64,000 bases of DNA, from the NCBI GenBank assembly GCA_913061275.1, contig CAJXSR010000003.1:62001-126000 (forward strand), given 5' to 3'. Source of the DNA: an uncultured Paracoccaceae bacterium. GTDB taxonomy: Bacteria; Pseudomonadota; Alphaproteobacteria; Rhodobacterales; Rhodobacteraceae. Below are positions 1 to 64,000 of this stretch, piece by piece (within the stretch, counting starts at the first letter, position 1; each line of letters starts with the position of its first letter). The position numbers were made by a program, and so were the translations under genes. The notes beneath the pieces were generated by a model. The model was not told the DNA's origin. It saw only the letters and a list, made by a program, of their open reading frames with translations, and did no database searches.

Positions 1-19
1 TGTGGGAACCCATGCTCAT
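1..19 (-). CDS. 5' end of an unidentified gene leaving the window
   Basis: Only the first six codons are inside the window (Met-Ser-Met-Gly-Ser-His). The start is supported by a near-perfect Shine-Dalgarno, AAGGAGG, six bases before the ATG. The gene is on the same strand as the methyltransferase gene upstream of it, 117 bases away. Nothing can be said about its function. Confidence 0.55.
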
Positions 20-128
20 GTAGCACCTCCTTGTTAAATTTATACCACCACTCGATCATAAAAAATGAGTCGTGTCACGATTGAATATTAGGGGGTGTGG
101 TTTACAAAAGATTAAAAGTGCCTGCACT

Positions 129-150
129 CATTAATATCAAAGTATTAATG
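129..150 (-). terminator. AT-rich perfect hairpin at the end of the trmN-like gene
   Basis: An 8-bp perfect inverted repeat (129-136 with 143-150) encloses a 6-base loop that contains the TGA stop of the methyltransferase gene. A second tiny hairpin with a T-rich tail (117-128, minus strand) follows. The stems are A/T-rich, so this is a weak intrinsic terminator candidate rather than a clear one. Confidence 0.3.
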
Positions 151-895
151 CATGCCCTTCACGCAATATGGCCTGCGCAATGGTCGAATACGCCCCAACA
201 TCAGCCAAGTGATCGTCACTTTTGTGGATAATCAATGGCGCCAATAAAGAGGTTGGCCCTTTAGTTCCTTTTCTTGCAGTTATCAAAACGCGTTTTGCTG
301 CATGATCCATACGTGAGGCCAGTGGCTTTATTTTTATATCCCCTGCAACACGATTTAAACACGTTAGTGCCTCTGGTAAAATCTCGGTGCGATGAATGAA
401 ACTTATCTGCCCCTTTGGCTTCAACCGTTTCAAACCAACTTCTATCCACTCTTTAATTCCCAGTTCCATCACATAGGCTATCGATTTCCCCGTGTCCTTT
501 GGGGCGGATACATTTTTTGCCCCGTAAAATGGCGGGTTAAACAGTACATGGTCAAAGCTTGTCCCAGAAATTTCCGCAGGCATTCGCATTAAATCGCCCT
601 GCACTACCCTAGCGTCAGACGCATTCAGCACAATATTTTCTTGTGCAAGTTCAGCATAATATTCCTGCAATTCCAACCCAGTTATTAACAATCCAGTAAC
701 GCGCTTTTCCAAGCATAACATTGCAACACCAACACCACATCCCATTTCCAAAACAGACTGCCCAGCTTTGGCGGGTATACAAGCAGCCAAAAAAACAGGG
801 TCAGTCGCCGCTCTGTAACCTTTTTGCGGTTGCAAAACAGTTACCGCGCCATTCAAGAATGAATCACGCGTGGTATTATCACGTTCATCCGTCAT
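137..895 (-). CDS. TrmN6-like tRNA1(Val) adenine-N6 methyltransferase
   Basis: A 252-residue class I SAM-dependent methyltransferase of the COG4123 (YfiC/TrmN6) family. The SAM-binding glycine loop is MGCGVG at residues 51-56 and the catalytic amino-methyltransferase motif NPPFYG is at about 120-125, the signature of enzymes that methylate an exocyclic amino group. Family members modify A37 of tRNA-Val; that substrate is inferred here, not seen. The start codon overlaps the stop of the DUF2007 gene by four bases (ATGA), so the two genes are translationally coupled. Alternative: a related N6-adenine methylase acting on another RNA or on a protein. Confidence 0.8.
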   Translation of the reverse strand: MTDERDNTTRDSFLNGAVTVLQPQKGYRAATDPVFLAACIPAKAGQSVLEMGCGVGVAMLCLEKRVTGLLITGLELQEYYAELAQENIVLNASDARVVQGDLMRMPAEISGTSFDHVLFNPPFYGAKNVSAPKDTGKSIAYVMELGIKEWIEVGLKRLKPKGQISFIHRTEILPEALTCLNRVAGDIKIKPLASRMDHAAKRVLITARKGTKGPTSLLAPLIIHKSDDHLADVGAYSTIAQAILREGHALIL

Positions 896-1113
896 GGCTT
901 TTCGGATAGTTCCACATCGTTATCACGCAATATAGCACTTGCCCGAAAATAATACTTATCTGCAATCATCAACCGCCGTGGCATCACACCGATTGACCCT
1001 TCAAGGATGCTCATATGTACATCTAAATCAAAACACTCTATTCCCTCTGCGCGCAACATTGCAGTTGCAAAAGGAATTAACGTAGGATCAGTTGTTCTAA
1101 AAAGTTCTTTCAT
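892..1113 (-). CDS. DUF2007-family small protein
   Basis: A 73-residue protein resembling the DUF2007 family (putative signal-transducing, PII-like fold). It contains a glycine-isoleucine-glycine turn before a basic RRLMI segment and a C-terminal acidic end. It sits directly upstream of, and overlaps by four bases, the tRNA methyltransferase gene, an arrangement recalled from other Rhodobacteraceae. The biochemical role is unknown. Confidence 0.7.
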   Translation of the reverse strand: MKELFRTTDPTLIPFATAMLRAEGIECFDLDVHMSILEGSIGVMPRRLMIADKYYFRASAILRDNDVELSEKP

Positions 1114-1180
1114 AGGGAATACTTACCCTGTAGTACCTGAATTTGTCGAGCGTACTTATCACACTCTTAGGAAATGAATC

Positions 1181-2164
1181 GTGAAAAAACCTTTTGAACT
1201 GTTAGGGGAATTACTTGCAGATGATATGGCGGCTGTTAATGAACTGATTACCCAGCGTATGGCATCAGAACATGCACCCCGCATTCCACAAGTCACAGCA
1301 CATCTGGTTGAGGCTGGTGGGAAAAGATTACGCCCGCTATTAACGCTCGCAAGTGCCAGAATGTGTGGCTATGACGGGCCATATCATGTTCATTTAGCCG
1401 CGACGGTGGAATTTATCCACACCGCCACTTTGCTGCACGATGATGTGGTCGATGAAAGCAACATGCGACGCGGGCGCAAAACGGCTAATCTGTTATGGGA
1501 TAATAAATCATCCGTATTGGTTGGCGACTATCTATTTTCACGCTCGTTTCAGTTAATGGTCGAAACTGGCTCATTACGTGTATTGGATATTTTGGCCAAC
1601 GCATCTGCCACCATTGCAGAGGGCGAAGTCCTGCAACTGACAGCAGCCCAAGACATTACAACAACCGAAGACATATATTTCCAAGTGATCCGAGGTAAAA
1701 CCGCTGCATTATTTGCCGCTGCAACTGAGGTAGGTGGTGTTATCGCTGGGGCACCTGAAAGCAAGATAAACGGGTTGAATGCCTACGGCGATGCATTGGG
1801 GATCAGCTTTCAAATTGTTGATGATCTGCTGGATTATGGTGGCGTCAGCCAGTCTTTGGGTAAGAATACAGGCGATGACTTTCGGGAACGTAAACTTACT
1901 TTGCCTGTTATAAAAGCGATTGCCAAATCGGATGAGATCGAGCGCGCATTTTGGGAACGTGTTATTGTTAAAGGCACTCAAAATGACGGTGATTTTGAAC
2001 ACGCTATGACCTTACTACAAAAACACAAAACATTGGAAGAAACCAGAGATGCTGCAATTTTCTGGGGTGCTCAGGCCAAGGCAGCGCTAGACGTATTACC
2101 GCAATCAGAAATTCGGGATTTACTAACCGACCTGACAGATTTCATTGTAGAACGCGCTGTTTAA
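1181..2164 (+). CDS. Long-chain polyprenyl diphosphate synthase (ubiquinone side chain)
   Basis: 327 residues, the usual length for all-trans polyprenyl diphosphate synthases. The two aspartate-rich Mg-diphosphate binding motifs are present: DDVVDE at 87-92 followed by RRGR, and DDLLD at about 214-218, preceded by FQIV. The enzyme extends farnesyl or geranylgeranyl diphosphate with isopentenyl diphosphate to make the quinone tail; decaprenyl is expected in this family of bacteria, but chain length cannot be read safely. The start is GTG, chosen because AGGAA lies eight bases upstream and the nearby ATG at 1174 is out of frame. It converges on ispE, another isoprenoid gene, with a four-base stop overlap. 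Confidence 0.85.
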   Translation: MKKPFELLGELLADDMAAVNELITQRMASEHAPRIPQVTAHLVEAGGKRLRPLLTLASARMCGYDGPYHVHLAATVEFIHTATLLHDDVVDESNMRRGRKTANLLWDNKSSVLVGDYLFSRSFQLMVETGSLRVLDILANASATIAEGEVLQLTAAQDITTTEDIYFQVIRGKTAALFAAATEVGGVIAGAPESKINGLNAYGDALGISFQIVDDLLDYGGVSQSLGKNTGDDFRERKLTLPVIKAIAKSDEIERAFWERVIVKGTQNDGDFEHAMTLLQKHKTLEETRDAAIFWGAQAKAALDVLPQSEIRDLLTDLTDFIVERAV

Positions 2165-2985
2165 GCCCCTAATATACAGGCCTGAACCCACCAATCAGGA
2201 TTATTATATGTGATATTTGCGGCAGCATTTGTTGCCTGTTTCTGTGATTTGAACAAGCCAAAACATGTAGCACCTGATCCAGACATCCGCACCATAAAGC
2301 CCCCGCTTTGCTTTAATGCGGTCAAACATTCGGTAATTTCTCGTGCAAACTGAATAGCAGGTTTTTCAAGGTCATTTCTTTGCATGCTTAAAAACACATC
2401 CATATCCTGCCCATTTTCGATCGTGTCTATTGGGCTATTCGTTTTATTTTCCAACGCCTTAAATATATCCGATGTGGCGACTGTCACTTTAGGGCAAACC
2501 AATACAGCGGCATAATTTGAAAATTCTGGTAATAGCTTTATCTGTTCGCCTATGCCCTGCATCTGACAGGATTTACTTTGCAAACAAACCGGCACATCCG
2601 CCCCCAGTGAAAGCCCCACATCATCAGGCAAAGCAGCACCCGTCATACGCACCATCGCACGTATTGTTGCTGCTGCATCAGCGGAACCCCCGCCAATTCC
2701 AGATGCAACGGGCAGGTCTTTTGTCAGCGTAATTGCGGCGCCTTTACAATTATTGGAAAATAACCGCGCTGCCTGCATAACCAAATTATCATCATTTGGC
2801 CCTAAATCACCTGCAAAAAACCCATCTATTTCTAGTGTAAATGCATCACTTGGTTTAACCGTGATAACATCACCAATATCAGCAAAAACAACAATACTAT
2901 CAAGCAGATGATTGCCGTCGGCACGTTGGCCAGTAACATGAAGGCACAGGTTGATTTTTGCCTGTGCTAATTCACTAATTGGCAT
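2161..2985 (-). CDS. ispE: 4-diphosphocytidyl-2-C-methyl-D-erythritol kinase
   Basis: A 274-residue GHMP kinase. The N-terminal AKINLCLHV strand and the ATP-binding glycine-rich loop PVASGIGGGSADAAA (about residues 90-104) are diagnostic of IspE. It phosphorylates CDP-methylerythritol in the MEP isoprenoid pathway in the cytosol. The C-terminal MSGSGATCFGLF motif is also conserved. Its 5' end overlaps the preceding TPR gene by 11 bases, so the two form one transcription unit. Its stop overlaps that of the convergent polyprenyl synthase gene. Confidence 0.93.
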   Translation of the reverse strand: MPISELAQAKINLCLHVTGQRADGNHLLDSIVVFADIGDVITVKPSDAFTLEIDGFFAGDLGPNDDNLVMQAARLFSNNCKGAAITLTKDLPVASGIGGGSADAAATIRAMVRMTGAALPDDVGLSLGADVPVCLQSKSCQMQGIGEQIKLLPEFSNYAAVLVCPKVTVATSDIFKALENKTNSPIDTIENGQDMDVFLSMQRNDLEKPAIQFAREITECLTALKQSGGFMVRMSGSGATCFGLFKSQKQATNAAANITYNNPDWWVQACILGA

Positions 2986-4666
2986 TTGGAATGTCGGCTT
3001 CCTCAGCTGTTAAAACCTCATCTAGCCCCACATCAAGTTTGCGACGGATACGGGTTGCATCTTTATCTTCTGGATCAAATGACATGGCACGACTCCATTG
3101 AAATCGCGCTTCGCGTTGTCGGCCAACTTTCCAGTAAACATCCCCTAAGTGGTCATTAATAACTGGGTCTGTTGGCATCAGTTCAGCTGCGCGTTCCATT
3201 GGTGCAACAGCTTCTTCAAACTTACCAACCCTATACAACAACCACCCTAGACTGTCGGTTATAAACCCATCGTTAGGGCGCCCTTGAACTGCACGTTCGA
3301 TTAACTCTTGGGCTTCATCCAGTTTTATGCGTTTTTCAACCAATGAATACCCTAGGTAATTCAATGTTGAAGGTTGGTTCGGCGAAAGCTTTAAGGCAGC
3401 TCGAAAATCAGTTTCTGCTTTATCCCAATCGCCCATACGTTCAAATGCAACGGCGCGGGCATAGTATAAAAACCACTGTGCCTTGCCGTCTTTTTCCAAT
3501 AAATCCAATGCAACTGTGTATGCTTTGCTAGCTTTGCGAAATTCTTTTTCGCTTGTGTAAACATCACCCAAAACCATGTGCACACGTGCGACTTGCGGAT
3601 GTGAATTGGTCAGTTTTTGCAAAATAGCAATCGCCGCCTCTGGCTTACCAGCATCAAGCAAAGTATCTGAACGACCAATTTCTGCATTTAAGTACAATGG
3701 ATGATTTGCAGGAACTTTTGCCAAAACTTGTGTAGCTAAATCATATTGCTCTTGGCCTTTTAGCATTTCAGACAATAGCAAAAGGGATTGTATGTTATCT
3801 TTTCTTAAAAACTCGGCAATTCGGGCATAAATCAACGTAAACCGTTCATCTTCTTCGCCACTTAGAACATTTGCCAATGTCAAAAACGATTCAGATAGCC
3901 CATCAGTAGCCGATCTAATAAAATCAAATGGCACAACTTCTTTCGCCACCATTTTATCATGTAGGTCTTGCAGTTGCTGATCCACAGAGCTGGTAAGGTT
4001 TTTCGCAAGAATGACTGCAGCTTCATCAAATTTTGAAAGTTGTGACAATATCTGAACATGTGCAATCAAACTTCCACGGTTCAAATGCAGCGCATCGCGC
4101 CCTTCGCCTTTCATATAAATATCAGCCTGATTGAAATCACCCGCCATCGCGGTTGCCAGTGCTTTGTGGTACTGGCCAAACAAAAGCAGCGCACTGGGTG
4201 TGCGCATTGTATCAAAATGGGCGGTGGTTGCAGTCAAATCACCTGATCCCGCTAAAATCCAACCTTTCATCAAGCCGTATAATAAAGTGCTAATGCGGCT
4301 TTTTGATTTCTCAAGTAAATCCAATGCCTGATTGAAATTTTGTTGTTTTGACAATGACGCAATAACAACCAAATCTGATAACTGACTACCGATATTCAGT
4401 TCTGCGATGTCTTGTGCAAGCTTTACAGAAACTTCCATATCCCCAGATATTACATGGGTTAAAAGGGCGTTTTGCAAAATAAACGCATCATCAGGATCTT
4501 GCAACAACGCTTTTGAATAATACTCTGCTGCCGCCGCATAATCATTCTTAGAATTAGCATGGTTTGCTGACAAATACGCCCCAGACAGACCCCCCGCATA
4601 TGTTGCAGCGGGTGTCGCAAGTAGACTTATGGACAATGCAAAGTGAAATAAGGGCTTAATGCGCAT
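2975..4666 (-). CDS. Exported tetratricopeptide-repeat protein
   Basis: 563 residues. It begins with a signal peptide (basic MRIK, then a hydrophobic stretch ending in a TPAATYAGG cleavage region). At least eight TPR-like helical pairs follow, clearest between about residues 330 and 530, with the typical W-LG-Y/G-A-P spacing (for example YYAR-AFERMGDWDKAE and LNYLGYSLVE). No lipobox cysteine is evident. TPR proteins scaffold other proteins, so a periplasmic assembly role is plausible, but no partner is visible. The RBS AGGAACC precedes the start. It lies upstream of and overlaps ispE. Confidence 0.8.
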   Translation of the reverse strand: MRIKPLFHFALSISLLATPAATYAGGLSGAYLSANHANSKNDYAAAAEYYSKALLQDPDDAFILQNALLTHVISGDMEVSVKLAQDIAELNIGSQLSDLVVIASLSKQQNFNQALDLLEKSKSRISTLLYGLMKGWILAGSGDLTATTAHFDTMRTPSALLLFGQYHKALATAMAGDFNQADIYMKGEGRDALHLNRGSLIAHVQILSQLSKFDEAAVILAKNLTSSVDQQLQDLHDKMVAKEVVPFDFIRSATDGLSESFLTLANVLSGEEDERFTLIYARIAEFLRKDNIQSLLLLSEMLKGQEQYDLATQVLAKVPANHPLYLNAEIGRSDTLLDAGKPEAAIAILQKLTNSHPQVARVHMVLGDVYTSEKEFRKASKAYTVALDLLEKDGKAQWFLYYARAVAFERMGDWDKAETDFRAALKLSPNQPSTLNYLGYSLVEKRIKLDEAQELIERAVQGRPNDGFITDSLGWLLYRVGKFEEAVAPMERAAELMPTDPVINDHLGDVYWKVGRQREARFQWSRAMSFDPEDKDATRIRRKLDVGLDEVLTAEEADIPNAN

Positions 4667-4779
4667 TTTTCTTGGTTCCTAATAACTATCAGAAACCAAG
4701 CCTAGCGATGAAACTTATCAAATTCAACCAAGCATATATCAACAAATAGAAACTTGGCTGTGAACTGCCTATTGTGCCA

Positions 4780-6435
4780 TTACATATTCGGGTAATTTGG
4801 CCCTTCCCCACCCTGCGGAGTTGCCCAAGTGATATTTTGACTTGGGTCTTTGATGTCACAGGTTTTGCAATGCACACAGTTTTGCGCATTAATCTGAAAT
4901 CTGGGGTTTGACCCGTCATCATCCCGAATAACCTCATATACACCTGCCGGGCAGTACCTTTGCGCGGGTTCAGCAAATTGGGGTAAGTTCACATCAACCG
5001 GAATGCTCGCATCGGCCAGTTGTAGGTGGCACGGTTGCTCTTCTTCGTGATTGGTCGCGGAAAAGCTGACATTTGTTAGGCGGTCAAAGCTTAGTTTATT
5101 GTCAGGTTTGGGGTAATCTATAGGTGCATAATCTTCGGCTTTGCCTGTAGATTGCGCATCATTTTTGCCGTGCTTTACTGTACCAAACAGGCTGAATTTC
5201 AACAATGTCTGGCACCACATATCAAACCCACCCAACATCATGCCTATTTTCGGCCCAAATCGCCCGTTCATAGGGGCAACATTGCGCACAGTTTTCAGGT
5301 CTTGCCCAACTGGGCCAGAACGCAATTCAGCATCATAGCCAGTCAACTCATCCCCTGAGCGCCCAGCTTTTATCGCTTCATGGGCTGCCTCTGCTGCGGC
5401 CTTGCCTGACAGCATTGCGTTATGATTGCCTTTGATCCTTGGCAAATTAACTAAGCCAGCAGAACAGCCCAACAATGCACCACCTGGAAAACACGCTTTT
5501 GGGATTGATTGAAAACCGCCTTTGGTTACAGCACGCGCACCATATGCAACGCGTTTGCCGCCTTCTAATACTTTAGCAATTTTAGGATGATGCTTCCAAC
5601 GTTGGAATTCCATATAAGGAAATAAATGTGGGTTCTTATAATTCAGATCAATAATGTACCCCACATAAACCTGATTGTTATCAATGTGATACATAAATGA
5701 TCCACCGCCAGCCTCATTTCCTAACGGCCAACCTAAAGTGTGCGTAACTTCACCTTCATTATGATTTTCAGGCAAAACATCCCATATTTCTTTCATCCCA
5801 AGGCCGAATTTTGGCACATCAGCATCTTTGGCAAGATCGTATTTTGCGATAACCTGTTTAGATAGGCTGCCGCGTACACCTTCGGATAGAAACACGTACT
5901 TTCCGTATAAAATCATACCTGGCTCATAAGACGGGCCTTCGCTGCCGTCTTTGGCTTTGCCAAACTCACCTGCAATAACACCTTTAAGTTCGCCAGCTTC
6001 GCCATAGACAAGTTCTGAACAGGCCATTCCCGGAAAAATCTCAACGCCCATGCTTTCAGCTTGTTCAGCCATCCACCGACAGACATTGCCCATCGACACG
6101 ATATAATTCCCGTGATTGTTCATCAGGGGTGGCATGGTAAAGTTTGGTATTTTAAAGCCACCTTTTTCTGACAACATTAAAAAGTTATCTTCTTTGACAG
6201 CCACAGTGATCGGGGCGCCCTTTTCTTTCCAGTCAGGAATTAAAGCATCCAGTCCTGATGGGTCTAAAACTGCACCAGAAAGAATATGCGCGCCCACTTC
6301 CGAGCCTTTTTCCAACACCACAATTTCAAGGTTTTCATCCAACTGCTTCAAACGAATTGCGGCAGAAAGGCCCGCTGGCCCTGCGCCAACAATGACCACA
6401 TCATATTCCATTGATTCACGTTCTATATCGGTCAT
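4780..6435 (-). CDS. Electron transfer flavoprotein-ubiquinone oxidoreductase
   Basis: A 551-residue ETF dehydrogenase. The N-terminal FAD dinucleotide-binding motif is VVIVGAGPAGLSAA, and the C-terminal 4Fe-4S cluster motif is CVHCKTCDIKDP followed by QNITW, both hallmarks of ETF-QO. It passes electrons from ETF (fatty acid and amino acid oxidation) to ubiquinone at the inner membrane. The reading frame continues upstream, but the start at 6435 is preferred: AAGGAG lies seven bases before it and the protein then begins like homologues (MTDIERESMEYD). It is monocistronic and divergent from greA. Confidence 0.93.
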   Translation of the reverse strand: MTDIERESMEYDVVIVGAGPAGLSAAIRLKQLDENLEIVVLEKGSEVGAHILSGAVLDPSGLDALIPDWKEKGAPITVAVKEDNFLMLSEKGGFKIPNFTMPPLMNNHGNYIVSMGNVCRWMAEQAESMGVEIFPGMACSELVYGEAGELKGVIAGEFGKAKDGSEGPSYEPGMILYGKYVFLSEGVRGSLSKQVIAKYDLAKDADVPKFGLGMKEIWDVLPENHNEGEVTHTLGWPLGNEAGGGSFMYHIDNNQVYVGYIIDLNYKNPHLFPYMEFQRWKHHPKIAKVLEGGKRVAYGARAVTKGGFQSIPKACFPGGALLGCSAGLVNLPRIKGNHNAMLSGKAAAEAAHEAIKAGRSGDELTGYDAELRSGPVGQDLKTVRNVAPMNGRFGPKIGMMLGGFDMWCQTLLKFSLFGTVKHGKNDAQSTGKAEDYAPIDYPKPDNKLSFDRLTNVSFSATNHEEEQPCHLQLADASIPVDVNLPQFAEPAQRYCPAGVYEVIRDDDGSNPRFQINAQNCVHCKTCDIKDPSQNITWATPQGGEGPNYPNM

Positions 6436-6638
6436 CTTCAACTCCTTAAAAATGTGGAACCTTTTTAACAAGCTCACCATATGCGCCTAACAAATTATTG
6501 CCAAGTAAGGAAATATAAACGCGACGTAAAAATGCTATTTCACCCACTTTAGACTGCAAAACTAGCAAACCTTTCTATTGCATCAAACGCAAAGCAAATT
6601 TAGTGTGTTATTTTAAAACCAAAGGTACAATAAACATC

Positions 6639-7109
6639 ATGGATAAAATCCCTATGACAGCGGGTGGCTTTAATGCAGCTGACGCAGAATTAAAGCGGCT
6701 TAAGTCTTCGGACAGGCCAGCCGTTATTCGTGCTATCGCAGAGGCGCGTGAACACGGCGATTTATCCGAGAATGCAGAGTATCATGCAGCCCGCGAACAG
6801 CAAAGCCACATTGAGGGGCGCATAAAAGAACTAGAAGGTATTATCAGCCTTGCCCAGATTATTGATGTTAGCAAATTATCTGGCCCCGTTAAATTCGGCG
6901 CGACAGTAACCATTGCCGACGAAGACACAGATGTTGAAAAAACCTTTCAAATTGTCGGTGAACCTGAAGCAAAGATTGAAAAGGGCCTGCTTAACTTGAA
7001 CTCACCTATTGCACGTGCCTTGATTGGCAAAGAAGAAGGTGACAGTGTTGAGGTGCGCACACCTGGCGGCACGCGTTATTACGAAATCGTAAGTATCAAA
7101 TATATTTAA
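6639..7109 (+). CDS. greA: Transcription elongation factor GreA
   Basis: A 156-residue protein whose opening ([11 protein letters not shown]) and coiled-coil signature ([20 protein letters not shown]) are those of alphaproteobacterial GreA. The two acidic residues at the coiled-coil tip (DLSENAEY) that insert into the RNA polymerase secondary channel are present. It rescues backtracked polymerase by stimulating transcript cleavage. The start at 6639 is preferred over in-frame codons upstream because homologues begin there; AAAGG lies upstream. A possible promoter with TTGCAT (about 6578) precedes it. Confidence 0.95.
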
Positions 7110-7141
7110 ACCACACCAAAGCTTTGTGGGGATTGGGCTGT

Positions 7142-8152
7142 ATGAGTATCAAAGATATATCTGATGGAGACACAGAAAAAGCAGCCCTTTTTATTGCGCT
7201 TTTTTTAACTGCTATTTGGGGCGGCGGTATTGCCCTGATTTATTTTTTGTATCCACAAATTGTACAAGAAATCAGCTATGACCAAAACCTGTCAGCACTG
7301 GTTTCTGTCGGGTTGTTTTTACCCCTTATCCTGATATGGATTGCAGCTCTTTTATCACGTTCATTATCAGCAATGCGCAAAGAAACTTACATGGTGCGTA
7401 AATCAGTTGAACGCATGCGCAAATCTATTGATGCACAAGGTGGCGAAGATGCCGAAACCCGTGATCGGTGGATACAAAGCCAGCTTATGCAAATAACTGA
7501 ACTGACCAAGCAAACTGACAATCGTGTTTCTGTTTTAACCCAAAAGTACATAGAGCAAAAAGGTAATACGCCTGAACCGCGTGATACTGTTGCCTTAACA
7601 AAAAAAGCGACTGTCATAGCGGATGAGGCACAAGCGGATTTACCGCTTCCAACAGAATTAAAATCATCGGATGCACCTATTACAATTAGGGAACTAATAA
7701 AGGCATTAAACTTCCCTGATAATGCGCAAGATACCGAAGGGTTTCATGTACTACAACGCGCCTTTAAGGATCACACCACATCCAAGCTTTTGCATTTATC
7801 ACAAGACGTTCTAACCATGCTGTCCGAGGATGGTATTTACACAGATGACTTACGTGTTGAAAAACCAAATGCATCCGTTTGGCGCAGCTTTGCCAAAGGT
7901 GTGCGCGGTAAAGAAGTGGCAGCCCTTGGTATGGTGCGTGACCGCACGGCCCTGACGCTTGCAAATACACGATTGAAAAGTGACACGGTATTTCGGGAAA
8001 CTGTGCATGGCTTCTTAACCCAGTTCGATCTTATCTTGAGGGAATTCGAAGAAACCGCCGAGGATAACGAGCTTCTTGAAATGGGCAAAACCCGAAGCGC
8101 TATTGCTTTTATGCTTATGGGACGCGTTTCAGGCGCCTTTAACGAACGTTAA
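7142..8152 (+). CDS. Two-helix membrane protein, conserved hypothetical
   Basis: 336 residues from the preferred ATG; an in-frame TTG lies six codons earlier. Two hydrophobic segments lie near the N-terminus (about residues 15-38 and 50-72), followed by a charged, probably coiled-coil region and a long soluble C-terminal domain rich in helices. No enzyme motif is recognisable. It lies 32 bases after greA on the same strand and converges on moeA with a four-base stop overlap. Similar proteins are recalled as conserved hypotheticals in Rhodobacteraceae, but no function is proposed. Confidence 0.65.
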   Translation: MSIKDISDGDTEKAALFIALFLTAIWGGGIALIYFLYPQIVQEISYDQNLSALVSVGLFLPLILIWIAALLSRSLSAMRKETYMVRKSVERMRKSIDAQGGEDAETRDRWIQSQLMQITELTKQTDNRVSVLTQKYIEQKGNTPEPRDTVALTKKATVIADEAQADLPLPTELKSSDAPITIRELIKALNFPDNAQDTEGFHVLQRAFKDHTTSKLLHLSQDVLTMLSEDGIYTDDLRVEKPNASVWRSFAKGVRGKEVAALGMVRDRTALTLANTRLKSDTVFRETVHGFLTQFDLILREFEETAEDNELLEMGKTRSAIAFMLMGRVSGAFNER

Positions 8153-9411
8153 AGGCCGAATGACGTATAAGGTATATATGTTACCATATCGCCTAAAGCC
8201 ACGTTCATAGCATCATCGGGCAACTCAACCAAACCATCAGACCAAGTCAGCCCAGAAATACGGCCAGAGCCTTCTGATTTGAATGTCTCAACTTGCCCGT
8301 TTGATGCAATGCGTGCGCGTAAATATTCCCGACGGCCTGCTTTTTTAGTTTTCTCAAACCCTGCGGGAACCAGATATGATTTCGCGGGTTCTGCATTTTG
8401 ACCTGCCAAAACTTTTAATGCAGGGCACCCAAATATAAGGGCGCAAACAAAGGCCGCAACAGGATTTCCTGGAAAGCCGAATGTTGGGGTACCATCCCAT
8501 AATGCCATAGCTATTGGGCGACCAGGTTTTACGGCAACGCGCCAAGTATGTAGCGTACCTTCTTCGCTTAACAGTTTAGACACATAATCTTCATCGCCCG
8601 CAGAGGCACCCCCTGACACAAAAATTGCATCTGCATTTTGCGCTGCCTTACAAAGGCCCGAACGTATTACTGCAGGATCATCCCTAAAATGCCCGCCATC
8701 TATGGCTTCAAACCCCCAAGACCTAAGCATGTTCAAAAGCATCGGCTTGTTTGCATCAAATGTTTGGTCATCTCTTGCTGCATGGCCAACTTCTACCAGT
8801 TCAGTACCTGTCGAAATAACAGCTACTTTCAAACGTTTATAAACGGCCACTTCATGCACCGCTGTGGCTGCAAGGAATGCGATGTCTTGTGGGCGCAACA
8901 CGTGCCCGGCTTCAAATATAGCATCCCCGACTGCAACATCCTCTGCCGCATGCCGCATATTTGCGCCTTTGCGTAACCCTTTACGAAACGTAACAGTTGT
9001 ATCTGTGATAGCGGTGTCTTCTTCCAGTACCACGGTATCAATGCCTACTGGCAATATAGCGCCCGTCAAAATACGCAGTGCATAACCGCCCTGAACAGTG
9101 CCACCAAATGGCTTGCCTGCTGCAGATACGCCAGACTGCAACGGCATCTCCATCACCTCTGCGTCTGGTAAATTATCATAGCTAAACCCAAATCCATCGA
9201 CTGCAGAATTTGCCAGAGGTGGGTTATTCCTATTAGCGTTTATTGGTTTTGAGGTCGCTCTGCCAGATGCCAGATCCAGTGGAATTATCTCTTCTTCTAC
9301 AACTGGGTGCAGACCCGATTTAATTTGCTTAACAGCCTCATCAACAGGTGTCCATGCAACCCCGGGCGGCATTGCGAAACAGTTATTTTTTAACGGGGGG
9401 ATGGCCATCAT
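8149..9411 (-). CDS. moeA: Molybdopterin molybdenumtransferase MoeA
   Basis: A 420-residue MoeA. Recognisable segments are NSAVDGF near the N-terminus, the central domain SGGASAGDEDYV with the MPT/ATP-binding loop, KPGRPIAMA, and GFPGNPVAAF. It inserts molybdate into adenylylated molybdopterin to form Mo-cofactor. It is the last gene of a fdhD-mobA-mobB-moeA operon and its start overlaps the mobB stop by four bases. It converges on the upstream membrane-protein gene. Confidence 0.93.
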   Translation of the reverse strand: MMAIPPLKNNCFAMPPGVAWTPVDEAVKQIKSGLHPVVEEEIIPLDLASGRATSKPINANRNNPPLANSAVDGFGFSYDNLPDAEVMEMPLQSGVSAAGKPFGGTVQGGYALRILTGAILPVGIDTVVLEEDTAITDTTVTFRKGLRKGANMRHAAEDVAVGDAIFEAGHVLRPQDIAFLAATAVHEVAVYKRLKVAVISTGTELVEVGHAARDDQTFDANKPMLLNMLRSWGFEAIDGGHFRDDPAVIRSGLCKAAQNADAIFVSGGASAGDEDYVSKLLSEEGTLHTWRVAVKPGRPIAMALWDGTPTFGFPGNPVAAFVCALIFGCPALKVLAGQNAEPAKSYLVPAGFEKTKKAGRREYLRARIASNGQVETFKSEGSGRISGLTWSDGLVELPDDAMNVALGDMVTYIPYTSFGL

Positions 9412-9905
9412 TCCAACCCTGTTTGTGCAATAATATAATCGGCAACCGCAGGCACATCATTTAAGTTCAAACAAGGCAGGCCGTTTGTGTCCACATCGCA
9501 ATCACTTGCCACTGCTATAATCGTTTTGTTTTCTGCGCTCACTAATGGCATTTCAGATTGGCTACGGTGGGTTTCAATTTTTGGGTGGGCATTTGATTTA
9601 AAACCTTCAACCAGCACAATATCTACAGGCTGCATTTTTACCAATAAATCATCCAGCGTATAATTTTCATCGCGTTGTAATTCGTGCATTATCGCCCAGC
9701 GTTTACCAGAACTGATAACCACCTCTTGTGCACCCGCTTCACGGTGTTTGTACGTATCCCGGCCCGGTTGATCCAAATCAAATGCGTGGTGCGCGTGTTT
9801 CATTGTCGACACGGAAAAGCCACGCGATTTAAGGTCTGTTACCAGACGCGCTACAAGTGTAGTTTTACCTGAGTTCTTCCAACCCACGATGCCAAATACT
9901 TTCAC
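9408..9905 (-). CDS. mobB: Molybdopterin-guanine dinucleotide biosynthesis protein MobB
   Basis: A 165-residue P-loop GTPase. The Walker A motif GWKNSGKTTLV is at residues 8-18, and the family segment MKHAHHAFDLDQPGRDTYKH follows. MobB helps MobA attach GMP to molybdopterin, giving the bis-MGD cofactor used by formate dehydrogenase and DMSO-reductase-type enzymes. It overlaps mobA upstream and moeA downstream by four bases each. Confidence 0.92.
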   Translation of the reverse strand: MKVFGIVGWKNSGKTTLVARLVTDLKSRGFSVSTMKHAHHAFDLDQPGRDTYKHREAGAQEVVISSGKRWAIMHELQRDENYTLDDLLVKMQPVDIVLVEGFKSNAHPKIETHRSQSEMPLVSAENKTIIAVASDCDVDTNGLPCLNLNDVPAVADYIIAQTGLE

Positions 9906-10522
9906 AAATAATGCTCCTTTAATAATCGTGTTGCCGTCTCGAAATCTTCTGGCGTATTTACGTTAAAGAACGGATCAAAAGGCTTTGCATTGAACGCGAC
10001 ATTTACAACGCCATGTGGTTTGGCCCACTGCATAACTTTACGCACCCCCTCTGTCAAAGCAACCCGCAAATCATCGCGTAATGCAACGGGCCAAAGACCA
10101 AAAGTAGGGTGGTTAAAATACTTACCTTCCTCACCACAAGTTTCTGCTATGGCAATCTGACCAGACCCAATGGGTAATGCAGTTTGCATTTCATTTACCA
10201 GATCATCAGGAAAAAACGGCGTGTCGGCAGCAACCGTAATGACATGACTGGCCCCAATAGAGTGCGCCCATTCCATGCCTGTTAACACACCAGCAAGCGG
10301 GCCAACATAACCCTTAAAGCTATCACGCAACACGGGAACCCCATTTTTCTGATAAGCGTCTGCATCACTGTTTGTATTAATCGCAACCTGCGCCACTTGT
10401 TGTTTCAGCCTATCCACCGCATGTAGCAAAAGGGTTTTTCTGTCTAATTCCAACAAGCATTTATCTACGCTACCCATCCGCGTAGACAGCCCCCCCGCCA
10501 AAATTATCCCAACGGTTTTCAT
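9902..10522 (-). CDS. mobA: Molybdenum cofactor guanylyltransferase MobA
   Basis: 206 residues from the preferred start. The nucleotidyltransferase signature GIILAGGLSTRMG with the following DKCLLEL is at the N-terminus. It transfers GMP from GTP to Mo-molybdopterin. The frame is open upstream, but the ATG at 10522 is chosen because it overlaps the fdhD stop (ATGA) and has AGAGGG about eight bases before it, and because homologues begin with MKxxGIILAGG. Second gene of the operon. Confidence 0.92.
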   Translation of the reverse strand: MKTVGIILAGGLSTRMGSVDKCLLELDRKTLLLHAVDRLKQQVAQVAINTNSDADAYQKNGVPVLRDSFKGYVGPLAGVLTGMEWAHSIGASHVITVAADTPFFPDDLVNEMQTALPIGSGQIAIAETCGEEGKYFNHPTFGLWPVALRDDLRVALTEGVRKVMQWAKPHGVVNVAFNAKPFDPFFNVNTPEDFETATRLLKEHYL

Positions 10523-11370
10523 CCTTCTTCGCCCTCTTGATGATCCCAAATCAGACGATCAGAACCACTAAGGCAGGTGAACCGCTTGCCCTTCATCCGC
10601 CCGATCAAAGTCAGACCCACCTGATTGGCAAGTTCTACCCCCCAGGCAGTAAAACCAGAGCGCGACACTAAAACAGGTATGCCCATCAATGCGGTTTTTA
10701 TCACCATTTCGGATGTAAGCCTACCAGTTGTATACAGGATTTTATCGTTAGCATCCTGACCTTGGGACAGCATCCAACCAGAAATTTTATCAACCGCGTT
10801 ATGCCGGCCAACATCTTCCATATAAACCAGTGGTTTGTCACCTTGGCACAACACTGTGGCATGTACCGCACCCGCTTCTAAATACAGGCTGGGGGTCGTG
10901 TTGATCTTTTTGGAAAGCTCGTAAAGCCAAGAAGTTTGAACCGTTATTTGCGGTAATTTAACAGCATCCAAGCCTTCCATAATATCACCAAAAACTGTAC
11001 CTACCGCACATCCAGATGTACGGGTTTTTTTTGTCAATTTCTCTTCATAATTGGTTTCTATTGCGGTTCGCACGACAACAGTTTCCAATTCCTCATCGTA
11101 ATCCACACCTAAGATTTCATCGGCCTCACTCAACATTCTCTGATTGCGTAAAAACCCAAGTGCAAGATACTCTGGGTAATCCCCTATGGTCATGGCTGTT
11201 ACGATTTCCTGACGGTTCAAAAATATCGTTAACGGACGTTCCTCTATTACAGCTATTTCTTGCGTTTCGCCGTTTTGATCTACACCCGTCACCTTGCGGG
11301 TTAGGCGCGGGTTAGAGATGTCAGGGGCTATATTCATCCCACTTTCAATTTCAACTTTTGGCAATTGCAT
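10519..11370 (-). CDS. fdhD: Formate dehydrogenase accessory sulfurtransferase FdhD
   Basis: A 283-residue FdhD family protein. The conserved EDVGRHNAVDK block and the YTTGRLTSEMV block are intact. FdhD moves sulfur from a cysteine desulfurase onto the Mo-bis-MGD cofactor of formate dehydrogenase. In E. coli the loop is a CxxC (C121/C124); here the matching segment is GCAVGT, so only the first cysteine (C121) is kept. It is the first gene of a four-gene Mo-cofactor operon. The GGAG motif touches the chosen ATG, so initiation may in fact occur slightly downstream. No formate dehydrogenase genes are in the window. Confidence 0.88.
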   Translation of the reverse strand: MQLPKVEIESGMNIAPDISNPRLTRKVTGVDQNGETQEIAVIEERPLTIFLNRQEIVTAMTIGDYPEYLALGFLRNQRMLSEADEILGVDYDEELETVVVRTAIETNYEEKLTKKTRTSGCAVGTVFGDIMEGLDAVKLPQITVQTSWLYELSKKINTTPSLYLEAGAVHATVLCQGDKPLVYMEDVGRHNAVDKISGWMLSQGQDANDKILYTTGRLTSEMVIKTALMGIPVLVSRSGFTAWGVELANQVGLTLIGRMKGKRFTCLSGSDRLIWDHQEGEEG

Positions 11371-11440
11371 CTCCTATAAGGTTCGTCTAACGATCAAACA
11401 TTAGACGTTCTGTTACCCTTTTCAAGAGCACCTTATCCCA

Positions 11441-12160
11441 ATGACCGCCACATATAACACAGCTAAAAGTACCTTCTGGCGCGGATACCGTGAAGGCTTG
11501 CCATTTATTCTGGTCGTCGTTCCCTTTGGAACGCTGTTTGGTGTGGTTGGCACCGAGGCGGGCTTAGATATTATTCAAGTGATGTCTTTTTCAGTTCTGG
11601 TTATCGCAGGGGCTTCTCAATTCAGCGCGCTTGCCTTGATGGCAGAGGATGCGCCTACGATTATTGTGCTTCTAACATCCCTTGCAGTGAACCTGCGCAT
11701 GGCAATGTATTCTGCTGCACTGGTGCCGCATTTTGGTAAATTACGCACAAAAACCAAACTTTGGATTTCATATTTTCTAGTCGACCAATCTTTTGCCATG
11801 AGTATCAAAGAATTTGGCGAACGCCCTGACCAACCCATTGATAATAAAATTTCCTATTTCTTTGGAATTGTACTGGCAATAGCACCTCTTTGGTATAGCT
11901 CAACCCTAATCGGGGCCATCATGGGGGCGTCTATTCCCGATGCATTTTCGCTGGATTTTGCAGTTCCAATTTGTTTTATCGCGCTGATAGCACCACTTTT
12001 AAGAACATTACCGCATATACTAACGGCCATAACCTCTGTGATAGGCGCACTTTTATTAGCATGGGTACCCTATAGTCTTGGCCTGATAATCGCTGCATTT
12101 TTTGCTATGATGGTTGGGGCCTATGCTGAGTTAAAGTTGGAGCAAAAAAATGCCTCTTGA
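11441..12160 (+). CDS. azlC: AzlC-family branched-chain amino acid exporter subunit
   Basis: 239 residues, with five to six hydrophobic segments and the AzlC hallmarks FWRGYREGLPF near the N-terminus and GASQFSALALM plus NLRMAMYSA in the middle. With AzlD it forms an inner-membrane permease thought to export branched-chain amino acids or their analogues. It is followed by azlD with an 11-base overlap and is divergent from fdhD. The neighbouring Lrp-type regulator converging on azlD may control it, but no site was identified. Confidence 0.87.
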   Translation: MTATYNTAKSTFWRGYREGLPFILVVVPFGTLFGVVGTEAGLDIIQVMSFSVLVIAGASQFSALALMAEDAPTIIVLLTSLAVNLRMAMYSAALVPHFGKLRTKTKLWISYFLVDQSFAMSIKEFGERPDQPIDNKISYFFGIVLAIAPLWYSSTLIGAIMGASIPDAFSLDFAVPICFIALIAPLLRTLPHILTAITSVIGALLLAWVPYSLGLIIAAFFAMMVGAYAELKLEQKNAS

Positions 12161-12479
12161 TCCAACAAAGATTTGGTACGTCATTACCGGCCTTGCCATT
12201 GGCACATTCCTAATCCGGTATTCTTTCTTGGGTTTATTGGGTAACCGTGAATTACCCACATGGTTCTTGCGGCATTTAAACTATGTCGGTGTGGCAGTTT
12301 TACCTGGGCTTATCGCCCCGCTAATTTTATGGCCAGCGGCAACAGGCGGCAGCCCTGACCTTGCGCGCATCCTTGCCGCTCTGTCAGCCATAGCAATAGG
12401 TATCTGGAAGAACAGTGTGATCGGTGCGGTTTTACTAGGGTTTAGCACACTTTATATCGTGCAATTTCTTACTGCCTAA
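12150..12479 (+). CDS. azlD: AzlD-family membrane protein
   Basis: 109 residues with four hydrophobic stretches, the usual size of AzlD. It opens with a segment ending in FLIRYSFLGLLG, typical of the family. It is the small partner of AzlC in the export permease and is translationally coupled to it. Its stop shares four bases with the stop of the convergent Lrp-type gene. Confidence 0.83.
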   Translation: MPLDPTKIWYVITGLAIGTFLIRYSFLGLLGNRELPTWFLRHLNYVGVAVLPGLIAPLILWPAATGGSPDLARILAALSAIAIGIWKNSVIGAVLLGFSTLYIVQFLTA

Positions 12480-12934
12480 ATCGGTAGGGCAGTTGTTTTA
12501 AACACCGTACGCAATGCAAAATTTGACCGTAATTGCGCGACCCCTGGCAAGCGCGATAAATACCTGCGATGAATACGGGCAAAATCTTCGGTATCAGATG
12601 CGACTACTTTCAAAGTATAATCTGCCGTTCCCGCCATCAAATGACATTCCAAAACATCCGGTATTAATTTTACCTCTCGTTCAAACGCATCCAGAATTGC
12701 ATCAGCCTGCCCTGACAATGTAATTTCAACAAACACTGTCGTTTTACGATCCACTTCACGGGCATCCAGTAAGGCTACATATTCTTTTATAATCTTCTTT
12801 TTTTCCAACTGCTGAACGCGTCGGTGACATGCTGAAGGGGATAAATTAACTTTCTCGGCCAAATCCGCATTGGAAATACGCCCCGAACGCTGCAAACAGT
12901 TCAAGATTCGCCGATCTATTTCGTCAATTTCCAT
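12476..12934 (-). CDS. Lrp/AsnC-family transcriptional regulator
   Basis: 152 residues. The N-terminal helix-turn-helix lies in IDRRILNCLQ to LSPSACHRRVQQLE (about residues 5-45), and the C-terminal RAM (ligand-binding) domain includes CHLMAGTADYTLKV. The ATG at 12934 is preferred because GGAAAG lies nine bases upstream, whereas the in-frame TTG three codons earlier has none. It is divergent from ald, the usual place for an alanine-responsive activator such as AldR/BkdR. Regulation of ald is inferred from position and from the palindrome between the genes. Confidence 0.88.
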   Translation of the reverse strand: MEIDEIDRRILNCLQRSGRISNADLAEKVNLSPSACHRRVQQLEKKKIIKEYVALLDAREVDRKTTVFVEITLSGQADAILDAFEREVKLIPDVLECHLMAGTADYTLKVVASDTEDFARIHRRYLSRLPGVAQLRSNFALRTVFKTTALPI

Positions 12935-12972
12935 AACACGCAACTTTCCACCGATTTTTTCTAATTTTAAAC

Positions 12973-12982
12973 AGAATATTCT
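12973..12982. promoter_or_regulatory. Palindrome between lrp-type gene and ald
   Basis: The perfect 10-bp palindrome AGAATATTCT sits in the A/T-rich divergent region, 38 bases from the regulator start and about 95 from ald. With its flanks it partly matches the Lrp consensus (YAG..ATT). It is a reasonable operator for the adjacent Lrp-family protein. No binding data are implied. Confidence 0.4.
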
Positions 12983-13077
12983 AACTTTTAAGTATTTACT
13001 AGAAATAATACAAATTATCTTCTCATACGACGCGTAATACTTCCAATATCTTTAATTTTACGCTGAATGGAAAAGTC

Positions 13078-14196
13078 ATGCTAATCGGATGCCCAACAGA
13101 GATTAAAAACCAAGAATATCGCGTTGGAATGACGCCTGCAGCTGCGATGGAAGCGATTGCAAATGGTCACAGCGTTATCATTCAAAAAGCGGCTGGCATA
13201 GGTGCTGGCTTTAATGATGAAGCTTATACCAATGTCGGTGCAGAGATTGTTGACACTGCCGCCGAGGTTTTTGCCCGTGCGGATATGGTCGTAAAAGTGA
13301 AAGAGCCACAAGCCGGCGAACGTAAACAGCTGCGCGAAGGTCAAATTCTATTCACATATCTACACCTTGCACCAGATGCCCCACAAACAAATGACCTGCT
13401 GGAAAGCGGTGTCACTGCGATTGCATACGAAACTGTAACAGACAGAAATGGTGCTTTGCCGCTTTTGGCACCAATGTCTGAAGTAGCTGGTAAGTTGGCC
13501 CCACAAGTAGGCAGCTGGACTTTGCAAAAAGCCAATGGCGGGCGCGGTGTTTTATTGGGCGGCGTACCAGGTGTGGCCCCTGCCAAAGTCATCGTTATTG
13601 GTGGCGGCGTTGTGGGTACACATGCTGCGCGTGTAGCCGCAGGCATGGGTGCCGAAGTAACTGTGCTAGACATGTCATTGCCACGTATGCGCTATCTGGA
13701 CGATGCTTTCAGCGATCAGTTCAAAACACTCTACGCATCACGCGACAACACAGCCGATCTTATCACCCAAGCAGACATCGTTGTAGGTGCCGTGTTAATT
13801 CCAGGTGCCGCAGCCCCAACACTTATCAGCCGCGCACAGCTTTCAACCATGAAGCCTGGTTCTGTTCTGGTGGATGTTGCAATCGATCAAGGTGGGTGTT
13901 TTGAGACATCAAAAGCCACAACACATGATGATCCGATTTACGAAGTAGACGGTGTTATGCATTATTGCGTGGCCAACATGCCGGGTGCAGTTGCGCGCAC
14001 TTCAACAATAGCACTTGGCAACGCCACCATGCCTTTCATGGTTGCATTGGCAAATAAAGGTTGGAAACAGGCTTGTGCGGATGACGTACATTTGATGAAT
14101 GGTCTGAACACACACGCAGGTAAAATTACCTATGCGGCTGTTGGTAAAGCCTTGGGCATGGATTACATTGACCCACAAGCAGCTTTGAAAATATAA
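13078..14196 (+). CDS. ald: Alanine dehydrogenase
   Basis: A 372-residue NAD-dependent alanine dehydrogenase. The N-terminus MLIGCPTEIKNQEYRVG, the catalytic lysine in VVKVKEP (about 72-78), the histidine in YLHLA (residue 96), and the NAD-binding loop VIGGGVVGTHAAR (about 173-185) are all present. It interconverts L-alanine and pyruvate plus ammonia. GGAAAAG precedes the start. A strong terminator follows the stop. The divergent Lrp-type gene is the likely regulator. Confidence 0.95.
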   Translation: MLIGCPTEIKNQEYRVGMTPAAAMEAIANGHSVIIQKAAGIGAGFNDEAYTNVGAEIVDTAAEVFARADMVVKVKEPQAGERKQLREGQILFTYLHLAPDAPQTNDLLESGVTAIAYETVTDRNGALPLLAPMSEVAGKLAPQVGSWTLQKANGGRGVLLGGVPGVAPAKVIVIGGGVVGTHAARVAAGMGAEVTVLDMSLPRMRYLDDAFSDQFKTLYASRDNTADLITQADIVVGAVLIPGAAAPTLISRAQLSTMKPGSVLVDVAIDQGGCFETSKATTHDDPIYEVDGVMHYCVANMPGAVARTSTIALGNATMPFMVALANKGWKQACADDVHLMNGLNTHAGKITYAAVGKALGMDYIDPQAALKI

Positions 14197-14199
14197 TGA

Positions 14200-14228
14200 A
14201 AAAGGCCCGTCATTATGGCGGGCCTTTT
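14200..14228. terminator. Bidirectional intrinsic terminator between ald and mscL
   Basis: A perfect 10-bp stem (14200-14209 with 14219-14228, AAAAGGCCCG / CGGGCCTTTT) with a 9-base loop lies between the converging ald and mscL genes. The A-rich left arm and T-rich right arm let it act in both directions. Confidence 0.85.
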
Positions 14229-14243
14229 AAATTGCGCAAAACT

Positions 14244-14675
14244 TTATTTCTTTTTTACAGCGTCCAAAATTCCTGCAAGTAACTCATTATCCGTAGGCCC
14301 CGCTGGTGCAGCTGCAACAACTTCTTCTTCTGCGGCTGCCGCATCTTTTACTTTATTCACAGTGCGCACCAGCATGAATACGACGAAAGCTATAATAAGA
14401 AAATTTATCACCGCCATTGTAAAACTGCCCCATGCGAATGCTGCAGCACCAGCTTCTCTTGCAGCGGCAAGAGACTCGTACTCTGCGCCGTCGCCCCCAA
14501 TAACAATAAAGTTATTAACCAAATCAACACCGCCCATAAACAGGCCAATAATCGGATTGATAAGATCAGCAACCAGCGATTTTACAATCCCTGTAAAAGC
14601 CGCACCAATAATGATACCAACAGCCATGTCCATGACATTGCCCTTGGCGATAAAGTTTTTAAATTCGTTAAGCAT
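14244..14675 (-). CDS. mscL: Large-conductance mechanosensitive channel MscL
   Basis: 143 residues, the normal size. The N-terminal amphipathic helix [19 protein letters not shown] leads into TM1 ([21 protein letters not shown]), the gate region. A periplasmic loop and TM2 (about residues 95-118) follow, then a charged C-terminal bundle. It forms a homopentameric inner-membrane pore that releases solutes on osmotic downshock. It shares the terminator with the convergent ald gene. Confidence 0.95.
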
Positions 14676-14831
14676 TGTGTTCCCCTCTGCAAAATCCCTT
14701 AGATCAAGGGAATACCCTGTAAGATGCGCATATACACATGTAGTTTCAAGGGTAGTGCAATAAAAATATGATATTCACTTGATTGTTTCTAATATAACTT
14801 ATTTTGTTTGGTAAACATTCGGAGTTAAACA

Positions 14832-15533
14832 ATGTCTAACCTATCAGATTTCAATATAACCAAACGCTGGCCTGCACAAAATCCAGACATCCTTCAGCTA
14901 TATTCACTTACCACACCCAACGGGGTTAAGGTGTCTATCATGTTAGAAGAAATTGGCTTGGCTTATGAGCCGCATCTTGTCAATTTCTCAACCGACGATC
15001 AAATGACGCCCGAATTTTTGTCATTGAACCCCAACAATAAAATCCCTGCTATCCTTGATCCCAACGGGCCAGACGGAAAACCCTTACCGCTTTGGGAAAC
15101 TGGGGCGATCCTGATTTATCTGGCAGAAAAAACTGGCCAACTTTTGTCAAAAGACCCCGCCACGCGCTACAAAACCCTACAATGGCTGATGTTCCAGATG
15201 GGCGGTATCGGCCCGATGTTAGGGCAGCTTGGTTTCTTTCATACATTTGCAGGTAAAGACATCGAAGACCCACGCCCCAAACAGCGTTATATCGATGAAG
15301 TCGCACGGTTGCTGAAGGTTCTTGATGGTCAACTGGAAGGGCAGGACTGGGTTATGGGTGATTATTCCATTGCGGATATTGCTATCGCACCTTGGTTGAA
15401 TACCTTGCGCGGATTCTATGATGCTACGCACCTGGTGGGTTGGGATGATTTGAAAAATGTCCCTGCATATCTGGATCGTTTTCTGGAGCGCCCTGCCGTG
15501 CAAGCTGGACTAATCTCACCTCCGCGCGATTAG
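14832..15533 (+). CDS. YghU/YfcG-like glutathione S-transferase family protein
   Basis: 233 residues. The thioredoxin-like N-terminal domain carries LYSLTTPNGVKVSIMLEE, typical of the nu-class (Ure2p-like) disulfide-bond oxidoreductases, with Thr/Asn in place of a catalytic cysteine. The C-terminal all-helical GST domain follows (MGGIGPMLGQLGFF, then WVMGDYSIADIAIAPW). The family reduces disulfides with glutathione; the physiological substrate is unknown. The stop overlaps that of the convergent ytoQ gene by four bases. Confidence 0.85.
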   Translation: MSNLSDFNITKRWPAQNPDILQLYSLTTPNGVKVSIMLEEIGLAYEPHLVNFSTDDQMTPEFLSLNPNNKIPAILDPNGPDGKPLPLWETGAILIYLAEKTGQLLSKDPATRYKTLQWLMFQMGGIGPMLGQLGFFHTFAGKDIEDPRPKQRYIDEVARLLKVLDGQLEGQDWVMGDYSIADIAIAPWLNTLRGFYDATHLVGWDDLKNVPAYLDRFLERPAVQAGLISPPRD

Positions 15534-15979
15534 GTGGGCAAAGTTCCTCGCAAAACGTAGCGCAAGATTTCCACAACTTGATCCGGCCGCTCTGCCACTG
15601 CAAGGGCGGCCGCATCGACCTCTTTCAAGGCATGTTGATGATCGGCACCGTGCAAAACGATCAATGATTTACCCAAGGCAGCCGCATAACCTGCATCAAA
15701 AGCCGCGTTCCATTGCTTGTATTTTTCACCAAAGCGTACAACCACAATGTCAGCGTCAGCTATGCCTTTGCGAGTACGAATTGCATTCACCTTGGCACCT
15801 TTGCTGTCGTGCCAGAACTTGTCTGGCTCCGCGCCCAAAATTGCCACACCGCAATCATCCGAGGCCCCGTGGTCTGTCACAGGGCTATTAAACGCCACAT
15901 CCAACTCTTTTGCACCGTCAATAATTTGTTCGCGCCAATCAGTGTGAATTTCACCAGATAGATAAATATTAAGTGTCAT
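15530..15979 (-). CDS. ytoQ: YtoQ family protein
   Basis: 149 residues starting MTLNIYLSGEIHTDWR, the hallmark opening of the YtoQ family. The fold is predicted to resemble nucleoside 2-deoxyribosyltransferases (ADIVVVRFGEKYKQWNAAFDAGYA). The reaction is not established. It lies upstream of nothing obvious and converges on the GST gene. Confidence 0.82.
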   Translation of the reverse strand: MTLNIYLSGEIHTDWREQIIDGAKELDVAFNSPVTDHGASDDCGVAILGAEPDKFWHDSKGAKVNAIRTRKGIADADIVVVRFGEKYKQWNAAFDAGYAAALGKSLIVLHGADHQHALKEVDAAALAVAERPDQVVEILRYVLRGTLPT

Positions 15980-16014
15980 GGGCTTGCCCTTTTTAAGTGT
16001 CTGTTTGCTTAGCC

Positions 16015-17622
16015 CTATACACCTTTCACAATCATATCCGCAACTTTTTCTGCGATCATCATTGTCGGTGCATTTGTATTACCACCGATCAATCTGGGCA
16101 TGATAGACGCATCCACCACCCTAAGGCCCTTAACCCCGTGCACGCGGCACTGCGCATCAACAACAGCCATATCCCCTTTACCCATAGCACACGTGCCAAC
16201 AGGGTGATAAATCGTGTCAGCACGATTACGAATGTCGGCCTCTAGCCCCGCATCACTGCCATCGTAATCATATATACGTTTGCCGCGCCAAGGGGTCAGG
16301 GCATCTGCCTGCATAATCTTTTCAACCATACGCACCCCCTTCATCAACAGTTTCAGATCATCAGGATCACTTAAATACTGTGGATCAATACGCGGGGCGG
16401 TTTTAGGCCGTGCATCCGTTAGACCAACCGAACCCCTGCTTTTGGGGCGCAAAACACAAACATGGCAGCTATACCCATTTTTCAAGTGTATCGTGCGCAA
16501 ATGATTGTCGACAATCACAGGCCCAAAGTGAATTTGCAAATCAGGACGATCCAAAGACGGGTTTGACCTAATAAATGCACATCCTTCGGCATAAGGTGTC
16601 GCAAACATTCCTGTCCCGTCACGCCGCCATTTCATCATTGCTTTTGTCAGGCGCAGCAAACCCGCAGGATTCAGACCGATCACATCGGCACGTTTTGAAT
16701 GGTAGCTTACAATATGATCCAAATGATCTTGCAGGTTCTGTCCGACACCAGGCAATTCATGCGCCACACCTATTCTATGAGCATTCAATTCATCCACAGG
16801 GCCAATGCCAGACAGCAACAATAATTGCGGTGAGCCAAATGTGCCCGCGCTTAAGATCACCTCTTTATGCGCTTTAGCCTGATGCAGTTTGCCGTTTCTT
16901 TTATATTCCACGCCAACAGCGCGACCATCTTCTACCAGCACTTTATTGACCTGTGTCTTGGTCAGCACAGTCAAATTAGGTCGCCCTGCACGGATCGGAA
17001 AAAGATAGGCAGATGCCGCCGAGCACCGCTCGCCCTTATTCTTGCCCTCGTAATACTGTGTGACCTGATACAACCCAACGCCTTCTTGCTTGGGGCCATT
17101 AAAATCGGGGTTACGTCGAATTTGCAGACTTTCGGCGGCATCCAAAAATGCATGTGTAATCGCACGTGGCTCTGATTGGTCAGCAACCTGCAACGGGCCA
17201 TCCCCGTTATGCACAGTATCCGCACCCCATTGATTGCCTTCGGATTTCAAAAAATACGGCAGAACATCATCCCAGCCCCAACCGTCACATCCTAAATCGG
17301 CCCATTCATCGTAATCTTTGCGATGACCCCGAATGTAAAGCATCGCATTGATCGCGCTGGAACCGCCCAAGGCTTTGCCGCGCGGCTGAAAACCCCGCCG
17401 ATTGTTCAGCTCTTTTTGCTGTTCAGTAAAAAATGCCCAGTTATTTATCTTGGGCCGGCCCGAAATCATTGCGGCGATCATCGCAGGTGCGCGGATCACA
17501 AAACCCTTGCCGCCGCCGCCCGCTTCCAGCAGGCAAACGCTAACCTTTGGGTCGGCACTTAGCCTGTTAGCCAAAACACAACCGGCAGAACCACCGCCTA
17601 CAATCACATAATCAAAGTTCAT
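16015..17622 (-). CDS. GMC-family FAD-dependent alcohol/choline dehydrogenase
   Basis: A 535-residue glucose-methanol-choline oxidoreductase. FAD binding is shown by [18 protein letters not shown] at the N-terminus and the GMC signature [19 protein letters not shown] at about 82-100; the second signature [16 protein letters not shown] is at about 253-268. The catalytic His is in HPVGTCAMG and the second His/Asn region in [13 protein letters not shown]. It oxidises a primary alcohol to an aldehyde; the substrate is open (choline, glycerol derivatives or aliphatic alcohols), and no betB is nearby. AGGAGG precedes the start. Confidence 0.88.
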
Positions 17623-17637
17623 TCGTGCCTCCTATTC

Positions 17638-17663
17638 GGGGTAGCATAGAATATGCCCACCCC
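17638..17663 (-). other. Stem-loop between pheT and the GMC gene
   Basis: Two stacked inverted repeats (17638-17642 with 17659-17663; 17644-17648 with 17652-17656) make a GC-capped hairpin 16 bases before the GMC start and 25 after the pheT stop. No U-run follows, so it is not a standard terminator. It could be an mRNA end-stabilising hairpin. Confidence 0.35.
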
Positions 17664-17688
17664 ACCAAGGAAGCAAAACCCAGCGTCA

Positions 17689-20103
17689 TTAACCGCGCAG
17701 CACACCACCTGTAGCCTTGCTAACTTTGTCGATGATCTTGGCACTAACCGCTTCAATATCCTTATCGGTCAGCGTCGCATCGGTAGGTTGCAAACGCACA
17801 GAAATGGCGATGGATTTCATACCTTCGCCCATCTGTGCTTCGGCCTTATCCCCACTAAAGACATCAAACACGGATGCCCCTGCGATCAGCACCTTATCCG
17901 CACCTTTGGCCGCATTTAGTAGGGTCAATGCTTCTACATCAACTTTAACCACGAATGCAAAATCGCGTTCAACAGCTTGCAAATCTGATACTTTCAACGC
18001 AGGGCGCGTTGCGGTTTTGGTTTTCGGAAACGGTACCCGCGCCACATGCACAGCGAACGCCACGGCAGGGCCTTTTACATCCAACGCATCCAGAATCTTG
18101 GGGTGCACTTCACCAAATGCGCAAAGCACATTTTTCGGGCCCAATGATAACTTGCCCGAACGACCAGGATGCCACCATTCTCGCGCACCACGCAGAACCA
18201 TTGTTTTTTCAGGCGCGCCAATAGCAGACAGAACCGCCTGCGCGTCGACCTTGGCGTCATACGTATCAACCGCACGCCGCGCACCATGCGGGTCTCGTTC
18301 ACCTGTGTGACCGATCAACAGACCTGTTGCCAATAATTCCTGATCTTCTGGTTCACCACCATGAAACACGGGGCCAACTTCAAACAAAGCCATATCCATA
18401 ATGCCACGCGCTTGATTGCGGGCGGCTGCCTGTAACAATCCCGGCAACAATGACGGGCGCATATGGCTCATGTCTGCGGAAATCGGGTTGCCGACTTTGA
18501 CCGCATCCGTGCCACCACCAAACAACGCGGCAGACGGTTGATCTATGAACGAATAGGTCACACATTCATTGTAACCAAGGGCTGCAATCGTGCGCCGTGC
18601 CATTGTTTCGCGTCGTTGCAACGGCGTTAAAATCGGCTTTGGCACACCCACGCTTAACGGCGGCAAAGGCACGCCCTTTAGTTTGGTAAGCGACGCCACA
18701 CGCGCGATCTCTTCCACCAGATCAGCCTGCCCCAAAACATCGGGGCGCCAGCTTGGTACATAGACATCATCGCCTTTTAGCTCAAAACCAAGTGCCGTCA
18801 AAGTTTCCCGCTGCGTATCCGCAGGAATATCCATGCCAACCAGTGATTTCACCCGGTCCGTATCCAGTTTATAGTTACGCGAAGTATCAGGCACTGCCCC
18901 CGCCACAACCATGTTAGAGGCTTCGCCGCCACAAAGATCCATGATCAACGCGGTCGCTAAATCCAGCCCAGTAGGTGTGAACGCAGGATCAACACCACGT
19001 TCAAAACGGTATCGCGCATCGGAATTTATCTTCAACTTACGCCCTGTCATTGCAATGGTAATCGGATCCCAATACGCACTTTCCAGAAACACATTGGTGG
19101 TTTCATCAGTACAACCAGACGGCAAGCCGCCCATGATACCGGCAACACTTTCCACGCCATTATCATCGGAAATAACCATCATGCCCGCGTCAAACGTGTA
19201 TTCCACATCGTCCAAAGCCATCAGTTTTTCGCCACCTTTGGCAAAATGCACCCGCATATCACCCTTCACCACATCCGCATCAAACACGTGCAATGGGCGG
19301 TTATATTCGTAAGTAAACAGGTTAGTTATATCGACCAAGGTTGAGATTGGACGCAATCCAATAGACTTCAAACGCGCTTGCAGCCATGCAGGCGACGGGC
19401 CGTTTTTCACACCCTTAATCAGACGGCCCGTAAACAGCGGGCAGCCTTTTTCCATTACATCAGCGTCAATCGTCACGTTAATATCAGACTTGAAACCACC
19501 CTTGATGTTAGCCACAGGTTCAGGCTTCAACACACCCAAACCACGTGTCGCCAAATCACGGGCAATGCCGCGAATACCTAGCGCATCAGGGCGGTTTGGT
19601 GTGATCGCAATGTCAATCATTGGGTCAATTTTTTCAGGCGAGTGTTGCATCAGATAATCAACGAATTTAGAGCCAACAGCGGGTTCGCCCGCCAGCTCAA
19701 TAATCCCGTCGTGTTCGTCAGACAGTTCCATCTCACGTTCCGACGCCATCATACCGTAGGACTCGATCCCACGGATTTTACCAACCCCGATGGTCGTATC
19801 AATCCCCGGTACATAAACGCCCGGTTTGGCCACGACCACATGGATGCCCTCACGCGCATTGGGTGCGCCACAAATGATCTGTAACTCGCCATCATCCGTA
19901 TCAACCTTACAAACCCGCAGCTTATCTGCATCAGGATGCTTTTCAGCGTGAGTGACATAACCGATGGTGAACGCACTAAGCGTGTCTATCGGGTTCACCA
20001 CCTCTTCCACTTCCAACCCAAGGTCGGTCAGGGCATAGGTAATCTCATCAATCGAGGCATCGGTATCTAGGTGGTTTTTCAACCAAGAGAGTGTGAATTT
20101 CAT
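17689..20103 (-). CDS. pheT: Phenylalanyl-tRNA synthetase beta subunit
   Basis: An 804-residue PheT. It begins MKFTLSWLKNHLDTDAS, followed by the tRNA-binding OB-fold (about 40-150), the B3/B4 domain (GLRPISTLVDITN), B5 and the C-terminal FDX-ACB anticodon-binding domain (about 705-800). It forms an alpha2-beta2 enzyme with PheS. The start at 20103 is chosen because homologues start there and it overlaps the preceding small gene by four bases (ATGA). It is separated from pheS by that gene. Confidence 0.95.
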   Translation of the reverse strand: MKFTLSWLKNHLDTDASIDEITYALTDLGLEVEEVVNPIDTLSAFTIGYVTHAEKHPDADKLRVCKVDTDDGELQIICGAPNAREGIHVVVAKPGVYVPGIDTTIGVGKIRGIESYGMMASEREMELSDEHDGIIELAGEPAVGSKFVDYLMQHSPEKIDPMIDIAITPNRPDALGIRGIARDLATRGLGVLKPEPVANIKGGFKSDINVTIDADVMEKGCPLFTGRLIKGVKNGPSPAWLQARLKSIGLRPISTLVDITNLFTYEYNRPLHVFDADVVKGDMRVHFAKGGEKLMALDDVEYTFDAGMMVISDDNGVESVAGIMGGLPSGCTDETTNVFLESAYWDPITIAMTGRKLKINSDARYRFERGVDPAFTPTGLDLATALIMDLCGGEASNMVVAGAVPDTSRNYKLDTDRVKSLVGMDIPADTQRETLTALGFELKGDDVYVPSWRPDVLGQADLVEEIARVASLTKLKGVPLPPLSVGVPKPILTPLQRRETMARRTIAALGYNECVTYSFIDQPSAALFGGGTDAVKVGNPISADMSHMRPSLLPGLLQAAARNQARGIMDMALFEVGPVFHGGEPEDQELLATGLLIGHTGERDPHGARRAVDTYDAKVDAQAVLSAIGAPEKTMVLRGAREWWHPGRSGKLSLGPKNVLCAFGEVHPKILDALDVKGPAVAFAVHVARVPFPKTKTATRPALKVSDLQAVERDFAFVVKVDVEALTLLNAAKGADKVLIAGASVFDVFSGDKAEAQMGEGMKSIAISVRLQPTDATLTDKDIEAVSAKIIDKVSKATGGVLRG

Positions 20104-20576
20104 TTTTCTTCCAATACCTTCGTTGAGGTTCGCTGTCTTGATGCAAAAAAATCTTGGATTCCAAACCAAGTCAATCCAAGAGAGTCTTTGCGCATCTGCA
20201 TTATAAGTTCATGGAAATAACTATGAGCCATTTCACGTTTGTCTGAAACGCTTTGGGTATCTTTATCAGGAGTAGCAATAAGTTCACCAACTAAAAGAAA
20301 ATACCGCCCAGAAAAATTGGCGGCCTTTGGCGAAGCAAACAAACTAAACTCTGCTGATGCATGTTTGATCTTCTCCAAGAACTCTTGATCTGTCATTAAA
20401 GTTTTTTGTTTCTGTGGTGTTTCCATAAAAATTTCTGTTGGATGTGGGCACTTCTCTAAAAATCGCGCATAAGCTTTTTGACGTATTGCAAATAACTCAG
20501 TATTTGACGCCCAGATTTTACCTATAATAAAAGAAATTATTGCAACCAGTGAAACTTGACCAAAAGTAAGTAGCAT
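20100..20576 (-). CDS. Small membrane-anchored protein inserted between pheS and pheT
   Basis: 158 residues from the ATG at 20576, two bases before the pheS stop codon; an in-frame ATG at 20597 would overlap pheS. One N-terminal hydrophobic segment (LLTFGQVSLVAIISFIIGKIW) is followed by a soluble helical domain of about 135 residues rich in Lys/Glu (LFAIRQKAYARFLEKCP, later FFASRQ). No domain was recognised. It overlaps the pheT start by four bases, so it is co-translated with pheT. The gap-free fit on both sides makes it a real gene, but its function is unknown. Confidence 0.7.
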   Translation of the reverse strand: MLLTFGQVSLVAIISFIIGKIWASNTELFAIRQKAYARFLEKCPHPTEIFMETPQKQKTLMTDQEFLEKIKHASAEFSLFASPKAANFSGRYFLLVGELIATPDKDTQSVSDKREMAHSYFHELIMQMRKDSLGLTWFGIQDFFASRQRTSTKVLEEK

Positions 20577-20577
20577 T

Positions 20578-21660
20578 TTATCGACTAATCCCCCCATGCA
20601 AGTTAGGCATATCCAAACTCGCAAACCCATAATGCCGCAACCAACGCAAATCGCTATCAAAGAACGCACGCAAATCAGGTATGCCGTATTTCAGCATCGC
20701 GATGCGGTCGATGCCCATGCCAAAGGCAAAGCCTTGCCATTCGTCAGGATTAACACCAGCGGCTTCTAGCACTTTGGGGTGTACCATGCCGCTGCCCAGA
20801 ATTTCCATCCAGTCGTCGCCTTGGCCCAGTTTCAACTGGCCCTTGTCCCATGAACAGCGAATGTCGACTTCTGCGGATGGTTCGGTGAATGGGAAGTGTG
20901 AGGCGCGGAAACGCAGTTCCACATCATCAACTTCAAAAAACGCACGGCAAAACTCTTCCAACGTCCATTTCAGGTTCGCCATAGAGATATTCTTGTCGAT
21001 GCATAGGCCTTCGTATTGGTGAAACATCGGGGTGTGGGTCTGGTCATAGTCCGCGCGGTAAACGCGGCCCGGGCAGATAATACGGCAAGGTGCGCCATGC
21101 TTTTCCATATAGCGGATTTGCACGGGGCTGGTGTGTGTACGCAAAACATGCGGCGGACGATCATCATCCGCTTCGCGGTGCATATAGAACGTATCATGTT
21201 CCTGTCTGGAAGGGTGCTCAGGTGCTATATTCAAAGCATCGAAATTATAGTGATCGTTCTCAATCTGTGGGCCTTCAGCCACTGCAAACCCAAGAGAGGC
21301 AAAGATCGAAACAACCTCTTCCGTCACCTGACTAATGGGGTGAATTGTGCCTTGACGGCGCGGACGACCAGACAGTGACACGTCAATCCATTCCTCTTGC
21401 AAACGCGCGTCTAACGCCGCATCCGCAAGGCCGGATTTCTTGGCGGCAATGGCAGAATTCACTTCGTTTTTCAAAGCATTCAACGCGGGGCCTGCCACTT
21501 GACGTTCTTCTGGTGTCATTTTGCCCAGCTCGCGCATTTTCAGCGAAATTTCACCTTTTTTGCCCACGGCGGTCACGCGCAAATCTTCTAACGTGGCTTC
21601 ATCGCCAGCGGCCATGATGCTTTCCAAGTATTTCGTTTTTAATGCGTCCAAACCATCCAT
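20578..21660 (-). CDS. pheS: Phenylalanyl-tRNA synthetase alpha subunit
   Basis: A 360-residue PheS. An N-terminal coiled-coil ([15 protein letters not shown] to about 90) precedes the class II catalytic core with motif 2 region [12 protein letters not shown] and motif 3 region [18 protein letters not shown]. It provides the catalytic site of PheRS. It follows rplT after a strong terminator, so it should have its own promoter in 21661-21720. Confidence 0.95.
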
Positions 21661-21723
21661 CGGGTTTTGTCCTTTATGTGCTTGGGGGCATGGATAACAA
21701 GGCGCCCCCGAATGCTCAACAAA

Positions 21724-21752
21724 AAAAGCCCCACCTTTGCGGCAGGGCTTTT
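21724..21752 (-). terminator. Intrinsic terminator after rplT
   Basis: On the minus strand an 8-bp stem (AAAAGCCC / GGGCTTTT arms, 21745-21752 with 21724-21731) is followed by a run of seven T (21727-21721). It lies 23 bases beyond the rplT stop and insulates pheS from the ribosomal operon. Confidence 0.88.
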
Positions 21753-21774
21753 AAAAACTCTATTAACCTAAAGC

Positions 21775-22134
21775 TTAGGCTGCCGCTTTTGCCTGATCTA
21801 CAATAGCGCCAAATGCTTCTGGTTCGTGTACGGCCAGATCGGCCAGAACCTTACGGTCAACTTCGATGCCAGCTTTCATCAATAGGTTGATGAATTTGCT
21901 GTATGTTAGGGCTTCGTCATGTGCGCGAACAGCCGCATTGATCCGTTGGATCCACAATGCGCGGAAGTTGCGTTTGCGGTTTTTGCGGTCGCGTGTCGCG
22001 TATTGGTTCGCCTTGTCAACCGCTTGGGTTGCTGTGCGGAACAAATTAGAACGTGCGCCGTAATAACCTTTGGCCGCTTTAATGACCTTCTTGTGACGTG
22101 CGTGGGTGACTTTACCAGATGTAACTCTTGACAT
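21775..22134 (-). CDS. rplT: 50S ribosomal protein L20
   Basis: A 119-residue, very basic protein with the L20 opening [19 protein letters not shown] and the block [17 protein letters not shown]. It binds 23S rRNA early in 50S assembly. TAGGAG precedes the start. It follows rpmI after a 12-base gap and ends before a strong terminator. Confidence 0.97.
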
Positions 22135-22146
22135 TTTTCAGATCTC

Positions 22147-22347
22147 CTAGCGCGCGTATGGCATGTATTTTTTCACGATTTTTTCATCGGCTGCGCACAA
22201 TACAGTTGTACCGCGTGCGTTGCGAATGAATTTACGTGAACGTTTGATCATGCCGTGGCGTTTACCCGCCTGGCCTGCTTTGATTTTGCCAGAGGCAGTT
22301 ACATTAAAGCGCTTTTTAGCACCTGATTTGGTCTTCATCTTGGGCAT
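22147..22347 (-). CDS. rpmI: 50S ribosomal protein L35
   Basis: 66 residues, [14 protein letters not shown] at the start and KYMPYAR at the end, typical L35. The ATG at 22347 is preferred over one two codons earlier because AGGAG is then six to seven bases upstream. It is co-transcribed with rplT. infC, the usual third member in other bacteria, is not here. Confidence 0.96.
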
Positions 22348-22422
22348 TTCCATCTCCTTATTCGGTTTGGTTCAAGCCGCGACTCGGCATACCCTTAAGC
22401 CGGTCACGTCAACAATCCGTGT

Positions 22423-22451
22423 GCTATATGCCCCAGTGTGGTTGAAAGCAA
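22423..22451 (-). promoter_or_regulatory. Promoter of rpmI-rplT
   Basis: A -35 element TTGCTT (22446-22451) and a -10 element TATAGC (22423-22428) are separated by exactly 17 bases, on the minus strand. Transcription would start near 22416, giving a leader of about 70 bases with a small GCCG/CGGC hairpin. Confidence 0.6.
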
Positions 22452-22462
22452 GGGCTTAACGC

Positions 22463-22687
22463 TTAAAAAATAGCTGCAATAATGCGAATTACACTGTCGC
22501 CAAAACCAGCAAAGGTTAATTCGTCACCTATCTGTACCCATGTGTACGCCAAAGACGCTAAACCTAGTAGAAACAACAGCACAGGAAACCAGATAGCGGT
22601 TTTTTCAATGCGGGCACTTAGATAACCGATAACACCGACAAGTGGTAAAAACACACCTGCCAGATAGTAAATGTCATGCGGCTCCAT
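22463..22687 (-). CDS. Small two-helix inner-membrane protein
   Basis: 74 residues with two hydrophobic segments (about 8-24 and 32-52) and a short amphipathic tail. AGGATG precedes the ATG. It starts 14 bases after the pyk stop on the same strand, so it is probably co-transcribed with pyk. No family was recognised. Confidence 0.6.
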   Translation of the reverse strand: MEPHDIYYLAGVFLPLVGVIGYLSARIEKTAIWFPVLLFLLGLASLAYTWVQIGDELTFAGFGDSVIRIIAAIF

Positions 22688-22701
22688 CAGTCATCCTGCT
22701 T

Positions 22702-24147
22702 TTAGTCGGCTTCACTATCAAAAATCTGTTTTTCATCAACGGGGGCTACACGCAAAATATTTGTCGACCCCGCCGTATTAAACGGAACCCCCGCAATCAC
22801 CACGATTTTATCATCTTCTGATGCAAACCCTTGGGTACGGGCAGCGCGCGCTGCACTTACAACGGCCAGTTTAAAGCGCGATACCGTATTGGTGACAACC
22901 GTATGAAGCCCCCAAACAAGCGTCAAACGTCGCGCAGTACCCACATTAGGTGTTAATGCAAGAATAGGAACCATTGCTTTTTCCCTAGAAACCAAAACAG
23001 CTGTCGAACCTGAATCGGTAAAACAACAAATTGCTTTTATATCTGTAGACTCGGCTATTTCGCGAGCAGCCAAGGTAATGGCCTCTGGAATAGTCGTATT
23101 GGCACGGCTGCGTGATGCCGCAATGACATTAAAGTAATTCGGGTCACTTTCCACTTCTTCAGCGACATTGTTCATCGTGCTAACTGCTTCCACAGCATAA
23201 TCACCCATAGCAGATTCTGCCGACAGCATAACCGCATCGGCACCTTCATAAATTGCAGTTGCAACATCTGAAACCTCTGCACGTGTAGGCACTGGGCTTT
23301 CAATCATGCTTTCCATCATTTGGGTCGCAACAATCACAGGTTTCCCTACTGCGCGACAGCCCCGAATTAGACGCTTTTGAATGGGTGGAACTGCTTGCAC
23401 AGGTAATTCAACACCCAGATCACCACGCGCAACCATAATACCATCTGAAACTTCTAAAATGCTTTCAAAGCTGGTTACCGCAGCTGGTTTTTCAATTTTT
23501 GAAACAATCGCCGCACGGCCATGTGCCAATTCACGCGCTTCAATAACATCTTCGGGTCTTTGAACGAAAGAAAGTGCCAACCAGTCAACGCCCAACTCAC
23601 AGGCAAATTTCAAATCTTTTTTGTCTTTTTCAGATAGGGCCGCTACTGGCAAAATCACGTCAGGAACATTTACACCTTTACGGTTTGAAATCTCACCGCC
23701 AACTTCGACAATGCAATTAGCGTAGTCTTTGCCGCAATCCTTAACCTTCACTCTTATTTTACCGTCGTTCACCAATAACGTTGTGTTTGGCTCTAAAGCA
23801 TCAAATATCTCTTTATGGGGTAGGCACACACGTTTTAAATCTCCGGGTGTTTTATCTAGGTCAAACCGAAAACTTTCCCCCGATACCAACTCTTCAGTAT
23901 CATTGGCAAAGACACCACACCGCAGTTTTGGGCCTTGTAAATCTGCTAAAATACCAATGGAACGTCCAGTATCACGTTCAATGTCACGGATAATTTGATG
24001 CTTCACTTGAATATCATCATGTGCGCCATGGCTCATATTTAAGCGAAACACATCGGCACCTGCTTCAAACAACGCTCTGATTGTTTCATATGTGCTGGAT
24101 GCAGGGCCAAGCGTGGCCACGATTTTCAAACTTCTTTTGCGTCGCAA
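22702..24147 (-). CDS. pyk: Pyruvate kinase
   Basis: 481 residues. The N-terminal LKIVATLGPASS, the active-site ADVFRLNMSHG, and the block MMESMIESPVPTRAEVSDVATAI (split substrate and Mg site) are diagnostic. It makes pyruvate and ATP from phosphoenolpyruvate. A TTG start at 24147 is chosen: GGAGAG lies seven bases upstream and the protein then begins LRRKRSLKIV like homologues. Longer in-frame starts add a non-conserved tail. Confidence 0.93.
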   Translation of the reverse strand: MRRKRSLKIVATLGPASSTYETIRALFEAGADVFRLNMSHGAHDDIQVKHQIIRDIERDTGRSIGILADLQGPKLRCGVFANDTEELVSGESFRFDLDKTPGDLKRVCLPHKEIFDALEPNTTLLVNDGKIRVKVKDCGKDYANCIVEVGGEISNRKGVNVPDVILPVAALSEKDKKDLKFACELGVDWLALSFVQRPEDVIEARELAHGRAAIVSKIEKPAAVTSFESILEVSDGIMVARGDLGVELPVQAVPPIQKRLIRGCRAVGKPVIVATQMMESMIESPVPTRAEVSDVATAIYEGADAVMLSAESAMGDYAVEAVSTMNNVAEEVESDPNYFNVIAASRSRANTTIPEAITLAAREIAESTDIKAICCFTDSGSTAVLVSREKAMVPILALTPNVGTARRLTLVWGLHTVVTNTVSRFKLAVVSAARAARTQGFASEDDKIVVIAGVPFNTAGSTNILRVAPVDEKQIFDSEAD

Positions 24148-24264
24148 ATTTTCTCTCCGTAAATTTATACCTGTCTTAAATCGAATAGACAGAGATTGCC
24201 AGCAATCGCTTATCAAGATAACCAAGAATTGTCACAACTATACGACAAATAGAAGGTTTCTATA

Positions 24265-25017
24265 ATGACTGCGTACCAGCCATATACAATCGAAGGCGAA
24301 AACAGACCTAGCCAGATTGTAATCATCTGCGATCATGCGGCAAATACTGTACCAGATTTTGTGAATGGTGGTGATCTTGGCATTTCCAAAACAGATATGG
24401 CACGTCACATTGCCTATGATGTTGGTGCTTTGGGCGTGTCGCAACGCTTGGCTAAGCATCTTGATGCCCCTTTGATACACTCCAATTTTTCCCGCCTTGT
24501 GATTGACCCCAATCGCGGTGAAGACGACCCAACCTTAGTTATGCAATTATATGATGGCACCATCATCCCAGCCAATCGCAATATTACCGAAGAGGCAACA
24601 GAACTGCGCATGGAACGCTGTTATCGCCCGTATCATTCAGCCCTAGAGACTTTGCTTTCCCAACGCGAAAACCCAATTATTCTGTCAATCCACACTTTCA
24701 CAAAACAACTTAACGGATACGGATCACGCCCCTGGCAGGTTGGTGTTTTATATGCCGAAGATGAACGCATGGCCAAACCGCTTATTAAGCTACTAGAAGC
24801 ACAACCAGATTTATGTGTTGGTGATAACCAACCTTATAGTGGCAATCTGAAAGGTGACACGATGGAATACCATGCATTGCAGCGGGGCCGCATCCATGCT
24901 TTGATTGAGATTAGAAACGATCTTATTGAAGTTGAAGCCGCGCAATACGAATGGGCAGACAGACTTGCCCCCATCTTTGCCGAAGCAATAAGAATAACGC
25001 AAAAAGAAGAGACCTGA
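24265..25017 (+). CDS. N-formylglutamate amidohydrolase family protein
   Basis: 250 residues. The family motif IVIICDHAANTVP (CDHA) is near the N-terminus, followed by HIAYDVGA, NFSRLVIDPNR and the C-terminal IEIRNDLI. Relatives hydrolyse N-formyl-L-glutamate (histidine degradation) or similar N-formyl amino acids; no hut genes are present, so the substrate is not settled. GAAGG precedes the start. It is followed two bases later by a DUF1244 gene, a pair recalled from other Rhodobacteraceae. Confidence 0.85.
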   Translation: MTAYQPYTIEGENRPSQIVIICDHAANTVPDFVNGGDLGISKTDMARHIAYDVGALGVSQRLAKHLDAPLIHSNFSRLVIDPNRGEDDPTLVMQLYDGTIIPANRNITEEATELRMERCYRPYHSALETLLSQRENPIILSIHTFTKQLNGYGSRPWQVGVLYAEDERMAKPLIKLLEAQPDLCVGDNQPYSGNLKGDTMEYHALQRGRIHALIEIRNDLIEVEAAQYEWADRLAPIFAEAIRITQKEET

Positions 25018-25019
25018 AC

Positions 25020-25319
25020 ATGGACAAACAAACCGAGATTGAATTAGAAGCCGCTGCATTTCGCCGCCTGCGCGATCATTTGAACAAGCGTTCTGACGCA
25101 CAAAACATCGATATGATGAACTTAGCGGGCTTTTGCCGCAACTGCCTAAGCCGCTGGTATCAGGAAGCCGCGAATGCGCAAGGCATTGAGATGGATAAGG
25201 ACGCAAGCCGTGAAGCATTTTACGGTATGCCCTATACGGAGTGGCGCGACAAACACCAAACAGAAGCGACTGAAGAACAAAAAGCAGCTTTTGCTATTTC
25301 ACACGCAAATCACGGTTAA
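25020..25319 (+). CDS. DUF1244 domain protein
   Basis: 99 residues. It contains the DUF1244 core MMNLAGFCRNCLSRWYQEAA followed by EAFYGMPYTEWRDKHQ. The paired cysteines (CRNC) suggest metal or redox chemistry. The ATG at 25020 is preferred over in-frame upstream codons inside the preceding gene. Co-transcribed with the N-formylglutamate amidohydrolase gene; the stop overlaps the convergent CoA-transferase stop by four bases. Confidence 0.88.
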   Translation: MDKQTEIELEAAAFRRLRDHLNKRSDAQNIDMMNLAGFCRNCLSRWYQEAANAQGIEMDKDASREAFYGMPYTEWRDKHQTEATEEQKAAFAISHANHG

Positions 25320-26506
25320 ACAGCGACTACGCCGCGCCCAACTAAATCGGCCAGTTGTTTATCACTCACGCCTAGTTCTTGCAAAATATCGCGTGTATCT
25401 GCCGCAAAATGCGGTGGTGGGCCGTTGGGTGCTGGCCCGCCATGGTCATAACTAAATGCCGCTACGGGGCGGTCACCTGTTAAGCCTTCAATAGATTGTA
25501 GAACGTTACGTGAAGCAAATTGCGGATGTGCCAATGCCTCATCCAGTGTTCTTACTCTGGCGGCAGGCACATGGTGCGCATTCAACAGGTTTTCCCAATC
25601 ATCCGCAGATTTTTCTTTCAAAGCTTTTGACAACAAAAGTGCATCGCTATCACGACGGTCAGCCAAATCACTTTGACGGCCTTCCAGCACTTCGCCAGCT
25701 ATATCATTAAACCCAAGCACCTGCATCAACCCTGCATATTGTTTGGCCGTATATGCCCCCAACATAATCATCCCATCTGCTGTATCATATGCACTATAGC
25801 CCGCATTTATGGGGTCTTGGTTGCCATGTGCCAATGTTGCTGTTCCAGTGCCCGCAGCAGTCACTACATTCATCGTCATCAACATCAAAGCTGCATCGGA
25901 CATCGCTACATCGATATAGCGCCCTTCGCCTGTACGTTCCCGCCCGAAAAGGGCCGCACTTATAGCCATAGCCGCCTGTGCACCAGTGCCATAATCAATC
26001 ACAGGCGGGCCAATGCGAACGGGTTCTGCATCTGCCTCACCGTTTGATGCCATAACACCCGCGAACGCCTGAATAACCACATCATAAGCCGGGTCATTTG
26101 CTTTTGGGCCTGTACGCCCGAAACCATTGATCGAACAATATATCAACTTTGAATTAAGGGCCTTTAACTTGGGGTATTCCAGCCCAAGTTCCTCAAGACA
26201 ACCTGTCGTATAATTCTGCACAATAACGTCAGCCGTTTTGACAAGGTCATAAAATATTGCACGGCCATCAGGGTCTTTCAGGTTAAGTGCTATAGCTTTT
26301 TTACCTGCGGATTGGGCCTGAAAAGCTAGACCATAATTTTCATCATTCAGCTTACGATCAGCACCCGCAATGCGCATAACATCTGGATTATTCACAGGTT
26401 CGATCTTTATAACTTCAGCGCCTAAAACAGCCAGTTGGTAGGTGCAAAACGGCCCCGCAAAAACATGTGTCAGATCAAGAACACGTAAGCCTTCAAATGG
26501 ACGCAT
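25316..26506 (-). CDS. CaiB/BaiF family CoA-transferase
   Basis: A 396-residue class III CoA-transferase. The opening RPFEGLRVLDLTHVFAGP, the CoA-binding GADRKLNDENYGLAFQAQSAGKK region and the catalytic Asp region (PPVIDYGTGAQAA, about residue 165-180) fit the family. It moves CoA between carboxylic acids. The substrate is not predictable. AAGGAAGG lies upstream. Confidence 0.87.
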   Translation of the reverse strand: MRPFEGLRVLDLTHVFAGPFCTYQLAVLGAEVIKIEPVNNPDVMRIAGADRKLNDENYGLAFQAQSAGKKAIALNLKDPDGRAIFYDLVKTADVIVQNYTTGCLEELGLEYPKLKALNSKLIYCSINGFGRTGPKANDPAYDVVIQAFAGVMASNGEADAEPVRIGPPVIDYGTGAQAAMAISAALFGRERTGEGRYIDVAMSDAALMLMTMNVVTAAGTGTATLAHGNQDPINAGYSAYDTADGMIMLGAYTAKQYAGLMQVLGFNDIAGEVLEGRQSDLADRRDSDALLLSKALKEKSADDWENLLNAHHVPAARVRTLDEALAHPQFASRNVLQSIEGLTGDRPVAAFSYDHGGPAPNGPPPHFAADTRDILQELGVSDKQLADLVGRGVVAV

Positions 26507-26612
26507 TAGATACCCTTCCTTATTAAATAAAGGTCAGGTATTTATTTAAAGCTTACAATCCCGTTTGCGCCAAGCAAGTGTCGCATTCGCAATATCATGC
26601 ACCCGATAGGGC

Positions 26613-27464
26613 CTAAATCGCAGCTTTGCGGCTTTCTTCGATATAGATTTCACGAAGGCGGTGGGCAATCGGGCCAGGCTTACCTTCACCTAAAGTAGCC
26701 CCGTCGATTTGCACCACAGCCGTTACAAAAGCCGATGCTGAACTGATAAATGCCTCATCCGCATTTTGTGCCTCGGCAATCGTGAAATTACGTTCTTCCA
26801 CGACCATTTGCGCTTCAGCTGCATATCGCAAGATAGAAGAGCGCGTGATACCGTGCAAAATATCATGTGACAATGAGCGCGTGATGATTTTGCCGTTCTT
26901 AATTATATATGCATTATTGGATGTACCCTCGGTCACAAAGCCATCTTCAACCAGCCATGCATCATCAACGCCCGCCGCTTTCGCCATCATTTTAGCCATA
27001 GACGGATATAAAAGTTGTACGGTTTTAATATCCCGGCGCCCCCAGCGTTGATCCTCGACAGAAATAACTTTCATGCCGCTCGCAGCCGCAATAGATTCGA
27101 TAATCGGACGTTGCTGTGAGAACATCACCAAGGTTGGTTCTGCGTTCTTTGGGAATTCGAAATCACGATCAGCAACACCACGGGTGACTTGCAGATATAT
27201 GCCACCTTCCAGCACATTATTACGTGAAACCAACTCGCGGTGAATTTCCAGCAGATTATCAAAATCCTTTGGCTTGGCCATATTCAACTCACCCAATGAA
27301 CGTTCCAGACGCTTTAGGTGGCCCGCAAATTCCAGCAGCTTACCATCCATTACCGACACAACCTCATAAACTGCATCTGCCATCAAGAAACCACGGTCAA
27401 AAATTGATACCTTGGCCTGATCTTCGGGCAGGTATTCTCCGTTTACAAATACAGTTCTGTTCAT
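26613..27464 (-). CDS. D-amino-acid transaminase
   Basis: A 283-residue fold-type IV PLP enzyme. It starts MNRTVFVNGEYLPEDQA, includes FDRGFLMADAVYEV, and has the region VQLLYPSMAKMMAKAAG with the PLP lysine vicinity, then EGTSNNAYI. The family (Dat/IlvE-like) moves amino groups between D-amino acids and 2-oxoglutarate. The start at 27464 is supported by GGGGAT upstream. It is the last gene of a dgcN-dgcA-dat operon, which makes D-alanine/D-glutamate exchange the likely role. Confidence 0.85.
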   Translation of the reverse strand: MNRTVFVNGEYLPEDQAKVSIFDRGFLMADAVYEVVSVMDGKLLEFAGHLKRLERSLGELNMAKPKDFDNLLEIHRELVSRNNVLEGGIYLQVTRGVADRDFEFPKNAEPTLVMFSQQRPIIESIAAASGMKVISVEDQRWGRRDIKTVQLLYPSMAKMMAKAAGVDDAWLVEDGFVTEGTSNNAYIIKNGKIITRSLSHDILHGITRSSILRYAAEAQMVVEERNFTIAEAQNADEAFISSASAFVTAVVQIDGATLGEGKPGPIAHRLREIYIEESRKAAI

Positions 27465-27468
27465 CTTA

Positions 27469-28446
27469 TTATCCCCATAAATCTGGTGTTGCAGGATGCA
27501 CACCTTGCGCATCGAAATGAAGCGGGCTGTCACGGTCTTCGCCCAATAACAACGGCCCGTCAAGATCAACCAAGGCCATATCTTGTGCAACCAAAATCGC
27601 AGGGGCCATGGCAAGGGACGAACCAACCATACAACCCACCATCACCTGATATCCTTGTGCAATAGCCGCATCTTTCAAAGCTAGAGCTTCGGTTAAGCCA
27701 CCTGTTTTATCCAGCTTAATATTTACCATATCGTATTTGCCCTTTAACGCGGTAAGACTGGCACTGTCGTGGCAACTTTCATCGGCACAAACTGGTAGTA
27801 CGCGCTTCAAAGTCAAAAGCGCATCATCCGCACCCGCTGGCAAAGGTTGTTCAACCACAGCCACACCCAACTCAACCAAAACAGGGGCAAGCTTTTCGTA
27901 TAACTCAGGCGTCCACCCTTCATTTGCATCAACAATAATCGTTGCTTCAGGCGCACCCATACGCACGGCTTTAATGCGTGCAATATCCTCATTACCACCA
28001 CCAAGCTTAGTTTTCAACAATGGACGATAGCTATGTTTTGCCGCCTGTTCTTGCATCTTTTCAGGCGTATCCAGTGACAATGTATACGCTGTAATTTCAG
28101 GTTTTGGTGCAGGTAATCCCGCCAATTCCCAAACTGGCTTTCCTGCCTGTTTCGCTTCCAAATCCCAATAGGCACAATCCACCGCATTACGTGCAGCACC
28201 TGCAGGCAGCAACGACAGTAAATCCGTGCGATCAAAACTGGCAGGTAAAGATTTTACCTGCGCTTCAACGCTTTCCATCGTTTCACTGTAGCGTGCATAA
28301 GGCACACATTCGCCACGCCCAACATGCCCGCCTTGGTGCAATGTCACGGTTAGAACATCCGCCTGTGTGCGTGAGCCGCGCGAAATGGTAAACACTTGCG
28401 CAAGCTTGAAAACATCGTGTTGAACGGTAATCTCAATATTATCCAT
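27469..28446 (-). CDS. dgcA: N-acetyl-D-glutamate racemase DgcA (enolase superfamily)
   Basis: 325 residues of the dipeptide-epimerase (enolase) fold. The catalytic KxK is in LLKTKLGGG, metal ligands are in VDANEGWT, VVEQPLPAG and CADESCHD, and the second catalytic lysine in NIKLDKTGG. Next to DgcN it is best read as DgcA, which converts N-acetyl-D-Glu to N-acetyl-L-Glu in marine proteobacteria. L-Ala-D/L-Glu epimerase is the alternative activity of the fold. Gap of nine bases after dgcN. Confidence 0.85.
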   Translation of the reverse strand: MDNIEITVQHDVFKLAQVFTISRGSRTQADVLTVTLHQGGHVGRGECVPYARYSETMESVEAQVKSLPASFDRTDLLSLLPAGAARNAVDCAYWDLEAKQAGKPVWELAGLPAPKPEITAYTLSLDTPEKMQEQAAKHSYRPLLKTKLGGGNEDIARIKAVRMGAPEATIIVDANEGWTPELYEKLAPVLVELGVAVVEQPLPAGADDALLTLKRVLPVCADESCHDSASLTALKGKYDMVNIKLDKTGGLTEALALKDAAIAQGYQVMVGCMVGSSLAMAPAILVAQDMALVDLDGPLLLGEDRDSPLHFDAQGVHPATPDLWG

Positions 28447-28455
28447 GCCGCTTAT

Positions 28456-29457
28456 CTAACACGCAGACAGTGCATCAACCAGACGGCTGGCACCTTGGCG
28501 AAATGGGTCGACCGTAGGCAGGCCCATCTCTGCCTCAACACCTGCCATATATGCTTCTGTATCAGCGAGTGACAAATGCTGCGTATTCACGGAAATTCCG
28601 ATCACTTTACACGCAGGGTTCGCAACCCGTGCAAGCGTTAAAGCCACATCACGCAACTCCTGCAAACTTGGTTGCTGATAGTCAGGCAACCCGCGCATAT
28701 GCTCACGTGTTGGCTCATGACACAACACCAACGCATCTGGTTGACCGCCGTGGATTAAGGCCATTGTGACGCCCGAATAAGACACATGAAACAAAGACCC
28801 TTGCCCCTCGATCAGATCCCAATGATCCGCGTCATTATCAGGCGTCAGAAATTCAACTGACCCCGCCATGAAATCGGCCACTACTGCGTCCAACGGAATA
28901 CCACCACCAGTTATCAAAATACCTGTCTGGCCGGTTGGCCGGAAGGTGGCATTCATATCGCGGGCGTGCATTTCTTTTTCCATCGCAAGGCCCGTGTACA
29001 TCTTACCAACTGAGCAATCCGTGCCAACGGGCAGACAGCGTTTGCCGGTACGTTTTACACCATTGGCAATCGGAAATTCCACCATGGGGACACGAACATC
29101 GAATAATGTACGCCCGTGCATCATTGCGGCGGCGGCCAAATCAGCTTCATCTTTCAATAGGTTATGCAGGCCAGACGCAATATCCATGCCCTTTTCCAAA
29201 GCTTCCAGCAGCACGGCTTTCCAACTAGATGAAATATAACCACCACGGTTAGCAACGCCGATCACCAACGTTTGGGCCCCTGCCGCAATCGCCTGGTCTA
29301 TCGTCATATCAGGCAAGCCCAGATCAGCCTTGCAGCCTTCCATACGGAATTGCCCAACCGACGCGTCAGGGCGCCAGTCTTTGATGCCAATGGCAACTTT
29401 CGTTGCCAACATATCGGGCGCATCGCCCAAGAATAACAGGTATGGAGATTTAATCAT
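28456..29457 (-). CDS. dgcN: D-glutamate N-acetyltransferase DgcN (DUF1611)
   Basis: A 333-residue DUF1611 protein. The N-terminal domain starts MIKSPYLLFLGDAPD; the C-terminal P-loop domain carries VGTDCSVGKMYTGL (about 143-157). It is the first enzyme of the DgcN-DgcA D-glutamate catabolism pathway, acetylating D-Glu before racemisation. GAGG precedes the ATG. First gene of the operon, promoter somewhere in the 293-base divergent gap upstream. The cognate regulator DgcR is not in the window. Confidence 0.85.
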   Translation of the reverse strand: MIKSPYLLFLGDAPDMLATKVAIGIKDWRPDASVGQFRMEGCKADLGLPDMTIDQAIAAGAQTLVIGVANRGGYISSSWKAVLLEALEKGMDIASGLHNLLKDEADLAAAAMMHGRTLFDVRVPMVEFPIANGVKRTGKRCLPVGTDCSVGKMYTGLAMEKEMHARDMNATFRPTGQTGILITGGGIPLDAVVADFMAGSVEFLTPDNDADHWDLIEGQGSLFHVSYSGVTMALIHGGQPDALVLCHEPTREHMRGLPDYQQPSLQELRDVALTLARVANPACKVIGISVNTQHLSLADTEAYMAGVEAEMGLPTVDPFRQGASRLVDALSAC

Positions 29458-29750
29458 GGTGCCCTCGGATGTCTGGATTTTGGGAAGGTATATCTGGTTT
29501 GTATGGGTGAAATTGCCATAATCACCGAATTTTACATAAATTATGCATATTTCTTCTAATATTATATAATAAGTTAGAATTATATTTCATATATTCCGCC
29601 ATATAGGCGTATTCTTCGAAATACTCGATTCGCAGAATACAAAGCTTAACCCACAGCAATCTGTATGAATTTCCTCTGAGACAGCACGACACAAAAGTTG
29701 CTATTTGTGCAAACTGCTATACGCTTATCTTAACAAACTTGGGGGTTAAA
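29458..29750. promoter_or_regulatory. A/T-rich divergent region between dgcN and a metallo-hydrolase gene
   Basis: 293 bases without a gene. It should hold both promoters. Its only clear structure is the inverted repeat CGCC-ATATA-GGCG at 29597-29609, with runs of A/T around it. No consensus -35/-10 pair could be called with confidence on either strand. Confidence 0.35.
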
Positions 29751-30659
29751 ATGCCAACACTAATGATAACTATTAGAACAATACTGTTTGCCTGCCTAAC
29801 GTTTACTACAGCCGCTCTTGCCTCCGATGAAAACAACGGCATGCGTGAAATTGGTGATGGCGTATACAGCTTCACCATTGGTGAGGGGAACCATTCAATG
29901 TTTGTGGTGGGCGAAGAAAGTGTCGCGGTTTTTGAAACATTTCATTCTGGCCATGCAGGAAAGCTGTTAGAGGCAATCGGCAGCGTGACTGACAAACCCG
30001 TCAAATACGCTTTTATCAGCCATAATCACTGGGATCATTCCAGCGGCGGCAAGGTCTTTAGCGATGCAGGTGCGCAAACAGTGATGCATCAACGGGCTGC
30101 CGATTGGGTAATGGCCAATCCAGGGCGCGATACAACAATGCCCGATATTACATGGTCAGGCGACCGTAAGGATATCGCCATGGGGAATTTCACTGTCAGC
30201 ATGCATTATCTGGGCCTTAACCACGGGTTGGGCCTGACAATTTTCACCATTCCCGAACGTCGTGCCGCCTATATTGCCGATTTAGTTACACCGAACCGTG
30301 TCATGTTCGCGGTAGTTCCTGACTTCAATATTGGTGAGTGGGAACGCAGCCTAGGCGAAATACTTGAAATGGATTTTGACATCGCCGTATGCTCACACAA
30401 TGCGCTTTCACCGCAAGAAGCGATGAATGGCTGTACCCGCAATCATATTGAAGAAGAGCGCCAATACATCCGCGATTTACGCAATGCAATTCTGGCTGAG
30501 TTCCAAAAAGGCACGGGCTTTATGGACATCCCTAATGCCGTAAAATTACCAGAATATGCGCATTGGGTTGGCTATAACGAATGGCTAGAGATGAACACAT
30601 TACGGTTAATGACTGATCTTTGGATGGGGCCGTTTCCGTGGGTTCCAAACGCAAACTAA
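29751..30659 (+). CDS. Exported metallo-beta-lactamase-fold hydrolase
   Basis: 302 residues. A Sec signal peptide (MPTLMITIRTILFACLTFT, cleavage after TTAALA) is followed by the zinc motif SHNHWDHSSGG (HxHxDH), then a C-terminal His/Asn region (CSHNALSPQ). Relatives are alkyl-sulfatases, quorum-quenching lactonases and SoxH-like proteins; which applies is not clear. The ATG at 29751 is preferred because GGGGG lies six bases upstream; an in-frame TTG lies 12 bases earlier. It is followed 27 bases later by a SnoaL-like gene. Confidence 0.75.
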   Translation: MPTLMITIRTILFACLTFTTAALASDENNGMREIGDGVYSFTIGEGNHSMFVVGEESVAVFETFHSGHAGKLLEAIGSVTDKPVKYAFISHNHWDHSSGGKVFSDAGAQTVMHQRAADWVMANPGRDTTMPDITWSGDRKDIAMGNFTVSMHYLGLNHGLGLTIFTIPERRAAYIADLVTPNRVMFAVVPDFNIGEWERSLGEILEMDFDIAVCSHNALSPQEAMNGCTRNHIEEERQYIRDLRNAILAEFQKGTGFMDIPNAVKLPEYAHWVGYNEWLEMNTLRLMTDLWMGPFPWVPNAN

Positions 30660-30686
30660 GCCACATCGCATTAGGTATAACAAATC

Positions 30687-31451
30687 ATGACGACCGCAAA
30701 GAAAGACCAGATCAGAGCATTGCTAAAAAGCATTGAAACTGGTGACACCGCCTCTGTGGCTGTGGTAAATGAGGCTAAGTACATTCAACACAACCCGCAA
30801 ACCCATGAAGGCAGCGAAGGTTTGGCATCGCTGTTTAAGCGACTGTCTAAAACCGAACCTAAGGTTAATATGGTTCGGGGTTTCGAGGATGGTGAATTTG
30901 TATTCGCCCAGATGGAATACGACTTTTCAAGCCGTAAAATTTGCTTTGAAGTGTTCCGGTTTGAAGATGGACAGGCAGTCGAGCATTGGGACAATATTCA
31001 GGAACGGCTAGGGCCTAACCAATCTGGTCACAGCATGGTGGATGGGCCGACAAAGGCAGTCGATCTTGAAGTGACAGAACGTAACCGAACCTTTGCCCGC
31101 TCTTTCGTTGAAAGCGTTCTTGTTGGCGGGCAGATCGACCAGCTTACTGATTATATCGACGCGGAGAATTACGTTGAGCACAATCCCCGGCTAGGCGACG
31201 ACGTGGCCGTTCTTCGGTCTGCATTGGAAGCTGAAGATAAGGGGCGAAGACGGATCGACTATCACCGCATCCACCGTGTTCTGGCAGAAGGAAACTTTGT
31301 GCTTTGCGTCAGCGAAGGTAGCTTTGATGGCATCCCATCAGCCTTCTATGATCTGTTTCGGCTCGATAAAGGTAAAATAGCCGAGCATTGGGACACCACC
31401 GAAAACATCGCACCACGTAGCGAATGGAAGAACAATAATGGTAAGTTCTGA
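30687..31451 (+). CDS. Tandem SnoaL-like (NTF2 fold) protein
   Basis: 254 residues made of two similar SnoaL-like halves. Both halves have an Asn-Tyr/Ile-His-Asn-Pro segment (KYIQHNPQTHEG and NYVEHNPRLGDD) and a matching EHWD near the end (VEHWDN and AEHWDT). The fold is that of SnoaL cyclases and small ester-cyclase-like proteins, but most such proteins are of unknown function. It follows the metallo-hydrolase gene and may form an operon with it. Confidence 0.75.
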   Translation: MTTAKKDQIRALLKSIETGDTASVAVVNEAKYIQHNPQTHEGSEGLASLFKRLSKTEPKVNMVRGFEDGEFVFAQMEYDFSSRKICFEVFRFEDGQAVEHWDNIQERLGPNQSGHSMVDGPTKAVDLEVTERNRTFARSFVESVLVGGQIDQLTDYIDAENYVEHNPRLGDDVAVLRSALEAEDKGRRRIDYHRIHRVLAEGNFVLCVSEGSFDGIPSAFYDLFRLDKGKIAEHWDTTENIAPRSEWKNNNGKF

Positions 31452-31606
31452 GTGAAGGTTTTTCAGTCCGGCGGCACCTGAATAACCAGCTATCTAGCCT
31501 TACTAAGGTGTTCTACCTATGGTGCCATTACGCCCTATAGCATTCCCAAAACTTGACGCAGCCAAAATTTACAATAGGTTTTAAGGAAACAACTGGGAGA
31601 AAAACA

Positions 31607-32386
31607 ATGCTTTCACGACGTATTTTTTTACAAACGACAGCTGCTGCAGCGGGCGCAATTACCGTACTGCCATATGCTGCCATGGCAAGTAATCATGCAA
31701 TGAGTTTTGCCAATGGTGCTGTCAAAGCAACCCCAATTTCACACGCCTCGGTGGTTTTAGAAACCCCAATGGGCGTGATCTATGCCGATCCAGTGGGTGA
31801 CCCCGCGCAATACGCAGGCTTACCACCAGCCGATCTGGTGTTGATTACCCATCACCACGGCGACCATCTGAACAACGAAACACTTGCTGCTGTATTGAAT
31901 GATAAAGCCACATTGATTTCAAACCAAGGCGCACACGATAAGATGACCGCCGATCTGGCTGCGCGTGCACAGGTTATTACAAACACCCAAACGACCAGTT
32001 TTGGCGATATCGGAATTGAGGCGATTGCCGCTTATAATACCACCGAAGGCCGACTGAAATTCCACCCACAGGGGCGCGATAATGGTTATGTACTGAACAT
32101 TGGCAATACGCGTGTTTATCTGTCGGCCGATACCGAAGATGTGCCGGAAATGCGTGCGCTTAAAGACATCGATGTCGCCTTTTTATGTATGAACTTACCG
32201 TTCACAATGGACATCAAAGCAGCCGCAAGTGCTGTGGCTGAATTTAAACCCTCAGTCGTTATTCCTTACCACTACCGTGGCAAAGAAGGTGGCACTCAAG
32301 ACCCCATAGCCTTTGCCGCAATGCTGGACAGCGCCATTCAAGTTGAACAAGGCAACTGGTACGGTAAAGGCAAAGGCATGATCTAG
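31607..32386 (+). CDS. Tat-exported metallo-beta-lactamase-fold protein
   Basis: 259 residues. The N-terminus has a twin-arginine motif (SRRIFLQ) and a hydrophobic stretch ending near AMA, so it should be folded in the cytoplasm and exported by Tat. The zinc motif THHHGDHLNNET is clear, with further His near the C-terminus (IPYHYRGKEGG). It belongs to the UlaG-like branch. The start at 31607 is supported by GGGAGA upstream. Its substrate is unknown; it lies downstream of another exported metallo-hydrolase. Confidence 0.78.
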   Translation: MLSRRIFLQTTAAAAGAITVLPYAAMASNHAMSFANGAVKATPISHASVVLETPMGVIYADPVGDPAQYAGLPPADLVLITHHHGDHLNNETLAAVLNDKATLISNQGAHDKMTADLAARAQVITNTQTTSFGDIGIEAIAAYNTTEGRLKFHPQGRDNGYVLNIGNTRVYLSADTEDVPEMRALKDIDVAFLCMNLPFTMDIKAAASAVAEFKPSVVIPYHYRGKEGGTQDPIAFAAMLDSAIQVEQGNWYGKGKGMI

Positions 32387-32410
32387 GGTTTTTAGGTAAA
32401 TTTAAATTGG

Positions 32411-33418
32411 TTAACTATCCACGACATAGTCTAACAGTTTAGTTTTCTTGCGTGTACGCATTTCAGATGGCGTTTCTCCGAATGTATCGCGAAATGCTTT
32501 TGACAATGTACCGGCAGATGTAAAGCCAGTTGCGCATGCAACATCAGCCAAACTTATCTGCGTTTCATCCAATAATACCAGGGCACGCTTGGCACGTAGC
32601 TTTCTATAAAAACGGGCTGGTGACATTTCAAAAACGGCATTAAATATACGTTCTAATTGCCTTTGTGACAGGCCCATCTTTTGGGTTAATTCTCGGACGG
32701 ATAAAGGTTCTTCAATTGCATTTTCCATCAAACTTAATGCCTGGCTAATACGATCATCAAACAAGTTTGTATTGTCAGCCATATGTTTGGGTTGCTCGGT
32801 TGTACTGCGACGGATCGTATGGATCAGCATATGACTGCCCAGTTCCGCAACTTCATGCGGTGACATAAATTCCGCGATAATACCGATCAGCAATTCAGCG
32901 GTAGAGCCCGAACCTGCGGCGGTTATTACCCCTCTGGACTTCTCTGAAAACCGCGATGTCAGGCGGGGGTAGTATCCAGTTTCATGCAGTATAGAGCTAT
33001 CACGCCAATGCGTTGTAACCGCCCCATCAGTAATCTTTGTAGCTTTAATATATGCGGTGGCAGCACCAGACAAAAGTATTGTCATCAACCCTTGACGCTG
33101 CATGTATCTGGCGCGTTTCAACCAGACATCGGTTGCAGGTTTTTCCGAACCGATTACAACCATCCAATCTGCCAGCCCATGATTTTCAATCGCAGGGGCC
33201 GCACGCACTAGAACCCCACTAGAGCCTTTAACCAACCCGGGCTTATCCGACACAAACTGCCATTTAAAAAGTGGCTCGGTTCTGATTTGATTGGCAATTT
33301 GCAAAGTTGTCGTAACAGAAGCCAGCTCTAATTCCGAAAACCCGTTTTGCACAAATATTTCAAACGTGCGCATACGATTTAAACTTGGTGGTGGCTTCGA
33401 AAGCTTTTGTTCTTTCAT
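32411..33418 (-). CDS. GlxA-type AraC-family regulator
   Basis: 335 residues. An N-terminal DJ-1/PfpI-like domain (about 14-190; AAGSGSTAELLIGI) is followed by two AraC helix-turn-helix motifs (LSVRELTQKMGLSQRQLERIF and ISLADVACATGFTSAGTLSKAFRD). Homologues often control methylamine, carnitine or glycine betaine genes. It is convergent with the Tat-exported hydrolase gene and upstream of its own promoter in 33419-33558. Confidence 0.85.
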   Translation of the reverse strand: MKEQKLSKPPPSLNRMRTFEIFVQNGFSELELASVTTTLQIANQIRTEPLFKWQFVSDKPGLVKGSSGVLVRAAPAIENHGLADWMVVIGSEKPATDVWLKRARYMQRQGLMTILLSGAATAYIKATKITDGAVTTHWRDSSILHETGYYPRLTSRFSEKSRGVITAAGSGSTAELLIGIIAEFMSPHEVAELGSHMLIHTIRRSTTEQPKHMADNTNLFDDRISQALSLMENAIEEPLSVRELTQKMGLSQRQLERIFNAVFEMSPARFYRKLRAKRALVLLDETQISLADVACATGFTSAGTLSKAFRDTFGETPSEMRTRKKTKLLDYVVDS

Positions 33419-33541
33419 ATAGCATGATCCTTAGCCCCCTTATTTCCGACAGTAGAAATAAAGTGTGACCGCAACTCTATATGCAAACTTCAAATTACGA
33501 TAGTATTCAAGTGCATCGGATGCAGCCCCCGCAAATTACGC

Positions 33542-33560
33542 AAAAATAGCCACCCTATTT
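33542..33560 (-). terminator. Candidate terminator of the cobalamin operon
   Basis: On the minus strand a 6-bp stem (AAATAG / CTATTT) with a five-base loop overlaps the cobM stop codon and is followed by five T. The stem is A/T-rich, so termination strength is uncertain. Confidence 0.45.
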
Positions 33561-34350
33561 AGGTATTATGATCCTCCACCAAATCCACACCAACAACGGG
33601 GCGTAGGACGTGGGGCATTTTGGGGTCGTATAGGGCAGAGTCTTTGAAATCTATTGATGATGCCAGTGCCGGGCCAACCAATATCAGGGCGGTGCGGGTG
33701 ATCTTTTCTTTGCGCACTTTTTTGCGAATGTCGGCAAGTGTGCCGCGAATAATCATCTGATCAGGCCATCCAACGCGGTAGCCGACGACAACGGGGCAGT
33801 CTTCGCCGTAATGCGGGATCAGTTGGCGTTCTATTTCGCGCATGTTGCGGATTGCCAGATGGATTGCCAGTGTGGCCCCCGTGTGGCCGAAATTGTCCAG
33901 TGTTTCACCCGCAGGCATAGATGTGGATTGCATCGACATGCGGGTCAGCACGATGGATTGGGCGACTTCGGGGATGGTCAATTCTTGCCCGATGGTCGCG
34001 GCCATTGCGGCGTATGCGGAAACGCCGGGGATAATTTCGTATTCTACACCTGCCGCATTCAAGCGACGAATTTGTTCGGCTATGGCACCGTATAATGATG
34101 GGTCACCAGAATGGACACGGGCAACATCTTCGCCGCGTTTGTGGGCGGCCAGAATTTCGGCATGGGTATCATCCAATGTCATCACAGCGGTGTCTTTGAC
34201 AATCGCATCATGCGGCGCAAAGGCCACAACCGCTTCGGGCACCAGTGATCCTGCGTATAGACAAACCTTGCAGCGCTCAATCAGGGCTTTGCCTTTGACA
34301 GTAATTAGGTCGGGGTCGCCGGGGCCGGCACCGATAAAATAGACTTTCAT
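33559..34350 (-). CDS. cobM: Precorrin-4 C11-methyltransferase
   Basis: A 263-residue tetrapyrrole methylase. The N-terminal GAGPGDPDLITVKG, the CobM block YAGSLVPEAV, and VHSGDPSLYGA are typical. It methylates precorrin-4 to precorrin-5 at C11 using SAM. Last gene of the minus-strand cobalamin operon; its start overlaps the cbiG-cobJ stop by four bases. Confidence 0.93.
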   Translation of the reverse strand: MKVYFIGAGPGDPDLITVKGKALIERCKVCLYAGSLVPEAVVAFAPHDAIVKDTAVMTLDDTHAEILAAHKRGEDVARVHSGDPSLYGAIAEQIRRLNAAGVEYEIIPGVSAYAAMAATIGQELTIPEVAQSIVLTRMSMQSTSMPAGETLDNFGHTGATLAIHLAIRNMREIERQLIPHYGEDCPVVVGYRVGWPDQMIIRGTLADIRKKVRKEKITRTALILVGPALASSIDFKDSALYDPKMPHVLRPVVGVDLVEDHNT

Positions 34351-36149
34351 GACAGATCTCCATCAATTTTGCGCGCATAGCCGCGCGGGGTGTACATGCG
34401 TGGGCCTTCGCCCAATGCGGCAAGTTTCGAATTGGATGAGCCGACAAGAACCACGGTCATCATATCCACATCGTCCACTTCCAAATCGGCAAGTTTAACA
34501 TAGCGAATGCTTTCATCATGGCGGCCCAAGGAACGCCCCAACATTACGGGTGTGTCTGCAGGGCGGTGTTGCAACAAAATATCACGGGCTTCCGTCAGCA
34601 GGGTGCGGCGACGTTTCGATACGGGGTTATAGAACGCGATCACGAAGTCGCCGATGGCGGCTGCATTCAGGCGTTTGATAATGTCTGCGCGGTGGGTCAG
34701 CAGGTCTGACAGTGAAATAGCGCAAAAGTCATGGCCCAAAGGTGCGCCTGCACGGGCAGCGGCCCCTTGCAATGCGCTAACGCCAGGGGTGCATTTTATC
34801 TCAACGCGATGAGCCGCGTCAGAGACACCCATTTCATCAACACCACGATCCATCAATTCAAACACCAACGCACCCATCGCGTAAATGCCAGCGTCGCCAG
34901 AGCAGATCAAGGCAACATTTTTGCCTTTTGCTGCCTGTTCCAACGCGTAACGACAGCGGTCTTCTTCGGCACCCAGATGGAAATCCGAACGCTCCTTGCC
35001 AATAGCCAACGGCCCTAGCAGGTCGATATATAGCCCGTAACCCACCAATTCTTCAGCTTCAGCCACCAGTTGGCTAGCTTCTGGTGTACGCCATGAAGCT
35101 TGCCCGGGGCCTATGCCAACAATCGACAGCTTTCCGCGTGAACGACCCTTGAATTCTGTCACAGATTCAGAGGAAATAGCTAATGCACAAGTGGCGTTTT
35201 TGGTTTTCTGCTTTGCAATTTTCAGTGTCGCATTCGTATGACCCATAGCCAAAGCGGCGGCTTCTGATACGCCGTGGCAACCGACCTCTTGGAACACCAC
35301 ATCAGATGGGTTTGCCAGTTGATCCGCATAAGCTTCCAGCTCATCTGCCATAAACACCCGAAATGGCACGCCCAAACGTTTGGCCAGCATATTCATCGCA
35401 GGTTCATCCGCTTTTAAATCCAGTGATCCAATGGCGGCAACACAACCAAGTGCAATATTATTATCGGCAAAGGTCTTTTGCACCAACTTCCACAATTCTT
35501 GTGGGTCACAGTTACGTGCACACCCCACGCCCAAAGTGATGTTTTGCGGGTGATAGACCAGTGTTGTGTCATCCCCAGAAGTCGCATTTTCAGTTGTAAT
35601 TAATGTAACCGCACCATTTGTATCAGCATCCAAACCCCAGATGTTTTCACCTTTGATGTTTGGCGCGCCACCCGAAAGCAATCCGGCCATCACACCCTTG
35701 GCACATTCAGAGTTCGCAAGTCGCCAGCCCAAAGGCGGCTCATCCAAAGCCACGCCCAGCGCCACGTCTCCCGCAGTTGTCACAGATGCATGACCTGACA
35801 ATATGTCGGCCAGTTCTTTGGCCAAGCGATTGGCCCCACGATGGCCACCTAGTAAAGGTACCACGGTTGATCCGTCATCAGCCACGCTGACAACGGGTGG
35901 CTCAGTAGTTTTATCATTCAATAAAGGGGCCACAGCCCGGATCAAAATGCCCGATGCACAAACGCCAATCACGGGCACTTTGGCAGCAAACAGATCGCGC
36001 ACATGATCCAGTGCATTATCAAAAAATGCATCGGCCTGTTCAACGCGGGTCTTGCGGCCATGTACGGCAAAGCCAGTGCTTTTTGCTATTTTATGGGCGG
36101 TTGCAGCGCCTGAGCGTGACAGACAAATGATAACGGGAGTTACAGCCAA
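34347..36149 (-). CDS. CbiG-CobJ fusion protein (cobalamin biosynthesis)
   Basis: 600 residues. Residues 1 to about 330 are CbiG-like (ICLSRSGAATAHKIA, then the GGHRGANRLA block at 101-110, then the CobE/CbiG C-terminal domain with GVGCARNC at 207-214). Residues 340-600 are a CobJ precorrin-3B C17-methyltransferase (GKLSIVGIGPGQ at 339-350, SGDAGIYAMG at 417-426). CbiG opens the delta-lactone in the anaerobic route, whereas CobJ acts in the aerobic route; the fusion suggests a ring-contraction role together. Overlaps cobI by ten bases and cobM by four. Confidence 0.88.
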   Translation of the reverse strand: MAVTPVIICLSRSGAATAHKIAKSTGFAVHGRKTRVEQADAFFDNALDHVRDLFAAKVPVIGVCASGILIRAVAPLLNDKTTEPPVVSVADDGSTVVPLLGGHRGANRLAKELADILSGHASVTTAGDVALGVALDEPPLGWRLANSECAKGVMAGLLSGGAPNIKGENIWGLDADTNGAVTLITTENATSGDDTTLVYHPQNITLGVGCARNCDPQELWKLVQKTFADNNIALGCVAAIGSLDLKADEPAMNMLAKRLGVPFRVFMADELEAYADQLANPSDVVFQEVGCHGVSEAAALAMGHTNATLKIAKQKTKNATCALAISSESVTEFKGRSRGKLSIVGIGPGQASWRTPEASQLVAEAEELVGYGLYIDLLGPLAIGKERSDFHLGAEEDRCRYALEQAAKGKNVALICSGDAGIYAMGALVFELMDRGVDEMGVSDAAHRVEIKCTPGVSALQGAAARAGAPLGHDFCAISLSDLLTHRADIIKRLNAAAIGDFVIAFYNPVSKRRRTLLTEARDILLQHRPADTPVMLGRSLGRHDESIRYVKLADLEVDDVDMMTVVLVGSSNSKLAALGEGPRMYTPRGYARKIDGDLS

Positions 36150-36841
36150 GGGTCATTTCCTTTTGAAACGAGGATCATTGAAAAGTATGGGGCAATGTCA
36201 GGCGCTTCGGCCAATGGCATTGATTTTTGATTGGGTAGGGTTGCGCGTTCAACATAATGCGCGAAATCCATTAGATTTTGCGCGGCAAGGATGTCTTTGA
36301 CCTTGCCCAAATGCCGCCCAACTTTCATCACAGCAATGGCTTCGGCATTGGCGATTTTTGATGACAGATCATCAAGGGGCAATGTTGCAGGCACAATCGT
36401 CAGCACTTCACTGCGCGCCACAAGCGGGCGCTCAACCACAGATGCACAGGCAGAAACCGAGTTGACGCCTGGCACAATTTCAACCTCAAAATCATCCGAC
36501 AGGCGCGAAAACAGATACATGAATGAACCGTAAAAGAACGGGTCACCTTCGCACAACACAACAACATCTTGACCTTTTTCCAACACGCCGCGGATTTCAT
36601 CGGCACCTTTATCGTAAGCGTCTTGCGCAGGCTTGCGTGCCACTGACATGGGAATTTCAATCGCGATTTCGCGCACCTCATCAGAAATATGATCTTGCGC
36701 AATCGAACGCGCGAAACTAGCACCTGTTTCCAACATCGGGTAAGCCACACAAGCAGCTGCCCCTATTAATCGCGCAGCTTTCAAAGTCATCAGCTCTGGG
36801 TCGCCAGGCCCCAGACCAATTCCGTAAAGTTTCCCGTTCAT
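36140..36841 (-). CDS. cobI: Precorrin-2 C20-methyltransferase
   Basis: 233 residues. It opens GKLYGIGLGPGDPELMTLKA, the family hallmark, and carries LCEGDPFFYGSFMYL. It methylates precorrin-2 at C20, the first committed methylation of the corrin path, in the cytosol. Overlaps the next gene by ten bases and cobL by four. Confidence 0.93.
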   Translation of the reverse strand: MNGKLYGIGLGPGDPELMTLKAARLIGAAACVAYPMLETGASFARSIAQDHISDEVREIAIEIPMSVARKPAQDAYDKGADEIRGVLEKGQDVVVLCEGDPFFYGSFMYLFSRLSDDFEVEIVPGVNSVSACASVVERPLVARSEVLTIVPATLPLDDLSSKIANAEAIAVMKVGRHLGKVKDILAAQNLMDFAHYVERATLPNQKSMPLAEAPDIAPYFSMILVSKGNDPWL

Positions 36842-38037
36842 TTTTTCACCAGACTATATTGCGTGACAGGCATCGCAGGCTTCCAGCCCACCTTGCCCCC
36901 AATGGGGCTGGCTTGGGCAAACTGCAACTTTGTCAGATCGCCACCCAAGGTCGCGTATTTTTCTAAAAGCACTTGTTCAGAGCCAAGTGTCACCGCATTA
37001 CAAACCAACCGTCCCATTGGTTTTAGGGCCGCATAGCAAAGATCAAAAACCTCTACACTTAGCCCACCACCGATGAAAATCGCATCAGGTGACGCTAAAT
37101 CCTTCAATGCCTCAGGGGCATTCCCTGCGATAAGCTGCAAGTCAAATCCGCCCAGGTTTTGCGCATTTTTCAACGCCATTTCACGCCGATCAACACGCGC
37201 TTCAATTCCTATGGCGCGGCCATTATTTGCACTGCGCATCCATTCCACAGAAACTGATCCGCAACCACAGCCAACGTCCCACAACAATGCGTTTGGCATC
37301 GGCATCAACTTGGCCATCGTTATCGCGCGAACATCCTGCTTTGTCATGGTGCCATCATGTTCAAACGCATCATCTGGTAAGCCGTATCCAATGGGCAGAA
37401 CCTGCGTATTTGGCAGTGCGATACATTCAACCGCAACCGTGTTCAGATCAGGCACAACATGTGCCCAATTTTGCGCAATCCCGTCAAAGCGCACTTCATC
37501 TGCCCCGCCCATATTGGCAAGTGCAACAAGTTTGCTTGGCCCAAAACCCATCTTTGCCAACATCGCGGCAATTTCCGCAACAGCCGCACCATTGCTGGTC
37601 AGCAACAGTAGTTTCTTACCGTTTTGTAAATGCGGTTTAATCCGCTCTATAGGACGCCCGTGAACACTCAGACATGTCGCATCTTGCAAAGCCCAACCTA
37701 TTTGTGAGGCCGCCAGTTGAAACGCTGAAACATGCGGGTAAAACCGCACTTCGCCCAAATCAAAGTTGGCTGCAATCCTGTTGCCAACCGAAAACCACAA
37801 AGGGTCGCCCGTTGCCAGAACAACCACGGTTTTTCCGCGCAATGCCTGTAATTCAGATGTCAAAGCATCAAAGGGCGACGGCCAGTTGATCTGTTCTGCC
37901 GAACTAGCACCAATCAATGCATGATGCCGTTTACCGCCAACGATATAATCCGCAGTATCTATACACGCACGCGCATTCACTGTCAGACCGTCTAGCCCAT
38001 CTTCGCCGATGCCGATAATATGCAGCCATGCTGTCAT
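36838..38037 (-). CDS. cobL: Precorrin-6Y C5,15-methyltransferase (decarboxylating)
   Basis: 399 residues with two parts, as in aerobic-route enzymes. The CbiE-like methylase (1 to about 200, GIGEDGLDGLT, ATGDPLWFSVG) precedes the CbiT-like part (about 225-399, LLWDVGCGCGSVSVEWM SAM motif). It adds two methyl groups and removes a carboxylate. Coupled to cobH and cobI by four-base overlaps. Confidence 0.93.
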   Translation of the reverse strand: MTAWLHIIGIGEDGLDGLTVNARACIDTADYIVGGKRHHALIGASSAEQINWPSPFDALTSELQALRGKTVVVLATGDPLWFSVGNRIAANFDLGEVRFYPHVSAFQLAASQIGWALQDATCLSVHGRPIERIKPHLQNGKKLLLLTSNGAAVAEIAAMLAKMGFGPSKLVALANMGGADEVRFDGIAQNWAHVVPDLNTVAVECIALPNTQVLPIGYGLPDDAFEHDGTMTKQDVRAITMAKLMPMPNALLWDVGCGCGSVSVEWMRSANNGRAIGIEARVDRREMALKNAQNLGGFDLQLIAGNAPEALKDLASPDAIFIGGGLSVEVFDLCYAALKPMGRLVCNAVTLGSEQVLLEKYATLGGDLTKLQFAQASPIGGKVGWKPAMPVTQYSLVKK

Positions 38038-38699
38038 TGTTGTATCTCAATCAACCCTGCGGCCAACGCATTGACCGCAGCCGAGGCCACTGCAGACCCG
38101 CCTTTGCGCCCGCGAAGGGTGATAAAATTGCAGTCTCTTGGGTCATTTGCCAATTCGGCTTTGCTTTCTGCTGCACCTACAAACCCAACTGGGAAACCTA
38201 GAATACAGGCAGGTTTCGGATAGCCTGCGTCCAGCAGCTCCAGTAGGTGAAACAAGGCCGTTGGCGCGTTACCGATTGCCACTACCGCCCCGTCCAAATG
38301 ATCTTTCCACAGCTCAACCGCTGCTGCTGATCTCGTATTTTCGATCTGTTTTGCCAGGTCGGGGACACCCGCTTCATTCAAGGTCACAATCACACGATTA
38401 TCCTTGGGTAGGTAACGTCGAATAATCCCAGCACCCACCATTTCGCAATCACACAAGATCGGCGCACCCGCCAATAACGCTTCGCGCCCCGCCTGCCCTG
38501 CATCGCCCGAAAAACTGATACGATCAGCTATTTCCACCATACCACAGGCATGAATCAGCCGTGTGACTACTGCCTGCAAGTCTTGCGGAAACCGGCCCAA
38601 ATTCGCCTCACGTGTAACCGTTGCAAAGCTTTGCTTGTAGATTGCATTAGGTACACGTTCATAATTCAAACGCCGTATATGTGGGGGCTGTTTGGTCAC
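38034..38699 (-). CDS. cobH: Precorrin-8X methylmutase
   Basis: 221 residues. The fold and motifs (RISFSGDAGQAGREALLAG, DCEMVGAGI, IGNAPTALFHLLE, FPVGFVGAAESK) are those of CobH/CbiC. It moves a methyl group from C11 to C12 to give hydrogenobyrinic acid. It overlaps cbiX upstream and cobL downstream by four bases each. Confidence 0.95.
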   Translation of the reverse strand: MTKQPPHIRRLNYERVPNAIYKQSFATVTREANLGRFPQDLQAVVTRLIHACGMVEIADRISFSGDAGQAGREALLAGAPILCDCEMVGAGIIRRYLPKDNRVIVTLNEAGVPDLAKQIENTRSAAAVELWKDHLDGAVVAIGNAPTALFHLLELLDAGYPKPACILGFPVGFVGAAESKAELANDPRDCNFITLRGRKGGSAVASAAVNALAAGLIEIQQ

Positions 38700-39805
38700 T
38701 TTTTACGGGTGCTTTCTGGGCCATGTGGGTGTTTCGCATGAGGGTATTCAGCATGGACATGATCGTGGTGATGGACATGATCCTGATCATGGCTGTGCGA
38801 ATGGTCATGGTCGTGATGGTGGTGATGATGATCTTCCAGATACAAGCGGCACTCGCCCGTGCAATAAGTATCACAGCGTTCGCAATCTTCCACGTTTGAA
38901 CCGGGCGCTTCAGCGCCTTGGCCTTCCACATGGTGGTGGTGGCTTTCTTGCGGCGCACCGACCTCATGTTCAAAACCCAAAATCTGGGTACGGTATTTAC
39001 AAACGGCGCAGTTATCAGGGGGGATTTCGCCAACCTGTTCGGTGATGCGTTCAGCGAAGGTTTCAATAACCTTGTCGTGGTCATTTAGATATGCCGCTTT
39101 GACAAATTCAATATTACCGTATTTTTCAGCGCATTTATCAGTAAATCCGTAAATTCGGTCAATCAAAATACCAGAAAATAGGAAATACGGGAAAACAATA
39201 ACACGTTTGTAACCCAACTTGGCCACATGATCCAAACAGGGTTCTACCAGTGGGAATGTCACGCCTGAATAACCCACTTCACACCAGCCAAATCCAAACC
39301 CTTCCCACAGCATGCGGGCAATTTTGGACACGTTGGAATTGGCATCAGGGTCAGACGCACCGCGCCCGATCACAACCAGTGCAGTTTCTTCCAACGGCAC
39401 TTCACCCTGTTCTGAATTTGCCTTATCAACCGCTTCTTGAATACGTGCGCCAGCAGCTGCGATCATCTTTGGGTCAACGCCCAATTCGCGGCCATAAAGC
39501 ACTTCGATATTATTTTCAGCGGCGTATTTATTCAGCACAGTAGGGATGTCATTCTTGGAATGCATCGCGGCAAACAACATACCAGGTACAGCCAGAATTT
39601 TCGTACACCCCTGATCGCGCAATTTATCCAGTCCCACGCGGATCACCGGGTTAGCAAACTCAAGATAGCCGTATTCAACGGGCCATTCTGGTGGCAGGTA
39701 AGCTGGCAATCGCTCAGCAAGAACCGAAAATTCCCGAACAGCATCTTCGCTGCGCGACCCATGCCCGCAAATCATTACCCCGATTTTTTCAGCCTTAACA
39801 CTCAT
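38696..39805 (-). CDS. cbiX: Sirohydrochlorin cobaltochelatase CbiX, long form with Cys/His-rich tail
   Basis: 369 residues. Two CbiX-like chelatase halves (about 5-135 with catalytic His in CGHGSR at 13-18, and about 140-262) are followed by a C-terminal metal-binding tail: CAVC at 266-269, CERC at 308-311 plus Cys 315 and 319, and a run of histidines and aspartates at about 326-361. The long CbiX family is known to carry a His-rich stretch and a Cys cluster. It inserts cobalt early, into sirohydrochlorin. It overlaps the upstream small gene and cobH. Confidence 0.9.
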   Translation of the reverse strand: MSVKAEKIGVMICGHGSRSEDAVREFSVLAERLPAYLPPEWPVEYGYLEFANPVIRVGLDKLRDQGCTKILAVPGMLFAAMHSKNDIPTVLNKYAAENNIEVLYGRELGVDPKMIAAAGARIQEAVDKANSEQGEVPLEETALVVIGRGASDPDANSNVSKIARMLWEGFGFGWCEVGYSGVTFPLVEPCLDHVAKLGYKRVIVFPYFLFSGILIDRIYGFTDKCAEKYGNIEFVKAAYLNDHDKVIETFAERITEQVGEIPPDNCAVCKYRTQILGFEHEVGAPQESHHHHVEGQGAEAPGSNVEDCERCDTYCTGECRLYLEDHHHHHHDHDHSHSHDQDHVHHHDHVHAEYPHAKHPHGPESTRKK

Positions 39806-40020
39806 GCTTCTTGCGCCTCTTCAGTATCTGCATCGTCAACTTTGTCATCTGCATCCTCTTTAGCGCCCTTCAAAATTCCCCACAGGCCTAATGCAACAGC
39901 CCCGCCTAAGGCTGCGATCCCTAGCCAGTGGTCATGCCCGAAGGCTTCGCCAATATGCCCTACATCTGCAAACACTACAGTCGGGGATAAAACCAAAAAA
40001 ATGCTAAGTAAAATTTTCAT
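39802..40020 (-). CDS. Small exported or membrane protein at the head of the cobalamin operon
   Basis: 72 residues: signal peptide (MKILLSIFLVLSPTVVFA), a short His-containing stretch (VGHIGEAFGHDHW), one transmembrane helix (LGIAALGGAVALGLWGIL) and an acidic tail. It resembles a small Rhodobacteraceae family that I recall as DUF6732, though this is from memory. The histidines could bind cobalt or another metal. AGGAG precedes the start and it overlaps cbiX by four bases, so it is the first gene of the operon. Confidence 0.65.
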   Translation of the reverse strand: MKILLSIFLVLSPTVVFADVGHIGEAFGHDHWLGIAALGGAVALGLWGILKGAKEDADDKVDDADTEEAQEA

Positions 40021-40136
40021 AAACCACTCCTAATTTTAAACAGAAAAGGGGCGTGTTTTTCTGACGATGTTCTGTTGCACCCCCTACTTGGGTCGATGCG
40101 CGAAAACGCTCCTCTCTGGCCCAATGGGCTTCGTCT
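40021..40136 (-). ncRNA. Structured 5' leader of the cobalamin operon; possible attenuator or riboswitch
   Basis: The predicted transcript start near 40136 gives a 116-base leader. On the minus strand it can form a hairpin at 40129-40119 (GCCC/GGGC), one at 40109-40100 (GCG/CGC) and one at 40093-40079 (ACCC/GGGT). The last one competes with a 7-bp stem (40078-40084 with 40048-40055, one bulge) that is followed by UUUU at 40047-40044, the usual layout of a terminator/antiterminator switch. A five-base pairing (40063-40067 with 40131-40135) could close the whole. The cobalamin riboswitch B12 box (GCCACTG) is absent. Confidence 0.4.
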
Positions 40137-40142
40137 GATTGT

Positions 40143-40171
40143 TATATATGCTTAGGCTTTATCACATGCAA
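40143..40171 (-). promoter_or_regulatory. Promoter of the cobalamin operon
   Basis: On the minus strand TTGCAT (40166-40171) and TATATA (40143-40148) are spaced by exactly 17 bases. The start point would fall near 40136, immediately before the first hairpin of the leader. Confidence 0.6.
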
Positions 40172-40300
40172 TCTAAAACCCGCCCAATTATCACACACAA
40201 GCGACAAAGGATTGTTGCAAAATAACAAACTCTGTAATGCAGGTTTTTCAGATGCAGCATAGAAATTTATCCGTTACCCCATAGCGAAAGGAGACTTCTT

Positions 40301-41272
40301 ATGGGTCAATTAGTTGATGGAAAATGGTCGACCGAATGGTACGACACTAAAACCTCAGATGGTAAGTTTGTGCGATCAAATGCTGCATTTCGTAATTGGA
40401 TAACTGCGGATGGCAGTCCTGGCCCCAGTGGTATTGGCGGCTACAAGGCTGAAACCGGCCGTTATCATCTTTATGTATCTGCCGCGTGTCCTTGGGCGCA
40501 CCGCACATTGATTTACCGCACTTTGAAAAACCTAGAAGACCATATCAGCGTTGATTTGGTACACCCCGATATGCTGGATGATGGTTGGACGTTTCAAAAA
40601 GATGGGCTGGCACAAGGTGATAGCTTGTTTAATGAGGCTTATTTACGCGATATATATCGTCGTGCCGACCCTAATGTATCGGGGCGCGTCACCGTGCCAA
40701 TTCTTTGGGACAAGAAAACAAACACAATCGTTTCTAACGAATCGTCTGAAATTATCCGTATGTTTAATTCAGCCTTTAACGATATCACTGGCAATACGGA
40801 TGATTATTATCCTGAACCATTGCGTGAAACGATTGATGCCTTAAATGACTTAATTTATCCGAACGTAAACAATGGCGTTTATCAAGCTGGGTTTGCCACA
40901 TCACAAGCAGCCTATGATGATGCCGTTGGTAAGCTTTTTGAAACACTTGATTGGTTGGAAAATCATTTGGGCCAAAACCGATACCTTGCAGGTGATACAA
41001 TAACCGAGGCCGATTGGCGCTTGTTCACAACGTTGGTGCGCTTTGACCCTGTCTATGTTTTGCACTTCAAATGTAATCGTAACCGCATCGTCGATTTGCC
41101 AAATCTATGGGCCTATACACGTGAACTTTATCAATACCGTACAGTGAAAAATACGGTGAACTTCGATCATATCATTCGTCATTACCACTACAGTCACGAT
41201 TCAATCAGCCCCTATAGGATTATGCCCATTAATCCTGTAATAAATTGGCAGGAACCTCATGGCCGTGATTGA
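40301..41272 (+). CDS. Glutathionyl-hydroquinone reductase (Xi-class GST)
   Basis: 323 residues. The active-site cysteine lies in SAACPWAHRTLI (about residue 66), the hallmark of the YqjG/ECM4 family, followed by SNESSEIIRMFN. It reduces glutathionyl-hydroquinones with glutathione. AAGGAG lies upstream of the ATG. Its 3' end overlaps by 44 bases the ancestral end of the frameshifted response-regulator gene on the other strand. Confidence 0.92.
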   Translation: MGQLVDGKWSTEWYDTKTSDGKFVRSNAAFRNWITADGSPGPSGIGGYKAETGRYHLYVSAACPWAHRTLIYRTLKNLEDHISVDLVHPDMLDDGWTFQKDGLAQGDSLFNEAYLRDIYRRADPNVSGRVTVPILWDKKTNTIVSNESSEIIRMFNSAFNDITGNTDDYYPEPLRETIDALNDLIYPNVNNGVYQAGFATSQAAYDDAVGKLFETLDWLENHLGQNRYLAGDTITEADWRLFTTLVRFDPVYVLHFKCNRNRIVDLPNLWAYTRELYQYRTVKNTVNFDHIIRHYHYSHDSISPYRIMPINPVINWQEPHGRD

Positions 41273-41641
41273 CAGTTTTACTACAGTGATCGACAACAGC
41301 AGCCAGATCATCTGGCTCAACTGGTTGGTTCATAAAGCCGCGTGCGTTTGGTAAAATATCAAAAATCGAGCCATCAGAAAAAAACTGCTGGCCGATACAA
41401 CAATGATTGAAATGTCTGGGTTCTTATAGCTTGCAAAATCAGAGATCGCCAACGCGCTTGCATTGGGCATCACCAGATCAATCACCAAAACATCCCAGCA
41501 ATGAAACTGTAGTTTCTCGATTGCTTCAGGCTGACTAACAGCCAGATCAACATCAAAACCCTGCTGGATTAAAAACTTCTGCCAAAGCAATCCAAGCTTT
41601 TCCTGAGCCTCTACAATCAATACCTGCGACTGCATAACCAC
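41229..41641 (-). pseudogene. Frameshifted stand-alone response-regulator receiver
   Basis: The intact frame (41641 to 41330) gives 103 residues of a receiver domain: VLIVEA, phospho-acceptor Asp in VLVIDLVMPN, and IIVVSAS. It then falls out of frame in a run of seven T on the minus strand (near 41378). One added T restores the reading to TAA at 41229, for 137 residues with a normal receiver C-terminus ending in a VEPDDLAAVVDH helix. The usual conserved lysine is Gln-Pro in that tail, and the acidic pair after beta-1 is Glu-Ala, so signalling may be degenerate. Could be a true mutation, a programmed slip, or a sequencing error in the homopolymer. Confidence 0.7.
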
Positions 41642-41663
41642 ACCTCACACACCTGCACCCTTG

Positions 41664-41695
41664 AACAAGTTTTGATCAAAATGCGTTAACAAGTT
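41664..41695. promoter_or_regulatory. Palindrome flanked by direct repeats upstream of DUF1636
   Basis: The perfect 12-bp palindrome TTTTGATCAAAA (41670-41681) is bordered by two copies of AACAAGTT (41664-41671 and 41688-41695), in the divergent gap between the receiver gene and DUF1636. It could be an operator. It is not a full FNR box. Confidence 0.35.
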
Positions 41696-41781
41696 CTTAA
41701 TTTTTACAAAACCAGTCGTTTCTGATTGTGTTTTCTGGCCATCTTCTGTTGTAAAGATGCAAATCAAATAAGGAACAGCCG

Positions 41782-42165
41782 ATGACTACCGTCATTACCG
41801 TTTGCGATACCTGCAAATCCGAAACCACACTTACACCCGACGCCCCTGAAAAGGATGGTGCAAAACTCGCAACCTTGATTGAGGCCGCTAATCAAGAAAA
41901 CTCTGATGTTGTAGTGCGCAGACATTCCTGCCTTATGGGATGTAGCCACGGTTGTAACATTGCAATACAGGCGCCTGATAAACTGACATATGTTTTAGGA
42001 CGGTTTGAACCGATTGAAGAGGCTGCAAAAGGTATCGTAGAATACGCAACCCTTCACAGCCAAAGCGCATTAGGGCAAGTCCCTTTCAAACAGTGGCCTC
42101 AAGCCATCAAAGGGCATTTTGTTTCACGCATCCCTACCTTAACCAAAGCAGCCGACCAAGAATAA
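41782..42165 (+). CDS. DUF1636 putative metal-binding protein
   Basis: 127 residues. The N-terminal TVCDTCKSE and the central SCLMGCSHGCNIAIQ carry five cysteines, resembling the thioredoxin-like ferredoxin fold. DUF1636 genes are often found with cobalamin genes, and here it is coupled to cobC by a one-base stop/start overlap (TAATG). AAGGAA precedes the start. Metal or Fe-S binding is inferred from the cysteines. Confidence 0.82.
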   Translation: MTTVITVCDTCKSETTLTPDAPEKDGAKLATLIEAANQENSDVVVRRHSCLMGCSHGCNIAIQAPDKLTYVLGRFEPIEEAAKGIVEYATLHSQSALGQVPFKQWPQAIKGHFVSRIPTLTKAADQE

Positions 42166-43121
42166 TGGCGCCAATCATACGGGATCATGGTGGCAACTTG
42201 GATAAGGCGATGCGCCAGTTTGGTGGGCAACGCCATAACTGGCTTGACCTATCAACAGGCATCAACCCAAACCCTTACCATATGCCAGAAATTCCCAACC
42301 ATTTCTGGCATGTTTTACCCGATGCGCAATCACAAGCCGACCTGCTTGCGGCAGCAAGAAAGTTTTGGGCTATTCCAGATGAAGCAAAAATTATACCTGC
42401 GTCAGGCGTTTCAGCTATCATCGCATTATTGCCCAGCTTAGGTGATTTTTCACAAGTCAGCATTCTTAACCCAACTTACAATGAATTTTCAGCGTCGTTT
42501 ACGGGGCATGATTACACCCTAAAAAATACGGCACCAGTTCAAGTGCGCGTGCATCCAAACAACCCTGATGGGCGTGTATTCACACGCGCAGAAATAGAAA
42601 CCCAACACGACCAACTAACCATCATAGACGAAAGTTTTTGTGATACATGCCCTGAAAACTCTTTAATTGATCTGGCAGCCAACCCTGACCACATCATTCT
42701 AAAAGGGATGGGTAAGTTTTGGGGCCTTGCGGGGCTTCGATTGGGGTTTGCCATTGCTATGCCTGAACTTGCAGACAAAATATCCCAACGGCTTGGCCCG
42801 TGGAGCATTTCTGGGCCTGCGCAATTTATTGGCCAAAATGCATTAACAAACCTTCAGTGGGCTAAAGATACACGCACACAGCTTGCGCATATGGCAAATC
42901 AACTTGATACTATCCTAATACAGAACAAACTAAGCATCATCGGGGGTACAACTTTGTTCAGGCTAGCCCATACACATGACGCAAAATCTTTGCACCAGCA
43001 CCTATGCGAACATCATATTCTTACACGCATCTTTCCCTATTCCGATAATTGGGTCAGATTTGGCCTGCCTGCAAATGATACAGATTTAACCCGCCTGAAT
43101 GACGCTTTAGAGTTATATTAA
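42165..43121 (+). CDS. cobC: L-threonine-O-3-phosphate decarboxylase
   Basis: A 318-residue PLP-dependent class I aminotransferase-fold protein. It opens with IRDHGGNLDKAMRQFGG and WLDLSTGINPNPY, diagnostic for this family; the PLP lysine is in ILKGMGKFWGLAGLRLG. It supplies (R)-1-amino-2-propanol phosphate, the aminopropanol arm of cobalamin. The ATG at 42165 overlaps the DUF1636 stop by one base and the same happens at its end with cbiB. Confidence 0.9.
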   Translation: MAPIIRDHGGNLDKAMRQFGGQRHNWLDLSTGINPNPYHMPEIPNHFWHVLPDAQSQADLLAAARKFWAIPDEAKIIPASGVSAIIALLPSLGDFSQVSILNPTYNEFSASFTGHDYTLKNTAPVQVRVHPNNPDGRVFTRAEIETQHDQLTIIDESFCDTCPENSLIDLAANPDHIILKGMGKFWGLAGLRLGFAIAMPELADKISQRLGPWSISGPAQFIGQNALTNLQWAKDTRTQLAHMANQLDTILIQNKLSIIGGTTLFRLAHTHDAKSLHQHLCEHHILTRIFPYSDNWVRFGLPANDTDLTRLNDALELY

Positions 43122-44038
43122 TGGGCCACTTGGAAATCCTGCTAATTGCAATCATTCTAGACGCTGTTTTTGGTGAACCCGATTGGATTTGGAAACGCAT
43201 CCCCCACCCGATTGAGGTTACGGGCAACTGTATCCGCTGGTTTGATGACACGTTAAACACAGGATCATTTCAGAAAATAAAAGGCTTTGTGGTAACTGGA
43301 ATTCTTGTTTTAGGGGCAGGGATTTTGGGATGGATTTTAACAAAACTACCCGATTTCGGTCTTATAGAAATCATAGTTGTTGCCGTTCTACTTGCACATA
43401 AAAGTCTGGTGCAACATGTCATGAATGTAGCCGTCGCATTGGCTCAAGACATTACCCTAGGGCGTTTAGAGGTCGCAAAAATTGTTGGGCGCACCACAGA
43501 TCAACTTCAACCAAGTGATGTCACACGCGCCGCAATAGAAAGTGCCGCTGAAAATTTTTCAGACGGAGTTATAGCACCTGCTCTTTGGTATCTGGTTTTT
43601 GGCCTGCCTGGTATATTGATTTACAAAGCCATCAATACCGCAGACTCGATGATAGGCTATAAAACTGAAAAGCATAGTGATTTTGGGTATCCCGCGGCCA
43701 AATTGGACGATATTTTAAACTGGGTGCCAGCACGGTTCACCAGCCTGATTATTTGCTTAACACATAAGCCGCGCGCAAGTTTTGACATTGTCCTTGATGA
43801 TGCAAGTTTACACCGATCCCCAAACGCAGGGTGGCCCGAAGCGGCAATGGCAGCGGTTCTGGGCATCGCTTTGGCAGGGCCGCGCAGTTACGATGGGCAA
43901 AAAGTAGATTATCCGTATGTGAATGCACAAGCGCGACACCAGCTTGACCCAGAGGATATTCGCCGATCCGTTTCAACACTGAATATCGTTTGGACAGGCT
44001 TTGCCCTAGTCCTATTCTTAGGTATTTTGGTTTTCTAA
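43121..44038 (+). CDS. cbiB: Adenosylcobinamide-phosphate synthase
   Basis: A 305-residue inner-membrane protein (also named CobD in aerobic nomenclature). DAVFGEPDWIWKRIPHP near the N-terminus, AAIESAAENFSDGVIAPALWY in the middle and WPEAAMAAVLGIALAGP near the end are the CbiB hallmarks. It attaches the aminopropanol phosphate made by the preceding enzyme to adenosylcobyric acid. Stop shared with the convergent rmlA gene. Confidence 0.93.
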   Translation: MGHLEILLIAIILDAVFGEPDWIWKRIPHPIEVTGNCIRWFDDTLNTGSFQKIKGFVVTGILVLGAGILGWILTKLPDFGLIEIIVVAVLLAHKSLVQHVMNVAVALAQDITLGRLEVAKIVGRTTDQLQPSDVTRAAIESAAENFSDGVIAPALWYLVFGLPGILIYKAINTADSMIGYKTEKHSDFGYPAAKLDDILNWVPARFTSLIICLTHKPRASFDIVLDDASLHRSPNAGWPEAAMAAVLGIALAGPRSYDGQKVDYPYVNAQARHQLDPEDIRRSVSTLNIVWTGFALVLFLGILVF

Positions 44039-44910
44039 GGCCATTCCAAGCTTTTCAAATACGCCCCATATTCATTTTTACCATATGTTTTGGCCATTTC
44101 TAAAACCTGTGTTTGGTCTATCCACCCATTTGCATAGGCAATCTCTTCCAAGCATCCTGTTTGCAATCCTTGCCGCGCTTGAAGTGTGCGCACAAAGTTC
44201 CCCGCATCCAACAAGCTTGCATGTGTGCCTGTATCCAGCCAGGCATAACCACGCCCCATCAATTTTACATCCAACAAGCCGTCTTCAAGATAGCTTTCTA
44301 AAACCGATGCAATTTCCACCTCGCCACGGGCAGAAGGTTTTACCAATCGCGCCCGTTCAGGTGCCGTTCCATCCAAAAAGTAAAGCCCTGTTACCGCATA
44401 ATTTGATGGGGGTATTTGGGGTTTTTCGATGATCTGTGTAACCTTGCCATCCGCACCCATTGCCAAAACACCATACCGTTCAGGGTCACTTACCCTATAG
44501 CCAAATACGGTGCCACCATCCTGTTTAGTATCCGCTTCAATTAGTGTTTTCGACAAATCATTGCCAAAGAAGATATTATCGCCCAGTACCATCGCAGAAG
44601 GTGCGCCATCCAAAAAATCTTCAGCTAACACATAAGCTTGCGCCAAGCCTTCAGGTTTAGGTTGCACAACATATGTAATCACAAGGCCCCATTGTGACCC
44701 ATCCCCAAGCACGCGAATGAACTGATCTTGGTCGTGGGGTGTGGTTATCACACAGATTTCCTGAATTCCCGTCAGCATCAATGCCGACAAAGGATAGTAT
44801 ATCATCGGCTTATCGTACACAGGCAGCAACTGCTTCGAGACCCCCAAAGTTACAGGATATAAACGTGTACCCGTTCCCCCTGCCAAAATAATCCCTTTAC
44901 GTTTTTTCAT
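44035..44910 (-). CDS. rmlA: Glucose-1-phosphate thymidylyltransferase
   Basis: 291 residues, with the signature GGTGTRLYPVTLGVSKQLLP and DKPMIYYPLSALM near the N-terminus. It makes dTDP-glucose, the first step to dTDP-L-rhamnose. Last gene of the rmlCBDA operon; it overlaps rmlD by 14 bases. Confidence 0.96.
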   Translation of the reverse strand: MKKRKGIILAGGTGTRLYPVTLGVSKQLLPVYDKPMIYYPLSALMLTGIQEICVITTPHDQDQFIRVLGDGSQWGLVITYVVQPKPEGLAQAYVLAEDFLDGAPSAMVLGDNIFFGNDLSKTLIEADTKQDGGTVFGYRVSDPERYGVLAMGADGKVTQIIEKPQIPPSNYAVTGLYFLDGTAPERARLVKPSARGEVEIASVLESYLEDGLLDVKLMGRGYAWLDTGTHASLLDAGNFVRTLQARQGLQTGCLEEIAYANGWIDQTQVLEMAKTYGKNEYGAYLKSLEWP

Positions 44911-45760
44911 TCTTAAGTGCCTCTAATTCTTGCAAAACAGATTTTAAACTTTCGCGCCAGTAGGGTTGTTCAATTCCAAATGATCGATGCAGCCCCCTAC
45001 AATCCAATGTCGAATTTAGGGGCCTTATAGCAGGTGTAGGATAAGATGTAGACGGTATCTTTGAAACCACCACATCCCGCCCCGCTTGCTTAAACACCTC
45101 TATTGCAAATTCTGCCCAACTTACATTCGGACAGCCCGCATAATGATACAGGCCTGAGCGATCGGGTGCAGTTACCAGTGATTGCGCCATTGTAATACAT
45201 GTATCCGCTATATCTTTTGCGCATGTTGGCCCCCCTATTTGATCGCCCACAATGTTTAGCTCTGTACGATCTTGTGAAAGGCGCAACATGCTTTTCACAA
45301 AGTTTGCGCCATGTGCTGAAAATACCCACGACGTGCGTAAAATTCCATATACCCCGCCTGCGTTTTGTATCCCCTGTTCACCGGCTAACTTCGTGCGGCC
45401 ATATGCATTCAAGGGGTTGGTTTCATCACTAGGCAACCATTCCCCCTCTTTACCCCCATCAAACACATAATCGGTTGAAATATGTACAAAGGGAATATTT
45501 CGTGCAGCCGCGGCTGTTGCCATTGCCGTTGGCGCGTCACCATTGATAGTTTGCGCAAGCGCTTCTTCTGCTTCGGCTTTATCAACCAAAGTGTAAGCAG
45601 CCGCGTTAATGATTGCATCCGCATCGGTTTTCGCAATAATTTCCGCACATTTTGCAGGATCAGTTAAATCTGCATCTTCGCGCCCCAGTGACACGGTGAA
45701 AGGATGTAAGGAAAGTTCACGCCCGACTTGCCCAGATTTACCAAAAACCAACAGCTTCAT
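44897..45760 (-). CDS. rmlD: dTDP-4-dehydrorhamnose reductase
   Basis: 287 residues of the extended SDR family. NAD(P) binding is in [13 protein letters not shown], and the family segment [14 protein letters not shown] with the YGRTKLAGE active-site Tyr/Lys is present. It reduces the 4-keto group to give dTDP-L-rhamnose. Confidence 0.95.
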
Positions 45761-46797
45761 GTTTTAACACCCAACCGAACCCCAACACCTTTGCGGCCCT
45801 GCAAAGCTTGCCACCAAGCCTCATTGTGTAAAAACCAACCAACAGTCTTTTCCAACCCTTGCTCTAACGTAACAGAAGGTTTCCAACCAAGGTCACTGCT
45901 TATTTTCGCTGCATCAATCGCATATCTCTGGTCATGCCCTGGCCTGTCATCCACAAATTTTATCTGTGTACTATAAGGCTTAGAACTAGGGCGTTTTCGG
46001 TCCAGTATTTCGCAAATTATTGTAACTAGACCAAGATTAGACATCTCATTATTTCCGCCGATATTATAGGTATTACCCAACGCACCCCTTGCAATCACCG
46101 TCAGTAACGCATCTGCGTGATCTTCAACATACAACCAGTCACGTATATTATCGCCCTTACCATATATAGGAATATCCTGACCGCTAAGTGCGTTTAAAAT
46201 CACAACAGGAATAAGCTTTTCAGGAAAATGGAACGGGCCATAGTTATTTGAACAATTACTAATCAAAACAGGCAAGCCATAGGTTTCGCCCCAGGCACGT
46301 ACCAAATGATCGCTTGCAGCTTTAGACGCCGAATAAGGCGAGTTAGGTGCATAAGCTGTGGTTTCCGTAAACAAGCCCGATGGGCCAAGTGAGCCAAAAA
46401 CTTCATCCGTTGATACATGTAAGAAGCGAAAGCTATCAAGCTTTCCCGTTTCAACCCAATAATTACGCGCCGCTTTCAACAATTTATACGTGCCCATAAT
46501 ATTGGTTTCCATGAACGCGTCTGGCCCATCAATAGATCTGTCCACATGACTTTCAGCCGCTAAATGCATCACTGCATCTGGGGAAAAATCCGCAAATGTA
46601 GATTGCAAAACCTGTTCATTACAAATGTCACCATGCACAAATCGGTAACGTGGGTTATCTTTAACACTGGCCACATTATCTAGACAGGCAGCATAGGTAA
46701 GCGCATCATAATTAAGCACACAATGCCCTTGTTCAATCGCGTTGCGCACCACGGCAGAGCCAATAAACCCAGCCCCCCCTGTTACAATAATTTTCAT
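45757..46797 (-). CDS. rmlB: dTDP-glucose 4,6-dehydratase
   Basis: 346 residues. [14 protein letters not shown] at the start, [15 protein letters not shown], and the active-site [14 protein letters not shown] are diagnostic of RmlB. It makes dTDP-4-keto-6-deoxyglucose. Four-base overlaps join it to rmlD and rmlC. Confidence 0.96.
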
Positions 46798-47360
46798 GCT
46801 GCACCTTCATAAATAAAAGGCGTTACAAATGTCGCAAAATCACCTGCACGCGCATCCTTTTCTGAAACCAATGCATCTGCCTTTAAACCCCACGCAATGT
46901 TCAGAACCGGATCGTCGTACTTAATTGAGCCCTCACATTCAGGCGCATAAACATCTGAACATTTATAAACAACCTCGGTATTTGGCGCACGCGTTACAAA
47001 CCCGTGCATAAACCCTTTTGGCACCAAAAGTTGTTTTCCGTTTTCGGCTGAAAGTTCCACACCCACCCAATGCCCATAGCTAGCAGAGTTTTTGCGAATA
47101 TCGACGGCTACATCCAATATCGCACCGTGCACCACACGAACCAGCTTATCTTGCGCGTGTGGCGGTGTTTGAAAATGCAAACCGCGCACCACCCCAACCT
47201 CAACACTTAATGAATGGTTGTCCTGTACAAAATCTATGTCAAACCCATTGGCCAGCATGCGGTTTTGGTTCCATGTTTCACTGAAAAAACCACGTTCATC
47301 CGTAAAGCGAGCAGGTGTAAGAACAACCACACCTTCTATTTTTGTTTGTTCAATATTCAT
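46794..47360 (-). CDS. rmlC: dTDP-4-dehydrorhamnose 3,5-epimerase
   Basis: 188 residues of the RmlC cupin. [22 protein letters not shown] and [12 protein letters not shown] are the family blocks. First gene of the rmlCBDA operon; divergent from the large exported protein gene, with the shared promoter region in 47361-47494. Confidence 0.95.
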
Positions 47361-47494
47361 CCTGCAAAACCTTCAGCATTCGTGCTATCAACACCCCAAT
47401 AAATTAAGAATAGGGTTTTATTGCAGCCACAACAAAACACTTCCATAGTGTATCAAACTGATATGTGTAAACAAGCAAACAGGTGCAGACGTAA

Positions 47495-50404
47495 ATGATA
47501 GGCAAAATTACAGCAATAAACAGGCGCATATTGCACGGCCTTATGCGCGGCTTTATGGCAATATTGCTTTTATCCACCCCGCTATCCGCCCAACAAAAAA
47601 CTGACATTCGAAGTTATATATTTGGTAATAGTCTTATTAATCATCTCACCGAAGAAGATAAAACAACCGTTCCCTACTGGTTGTACCACCTAGCACAGAC
47701 CGCAGGTGTGCGATATGAAGTTGAAGGGCAATGGGGGTTTTTGCGCGATTTTGCCACCGAATTGCCCCCCCTCGCCAACTGGTCTTTTAAGGATATTCAA
47801 AGCTATTGGGATCCTGAACAAAAACCGTTCTCGCAGGCTAATTTCAACACCATCCTTATCAACCCAACTAATTTCATCCAGCACCGCCCACCAAATGCGC
47901 TTTATGATGATGGTAGCAGTGATGATATTAGCCCCGTTAGTGCCACCTTAAATGTCTTTGACTGGGTAAATGCGGCACAACCTGGTATGGATTATTTCAT
48001 CTACGAAGGGTGGGCAGATATGGGCGATTACACCCGTAAGTTTCCGCCTAGAAAAGCAAAATTAAAACCCTATCATAAACATATTCTTGGGCCATCGCAT
48101 GACTGGTACGAACTTTATACAAAGCAACTGAAAACTGCGCGCCCCAAGCTGAATATCGCACTTATTCCTGTGGCACCCATATTGTCGAAGCTACTTACCA
48201 AAACGCCTTTGTCAGAAATTGCCATCACCGATCTGTATACTGATGACGCACCGCACGGCACTGCCACACTATATTTTCTGGCAAGCTTGATTACCTATAA
48301 AAGCCTTTTTGGTCAAAATGCCCCACTGGATTACAAAGTGCCCGTTACCGTACACCGCCAAGTGCAGGAAAATTATGCAAAAATTGTAGATTTTATTGAC
48401 CGTCACAGCACAAGCCCAACAACAAATCCTGTAACAGAGGTACAAACCAGCAAGTCACCTTCGCTTGCGATGGGGTTGAACGGAATTTCCGACTGGTCAA
48501 CGCAACACCCTTTTGTCAACGTTATGAAAACCGCGCGTGAATGGATCGGGCATATGCCAGGCCAATGGGGCGGATGGGATGCTGCCCGCTTGGAAAAAGA
48601 TGGGTACTTAGATGCAAATGGCTGGCCCAAAACCATACCAGATGAAGTCACCCACATAGAGACCTTTATCCTTACCGACCAACCCAAAGAAAGCACATCT
48701 TTAAAGGGTCGTTACCGTTTAAAATATAAAGGTCAGGGTCGTATCCACGTTGGCGGACAAGCCCAAAACGTCACCTATAAAAAAGGCGAGATTTGGTTCA
48801 GTTATACCCCAGATGAAGGCCCAGTTGGGATTAGTATCAAGAAAACTGACCCTAACAAAAACGGCAATTACATACGTGATATTTCCGTTGTAAAGCAAAG
48901 TAATATCGATTTGTTTGAGGTGGGTGTGGTTTTTAATCCGCATTGGGTTAACCGCATTAAAAACCTACGCTCAGTACGCTTTATGGATTGGATGTCTACC
49001 AACGGATCAACCCAGTCAAAATGGGTGACGCGCCCGAAAACCTCTGATTACACATACACAAGGTACGGCGTACCCATCGCACAAATGGTACAGCTTTCGA
49101 ATGAAATCGGGGCAGACCCATGGTTTACCATGCCCCACCTTGCAACCGATGAGTACATCCGCAACTTTGCAACATATGTGCGAGATAATCTTGATCCAAA
49201 CCTGAAAGCATATGTTGAATATTCCAATGAGATATGGAACTTCATTTTCCCACAAACCACATGGGCCCTGCAGCAGGCGGAAATACGCTGGGGGTCAAAA
49301 CCCGAAGGCTGGATGCAATTCGCAGGGATGCGTGCCGCAAATATGGCCCAGATATGGGGGGATGTTTATGGGGATGCCCACGCAAAAAGATTAGTGCGCG
49401 TCATTGCCACCCACACGGATTGGCCAGGTCTTGAAACACTGATGTTACAAGCTCCGTTATGGCAAGCAGAGGATACTGCAAATAACCACCCACCTGTTTC
49501 TTATTTCGATGCTTATGCCGTAACTGGGTATTTTGGCCATGGTTTCGGATCAGATGAAAAGGCCCCAGAAATACTGAAATGGATAGACCAAAGCAAAGAA
49601 ATGGCAGCAAACAAAGCTACAGACCTTGGGCTATCAAGTGCTGAACGTGATGCGTATATTGCCGCCCACAAATACGATCATGCGGTAAAACTAGCCGCCA
49701 ATGACCTATCTACAGGTTCGATAAATGACTTGCTGACCGGTGCCTTACCCTACCAAGCAAAGGTTGCCGCCGACAACGGCCTTGAACTGGTTATGTACGA
49801 AGGCGGCACACATGTTGTGGGCCTAGTCGATTGGGTAAATAACCCAGAATTAACCGCTTTTTTCAACCACCTTAACTACACCGATGAAATGGCTGGTCTA
49901 TACACCGAATTACTTCAAGAGTGGCGTAGTCTTGGCGGCACTCTGTTTAATGCATTTGTCGATGTCGCAAGTGCCAGCAAATGGGGAAGTTGGGGGGCGT
50001 TGCGCCATTTGGATGACAGCAATCCACGCTGGGACAGTTTATCGGACTTCAACTTAAACACACCCGCATGGTGGTCAGATCGCCCAGACACTTCATTTGC
50101 AAATGGTATTTTCACGACAGGCACAAACGCCAACGAAACCCTTAAAGGTACCCCCCAAGAAGACATACTTTTAGCAGGGGACGGGGATGATGCTTTGATA
50201 AGTGCAGGCGGCTCTGACTATATGCACGGCGGAAACGGGTTTGACCGTGCTGTGTTTTCAGGGTCACGCGACGCGTATAAATTTCATCGGCAAGGGGATG
50301 TTATGATCGCCATTGGCCCCAAAGGTAGCTCTCGTCTTTTTAGCATTGAAACCGTCTCATTTGAAGATCAACCAGATATCTTACACCCCGTTTCAGGGCT
50401 TTAA
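47495..50404 (+). CDS. Large exported SGNH-like and glycoside-hydrolase-like protein with RTX-type C-terminus
   Basis: 969 residues. A signal peptide (RGFMAILLLSTPLSAQQ) leads. Residues about 30-310 look like an SGNH-type esterase fold (IFGNSLINHL). From about 325 a TIM-barrel-like domain begins (GLNGISDWSTQHPFVN), with an Asn-Glu pair in EYSNEIWNF (Glu 579) and a second glutamate in YEGGTH (Glu 769), which fit the acid/base and nucleophile of clan GH-A glycosidases. The last 95 residues contain a short RTX calcium-binding stretch (GDGDDALISAGGSDYMHGG). Function is inferred: polysaccharide hydrolysis or editing. Its neighbours are polysaccharide genes. Confidence 0.7.
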   Translation: MIGKITAINRRILHGLMRGFMAILLLSTPLSAQQKTDIRSYIFGNSLINHLTEEDKTTVPYWLYHLAQTAGVRYEVEGQWGFLRDFATELPPLANWSFKDIQSYWDPEQKPFSQANFNTILINPTNFIQHRPPNALYDDGSSDDISPVSATLNVFDWVNAAQPGMDYFIYEGWADMGDYTRKFPPRKAKLKPYHKHILGPSHDWYELYTKQLKTARPKLNIALIPVAPILSKLLTKTPLSEIAITDLYTDDAPHGTATLYFLASLITYKSLFGQNAPLDYKVPVTVHRQVQENYAKIVDFIDRHSTSPTTNPVTEVQTSKSPSLAMGLNGISDWSTQHPFVNVMKTAREWIGHMPGQWGGWDAARLEKDGYLDANGWPKTIPDEVTHIETFILTDQPKESTSLKGRYRLKYKGQGRIHVGGQAQNVTYKKGEIWFSYTPDEGPVGISIKKTDPNKNGNYIRDISVVKQSNIDLFEVGVVFNPHWVNRIKNLRSVRFMDWMSTNGSTQSKWVTRPKTSDYTYTRYGVPIAQMVQLSNEIGADPWFTMPHLATDEYIRNFATYVRDNLDPNLKAYVEYSNEIWNFIFPQTTWALQQAEIRWGSKPEGWMQFAGMRAANMAQIWGDVYGDAHAKRLVRVIATHTDWPGLETLMLQAPLWQAEDTANNHPPVSYFDAYAVTGYFGHGFGSDEKAPEILKWIDQSKEMAANKATDLGLSSAERDAYIAAHKYDHAVKLAANDLSTGSINDLLTGALPYQAKVAADNGLELVMYEGGTHVVGLVDWVNNPELTAFFNHLNYTDEMAGLYTELLQEWRSLGGTLFNAFVDVASASKWGSWGALRHLDDSNPRWDSLSDFNLNTPAWWSDRPDTSFANGIFTTGTNANETLKGTPQEDILLAGDGDDALISAGGSDYMHGGNGFDRAVFSGSRDAYKFHRQGDVMIAIGPKGSSRLFSIETVSFEDQPDILHPVSGL

Positions 50405-50476
50405 CTGTGCACACGCCCAAAGTTCTTTTAATGTGCCACTCACTGAATAAACCTTACTAACCTGCCCTATGATAGC

Positions 50477-50482
50477 TTGACA
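50477..50482 (+). promoter_or_regulatory. Consensus -35 element before the GT2/flippase genes
   Basis: A perfect TTGACA sits in the 142-base gap before the glycosyltransferase gene. No good -10 element follows at 16-18 bases (the sequence there is GACTCC to CTCCTA), so the promoter is not certain. Confidence 0.25.
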
Positions 50483-50546
50483 CAACACAAACCATAGCAG
50501 ACTCCTAACACACTCCGAATAGAATGCTAAGGAAACCGCGCGAACA

Positions 50547-51386
50547 ATGTTAAGTATCCTAATACCTGCAAATAATGAAGCAGCACGGATTGGCGAATGC
50601 TTAACGGCTGTTCTGGCTTCAAATCTGCCTGACACATTCTATAAGCCCCCCGAAATCATCGTAATCGCCAACGGCTGTCATGATGATACTGTTAAGCTTG
50701 CATCAAGTTATATAAAACAAGCAAAAGACAACGGCTGGCAATTAAAAGTCGTAAATTTAACTGTTGGAAATAAATTAACAGCCCTGAACACAGGCGATGC
50801 AAAGGCAGAGTTTGCCATGCGCATCTATCTGGATGCAGATGTTATTGTCAGTCGCGATCTTATAGGTGAACTGCACGCCGTATTGCACCATGACCATCCC
50901 GTTTATGCCAGTGGCACTGTTGTTATGCCCATACCCAAAACTTGGGTTAGTAAAGCATACAGGCGCATATATTCCCGTGTTCCATTCTTTACCCACGGTG
51001 TTCCGGGGTGTGGATTATTTGCCGTAAACCAACTTGGCCGTAAGCGTTGGGGCAAGTTTCCGGATATAATTTCAGACGACACATTTGTACGCCTGCAATT
51101 CAGCCCCAAAGAGCGCGTTAGCGTGTTATCAACTTACCAATGGCCGATTGTTGAAGGGTTTGCCAATTTGATAAAAGTACGCCGCAGGCAAAACATTGGC
51201 GTTGCCCAAATAGCGGCACAATACCCTGCATTGATGGAAAACGACGACAAAACACCTTTTAGCTTCATAAACATCTTAAAATTAATGTTAAGCGACCCTA
51301 TCGGTTTTTGTATTTATGCAACCGTTTCACTTGCAGTTCGCATTCGCGGAAACGCAAATACAGATAATTGGGAACGTGGGCGATGA
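50547..51386 (+). CDS. Family 2 glycosyltransferase
   Basis: 279 residues. The GT-A fold opens SILIPANNEAARIGECL, and the nucleotide-sugar DxD motif is in IYLDADVIV (about residue 92). The catalytic Asp/Glu region is SDDTFVRLQF. A C-terminal hydrophobic segment suggests membrane association. Donor and acceptor are unknown; it is coupled to the flippase gene by a four-base overlap (51383-51386). Confidence 0.85.
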   Translation: MLSILIPANNEAARIGECLTAVLASNLPDTFYKPPEIIVIANGCHDDTVKLASSYIKQAKDNGWQLKVVNLTVGNKLTALNTGDAKAEFAMRIYLDADVIVSRDLIGELHAVLHHDHPVYASGTVVMPIPKTWVSKAYRRIYSRVPFFTHGVPGCGLFAVNQLGRKRWGKFPDIISDDTFVRLQFSPKERVSVLSTYQWPIVEGFANLIKVRRRQNIGVAQIAAQYPALMENDDKTPFSFINILKLMLSDPIGFCIYATVSLAVRIRGNANTDNWERGR

Positions 51387-52747
51387 AAATCTTTACCAAA
51401 CATCTGCAAGGTGATGGTTTGCGCGCACGTGCTATGCGCGGTTCTGTCTGGACTATCGCGGGCTATGGTACATCACAAGCCTTAAGGCTGGCTGCAAACC
51501 TTATATTAACACGTCTGCTTTTCCCCGAAGCATTTGGGATGATGGCCCTTGTTACGGTTTTCATGCAAGGATTGATGATGTTTTCCGACATTGGTGTCGG
51601 CCCGTCGATTATGCAAAGCAAACGCGGCGACGATCCTGATTTTTTAAACACGGCTTGGACTATTCAGGTAATACGCGGATTTTGCTTATGGCTTGTCGCC
51701 TGTGCTATCGCAGCACCAGTCTCACGGTTTTATGGTGAGGCACAACTTGCCCAGCTTATACCCGCAGTGGGTTTTGGTTTGTTGGTAACTGGTTTTAATC
51801 CTACGCGGTTAGAAACTGGGCACCGCCATTTGCATTTAGGGCTCATCAGTTTCATTCAAATCATATCACAGACTATTGGCATTATAGCCGCTATATTTTT
51901 GGCATATATTACCGGCTCCGTTTGGGCCTTTGTTGTAAGTGGGCTTGTCAGCACAGTAAGCCACCTGATTTTACTGAATATGTATTTGCCGGGTGAGCGT
52001 AATCATTTTAGGTGGGAAAAGACCGCTGCAAAAGAATTAATTACCTATGGTAAGTGGATATTCTTAAGCACCGTCAGCGGATTTTTATTTATGCAAAGCG
52101 ACAAATTAATACTGGGTAAATTCCTGACAATCGAAGCGCTTGGCGTTTACAATATCGGGTACTTTTTAGCCAGCTTTCCCCTATTGGTCAGCTCTACAGT
52201 TATACATAAAATACTGATCCCGTTATACCGCGAAAGACCGCCCGCCGCATCAGCAGAAAACTATCAAAAGCTACGAAAAATGCGGTTCGCGGTCACAGCT
52301 TCTATTTTATCTTTGTTAATGATTTTCGCTTTCTTCGGGGCCAGTTTGGTAAGTATTTTATATGATTTACGTTACCAAAATGCAGGCGCCATAGTTGTTT
52401 TGACCGCCTGCATGCAAATCCCCTTAGTGATTATACTTACCTACGATCAGGCCGCGCTTGCCTCAGGCGACTCGCGCAGGTTTTTCATACTTGCAGCATC
52501 CAAAGCGGTCGTCATGGTGACGGTATTGCTAATTGGCATTAAAATGGCAGGTTTGTTTGGCGCATTACTTAGCCAAGGTATCGCAATTATCATTATATAC
52601 CCCGTTGCGGTTTGGCTGGCAAAAGAGCAAGGCGCGTGGGATCCAGAGCATGACATTATATTTTCCATCATCGGTTTGTTACTTGGTTCTGCCGCATTGT
52701 GGTATAATTTGGATGTAATACTGGCATTAAAAGCCCTACATATTTAA
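51383..52747 (+). CDS. Polysaccharide flippase (Wzx/MOP family)
   Basis: 454 residues from the preferred ATG, which overlaps the previous stop as ATGA; an in-frame TTG lies five codons earlier. About 12 hydrophobic helices and the family opening SVWTIAGYGTSQALRLAANLILTRLLFPEAFG, then MFSDIGVGPSIMQS, identify a lipid-linked oligosaccharide flippase. It likely moves a lipid-linked repeat unit across the inner membrane. No polymerase (Wzy) is visible in the window. Confidence 0.87.
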   Translation: MKIFTKHLQGDGLRARAMRGSVWTIAGYGTSQALRLAANLILTRLLFPEAFGMMALVTVFMQGLMMFSDIGVGPSIMQSKRGDDPDFLNTAWTIQVIRGFCLWLVACAIAAPVSRFYGEAQLAQLIPAVGFGLLVTGFNPTRLETGHRHLHLGLISFIQIISQTIGIIAAIFLAYITGSVWAFVVSGLVSTVSHLILLNMYLPGERNHFRWEKTAAKELITYGKWIFLSTVSGFLFMQSDKLILGKFLTIEALGVYNIGYFLASFPLLVSSTVIHKILIPLYRERPPAASAENYQKLRKMRFAVTASILSLLMIFAFFGASLVSILYDLRYQNAGAIVVLTACMQIPLVIILTYDQAALASGDSRRFFILAASKAVVMVTVLLIGIKMAGLFGALLSQGIAIIIIYPVAVWLAKEQGAWDPEHDIIFSIIGLLLGSAALWYNLDVILALKALHI

Positions 52748-52988
52748 GGCCTTCAGGACATACTTAAGCACCATAGTTTATTTGGATAAGTGAATAATTT
52801 CAAATAGTTGACCATGTGTCCCAACTGGGACATTGTGGGTTTTTCAGGAATACAACAAACAAATCTATATAAATTTTTCCGTTTCCCAAGAATCGCCACA
52901 ATTTGAACAGTAAGTGATACTATATCTATTTATAGGCTTCTCAGGTAAGGGAATCGCCTTTTGTGTAATGAGTGTATGAGTAGTATTT
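52748..52988. promoter_or_regulatory. Gap before the PKS gene with a 16-bp perfect inverted repeat
   Basis: 241 bases with no gene. At 52817-52832 lies TGTCCCA-AC-TGGGACA, a perfect 7-bp inverted repeat with a two-base centre, 157 bases before the PKS start, suggestive of an operator. No consensus promoter elements could be fixed, although A/T-rich stretches occur downstream of it. Confidence 0.45.
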
Positions 52989-55900
52989 ATGGTCGAACTA
53001 ACGCCACCAATCAGTGACAATGACATAGCCATCGTTGGTATGGCCGTGAACCTGCCAGGTGCCAGCAATTTATCACAATATTGGGAAAACCTACGCGACG
53101 GTGTCGAAACAATTAGCAAACTTAGCCAAACTGATCTGCAAGACGCAGGCGAAGAACTATCGCGTATCAATCATAAAAACTACGTTGCATCTGCAGCCAA
53201 ACTAGACGGCTACAAAATGTTTGACGCTGACTTCTTTGGCTTAAGCCCCAAAGAAGCGGCTATTATGGATCCTCAACACCGTAAGTTTTTAGAAACTTCA
53301 TGGGAAGCATTAGAAACCGCAGGCCATCCCCCTGAAACCTTTGGCGGCCGCATTGGTGTTTTTGCAGGCAGTGGGATGGGCAGTTATTTTTATTTCAATG
53401 TCTGTTCAAACCCTGACCTTGTAGACAACACAGGCATGTTCCTATTGCGCCATACAGGCAACGATAAAGATTTCATGGCCACAAGATTAAGCCACATACT
53501 GGATTTAAAAGGCCCTAGTATTAACCTGCAAACCGCGTGTTCCACATCACTTGTTGCCACTCATTACGCTTGTCAGTCATTGCTGAACGGCGAATGTGAT
53601 ATGGCACTGGCAGGCGGCTCAACCATCGAGCTGCCACATGGGCGTGGGTATATATACGAAGAGGGTGAAATACTATCGCCCGACGGGCATTGCCATGCAT
53701 TCGATCATCGCGCAAAAGGTACTGTTTTTGGCAGTGGCGCAGGTGTTGTTGTTTTGCGCAGATTGGCAGACGCCATTGCAGACGGCGATCACATTTGGGG
53801 TGTCATAAAAGGCTCGGCCGTAAACAATGATGGGTCAGCAAAAGCTGGGTATCTTGCACCCAGTGTTGACGGTCAGGCAACCGCCTTTTCAGAGGCACAA
53901 GCCGTTGCAAATACACCGGCTGGCACAATAGATTATGTAGAATGCCATGGAACGGGCACTTACCTAGGTGACCCGATTGAAGTCGCAGCACTGACAGAGG
54001 CGTTTCGCCATACCACAGATAAGACCGGTTATTGCCGCATTGGATCCGTTAAAACCAACATCGGTCATTTGGATACAGCTGCAGGCATTGCCAGCTTAGT
54101 GAAAACCGCGCTTTCTTTGCATAACCGTCAAATACCGCCAAGCTTAGGATATGAAAAACCAAACCCTGCAATAGATTTTGAAGCCAGCCCATTTAAAGTG
54201 AATGCAAAGTTGCAAAACTGGGTTTCCAACTCAAGCCCACGCCGGGCTGGGGTAAATTCTATGGGTGTTGGCGGTACCAATGCACATGTTATTGTTGAAG
54301 AAGCACCAAAACCTGCGCCTTATGAAGCATCAGACTGGCCATTTCATATCCTGACAGTTTCTGGGCGGTCAAAATCAGCGCTTACCGCAAACGCAAAAGC
54401 CTTAGCGGCACATCTTCGTGCCCACCCTGAACAGAAACTTGCAGACATTTCTTTCACGTTAAAGGAAGGGCGTCGTCATTTTGAACATCGACGCATTCTT
54501 GTGGCGAACTCCCATGAACAAGCGGCAGAGTTACTGGAAACAAACGATCCGCAACATGTATTCAATCACAAACCCATTGTAGGCAAAGCAGAGGTTACAT
54601 TCATGTTTCCCGGCGGTGGCGCACAATTTATTGGCATGGGGCAAGACCTGTATGAAACAGAGCCTGTTTTTCAAGAATGGGTTGATCGCGGCTTTGTTAT
54701 TTTACAACCCGAATTAGATTTTGACATTCGCGCATTATGGCTGCCAGAAAAAGATGCAGCACTTGATGCTGAAAAACGCTTAAAGCAACCCTCAGTTCAA
54801 CTGCCGCTTATCATGATAATCGAATACGCTTTAGCGAAACTTTGGATGTCTTGGGGTGTACGCCCAACGGCGCTGGTAGGCCATAGCATGGGCGAAAATA
54901 CTGCCGCATGTCTGGCAGGCGTCCTATCATTTGAGGCTTGCATTAAGCTGGTTCATCTACGCGGCCAACTGTTTGATACAGTGCCTGCGGGTGGGATGTT
55001 AAGTATCCCGCTTCCAGTGGCTGATGTTAGAGAAATACTGGGGGATGATCTGGATTTAGCCAGTGTAAATGCCCCAGAACTTTCCGTTGTTTCTGGGCCC
55101 ACTGCGGCCCTTACACGATTACAGAAGCAACTTTCTGAACGTTCAATAGACTCTAAGCGCATACCGATTGATATCGCGGCACATTCCCGAATGTTAGACC
55201 CAATTTTGGGAAAGTTCAGGGATTATTTGCGAACAATCACGCTTAACCCGCCCGAATTACCGATTGTGTCAAACAGCACCGGCACCTTCCTGACGGATGA
55301 TGAAGCGACAAATCCAGAGTACTGGGTTAATCATTTACGTGGCACAATCATATTTGCGGATTGCGTCACCACTTTAGCGACAAATCCAAACCGTATCTAT
55401 TTAGAAGTTGGCCCTGGCAAGGCACTAAGTTCTATGGCTGCGATGAACGATAAAGTTAACCGTCAACATACGTTCAGTACATTACGCCATCCTGACCAAG
55501 ACATTGCTGACGATGTTTATTTCGTCGGTGTTCTTGCGCGGCTTTGGGCAACAGGTGTGAACATCGATTGGGAACAAATTTGGGGCGACGCCCGACGCAA
55601 CCGCGTTGTGTTACCAACCTATGCGTTTCAACAAAGTGAATATTTCATAGAACGCCAAGAAGCTATCACACGGCCTGTATCAAATGATTTCCTTACCCGC
55701 ACTGAAGACATAGCTGACTGGGGATACCACCCTGTTTGGCATCCGCGACTGGCAGATTGTGTTTTTGATGTTGAGGCTGACCTTTCCCTAACAGATAAAC
55801 AAACTTGGTTATTTTTCAGCGATAAAGTTGGTGTTGGTTCTTGCATAGCAAAAAACCTGCGCATGGCTGGCCATAGTGTAATTGAAGTGCGCACAGGCGA

Positions 55901-58900
55901 TGATTTTATTCGGGAAAATGATAGCACATATTTGCTTGCACCAGAACGTGGGCGTGAAGGGTATGACGCATTAATTAAAGACTTGATTGCACGTGACATC
56001 ACCCCAAACCGCATCGTTAATTTTTGGTTGCTTACCCAAGATGAACAATCTCGCCCCGGCAGTAGTTTCTTTCATCAAAACCAAGAACAAGGATTCAATT
56101 CTTTGGTGTTTTTGGCACAAGCAATTTCTGACGAAAATTTAACTGCACCGGTGCATATTACGGCAATCACCTCTGATGCCGCCCAAGTAAAAGGCGAGCA
56201 ATTACCCTACCCCGAAAAGGCAACAATCCTTGGCCCTATTAAGGTTATTCCGCATGAATTTCCTAACATGACCTGTTCTGCGCTGGATATTGATATAAGC
56301 GCACGATTAAAACCTACATCCAAACACAGTTTATGGAAAAGGGGACAGGTTCAGAATAAAGCATCTGCTATTGATGGCCTTACAACACAAATATTAGAAG
56401 AATTGTTGGCGCCCACACAAAATACAATCGCAGCGTTACGGGGCGACAAACGGTTTGAACTTGGGTTTCACGCATTAAAACTGCCAGAACCACAAACCGA
56501 TAATGTTCCAATTTACCAACAAAATAATGCCTACCTTATTACAGGCGGTTTTGGTGGTATCGGGCTAACATTTGCAAAAGACATACTTGAACACCACGCA
56601 ACCGTCATTTTACTTACGCGCGCGGCCTTACCTGATCGTACAAATTGGAAGCAATACCTACGCTCACACAGCCCCAACGATAAAATTTCCAAACGTATTC
56701 TTGCAGTCCAAGAACTAGAAGCACTGGGCGGACAAGTTGAAATTGCTGTTGGTGATGTTTGTAATATAATTGAAATGTCAGCGATTATTGATGCCGCACA
56801 AACCAAGTACGGCCCTATAAAGGGTGTGATCCATGCCGCAGGTATTATCGATGACGGGCCATTATTGACAAAAAATATGGCCACAATGGATACAGTTTTA
56901 ACCCCAAAAACTCATGGTACACAAGTATTGCATAAATTGTTTCCTGATGGCGCATTAGATTGGTTAGTTTTATTTTCTTCCACCAGCACAGTGATCGCCG
57001 CTGCAGGGCAAGTGGATTATATGAGTGCGAATGAATACTTAAACGCTTATGCCAAAAGTCGCAAAACTGACCACACACGGGTAGTTTCTATTAATTGGGG
57101 GATTTGGAAAAACGTTGGCATGTCCGCTGATGCCATCTCAGAACGATTAGGGTCTTTTGATATACCCCCCGTAGAGCAAATCAAATCCCCGTTGTTGGAT
57201 ACGGCAACTTTTGATGTGAATGGCAACCGCGTATTCACCGCTGATTTTACAGTAAATGAACGATGGATATTAGATGAACATCGCACGGCATCGGGTAAGG
57301 CTGTTATGCCCGGTACTGGCTATATAGAACTAGCCATCGAAGCCTTACGGGCAAACTGCGAAGATGCCGCTTTTGAAATGCATGACTTGCTGTTTTTACG
57401 GCCCTTACAAATGGAAAATACTGAACGCCGTACCATTCAAGTAATCTTAACTAGAACAGCTACAGGATATAGTTTTGAAGCGCGAAGCGACTGCGTTCAT
57501 GATGGGCGCAAAGGGTTTCAGTTACATGCGCAGGCGAACTTAATTCTTACGGCTAATCCCAAACCTGCCGAATTGAATTTGAAAAATATATATGCGCGAT
57601 GTGATGAAAAACAACGGCCCAAACAAGGGACGCAAACTATCCGCGCAGCCCAAGAAGTTCATCTTGATTTCGGGCCACGATGGCGTGCTTTGCGCAATCT
57701 TGCCTATGGTGCAAATGAGGGCATTGCAGAACTGCGGCTGTCATTGCAAAGCCGCCAAGATATTAAACAAGGATATATGTTGCACCCTGCTTTGGTCGAT
57801 ATTGCAACAGGCTGGGCTATGAAGCTGATCGAGGGTTATCAGGCAGAACATTTATGGGTACCTGTTTCATACGATACCATACGCATTTATAAAGATTTGC
57901 CAGATCAAGTATTCAGCTGGGTACGTAACTCTGCGAATAATAATACCGACAATCAATTCGCTTCATTTGATGTGACCATTTGCGATGCAAAAGGCCATGT
58001 ATGTATTGAGATAAATGGGTTTACAATAAAACAACTTTCCGATGCTCAAGCGCTAACAAACACCCCTGCGTTATCAACCAGCGAAGTAGTTTTTGAGAAT
58101 GCGCAAAGTGAAATATCACATCCTTTATCTGCAGTCGAAGAACGTTTACATCATAACTTCACACAAGCGATTTCACCCGCAGAAGGTGTAGCCGCATTCC
58201 ACCGCGCTTTTCACACAAGTCAATCGCAGGTTTTTGTATCATCGCTTGATCTAAACGCTTTGGTTGCACAAGCCGATGTGCTATCTGTTCAGCACGAAAA
58301 TACAGAGCAAAAGTTTGCCAGACCTGATCTGGATACCGAATATGTAGCACCTTCTAACGACATAGAACGTACACTTGTCGGATTTTGGGAAAACTTACTA
58401 GGGGTGCAAAATGTAAGCGTCACCGATAATTTTTTCGATCTTGGCGGGCATTCATTGATTGCCGTGCGGTTATTTTCAATGGTGAAAAAAGCGTATCAAA
58501 TAGAATTTCCTCTTTCGATCTTGTTTGAAACCCCGACGATTGAAAAATACGCAGCATTAATTACGGATCAAACGGGAAGTCTGGAAATAGATCAAGATGC
58601 GACCGCGGCTTTAGAACCAGCTGAAGAGACCCAGCAGCATGCCCATTTAGTCGCCATGCACGATGGTAAAGTAGGGGATAAAGCACCGTTTTTCATTGTT
58701 GCGGGTATGTTCGGTAATGTCCTAAATTTACACCATTTAGCACATCTTCTAGGGCCTGAACGCCCGTTCTATGGGTTACAGGCACGGGGGCTTTTCGGGG
58801 GAAGCGAACCCCATAACTCACTTTATGATGCAGCGGCAGATTACATTGCCGAAATACGAGCAGTACAACCCCACGGTCCATATTTATTAGGTGGGTTTTC

Positions 58901-59516
58901 TGGTGGTGGTGTTACCGCATATGAAATAGCGCAACAACTTGAAGCGGCAGGGGATAAAGTTTCTTTGTTAGCTTTGCTGGATACACCTTTACCACAAAGA
59001 CGCCCATTATCAGGTACTGACCGAGCCATTATACAATGGAAAAGCTTAAAGGAAAAAGGCCTATTGCATGTGTTGCAGTGGCCAATCAACCGCGTGAAGT
59101 GGGAGCTTTCCAAACGTCGTCCGGTAATTGCTAATTCTGATAGTGATACGCAGCTTCAGTTTAACAACGCAGGTATTGAAACTGCATTTCTGCACGCTAT
59201 TAAAACCTACAAAATGAAACCATGGAGTGGGGCCGTTACCCTATTTCGTCCCCCCCTTATTGGAAAATGGCACGTATCAAATGGGCAATTAGTAAACAGC
59301 GAACGCGCTTATGTGTTGCACGATAATGATTGGGGGCAATGGGTGGATAAGATGACTGTGATAGAAATTCCAGGCAATCACGATTCTATTGTGCTTGAAC
59401 CAAATGTGCGTGTTTTAGCAACGCATTTAAAGACCTGCATTGATGCAGTTGAAGATACTTCAACCACAAATAATACCCTGCCTTATGACGGCATATATAT
59501 AGAAGCAGCGGAGTGA
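52989..59516 (+). CDS. Single-module type I polyketide synthase, KS-AT-KR-DH-ACP-TE
   Basis: 2175 residues. KS (12-437): Cys 184 in TACSTS, His 320 in ECHGTGT and His 360 in NIGH. AT (536-830): Ser 633 in GHSMGE; the specificity region at 731-735 reads AHSRM. KR: NADPH loop TGGFGGIG (1185-1192), Tyr 1344 and Asn 1348, with its structural half at about 905-1175. DH: His 1431 in DEHRTASGK and Asp 1604 in HPALVDI. ACP: Ser 1822 in LGGHSL. TE: Ser 1971 in GFSGG, Asp 1998 and His 2131. No ER. The order KR before DH is unusual. One polyketide extension, or iterative use, followed by TE release is likely. No good RBS is visible. Confidence 0.92.
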   Translation: MVELTPPISDNDIAIVGMAVNLPGASNLSQYWENLRDGVETISKLSQTDLQDAGEELSRINHKNYVASAAKLDGYKMFDADFFGLSPKEAAIMDPQHRKFLETSWEALETAGHPPETFGGRIGVFAGSGMGSYFYFNVCSNPDLVDNTGMFLLRHTGNDKDFMATRLSHILDLKGPSINLQTACSTSLVATHYACQSLLNGECDMALAGGSTIELPHGRGYIYEEGEILSPDGHCHAFDHRAKGTVFGSGAGVVVLRRLADAIADGDHIWGVIKGSAVNNDGSAKAGYLAPSVDGQATAFSEAQAVANTPAGTIDYVECHGTGTYLGDPIEVAALTEAFRHTTDKTGYCRIGSVKTNIGHLDTAAGIASLVKTALSLHNRQIPPSLGYEKPNPAIDFEASPFKVNAKLQNWVSNSSPRRAGVNSMGVGGTNAHVIVEEAPKPAPYEASDWPFHILTVSGRSKSALTANAKALAAHLRAHPEQKLADISFTLKEGRRHFEHRRILVANSHEQAAELLETNDPQHVFNHKPIVGKAEVTFMFPGGGAQFIGMGQDLYETEPVFQEWVDRGFVILQPELDFDIRALWLPEKDAALDAEKRLKQPSVQLPLIMIIEYALAKLWMSWGVRPTALVGHSMGENTAACLAGVLSFEACIKLVHLRGQLFDTVPAGGMLSIPLPVADVREILGDDLDLASVNAPELSVVSGPTAALTRLQKQLSERSIDSKRIPIDIAAHSRMLDPILGKFRDYLRTITLNPPELPIVSNSTGTFLTDDEATNPEYWVNHLRGTIIFADCVTTLATNPNRIYLEVGPGKALSSMAAMNDKVNRQHTFSTLRHPDQDIADDVYFVGVLARLWATGVNIDWEQIWGDARRNRVVLPTYAFQQSEYFIERQEAITRPVSNDFLTRTEDIADWGYHPVWHPRLADCVFDVEADLSLTDKQTWLFFSDKVGVGSCIAKNLRMAGHSVIEVRTGDDFIRENDSTYLLAPERGREGYDALIKDLIARDITPNRIVNFWLLTQDEQSRPGSSFFHQNQEQGFNSLVFLAQAISDENLTAPVHITAITSDAAQVKGEQLPYPEKATILGPIKVIPHEFPNMTCSALDIDISARLKPTSKHSLWKRGQVQNKASAIDGLTTQILEELLAPTQNTIAALRGDKRFELGFHALKLPEPQTDNVPIYQQNNAYLITGGFGGIGLTFAKDILEHHATVILLTRAALPDRTNWKQYLRSHSPNDKISKRILAVQELEALGGQVEIAVGDVCNIIEMSAIIDAAQTKYGPIKGVIHAAGIIDDGPLLTKNMATMDTVLTPKTHGTQVLHKLFPDGALDWLVLFSSTSTVIAAAGQVDYMSANEYLNAYAKSRKTDHTRVVSINWGIWKNVGMSADAISERLGSFDIPPVEQIKSPLLDTATFDVNGNRVFTADFTVNERWILDEHRTASGKAVMPGTGYIELAIEALRANCEDAAFEMHDLLFLRPLQMENTERRTIQVILTRTATGYSFEARSDCVHDGRKGFQLHAQANLILTANPKPAELNLKNIYARCDEKQRPKQGTQTIRAAQEVHLDFGPRWRALRNLAYGANEGIAELRLSLQSRQDIKQGYMLHPALVDIATGWAMKLIEGYQAEHLWVPVSYDTIRIYKDLPDQVFSWVRNSANNNTDNQFASFDVTICDAKGHVCIEINGFTIKQLSDAQALTNTPALSTSEVVFENAQSEISHPLSAVEERLHHNFTQAISPAEGVAAFHRAFHTSQSQVFVSSLDLNALVAQADVLSVQHENTEQKFARPDLDTEYVAPSNDIERTLVGFWENLLGVQNVSVTDNFFDLGGHSLIAVRLFSMVKKAYQIEFPLSILFETPTIEKYAALITDQTGSLEIDQDATAALEPAEETQQHAHLVAMHDGKVGDKAPFFIVAGMFGNVLNLHHLAHLLGPERPFYGLQARGLFGGSEPHNSLYDAAADYIAEIRAVQPHGPYLLGGFSGGGVTAYEIAQQLEAAGDKVSLLALLDTPLPQRRPLSGTDRAIIQWKSLKEKGLLHVLQWPINRVKWELSKRRPVIANSDSDTQLQFNNAGIETAFLHAIKTYKMKPWSGAVTLFRPPLIGKWHVSNGQLVNSERAYVLHDNDWGQWVDKMTVIEIPGNHDSIVLEPNVRVLATHLKTCIDAVEDTSTTNNTLPYDGIYIEAAE

Positions 59517-59521
59517 TCGAC

Positions 59522-60544
59522 ATGCGAGAACCAACCGTATTAACCATTATACTGAACTACAAAACACCCCAGATGACGGTGCGCTCATTAAAGGCAGCTT
59601 TACTTGCAATGAACGGCATCAAGGGCGCTATATCAGTTGTAGATAATGACAGCCAAGATGGATCATATGAAGAAATCAGTCAGGCTGTTCAGGCGTTTGA
59701 CGCGCCTGAAAAAAACCGCGTGCGTGTTATACAATCGGGCCATAATGGTGGCTTTGGTGCAGGAAATAATGTAGGTATTCGGGCGCGATTGCCAAATGGG
59801 GACGTGCCAGATTACATCTACATTTTAAACCCAGATGCCTTTCCTGAAAAAGACGCCATAAAACTGTTGCTTGCCTATTTGCAAGGTAATTCATCTGTTG
59901 GTTTTGCGGGCAGTCATACCCGCAGCCTAGACGGCACACCACATTACTCAGCATTTCGCTTTCCAACGATTCAAAGTGAATTTGAAGGGGCCGCACAATT
60001 TGGGCCAATTAGCCGCTTGTTAAAAAATTACACTGTACCGCTACCTATACCAGATCAAACTTGTAAGGTTGATTGGCTGGCAGGTGCTAGCATGATGATA
60101 CGTCATACTGTTATAGATGAAATTGGCCTTTTTGATGAGACCTTCTTTTTATACTTTGAAGAAACTGAACTTTGTCATCGCGCAAAACTTGCAGGATGGC
60201 CTACGGTTTACGTGTACGAAAGTGAAGTTGCCCATATCGGGTCAGGGTCTACTGGCCTAAAAACCTGCACACGAATACCAACATATTGGTTAAATTCACG
60301 CCTGTATTATTTTGTTAAAACGCACGGGCGCGCCTATGCGGCCATTGCAACATTAGCGCATCTTTCAGGTGGTGTAATTCGGCAAGTTCGCAACACTATT
60401 CAAATGAAACCTATTGCAGGCCCTTCATATTTCTTACGTGATTTAGCCATGCATTCTATGCGGGTCGTACTAAATGCTATGCGCATAAACCGCAGTAAAA
60501 CACTTACTGATACATCCCATCTTACACGTCAGGATACAAAGTGA
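59522..60544 (+). CDS. WbbL-like family 2 glycosyltransferase, probable rhamnosyltransferase
   Basis: 340 residues. The opening LTIILNYKTPQMTVRSL, then IYILNPDAF (DxD-like) and the block DWLAGASMMIRHTVIDEIGLFDE with FFLYFEETELCHRAK are those of rhamnosyltransferases such as WbbL. With rmlCBDA nearby, dTDP-L-rhamnose is the natural donor (inferred). ATG at 59522 is chosen: GGAG lies eight bases upstream. A GTG at 59513 overlapping the PKS stop (GTGA) is an alternative. The acceptor may be the PKS/NRPS product or a lipid carrier. Confidence 0.83.
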   Translation: MREPTVLTIILNYKTPQMTVRSLKAALLAMNGIKGAISVVDNDSQDGSYEEISQAVQAFDAPEKNRVRVIQSGHNGGFGAGNNVGIRARLPNGDVPDYIYILNPDAFPEKDAIKLLLAYLQGNSSVGFAGSHTRSLDGTPHYSAFRFPTIQSEFEGAAQFGPISRLLKNYTVPLPIPDQTCKVDWLAGASMMIRHTVIDEIGLFDETFFLYFEETELCHRAKLAGWPTVYVYESEVAHIGSGSTGLKTCTRIPTYWLNSRLYYFVKTHGRAYAAIATLAHLSGGVIRQVRNTIQMKPIAGPSYFLRDLAMHSMRVVLNAMRINRSKTLTDTSHLTRQDTK

Positions 60545-63500
60545 CCAATATCTGCAATAATCCTTTTTCATCCGTTGTTATCGGAAATGAATCACTGTTG
60601 ATCCAATGTTGTGAACTTCTATTACAACGTGGCCATAATATTCGCGCGGTGATCAGCGCAAAGGATGATATCGTAAAATGGGCGCACTCACAGAATTTAA
60701 CTGTCATAAATCCTGAAGAGAATATCGCGGTACAACTGCAAAACCATCCTTTCGATTGGCTGTTCAGCATTGCAAACCTATCTATCATTCCTGACGAGGT
60801 TTTGGCACAGGCTACTCTTGGCGCAATTAATTTTCATGACGGCCCTTTACCAGAATATGCTGGGCTAAACGCCCCAGTTTGGGCCTTGATTAATCAAGAA
60901 AAGAAGCACGGAATTTCATGGCACTTAATTGATAATGGTATTGATAAAGGCGATGTAATTGCGCGCCATATATTTGATATATCCAATAATGAAACAGCGC
61001 TTACGCTGAACGCAAAATGTTTTGAAACCGCCTTAAACAGCTTCCCAGATTTGCTTACAAAGATGGAAAATCAAGATTTACCTTGCATGCCGCAAGATTT
61101 AGAAAAACGTAACTATTATGGCCTTCATGATAGACCAGCCGCCGCTTCATTGCTTGATTTCACCCGCCCCGCGAATGAGGTGTTAGCGCTTGGGCGTGCA
61201 TTAGATCATGGGCCTTATCAAAACCCTGTATCTTGCCCGAAAATACTATTTCAAGGTCAGGCTTTCTTGATTGGGGAAATCACTGATGCCCTCACGAGCG
61301 TTCATACTAATGCTGTTGCCGGCACGCTATTATCAGTAACGGCAGATACCGTTATTGTCGCCACACAAACAACCCCAGTTCAGTTGCGCTATATAAGGGG
61401 CATTGACGGCAAGCCTGTCGCCATAAATGAAGTATTTAGCGAAACGAACGCCATAAAACCTATAGAGCCTCAGTTTGCAAACGACATTACCGAAATGATG
61501 CGCGCGCTTGTAAAAGCTGAACCTTTCTGGCGCGAGAAGCTAATTGATATCATCCCTGCTGAACTTCCTCACATGGGAAACCAACAAAATGATACAGGCT
61601 TTGCGCAACAGTCATTGAATTTACCTGCCTCATTAACAAATGATGAAATGCTGGCCATTGTTGCCGCTTGGGTTGCCCGCATATGTGATATATCTAGTTT
61701 TGATCTGGCATTTAGGGATGCAAATGCGCTTCAAGGCCTTAACCCTCAGTTCTGCACTGATTGGGTGCCTGTACGATTTGATGCAACAGATTGCCTATCA
61801 ATCCAAGAGGCTTCAACCCGCTTTGTTAATACGTTAAATACCGCGCGTATCCATCGCAGTTTTGCCCGTGATCTATGGTTACGCGACCCAAATATAAACC
61901 CAAGAATAACGCCTACTGTAGGCATCGTAATTGACAATGGGTTGCCGCCAATATTGGGCACATCACTGACCGTTGGAATTTCAACTGATGCTGCATATTT
62001 AAAATATGACACCAGTCAGTTTTCCAAAGAAACTATCGCCCGCTTTGCGACACAGATAGAACGTTTGTGCGAAAAGCAAACGGATGGTGACTTGAATGAC
62101 ATTTCGGTCAGCCATTTACCAATTCTGTCATCAGAAGAATATGATGAAGCGGTTTATCGCTGGAACGACACGCAAGAAGAATATGATCGGTCAATTTGTG
62201 TTCACCACATGTTTGAAGCGCAAGTTGCCCGTACTCCAAATGCACAAGCACTTGTTTTCGAAAATACGACTATGACCTATGCTGAGTTAAATGCCCAAGC
62301 TAATCGCGTGGCCAGTACTTTGCGCGACATGGGTGTTGGCCCTGATACTTTGGTAGGGTTATTTACACACCGGTCATTGGATTTAGTGATCGGCGCACTT
62401 GCAATACAAAAAGCAGGCGGGGCCTATGTGCCGCTAGACCCAACATACCCGCAAAACCGCCTCACACATTTTATAACGGACAGTGGCGCACCTGTTATCA
62501 TTACCCAATCTGATCTGGTGGATAAACTACCTGAATGCAGTGCGGATTTGCTTGTGCTTGATACTGATTTGCGGATTAAATCCGCGCCCGACGCCAACAT
62601 TGAATGCGATGTCACCTCTGAAAACCTTGCCTATATAATTTATACGTCAGGTTCTACAGGCGCGCCAAAAGGTGTGATGGTTCAGCACAACAACGTTGTC
62701 AACTTTTTCAAAGGTATGCACGAAACGGTCAATTCAGACCCGTCGGATGTTTGGCTTGCGGTGACAAGCCTGTCGTTTGATATTTCTGTGTTAGAGCTGT
62801 TTTACACACTTGCACGGGGATGTAAGGTTGTTGTCTATACCGAAAACAATCACATTATCCATCCGATTGAACATGTCACCATTGGTGCGCAAAAAATGGA
62901 TTTCAGCCTATTCAACTGGGGCAATGACGCGTTTGAGGGCGATAATAAATATGAACTATTACTTGAAGGCGCAAAATTTGCAGATATAAACGGTTTTTGT
63001 GCAGTTTGGACGCCCGAACGTCATTTTCACAGCTTTGGCGGGCTATACCCAAACCCATCTGTAACGGGTGCAGCAGTTGCCGCAGTCACCAAAAACATAT
63101 CTGTCAGGGCTGGCAGTATTGTAGCCCCTTTGCATCATCCAATCCGTATTGCCGAAGAATGGGCCGTTATCGACAATCTGACAAATGGCCGTGCTGGTAT
63201 GGCTATTGCATCGGGATGGCAACCTAACGATTTTGTACTACGCCCTGAAAATACGCCACCAAATAACAAACCCGCAATGTTTGATGCGATTGACACAATT
63301 CGTAAACTTTGGGCAGGGGAATCTGTACAGTTCCCAACCAAAGATGGTGCGCCTTTGGATGTTGTGACACACCCCCGTCCAATATCCACTGAATTACCAA
63401 TATGGGTAACAACCGCAGGAAACCCCCAAACTTGGGTCGAAGCGGGCAATGTTGGTGCAAATGTCTTAACCCATTTACTGGGGCAAACTGCCCAAGAAGT

Positions 63501-64000
63501 GAAAGAAAAAATAGCCCTTTATCATGATGCTTTACGCAGTACGGGCCATGACCCAAAAAACTTTACTGTAACGTTGATGTTGCACACGCTTGTCGGTTCT
63601 GATCGTCAGCAAGTGCGTGATATGGCCTGTGAACCGATGAAAGATTACCTGCGCAGTGCGGCTGGGCTAATTAAACAATATGCATGGGCTTTTCCCGCAT
63701 TCAAAAAACCCAAAGGTGTTGATAATGCTTTTGAACTTGATCTGGAAAGTGTCGATCCTGATGATATGGAAGCAATATTGGATTTTGCTTTTGAACGTTA
63801 CTTTGAAGAGGCGGGTCTGTTTGGCACGGTTGAAGAATGCCTAAATCGGGTAGAAGACCTTAAACAAATCGGGGTGGATGAAGTTGCCTGTCTTGTTGAT
63901 TACGGCCTGTCTGTTGATAAAGTTCTTGAAGGGTTAATACCGCTTGCAGAGGTCGTAAGGCGTGCCAACACTCCAACTGAAATCGCCGATACAGATTACT
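60541..64000 (+). CDS. Partial nonribosomal peptide synthetase: formyltransferase, half condensation, adenylation split by a luciferase-like monooxygenase
   Basis: No stop within the first 1153 codons, so it continues past the window. Starts at GTG overlapping the previous stop (GTGA). Residues 1 to about 300 are a formyltransferase: NFHDGPLPEYAG (97-108) and HLIDNGIDKGDVI (128-140). About 310-530 is a C-terminal condensation-like half with no HHxxxDG. Adenylation starts about 545; A3 is YTSGSTGAPKG (701-711) and A4 SFDISVLEL (745-753). A TIGR04020-type flavin monooxygenase follows at 786-1143 (MDFSLFNWGND; RAGSIVAPLHHPIRIAEEW). A5 to A10 and the carrier domain are not reached. Known relatives (Atu3671-like) make formylated, oxidised peptides. 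Confidence 0.88.
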   Translation, partial: MTNICNNPFSSVVIGNESLLIQCCELLLQRGHNIRAVISAKDDIVKWAHSQNLTVINPEENIAVQLQNHPFDWLFSIANLSIIPDEVLAQATLGAINFHDGPLPEYAGLNAPVWALINQEKKHGISWHLIDNGIDKGDVIARHIFDISNNETALTLNAKCFETALNSFPDLLTKMENQDLPCMPQDLEKRNYYGLHDRPAAASLLDFTRPANEVLALGRALDHGPYQNPVSCPKILFQGQAFLIGEITDALTSVHTNAVAGTLLSVTADTVIVATQTTPVQLRYIRGIDGKPVAINEVFSETNAIKPIEPQFANDITEMMRALVKAEPFWREKLIDIIPAELPHMGNQQNDTGFAQQSLNLPASLTNDEMLAIVAAWVARICDISSFDLAFRDANALQGLNPQFCTDWVPVRFDATDCLSIQEASTRFVNTLNTARIHRSFARDLWLRDPNINPRITPTVGIVIDNGLPPILGTSLTVGISTDAAYLKYDTSQFSKETIARFATQIERLCEKQTDGDLNDISVSHLPILSSEEYDEAVYRWNDTQEEYDRSICVHHMFEAQVARTPNAQALVFENTTMTYAELNAQANRVASTLRDMGVGPDTLVGLFTHRSLDLVIGALAIQKAGGAYVPLDPTYPQNRLTHFITDSGAPVIITQSDLVDKLPECSADLLVLDTDLRIKSAPDANIECDVTSENLAYIIYTSGSTGAPKGVMVQHNNVVNFFKGMHETVNSDPSDVWLAVTSLSFDISVLELFYTLARGCKVVVYTENNHIIHPIEHVTIGAQKMDFSLFNWGNDAFEGDNKYELLLEGAKFADINGFCAVWTPERHFHSFGGLYPNPSVTGAAVAAVTKNISVRAGSIVAPLHHPIRIAEEWAVIDNLTNGRAGMAIASGWQPNDFVLRPENTPPNNKPAMFDAIDTIRKLWAGESVQFPTKDGAPLDVVTHPRPISTELPIWVTTAGNPQTWVEAGNVGANVLTHLLGQTAQEVKEKIALYHDALRSTGHDPKNFTVTLMLHTLVGSDRQQVRDMACEPMKDYLRSAAGLIKQYAWAFPAFKKPKGVDNAFELDLESVDPDDMEAILDFAFERYFEEAGLFGTVEECLNRVEDLKQIGVDEVACLVDYGLSVDKVLEGLIPLAEVVRRANTPTEIADTDY

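Follow-up and report, generated by a model that had tools for sequence, protein, structure and literature searches.

Gene content and organization of the locus

The analysed window is a stretch of 64,000 nucleotides from a marine bacterium that spans contig positions 62,001–126,000, so that a contig coordinate (hereafter C3) equals the window position + 62000. At its downstream end lies an NRPS gene on the + strand, of which codons 1–1153 of 1548 fall within the window (60541..64000). The open reading frame (ORF) begins with a GTG at 60541 and reaches the window edge without a stop. The host contig supplies another 1187 bases, with no frameshift at the edge, up to the gene's end at C3:127187; the whole encodes a protein of 1548 aa in a single open frame. 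Upstream on the same strand are a family 2 glycosyltransferase gene (59513..60544), a one-module type I PKS gene (52989..59516; 2175 aa), a gene for a polysaccharide flippase of the Wzx type (51368..52747; PF13440) and a second family 2 glycosyltransferase gene (50547..51386), whereby the PKS was assigned by domain search and active-site motifs and both glycosyltransferases by domain search. Four dTDP-rhamnose-type sugar-nucleotide genes (nucleotidyl transferase, RmlD-like, dehydratase-like and RmlC-like) lie on the − strand at 44035..47360. A short tandem-repeat array is present at 38752–38792 and is irrelevant to the reading of the NRPS. A promoter and terminator scan gave 11 promoter-like sites versus 16.1 expected and 14 terminator-like sites versus 9.4 expected.

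Pfam and NCBIfam matches place the NRPS domains in the order FT (formyltransferase), a stretch free of Pfam matches, A (adenylation) part 1, luciferase-like monooxygenase, A part 2 and carrier. The complete gene and its domain order confirm the original prediction of an initiation module with an FT, half a condensation domain and a monooxygenase embedded in the A domain, and the starter module appears intact in sequence. Congeners and a further genus have the same protein over its whole length, with 53–62% identical residues, and 17 plasmid records cover at least 80% of it at 41–55% identity. This conservation goes beyond chance.

Formyltransferase domain and condensation lobe

The FT domain occupies residues 1–295 (60541..61425, + strand). 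It contains a PF00551 match at residues 59–169 (E 6.3e-15), and its AlphaFold model (pLDDT 91.5) has FMT/ArnA as top Foldseek matches. Residues Asn97, His99 and Asp135 (codons at 60829, 60835 and 60943, + strand), the catalytic triad of the FT family, are intact in the window copy. In an alignment of 87 proteins (the window NRPS plus 86 loci, L029–L114) the triad is kept in 85; of the two exceptions, L034 encodes the FT in a gene of its own and L114 has it on a different ORF piece. By both sequence and fold, the closest solved structures are ArnA, WbkC, QdtF and methionyl-tRNA formyltransferases, and in sequence the sugar formyltransferase ArnA, at 64 bits, outscores LgrA, at 34 bits. The module has the hallmarks of a formylating initiation module of the LgrA/CongA type, i.e. 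an FT with an Asn–His–Asp triad fused before A and PCP and no condensation domain with an HHxxxDG motif.

Between the FT and the A domain, residues 297–548 (61429..62184, + strand) form a condensation-domain remnant lobe. PF00668 gives no match at E 0.001 at residues ∼297–548 (a fragment appears at E 0.2), and HHxxxD occurs within this stretch in none of 78 full-length homologues, so that the lack of HHxxxDG noticed in the window copy holds throughout. Although the lobe is outside PF00668 by gathering score and motif, the fold of a lobe is retained: the AlphaFold model has a mean pLDDT of 91.6 (31 sequences), and Foldseek leads to NRPS condensation-type chains, judged by titles among the 50 matches listed, with TM-scores by query length of 0.50–0.69 among these. 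The final 60 residues match NRPS chains at the A junction (e.g. McyB, E 1.6e-11). In a distant alphaproteobacterial genome (G692), positions 191–455 and 195–455 of the 456 positions of Pfam Condensation follow directly after the FT (E 1.4e-4 and 1.9e-5, both below the gathering score). Because these C-terminal positions come right after the FT, the FT occupies the place of the N-terminal lobe that bears the catalytic motif, while the C-terminal lobe stays. The FT, predicted to replace a loading domain, thus sits where a condensation domain would have its donor lobe.

Adenylation domain, monooxygenase and carrier

A part 1 extends to motif A4 (residues 556–770; 62206..62850, + strand; PF00501) and covers TIGR01733 positions 1–197. 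The monooxygenase follows (residues 788–1138; 62902..63954, + strand), and A part 2 begins at 63973..64000 (+ strand), runs to residue ∼1415 beyond the window and covers TIGR01733 positions 193–409. Since the two parts flank the insertion, the A profile is complete: the monooxygenase interrupts the A domain after A4, A5–A10 lie past the window as anticipated, and the monooxygenase is inside a complete A domain as in the MtaG/SolF type. The carrier domain looked for downstream is also present beyond the window, in the host locus (L003, + strand; PF00550 at residues 1441–1504), with its serine at residue 1467. This serine is found in 80 of the 87 aligned proteins; the other seven have gaps there.

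The A4 residue of the Asp235 type is Asp747. The glycine-type beginning of the specificity code, visible within the window, is completed by the A motifs as DILQMGMIWK, with code positions in GrsA numbering. Complete codes were obtained for 81 of the 87 proteins, all of the form DILQxGM(I/V)WK (47 DILQMGMIWK, 18 DILQLGMIWK, 14 DILQFGMIWK, 1 DILQAGMIWK and 1 DILQLGMVWK); in the other six, codes are missing or cut at contig ends or split ORFs. According to PMC12283262, four glycine domains with a monooxygenase have DILQLGMIWK in common. The window code has the same residues at 9 of 10 positions, with Met for Leu at 299, and is of the glycine type; the A domain would activate glycine.

The FMN-dependent, luciferase-like monooxygenase belongs to TIGR04020 (MupA/Atu3671 family), with 479.2 bits against a curated cut-off of 244.45, and its closest solved structure is PuwE (6ket, E 1.3e-104). 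It is present in all 78 full-length proteins and is the best conserved domain: among 77 homologues, the median identity is 72% for the monooxygenase, 60% and 57% for the A parts, 47% for the FT and 27% for the lobe, the least conserved domain listed. Across 190 genomes of the class, three have TIGR04020 matches above the cut-off; at E 1e-30 the number is 31/190, but these are mostly other luciferase-like proteins, so it is unusable as a prevalence. A flavin reductase is absent among the immediate neighbours, and a Streptomyces homologue has one. Taken together, the FT, the glycine-type code and the monooxygenase in the A domain make an N-formyl and oxygenated starter likely, in line with the unusual starter that had been suggested.

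A conserved PKS–glycosyltransferase–NRPS–PPTase cassette

We scanned named genomes with an FT–lobe alignment, which yielded at least 597 stretches, of which 554 were confirmed and the best 80 kept; 68 of these 80 loci, each with at least 19 kb of DNA, form the context set. As the best 80 of 554, these loci favour near relatives. The PKS and the in-between glycosyltransferase are present in 68/68 of them, in the order PKS > glycosyltransferase > NRPS on one strand in every case. The gene after the window NRPS encodes a phosphopantetheinyl transferase (PPTase, 242 aa); in the context set a PPTase was found in 67/68 loci, and directly after the NRPS in all 67. The window NRPS gene, from its GTG onward, shares 4 bases with the glycosyltransferase gene at the latter's stop codon, and the overlap has exactly this length in 29/68 loci (longest ORF start taken). 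The distances among NRPS, PKS and glycosyltransferase are correlated (65 loci; r 0.92, 0.82 and 0.88; for NRPS versus PKS, Mantel r 0.92), with 0/999 permutations as high, as expected for a cassette that moves as one unit. The NRPS module therefore belongs to a conserved PKS–glycosyltransferase–NRPS–PPTase cassette, mostly located in exopolysaccharide loci. The in-between glycosyltransferase weakly resembles rhamnosyltransferases (TIGR01556; 41 bits, below the cut-off of 200). The genome contains one second PF01648 match, in a 153-aa frame, and its contigs C53 and C12 carry further A domains of NRPS type; because of these A domains, the PPTase probably serves them too.

The PKS has the domains KS-AT-KR-DH-ACP-TE. 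In a comparison of 75 PKSs (1900 aa or longer), the cysteine and the two histidines of the KS as well as the ACP serine are present in 75/75, and the TE motif GxSGGG in 74/75; the exception is from Deinococcus, where the PKS ends in a condensation domain. The commonest patterns, those listed for KR, DH and TE-histidine, keep the catalytic letters except for one TE-histidine row. The DH motif exceeds the textbook form by one residue, and the AT signature IAAHS is uninformative on the extender unit. The closest matches of the KS-AT part (710 bits) are chains from 8xjy, 8xjz and 8xju; 8xjz also contains a peptide synthetase chain, which would suit a KS fed by an NRPS. In Methylobacterium, Deinococcus and Aliiroseovarius the NRPS is upstream of the PKS, which supports the order NRPS then PKS; the Aliiroseovarius line is longer (KS-AT-KR-DH-ACP-C-A-PCP-TE). 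A fused NRPS–PKS that would prove this order was not found among the relatives examined, and adjacency is the basis for it. A few relatives have the PKS split into several ORF pieces (L046, L054, L097, L114 and L190).

Exopolysaccharide context

By its genes, the locus is an exopolysaccharide locus: the Wzx flippase and glycosyltransferases are in the window, and GumC-, Wzc-, TagA-, ligase- and sugar-transferase-like proteins, recognized by eye and by matches to annotated genes, are encoded downstream. We then searched the context set by blastp (E 1e-6) with six polysaccharide families of the window locus (flippase, GumC, Wzc, phosphoglycosyl transferase, TagA and ligase). At least one of them is present in 61 of the 68 loci (from the best 80 of 554) and none in seven; the reference proteins stem from the window locus itself and near relatives dominate the set, so that 61/68 should not be read as that many independent events. 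When other sugar genes are counted too, the number rises to 67/68, and L062 is the locus without any extra sugar gene. None of the six families occurs in 20 control stretches of 20 kb, chosen by position by the analyst from four module-carrying genomes of the host family, or in two 20-kb pieces of window positions 1–40000.

A more independent sample consists of the surroundings of nine of the 17 plasmid records (at least 80% coverage) plus Deinococcus. A PKS of the cassette kind adjoins or lies near the NRPS in all ten (in two frames in L190), and polysaccharide genes are present by annotation or blastp in eight. In Methylobacterium (L033), polysaccharide genes are recognizable by eye only, and glycosyltransferases by blastp; in Aliiroseovarius (L192), no polysaccharide genes occur within 15 kb, and denitrification genes lie beside the locus. 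Roseobacter relatives, Shinella, Aminobacter, Paracoccus, a Rhizobium and Deinococcus share the polysaccharide context, with their genes arranged in differing ways. A defence role was also considered and rejected, as PADLOC returned 0 families for the NRPS, PPTase and glycosyltransferase.

Comparison with known systems

In conglobatin (CongA), phthoxazolin (PtxE) and oxazolomycin (OzmO) biosynthesis, loading modules described as F-A-PCP feed formyl-glycine to a PKS. The window module resembles these in having an F domain, a glycine A domain and a PCP as a loading module with a PKS, but has in addition a monooxygenase within A and a condensation lobe that separates F from A; no oxazole-forming partner (CongE/OzmP/PtxD) was noticed among the neighbouring genes. 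A monooxygenase inside a glycine A domain with a nearly identical code is found in MtaG/MelG (myxothiazol, melithiazol) and SolF (solanimycin), as described in PMC11342130 and PMC10204066. By contrast with the window module, which starts a chain and carries an FT in the place of a working condensation domain (HHxxxD in 0/78), these modules extend chains and have a working condensation domain.

Like the window module, LgrA of linear gramicidin has an FT at the N terminus before A and PCP, but it has no monooxygenase. Its initiation module is a valine module. The distance between matching points in FT and A is 75 residues in LgrA (132 to 207), which leaves no room for a lobe, and 397 residues in the window NRPS (157 to 554). 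The likeness to PuwE (puwainaphycin) concerns the monooxygenase domain: according to its description, PuwE sits between a PKS module with an aminotransferase and an NRPS module, unlike the window monooxygenase, and is proposed to α-hydroxylate a β-amino acyl chain. In one Agrobacterium record (pAt15955) the monooxygenase, 41.7% identical to the window domain, is a separate gene between PKS and NRPS without an FT, an arrangement that differs from the window's. A fabrubactin-type siderophore was set aside because the Agrobacterium monooxygenase stands alone without an FT and FbnE is proposed in PMC12971057 to make α-hydroxycarboxylates.

Formyl-glycine loading modules and monooxygenase-bearing glycine modules are thus already known. 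The novelty lies chiefly in the conserved position within polysaccharide loci, and further in the union of the two kinds in a single starter module and in the condensation lobe that this module keeps. Titles and opening lines of abstracts in the open-licence literature gave no description of a PKS–glycosyltransferase–NRPS cassette or an exopolysaccharide-linked NRPS–PKS of this kind. The starter-module reading of the original prediction stands; the precedent for each element and the cassette with its exopolysaccharide context had escaped it.

Proposed pathway and alternative explanations

We lean towards the view that the window contains an intact starter module of a two-protein NRPS–PKS line within an exopolysaccharide locus, the product of which is placed on or made with the polysaccharide. 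In such a line, glycine would be activated by the A domain, as its code suggests, and loaded onto the carrier. The FT would then formylate the glycyl amine from formyl-tetrahydrofolate, handling one carbon as the lost donor half once handled a peptide; the fusion to the lobe, the precedent of LgrA and the intact triad point this way. In known modules the monooxygenase acts on N-acylated glycine, which is why the FT can be viewed as a one-carbon stand-in for the donor lobe. By the myxothiazol and solanimycin precedent, the embedded monooxygenase would hydroxylate the α carbon of N-formylated glycine. Adjacency and the arrangement in relatives suggest that the KS of the neighbouring PKS accepts this group from the carrier and that a C2 unit is added; the KR and DH observed in the PKS could reduce and dehydrate it, and the TE could release it. 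From the gene context, the product may go onto an exopolysaccharide sugar or be glycosylated by the in-between glycosyltransferase. Weighing against this view are the closeness of the FT to sugar formyltransferases, the seven loci and the Aliiroseovarius locus that lack the polysaccharide families, the lean of the best 80 of 554 loci towards near relatives, the absence of a flavin reductase among the immediate neighbours, the uninformative AT signature and the longer DH motif. A more specific version, which we put forward tentatively, is an assembly line for exopolysaccharide decoration in which the FT replaces the donor lobe, formyl is the smallest acyl donor, glycine is oxidized to formyl-hydroxyglycyl or glyoxylyl, and a short C4-type acyl group made by the PKS is moved onto a surface-polysaccharide sugar.

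The fate of the hydroxylated glycine could differ from this scheme. Formyl might merely be the smallest N-acyl group that makes glycine a monooxygenase substrate, with the N-formyl-α-hydroxyglycyl thioester collapsing, formamide being lost and the PKS extending a two-carbon oxo-aldehyde (glyoxylyl) unit. Such an outcome is possible but rather doubtful: the myxothiazol/melithiazol module splits the N–C bond to give carrier-bound glyoxylate (PMC11342130 and PMC10204066), yet hydroxyglycine is retained in solanimycin B, and sequence cannot tell a stable from a collapsing hydroxyglycine. A free secreted small molecule (a signal, antibiotic or metallophore) that is merely co-located with polysaccharide genes, for example through joint regulation, is a serious competitor, although we doubt it somewhat. 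The TE at the PKS end (74/75), the longer Aliiroseovarius line away from polysaccharide genes and the Agrobacterium monooxygenase relatives in another NRPS–PKS locus would all fit a free product; the recurrence of the polysaccharide context in differing arrangements from Roseobacter relatives to Deinococcus, and the glycosyltransferase between PKS and NRPS in all 68 loci from the best 80 of 554, argue for a product tied to the polysaccharide.

It is improbable that the FT has a polysaccharide amino sugar as its formyl acceptor and is fused to the NRPS for the sake of co-expression. Its nearest structures, ArnA, WbkC, QdtF and the methionyl-tRNA formyltransferases, and the polysaccharide context would be compatible with such a role, but the FT–lobe–A order also heads ordinary multi-module NRPSs without a monooxygenase (L165 and L189), and the FT of LgrA, itself formyltransferase-like, acts on a carrier-bound amino acid according to PMC4504003. 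A decayed or unused module is very improbable indeed and was rejected: despite the poorly conserved lobe and the split PKSs in the five relatives named above, the window copy has every active-site motif intact, and these motifs are conserved.

Distribution and implications

If the decoration of exopolysaccharide by such a line is real, NRPS–PKS lines would equip surface polysaccharide, beyond released metabolites, and polysaccharide chemists have yet to connect such decoration to NRPS–PKS. As a modification of the cell surface it would also be widespread, with roughly one third of the sampled host-family genera, Hydrogenophaga, Hyphomicrobiales and Deinococcus among its carriers. Surface polysaccharide influences how marine Rhodobacterales attach and form biofilms. 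The FT-plus-lobe arrangement may be seen as a natural experiment in condensation donor-lobe replacement that is useful for assembly-line engineering.

The best 80 of the 554 loci are mostly from Rhodobacterales, with Hydrogenophaga and other Burkholderiales, single bins labelled Verrucomicrobiales and Hyphomicrobiales, and one contig labelled Nocardioides. The FT–lobe model matches 106 of 295 sampled genomes of the host family at E 1e-40 (106/294 genera) and 19/398 genomes across the phylum at E 1e-30, four of which match only part of the FT at ∼1e-31. Within the host genus, the module or a piece of it occurs in 8 of 33 genomes, the window's own counted. The cassette is also present in two Phaeobacter genomes (L079 and L082). 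The Phaeobacter PKS/NRPS genes Inhi_1972 and Inhi_1974 were earlier listed with no product in PMC4062626. Their close locus numbers and the cassette in these two other genomes suggest that they form a PKS–NRPS cassette of the window kind, which offers a handle on product-less PKS/NRPS genes of Roseobacter relatives in genome papers.

Genes of the sugar locus

Genes of the dTDP-rhamnose type lie near the conserved PKS–glycosyltransferase–NRPS–PPTase cassette, on the minus strand (window 44035-47360), and rfbCBDA genes are also found directly upstream in Ruegeria conchae (L029). This would suit a rhamnosyltransferase role for the family 2 glycosyltransferase encoded between the PKS and the NRPS (window 59513-60544, plus strand).

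The PPTase of the sugar locus lies in host-contig DNA past the window edge (L003:5185-5913). The host genome contains two PF01648 matches, and only this one has Sfp-type length, so that the enzyme may also serve NRPSs on other contigs.

A 969-aa protein is encoded in the stretch that separates the flippase gene from those for the sugar nucleotide (window 47495-50404); its only matches are weak ones to RTX calcium-binding repeats, close to the C terminus. A 702-aa protein (L003:8124-10232), which on visual inspection resembles a fusion of a Gfo/Idh/MocA dehydrogenase with an NAD-dependent epimerase, is present in 20 of the 68 loci with at least 19 kb among the best 80 of 554 confirmed matches. 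Cobalamin biosynthesis genes (i.e. CbiG, tetrapyrrole methylases, CbiX, CobD and an aminotransferase) adjoin the sugar locus, at window 34347-39805 and 42093-44038.

Variation among relatives

Three Hydrogenophaga loci contain a second line downstream, of the order AMP ligase–carrier–condensation–adenylation (L043:16595-21597, L064:18531-21596 and, with an additional thioesterase, L040:15992-21595), so that several assembly lines may act in sugar loci of this kind. In the Paracoccus locus L032, an A-PCP-TE protein is encoded upstream.

The PKS is split into several ORF pieces in loci L046, L054, L097, L114 and L190, as is the NRPS in L114, owing to either mutation or sequencing error.

Formyltransferase arrangements also vary. 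Modules with the formyltransferase and the remnant condensation lobe, lacking the monooxygenase, stand at the head of ordinary NRPSs in other alphaproteobacteria (L165, L166 and L189), and rhizobial plasmids hold many more formyltransferase matches adjoining NRPS genes. In Deinococcus (L034:14992-26977), the formyltransferase is a gene of its own, directly followed by an NRPS and then by a PKS with a C-terminal condensation domain in place of a thioesterase.
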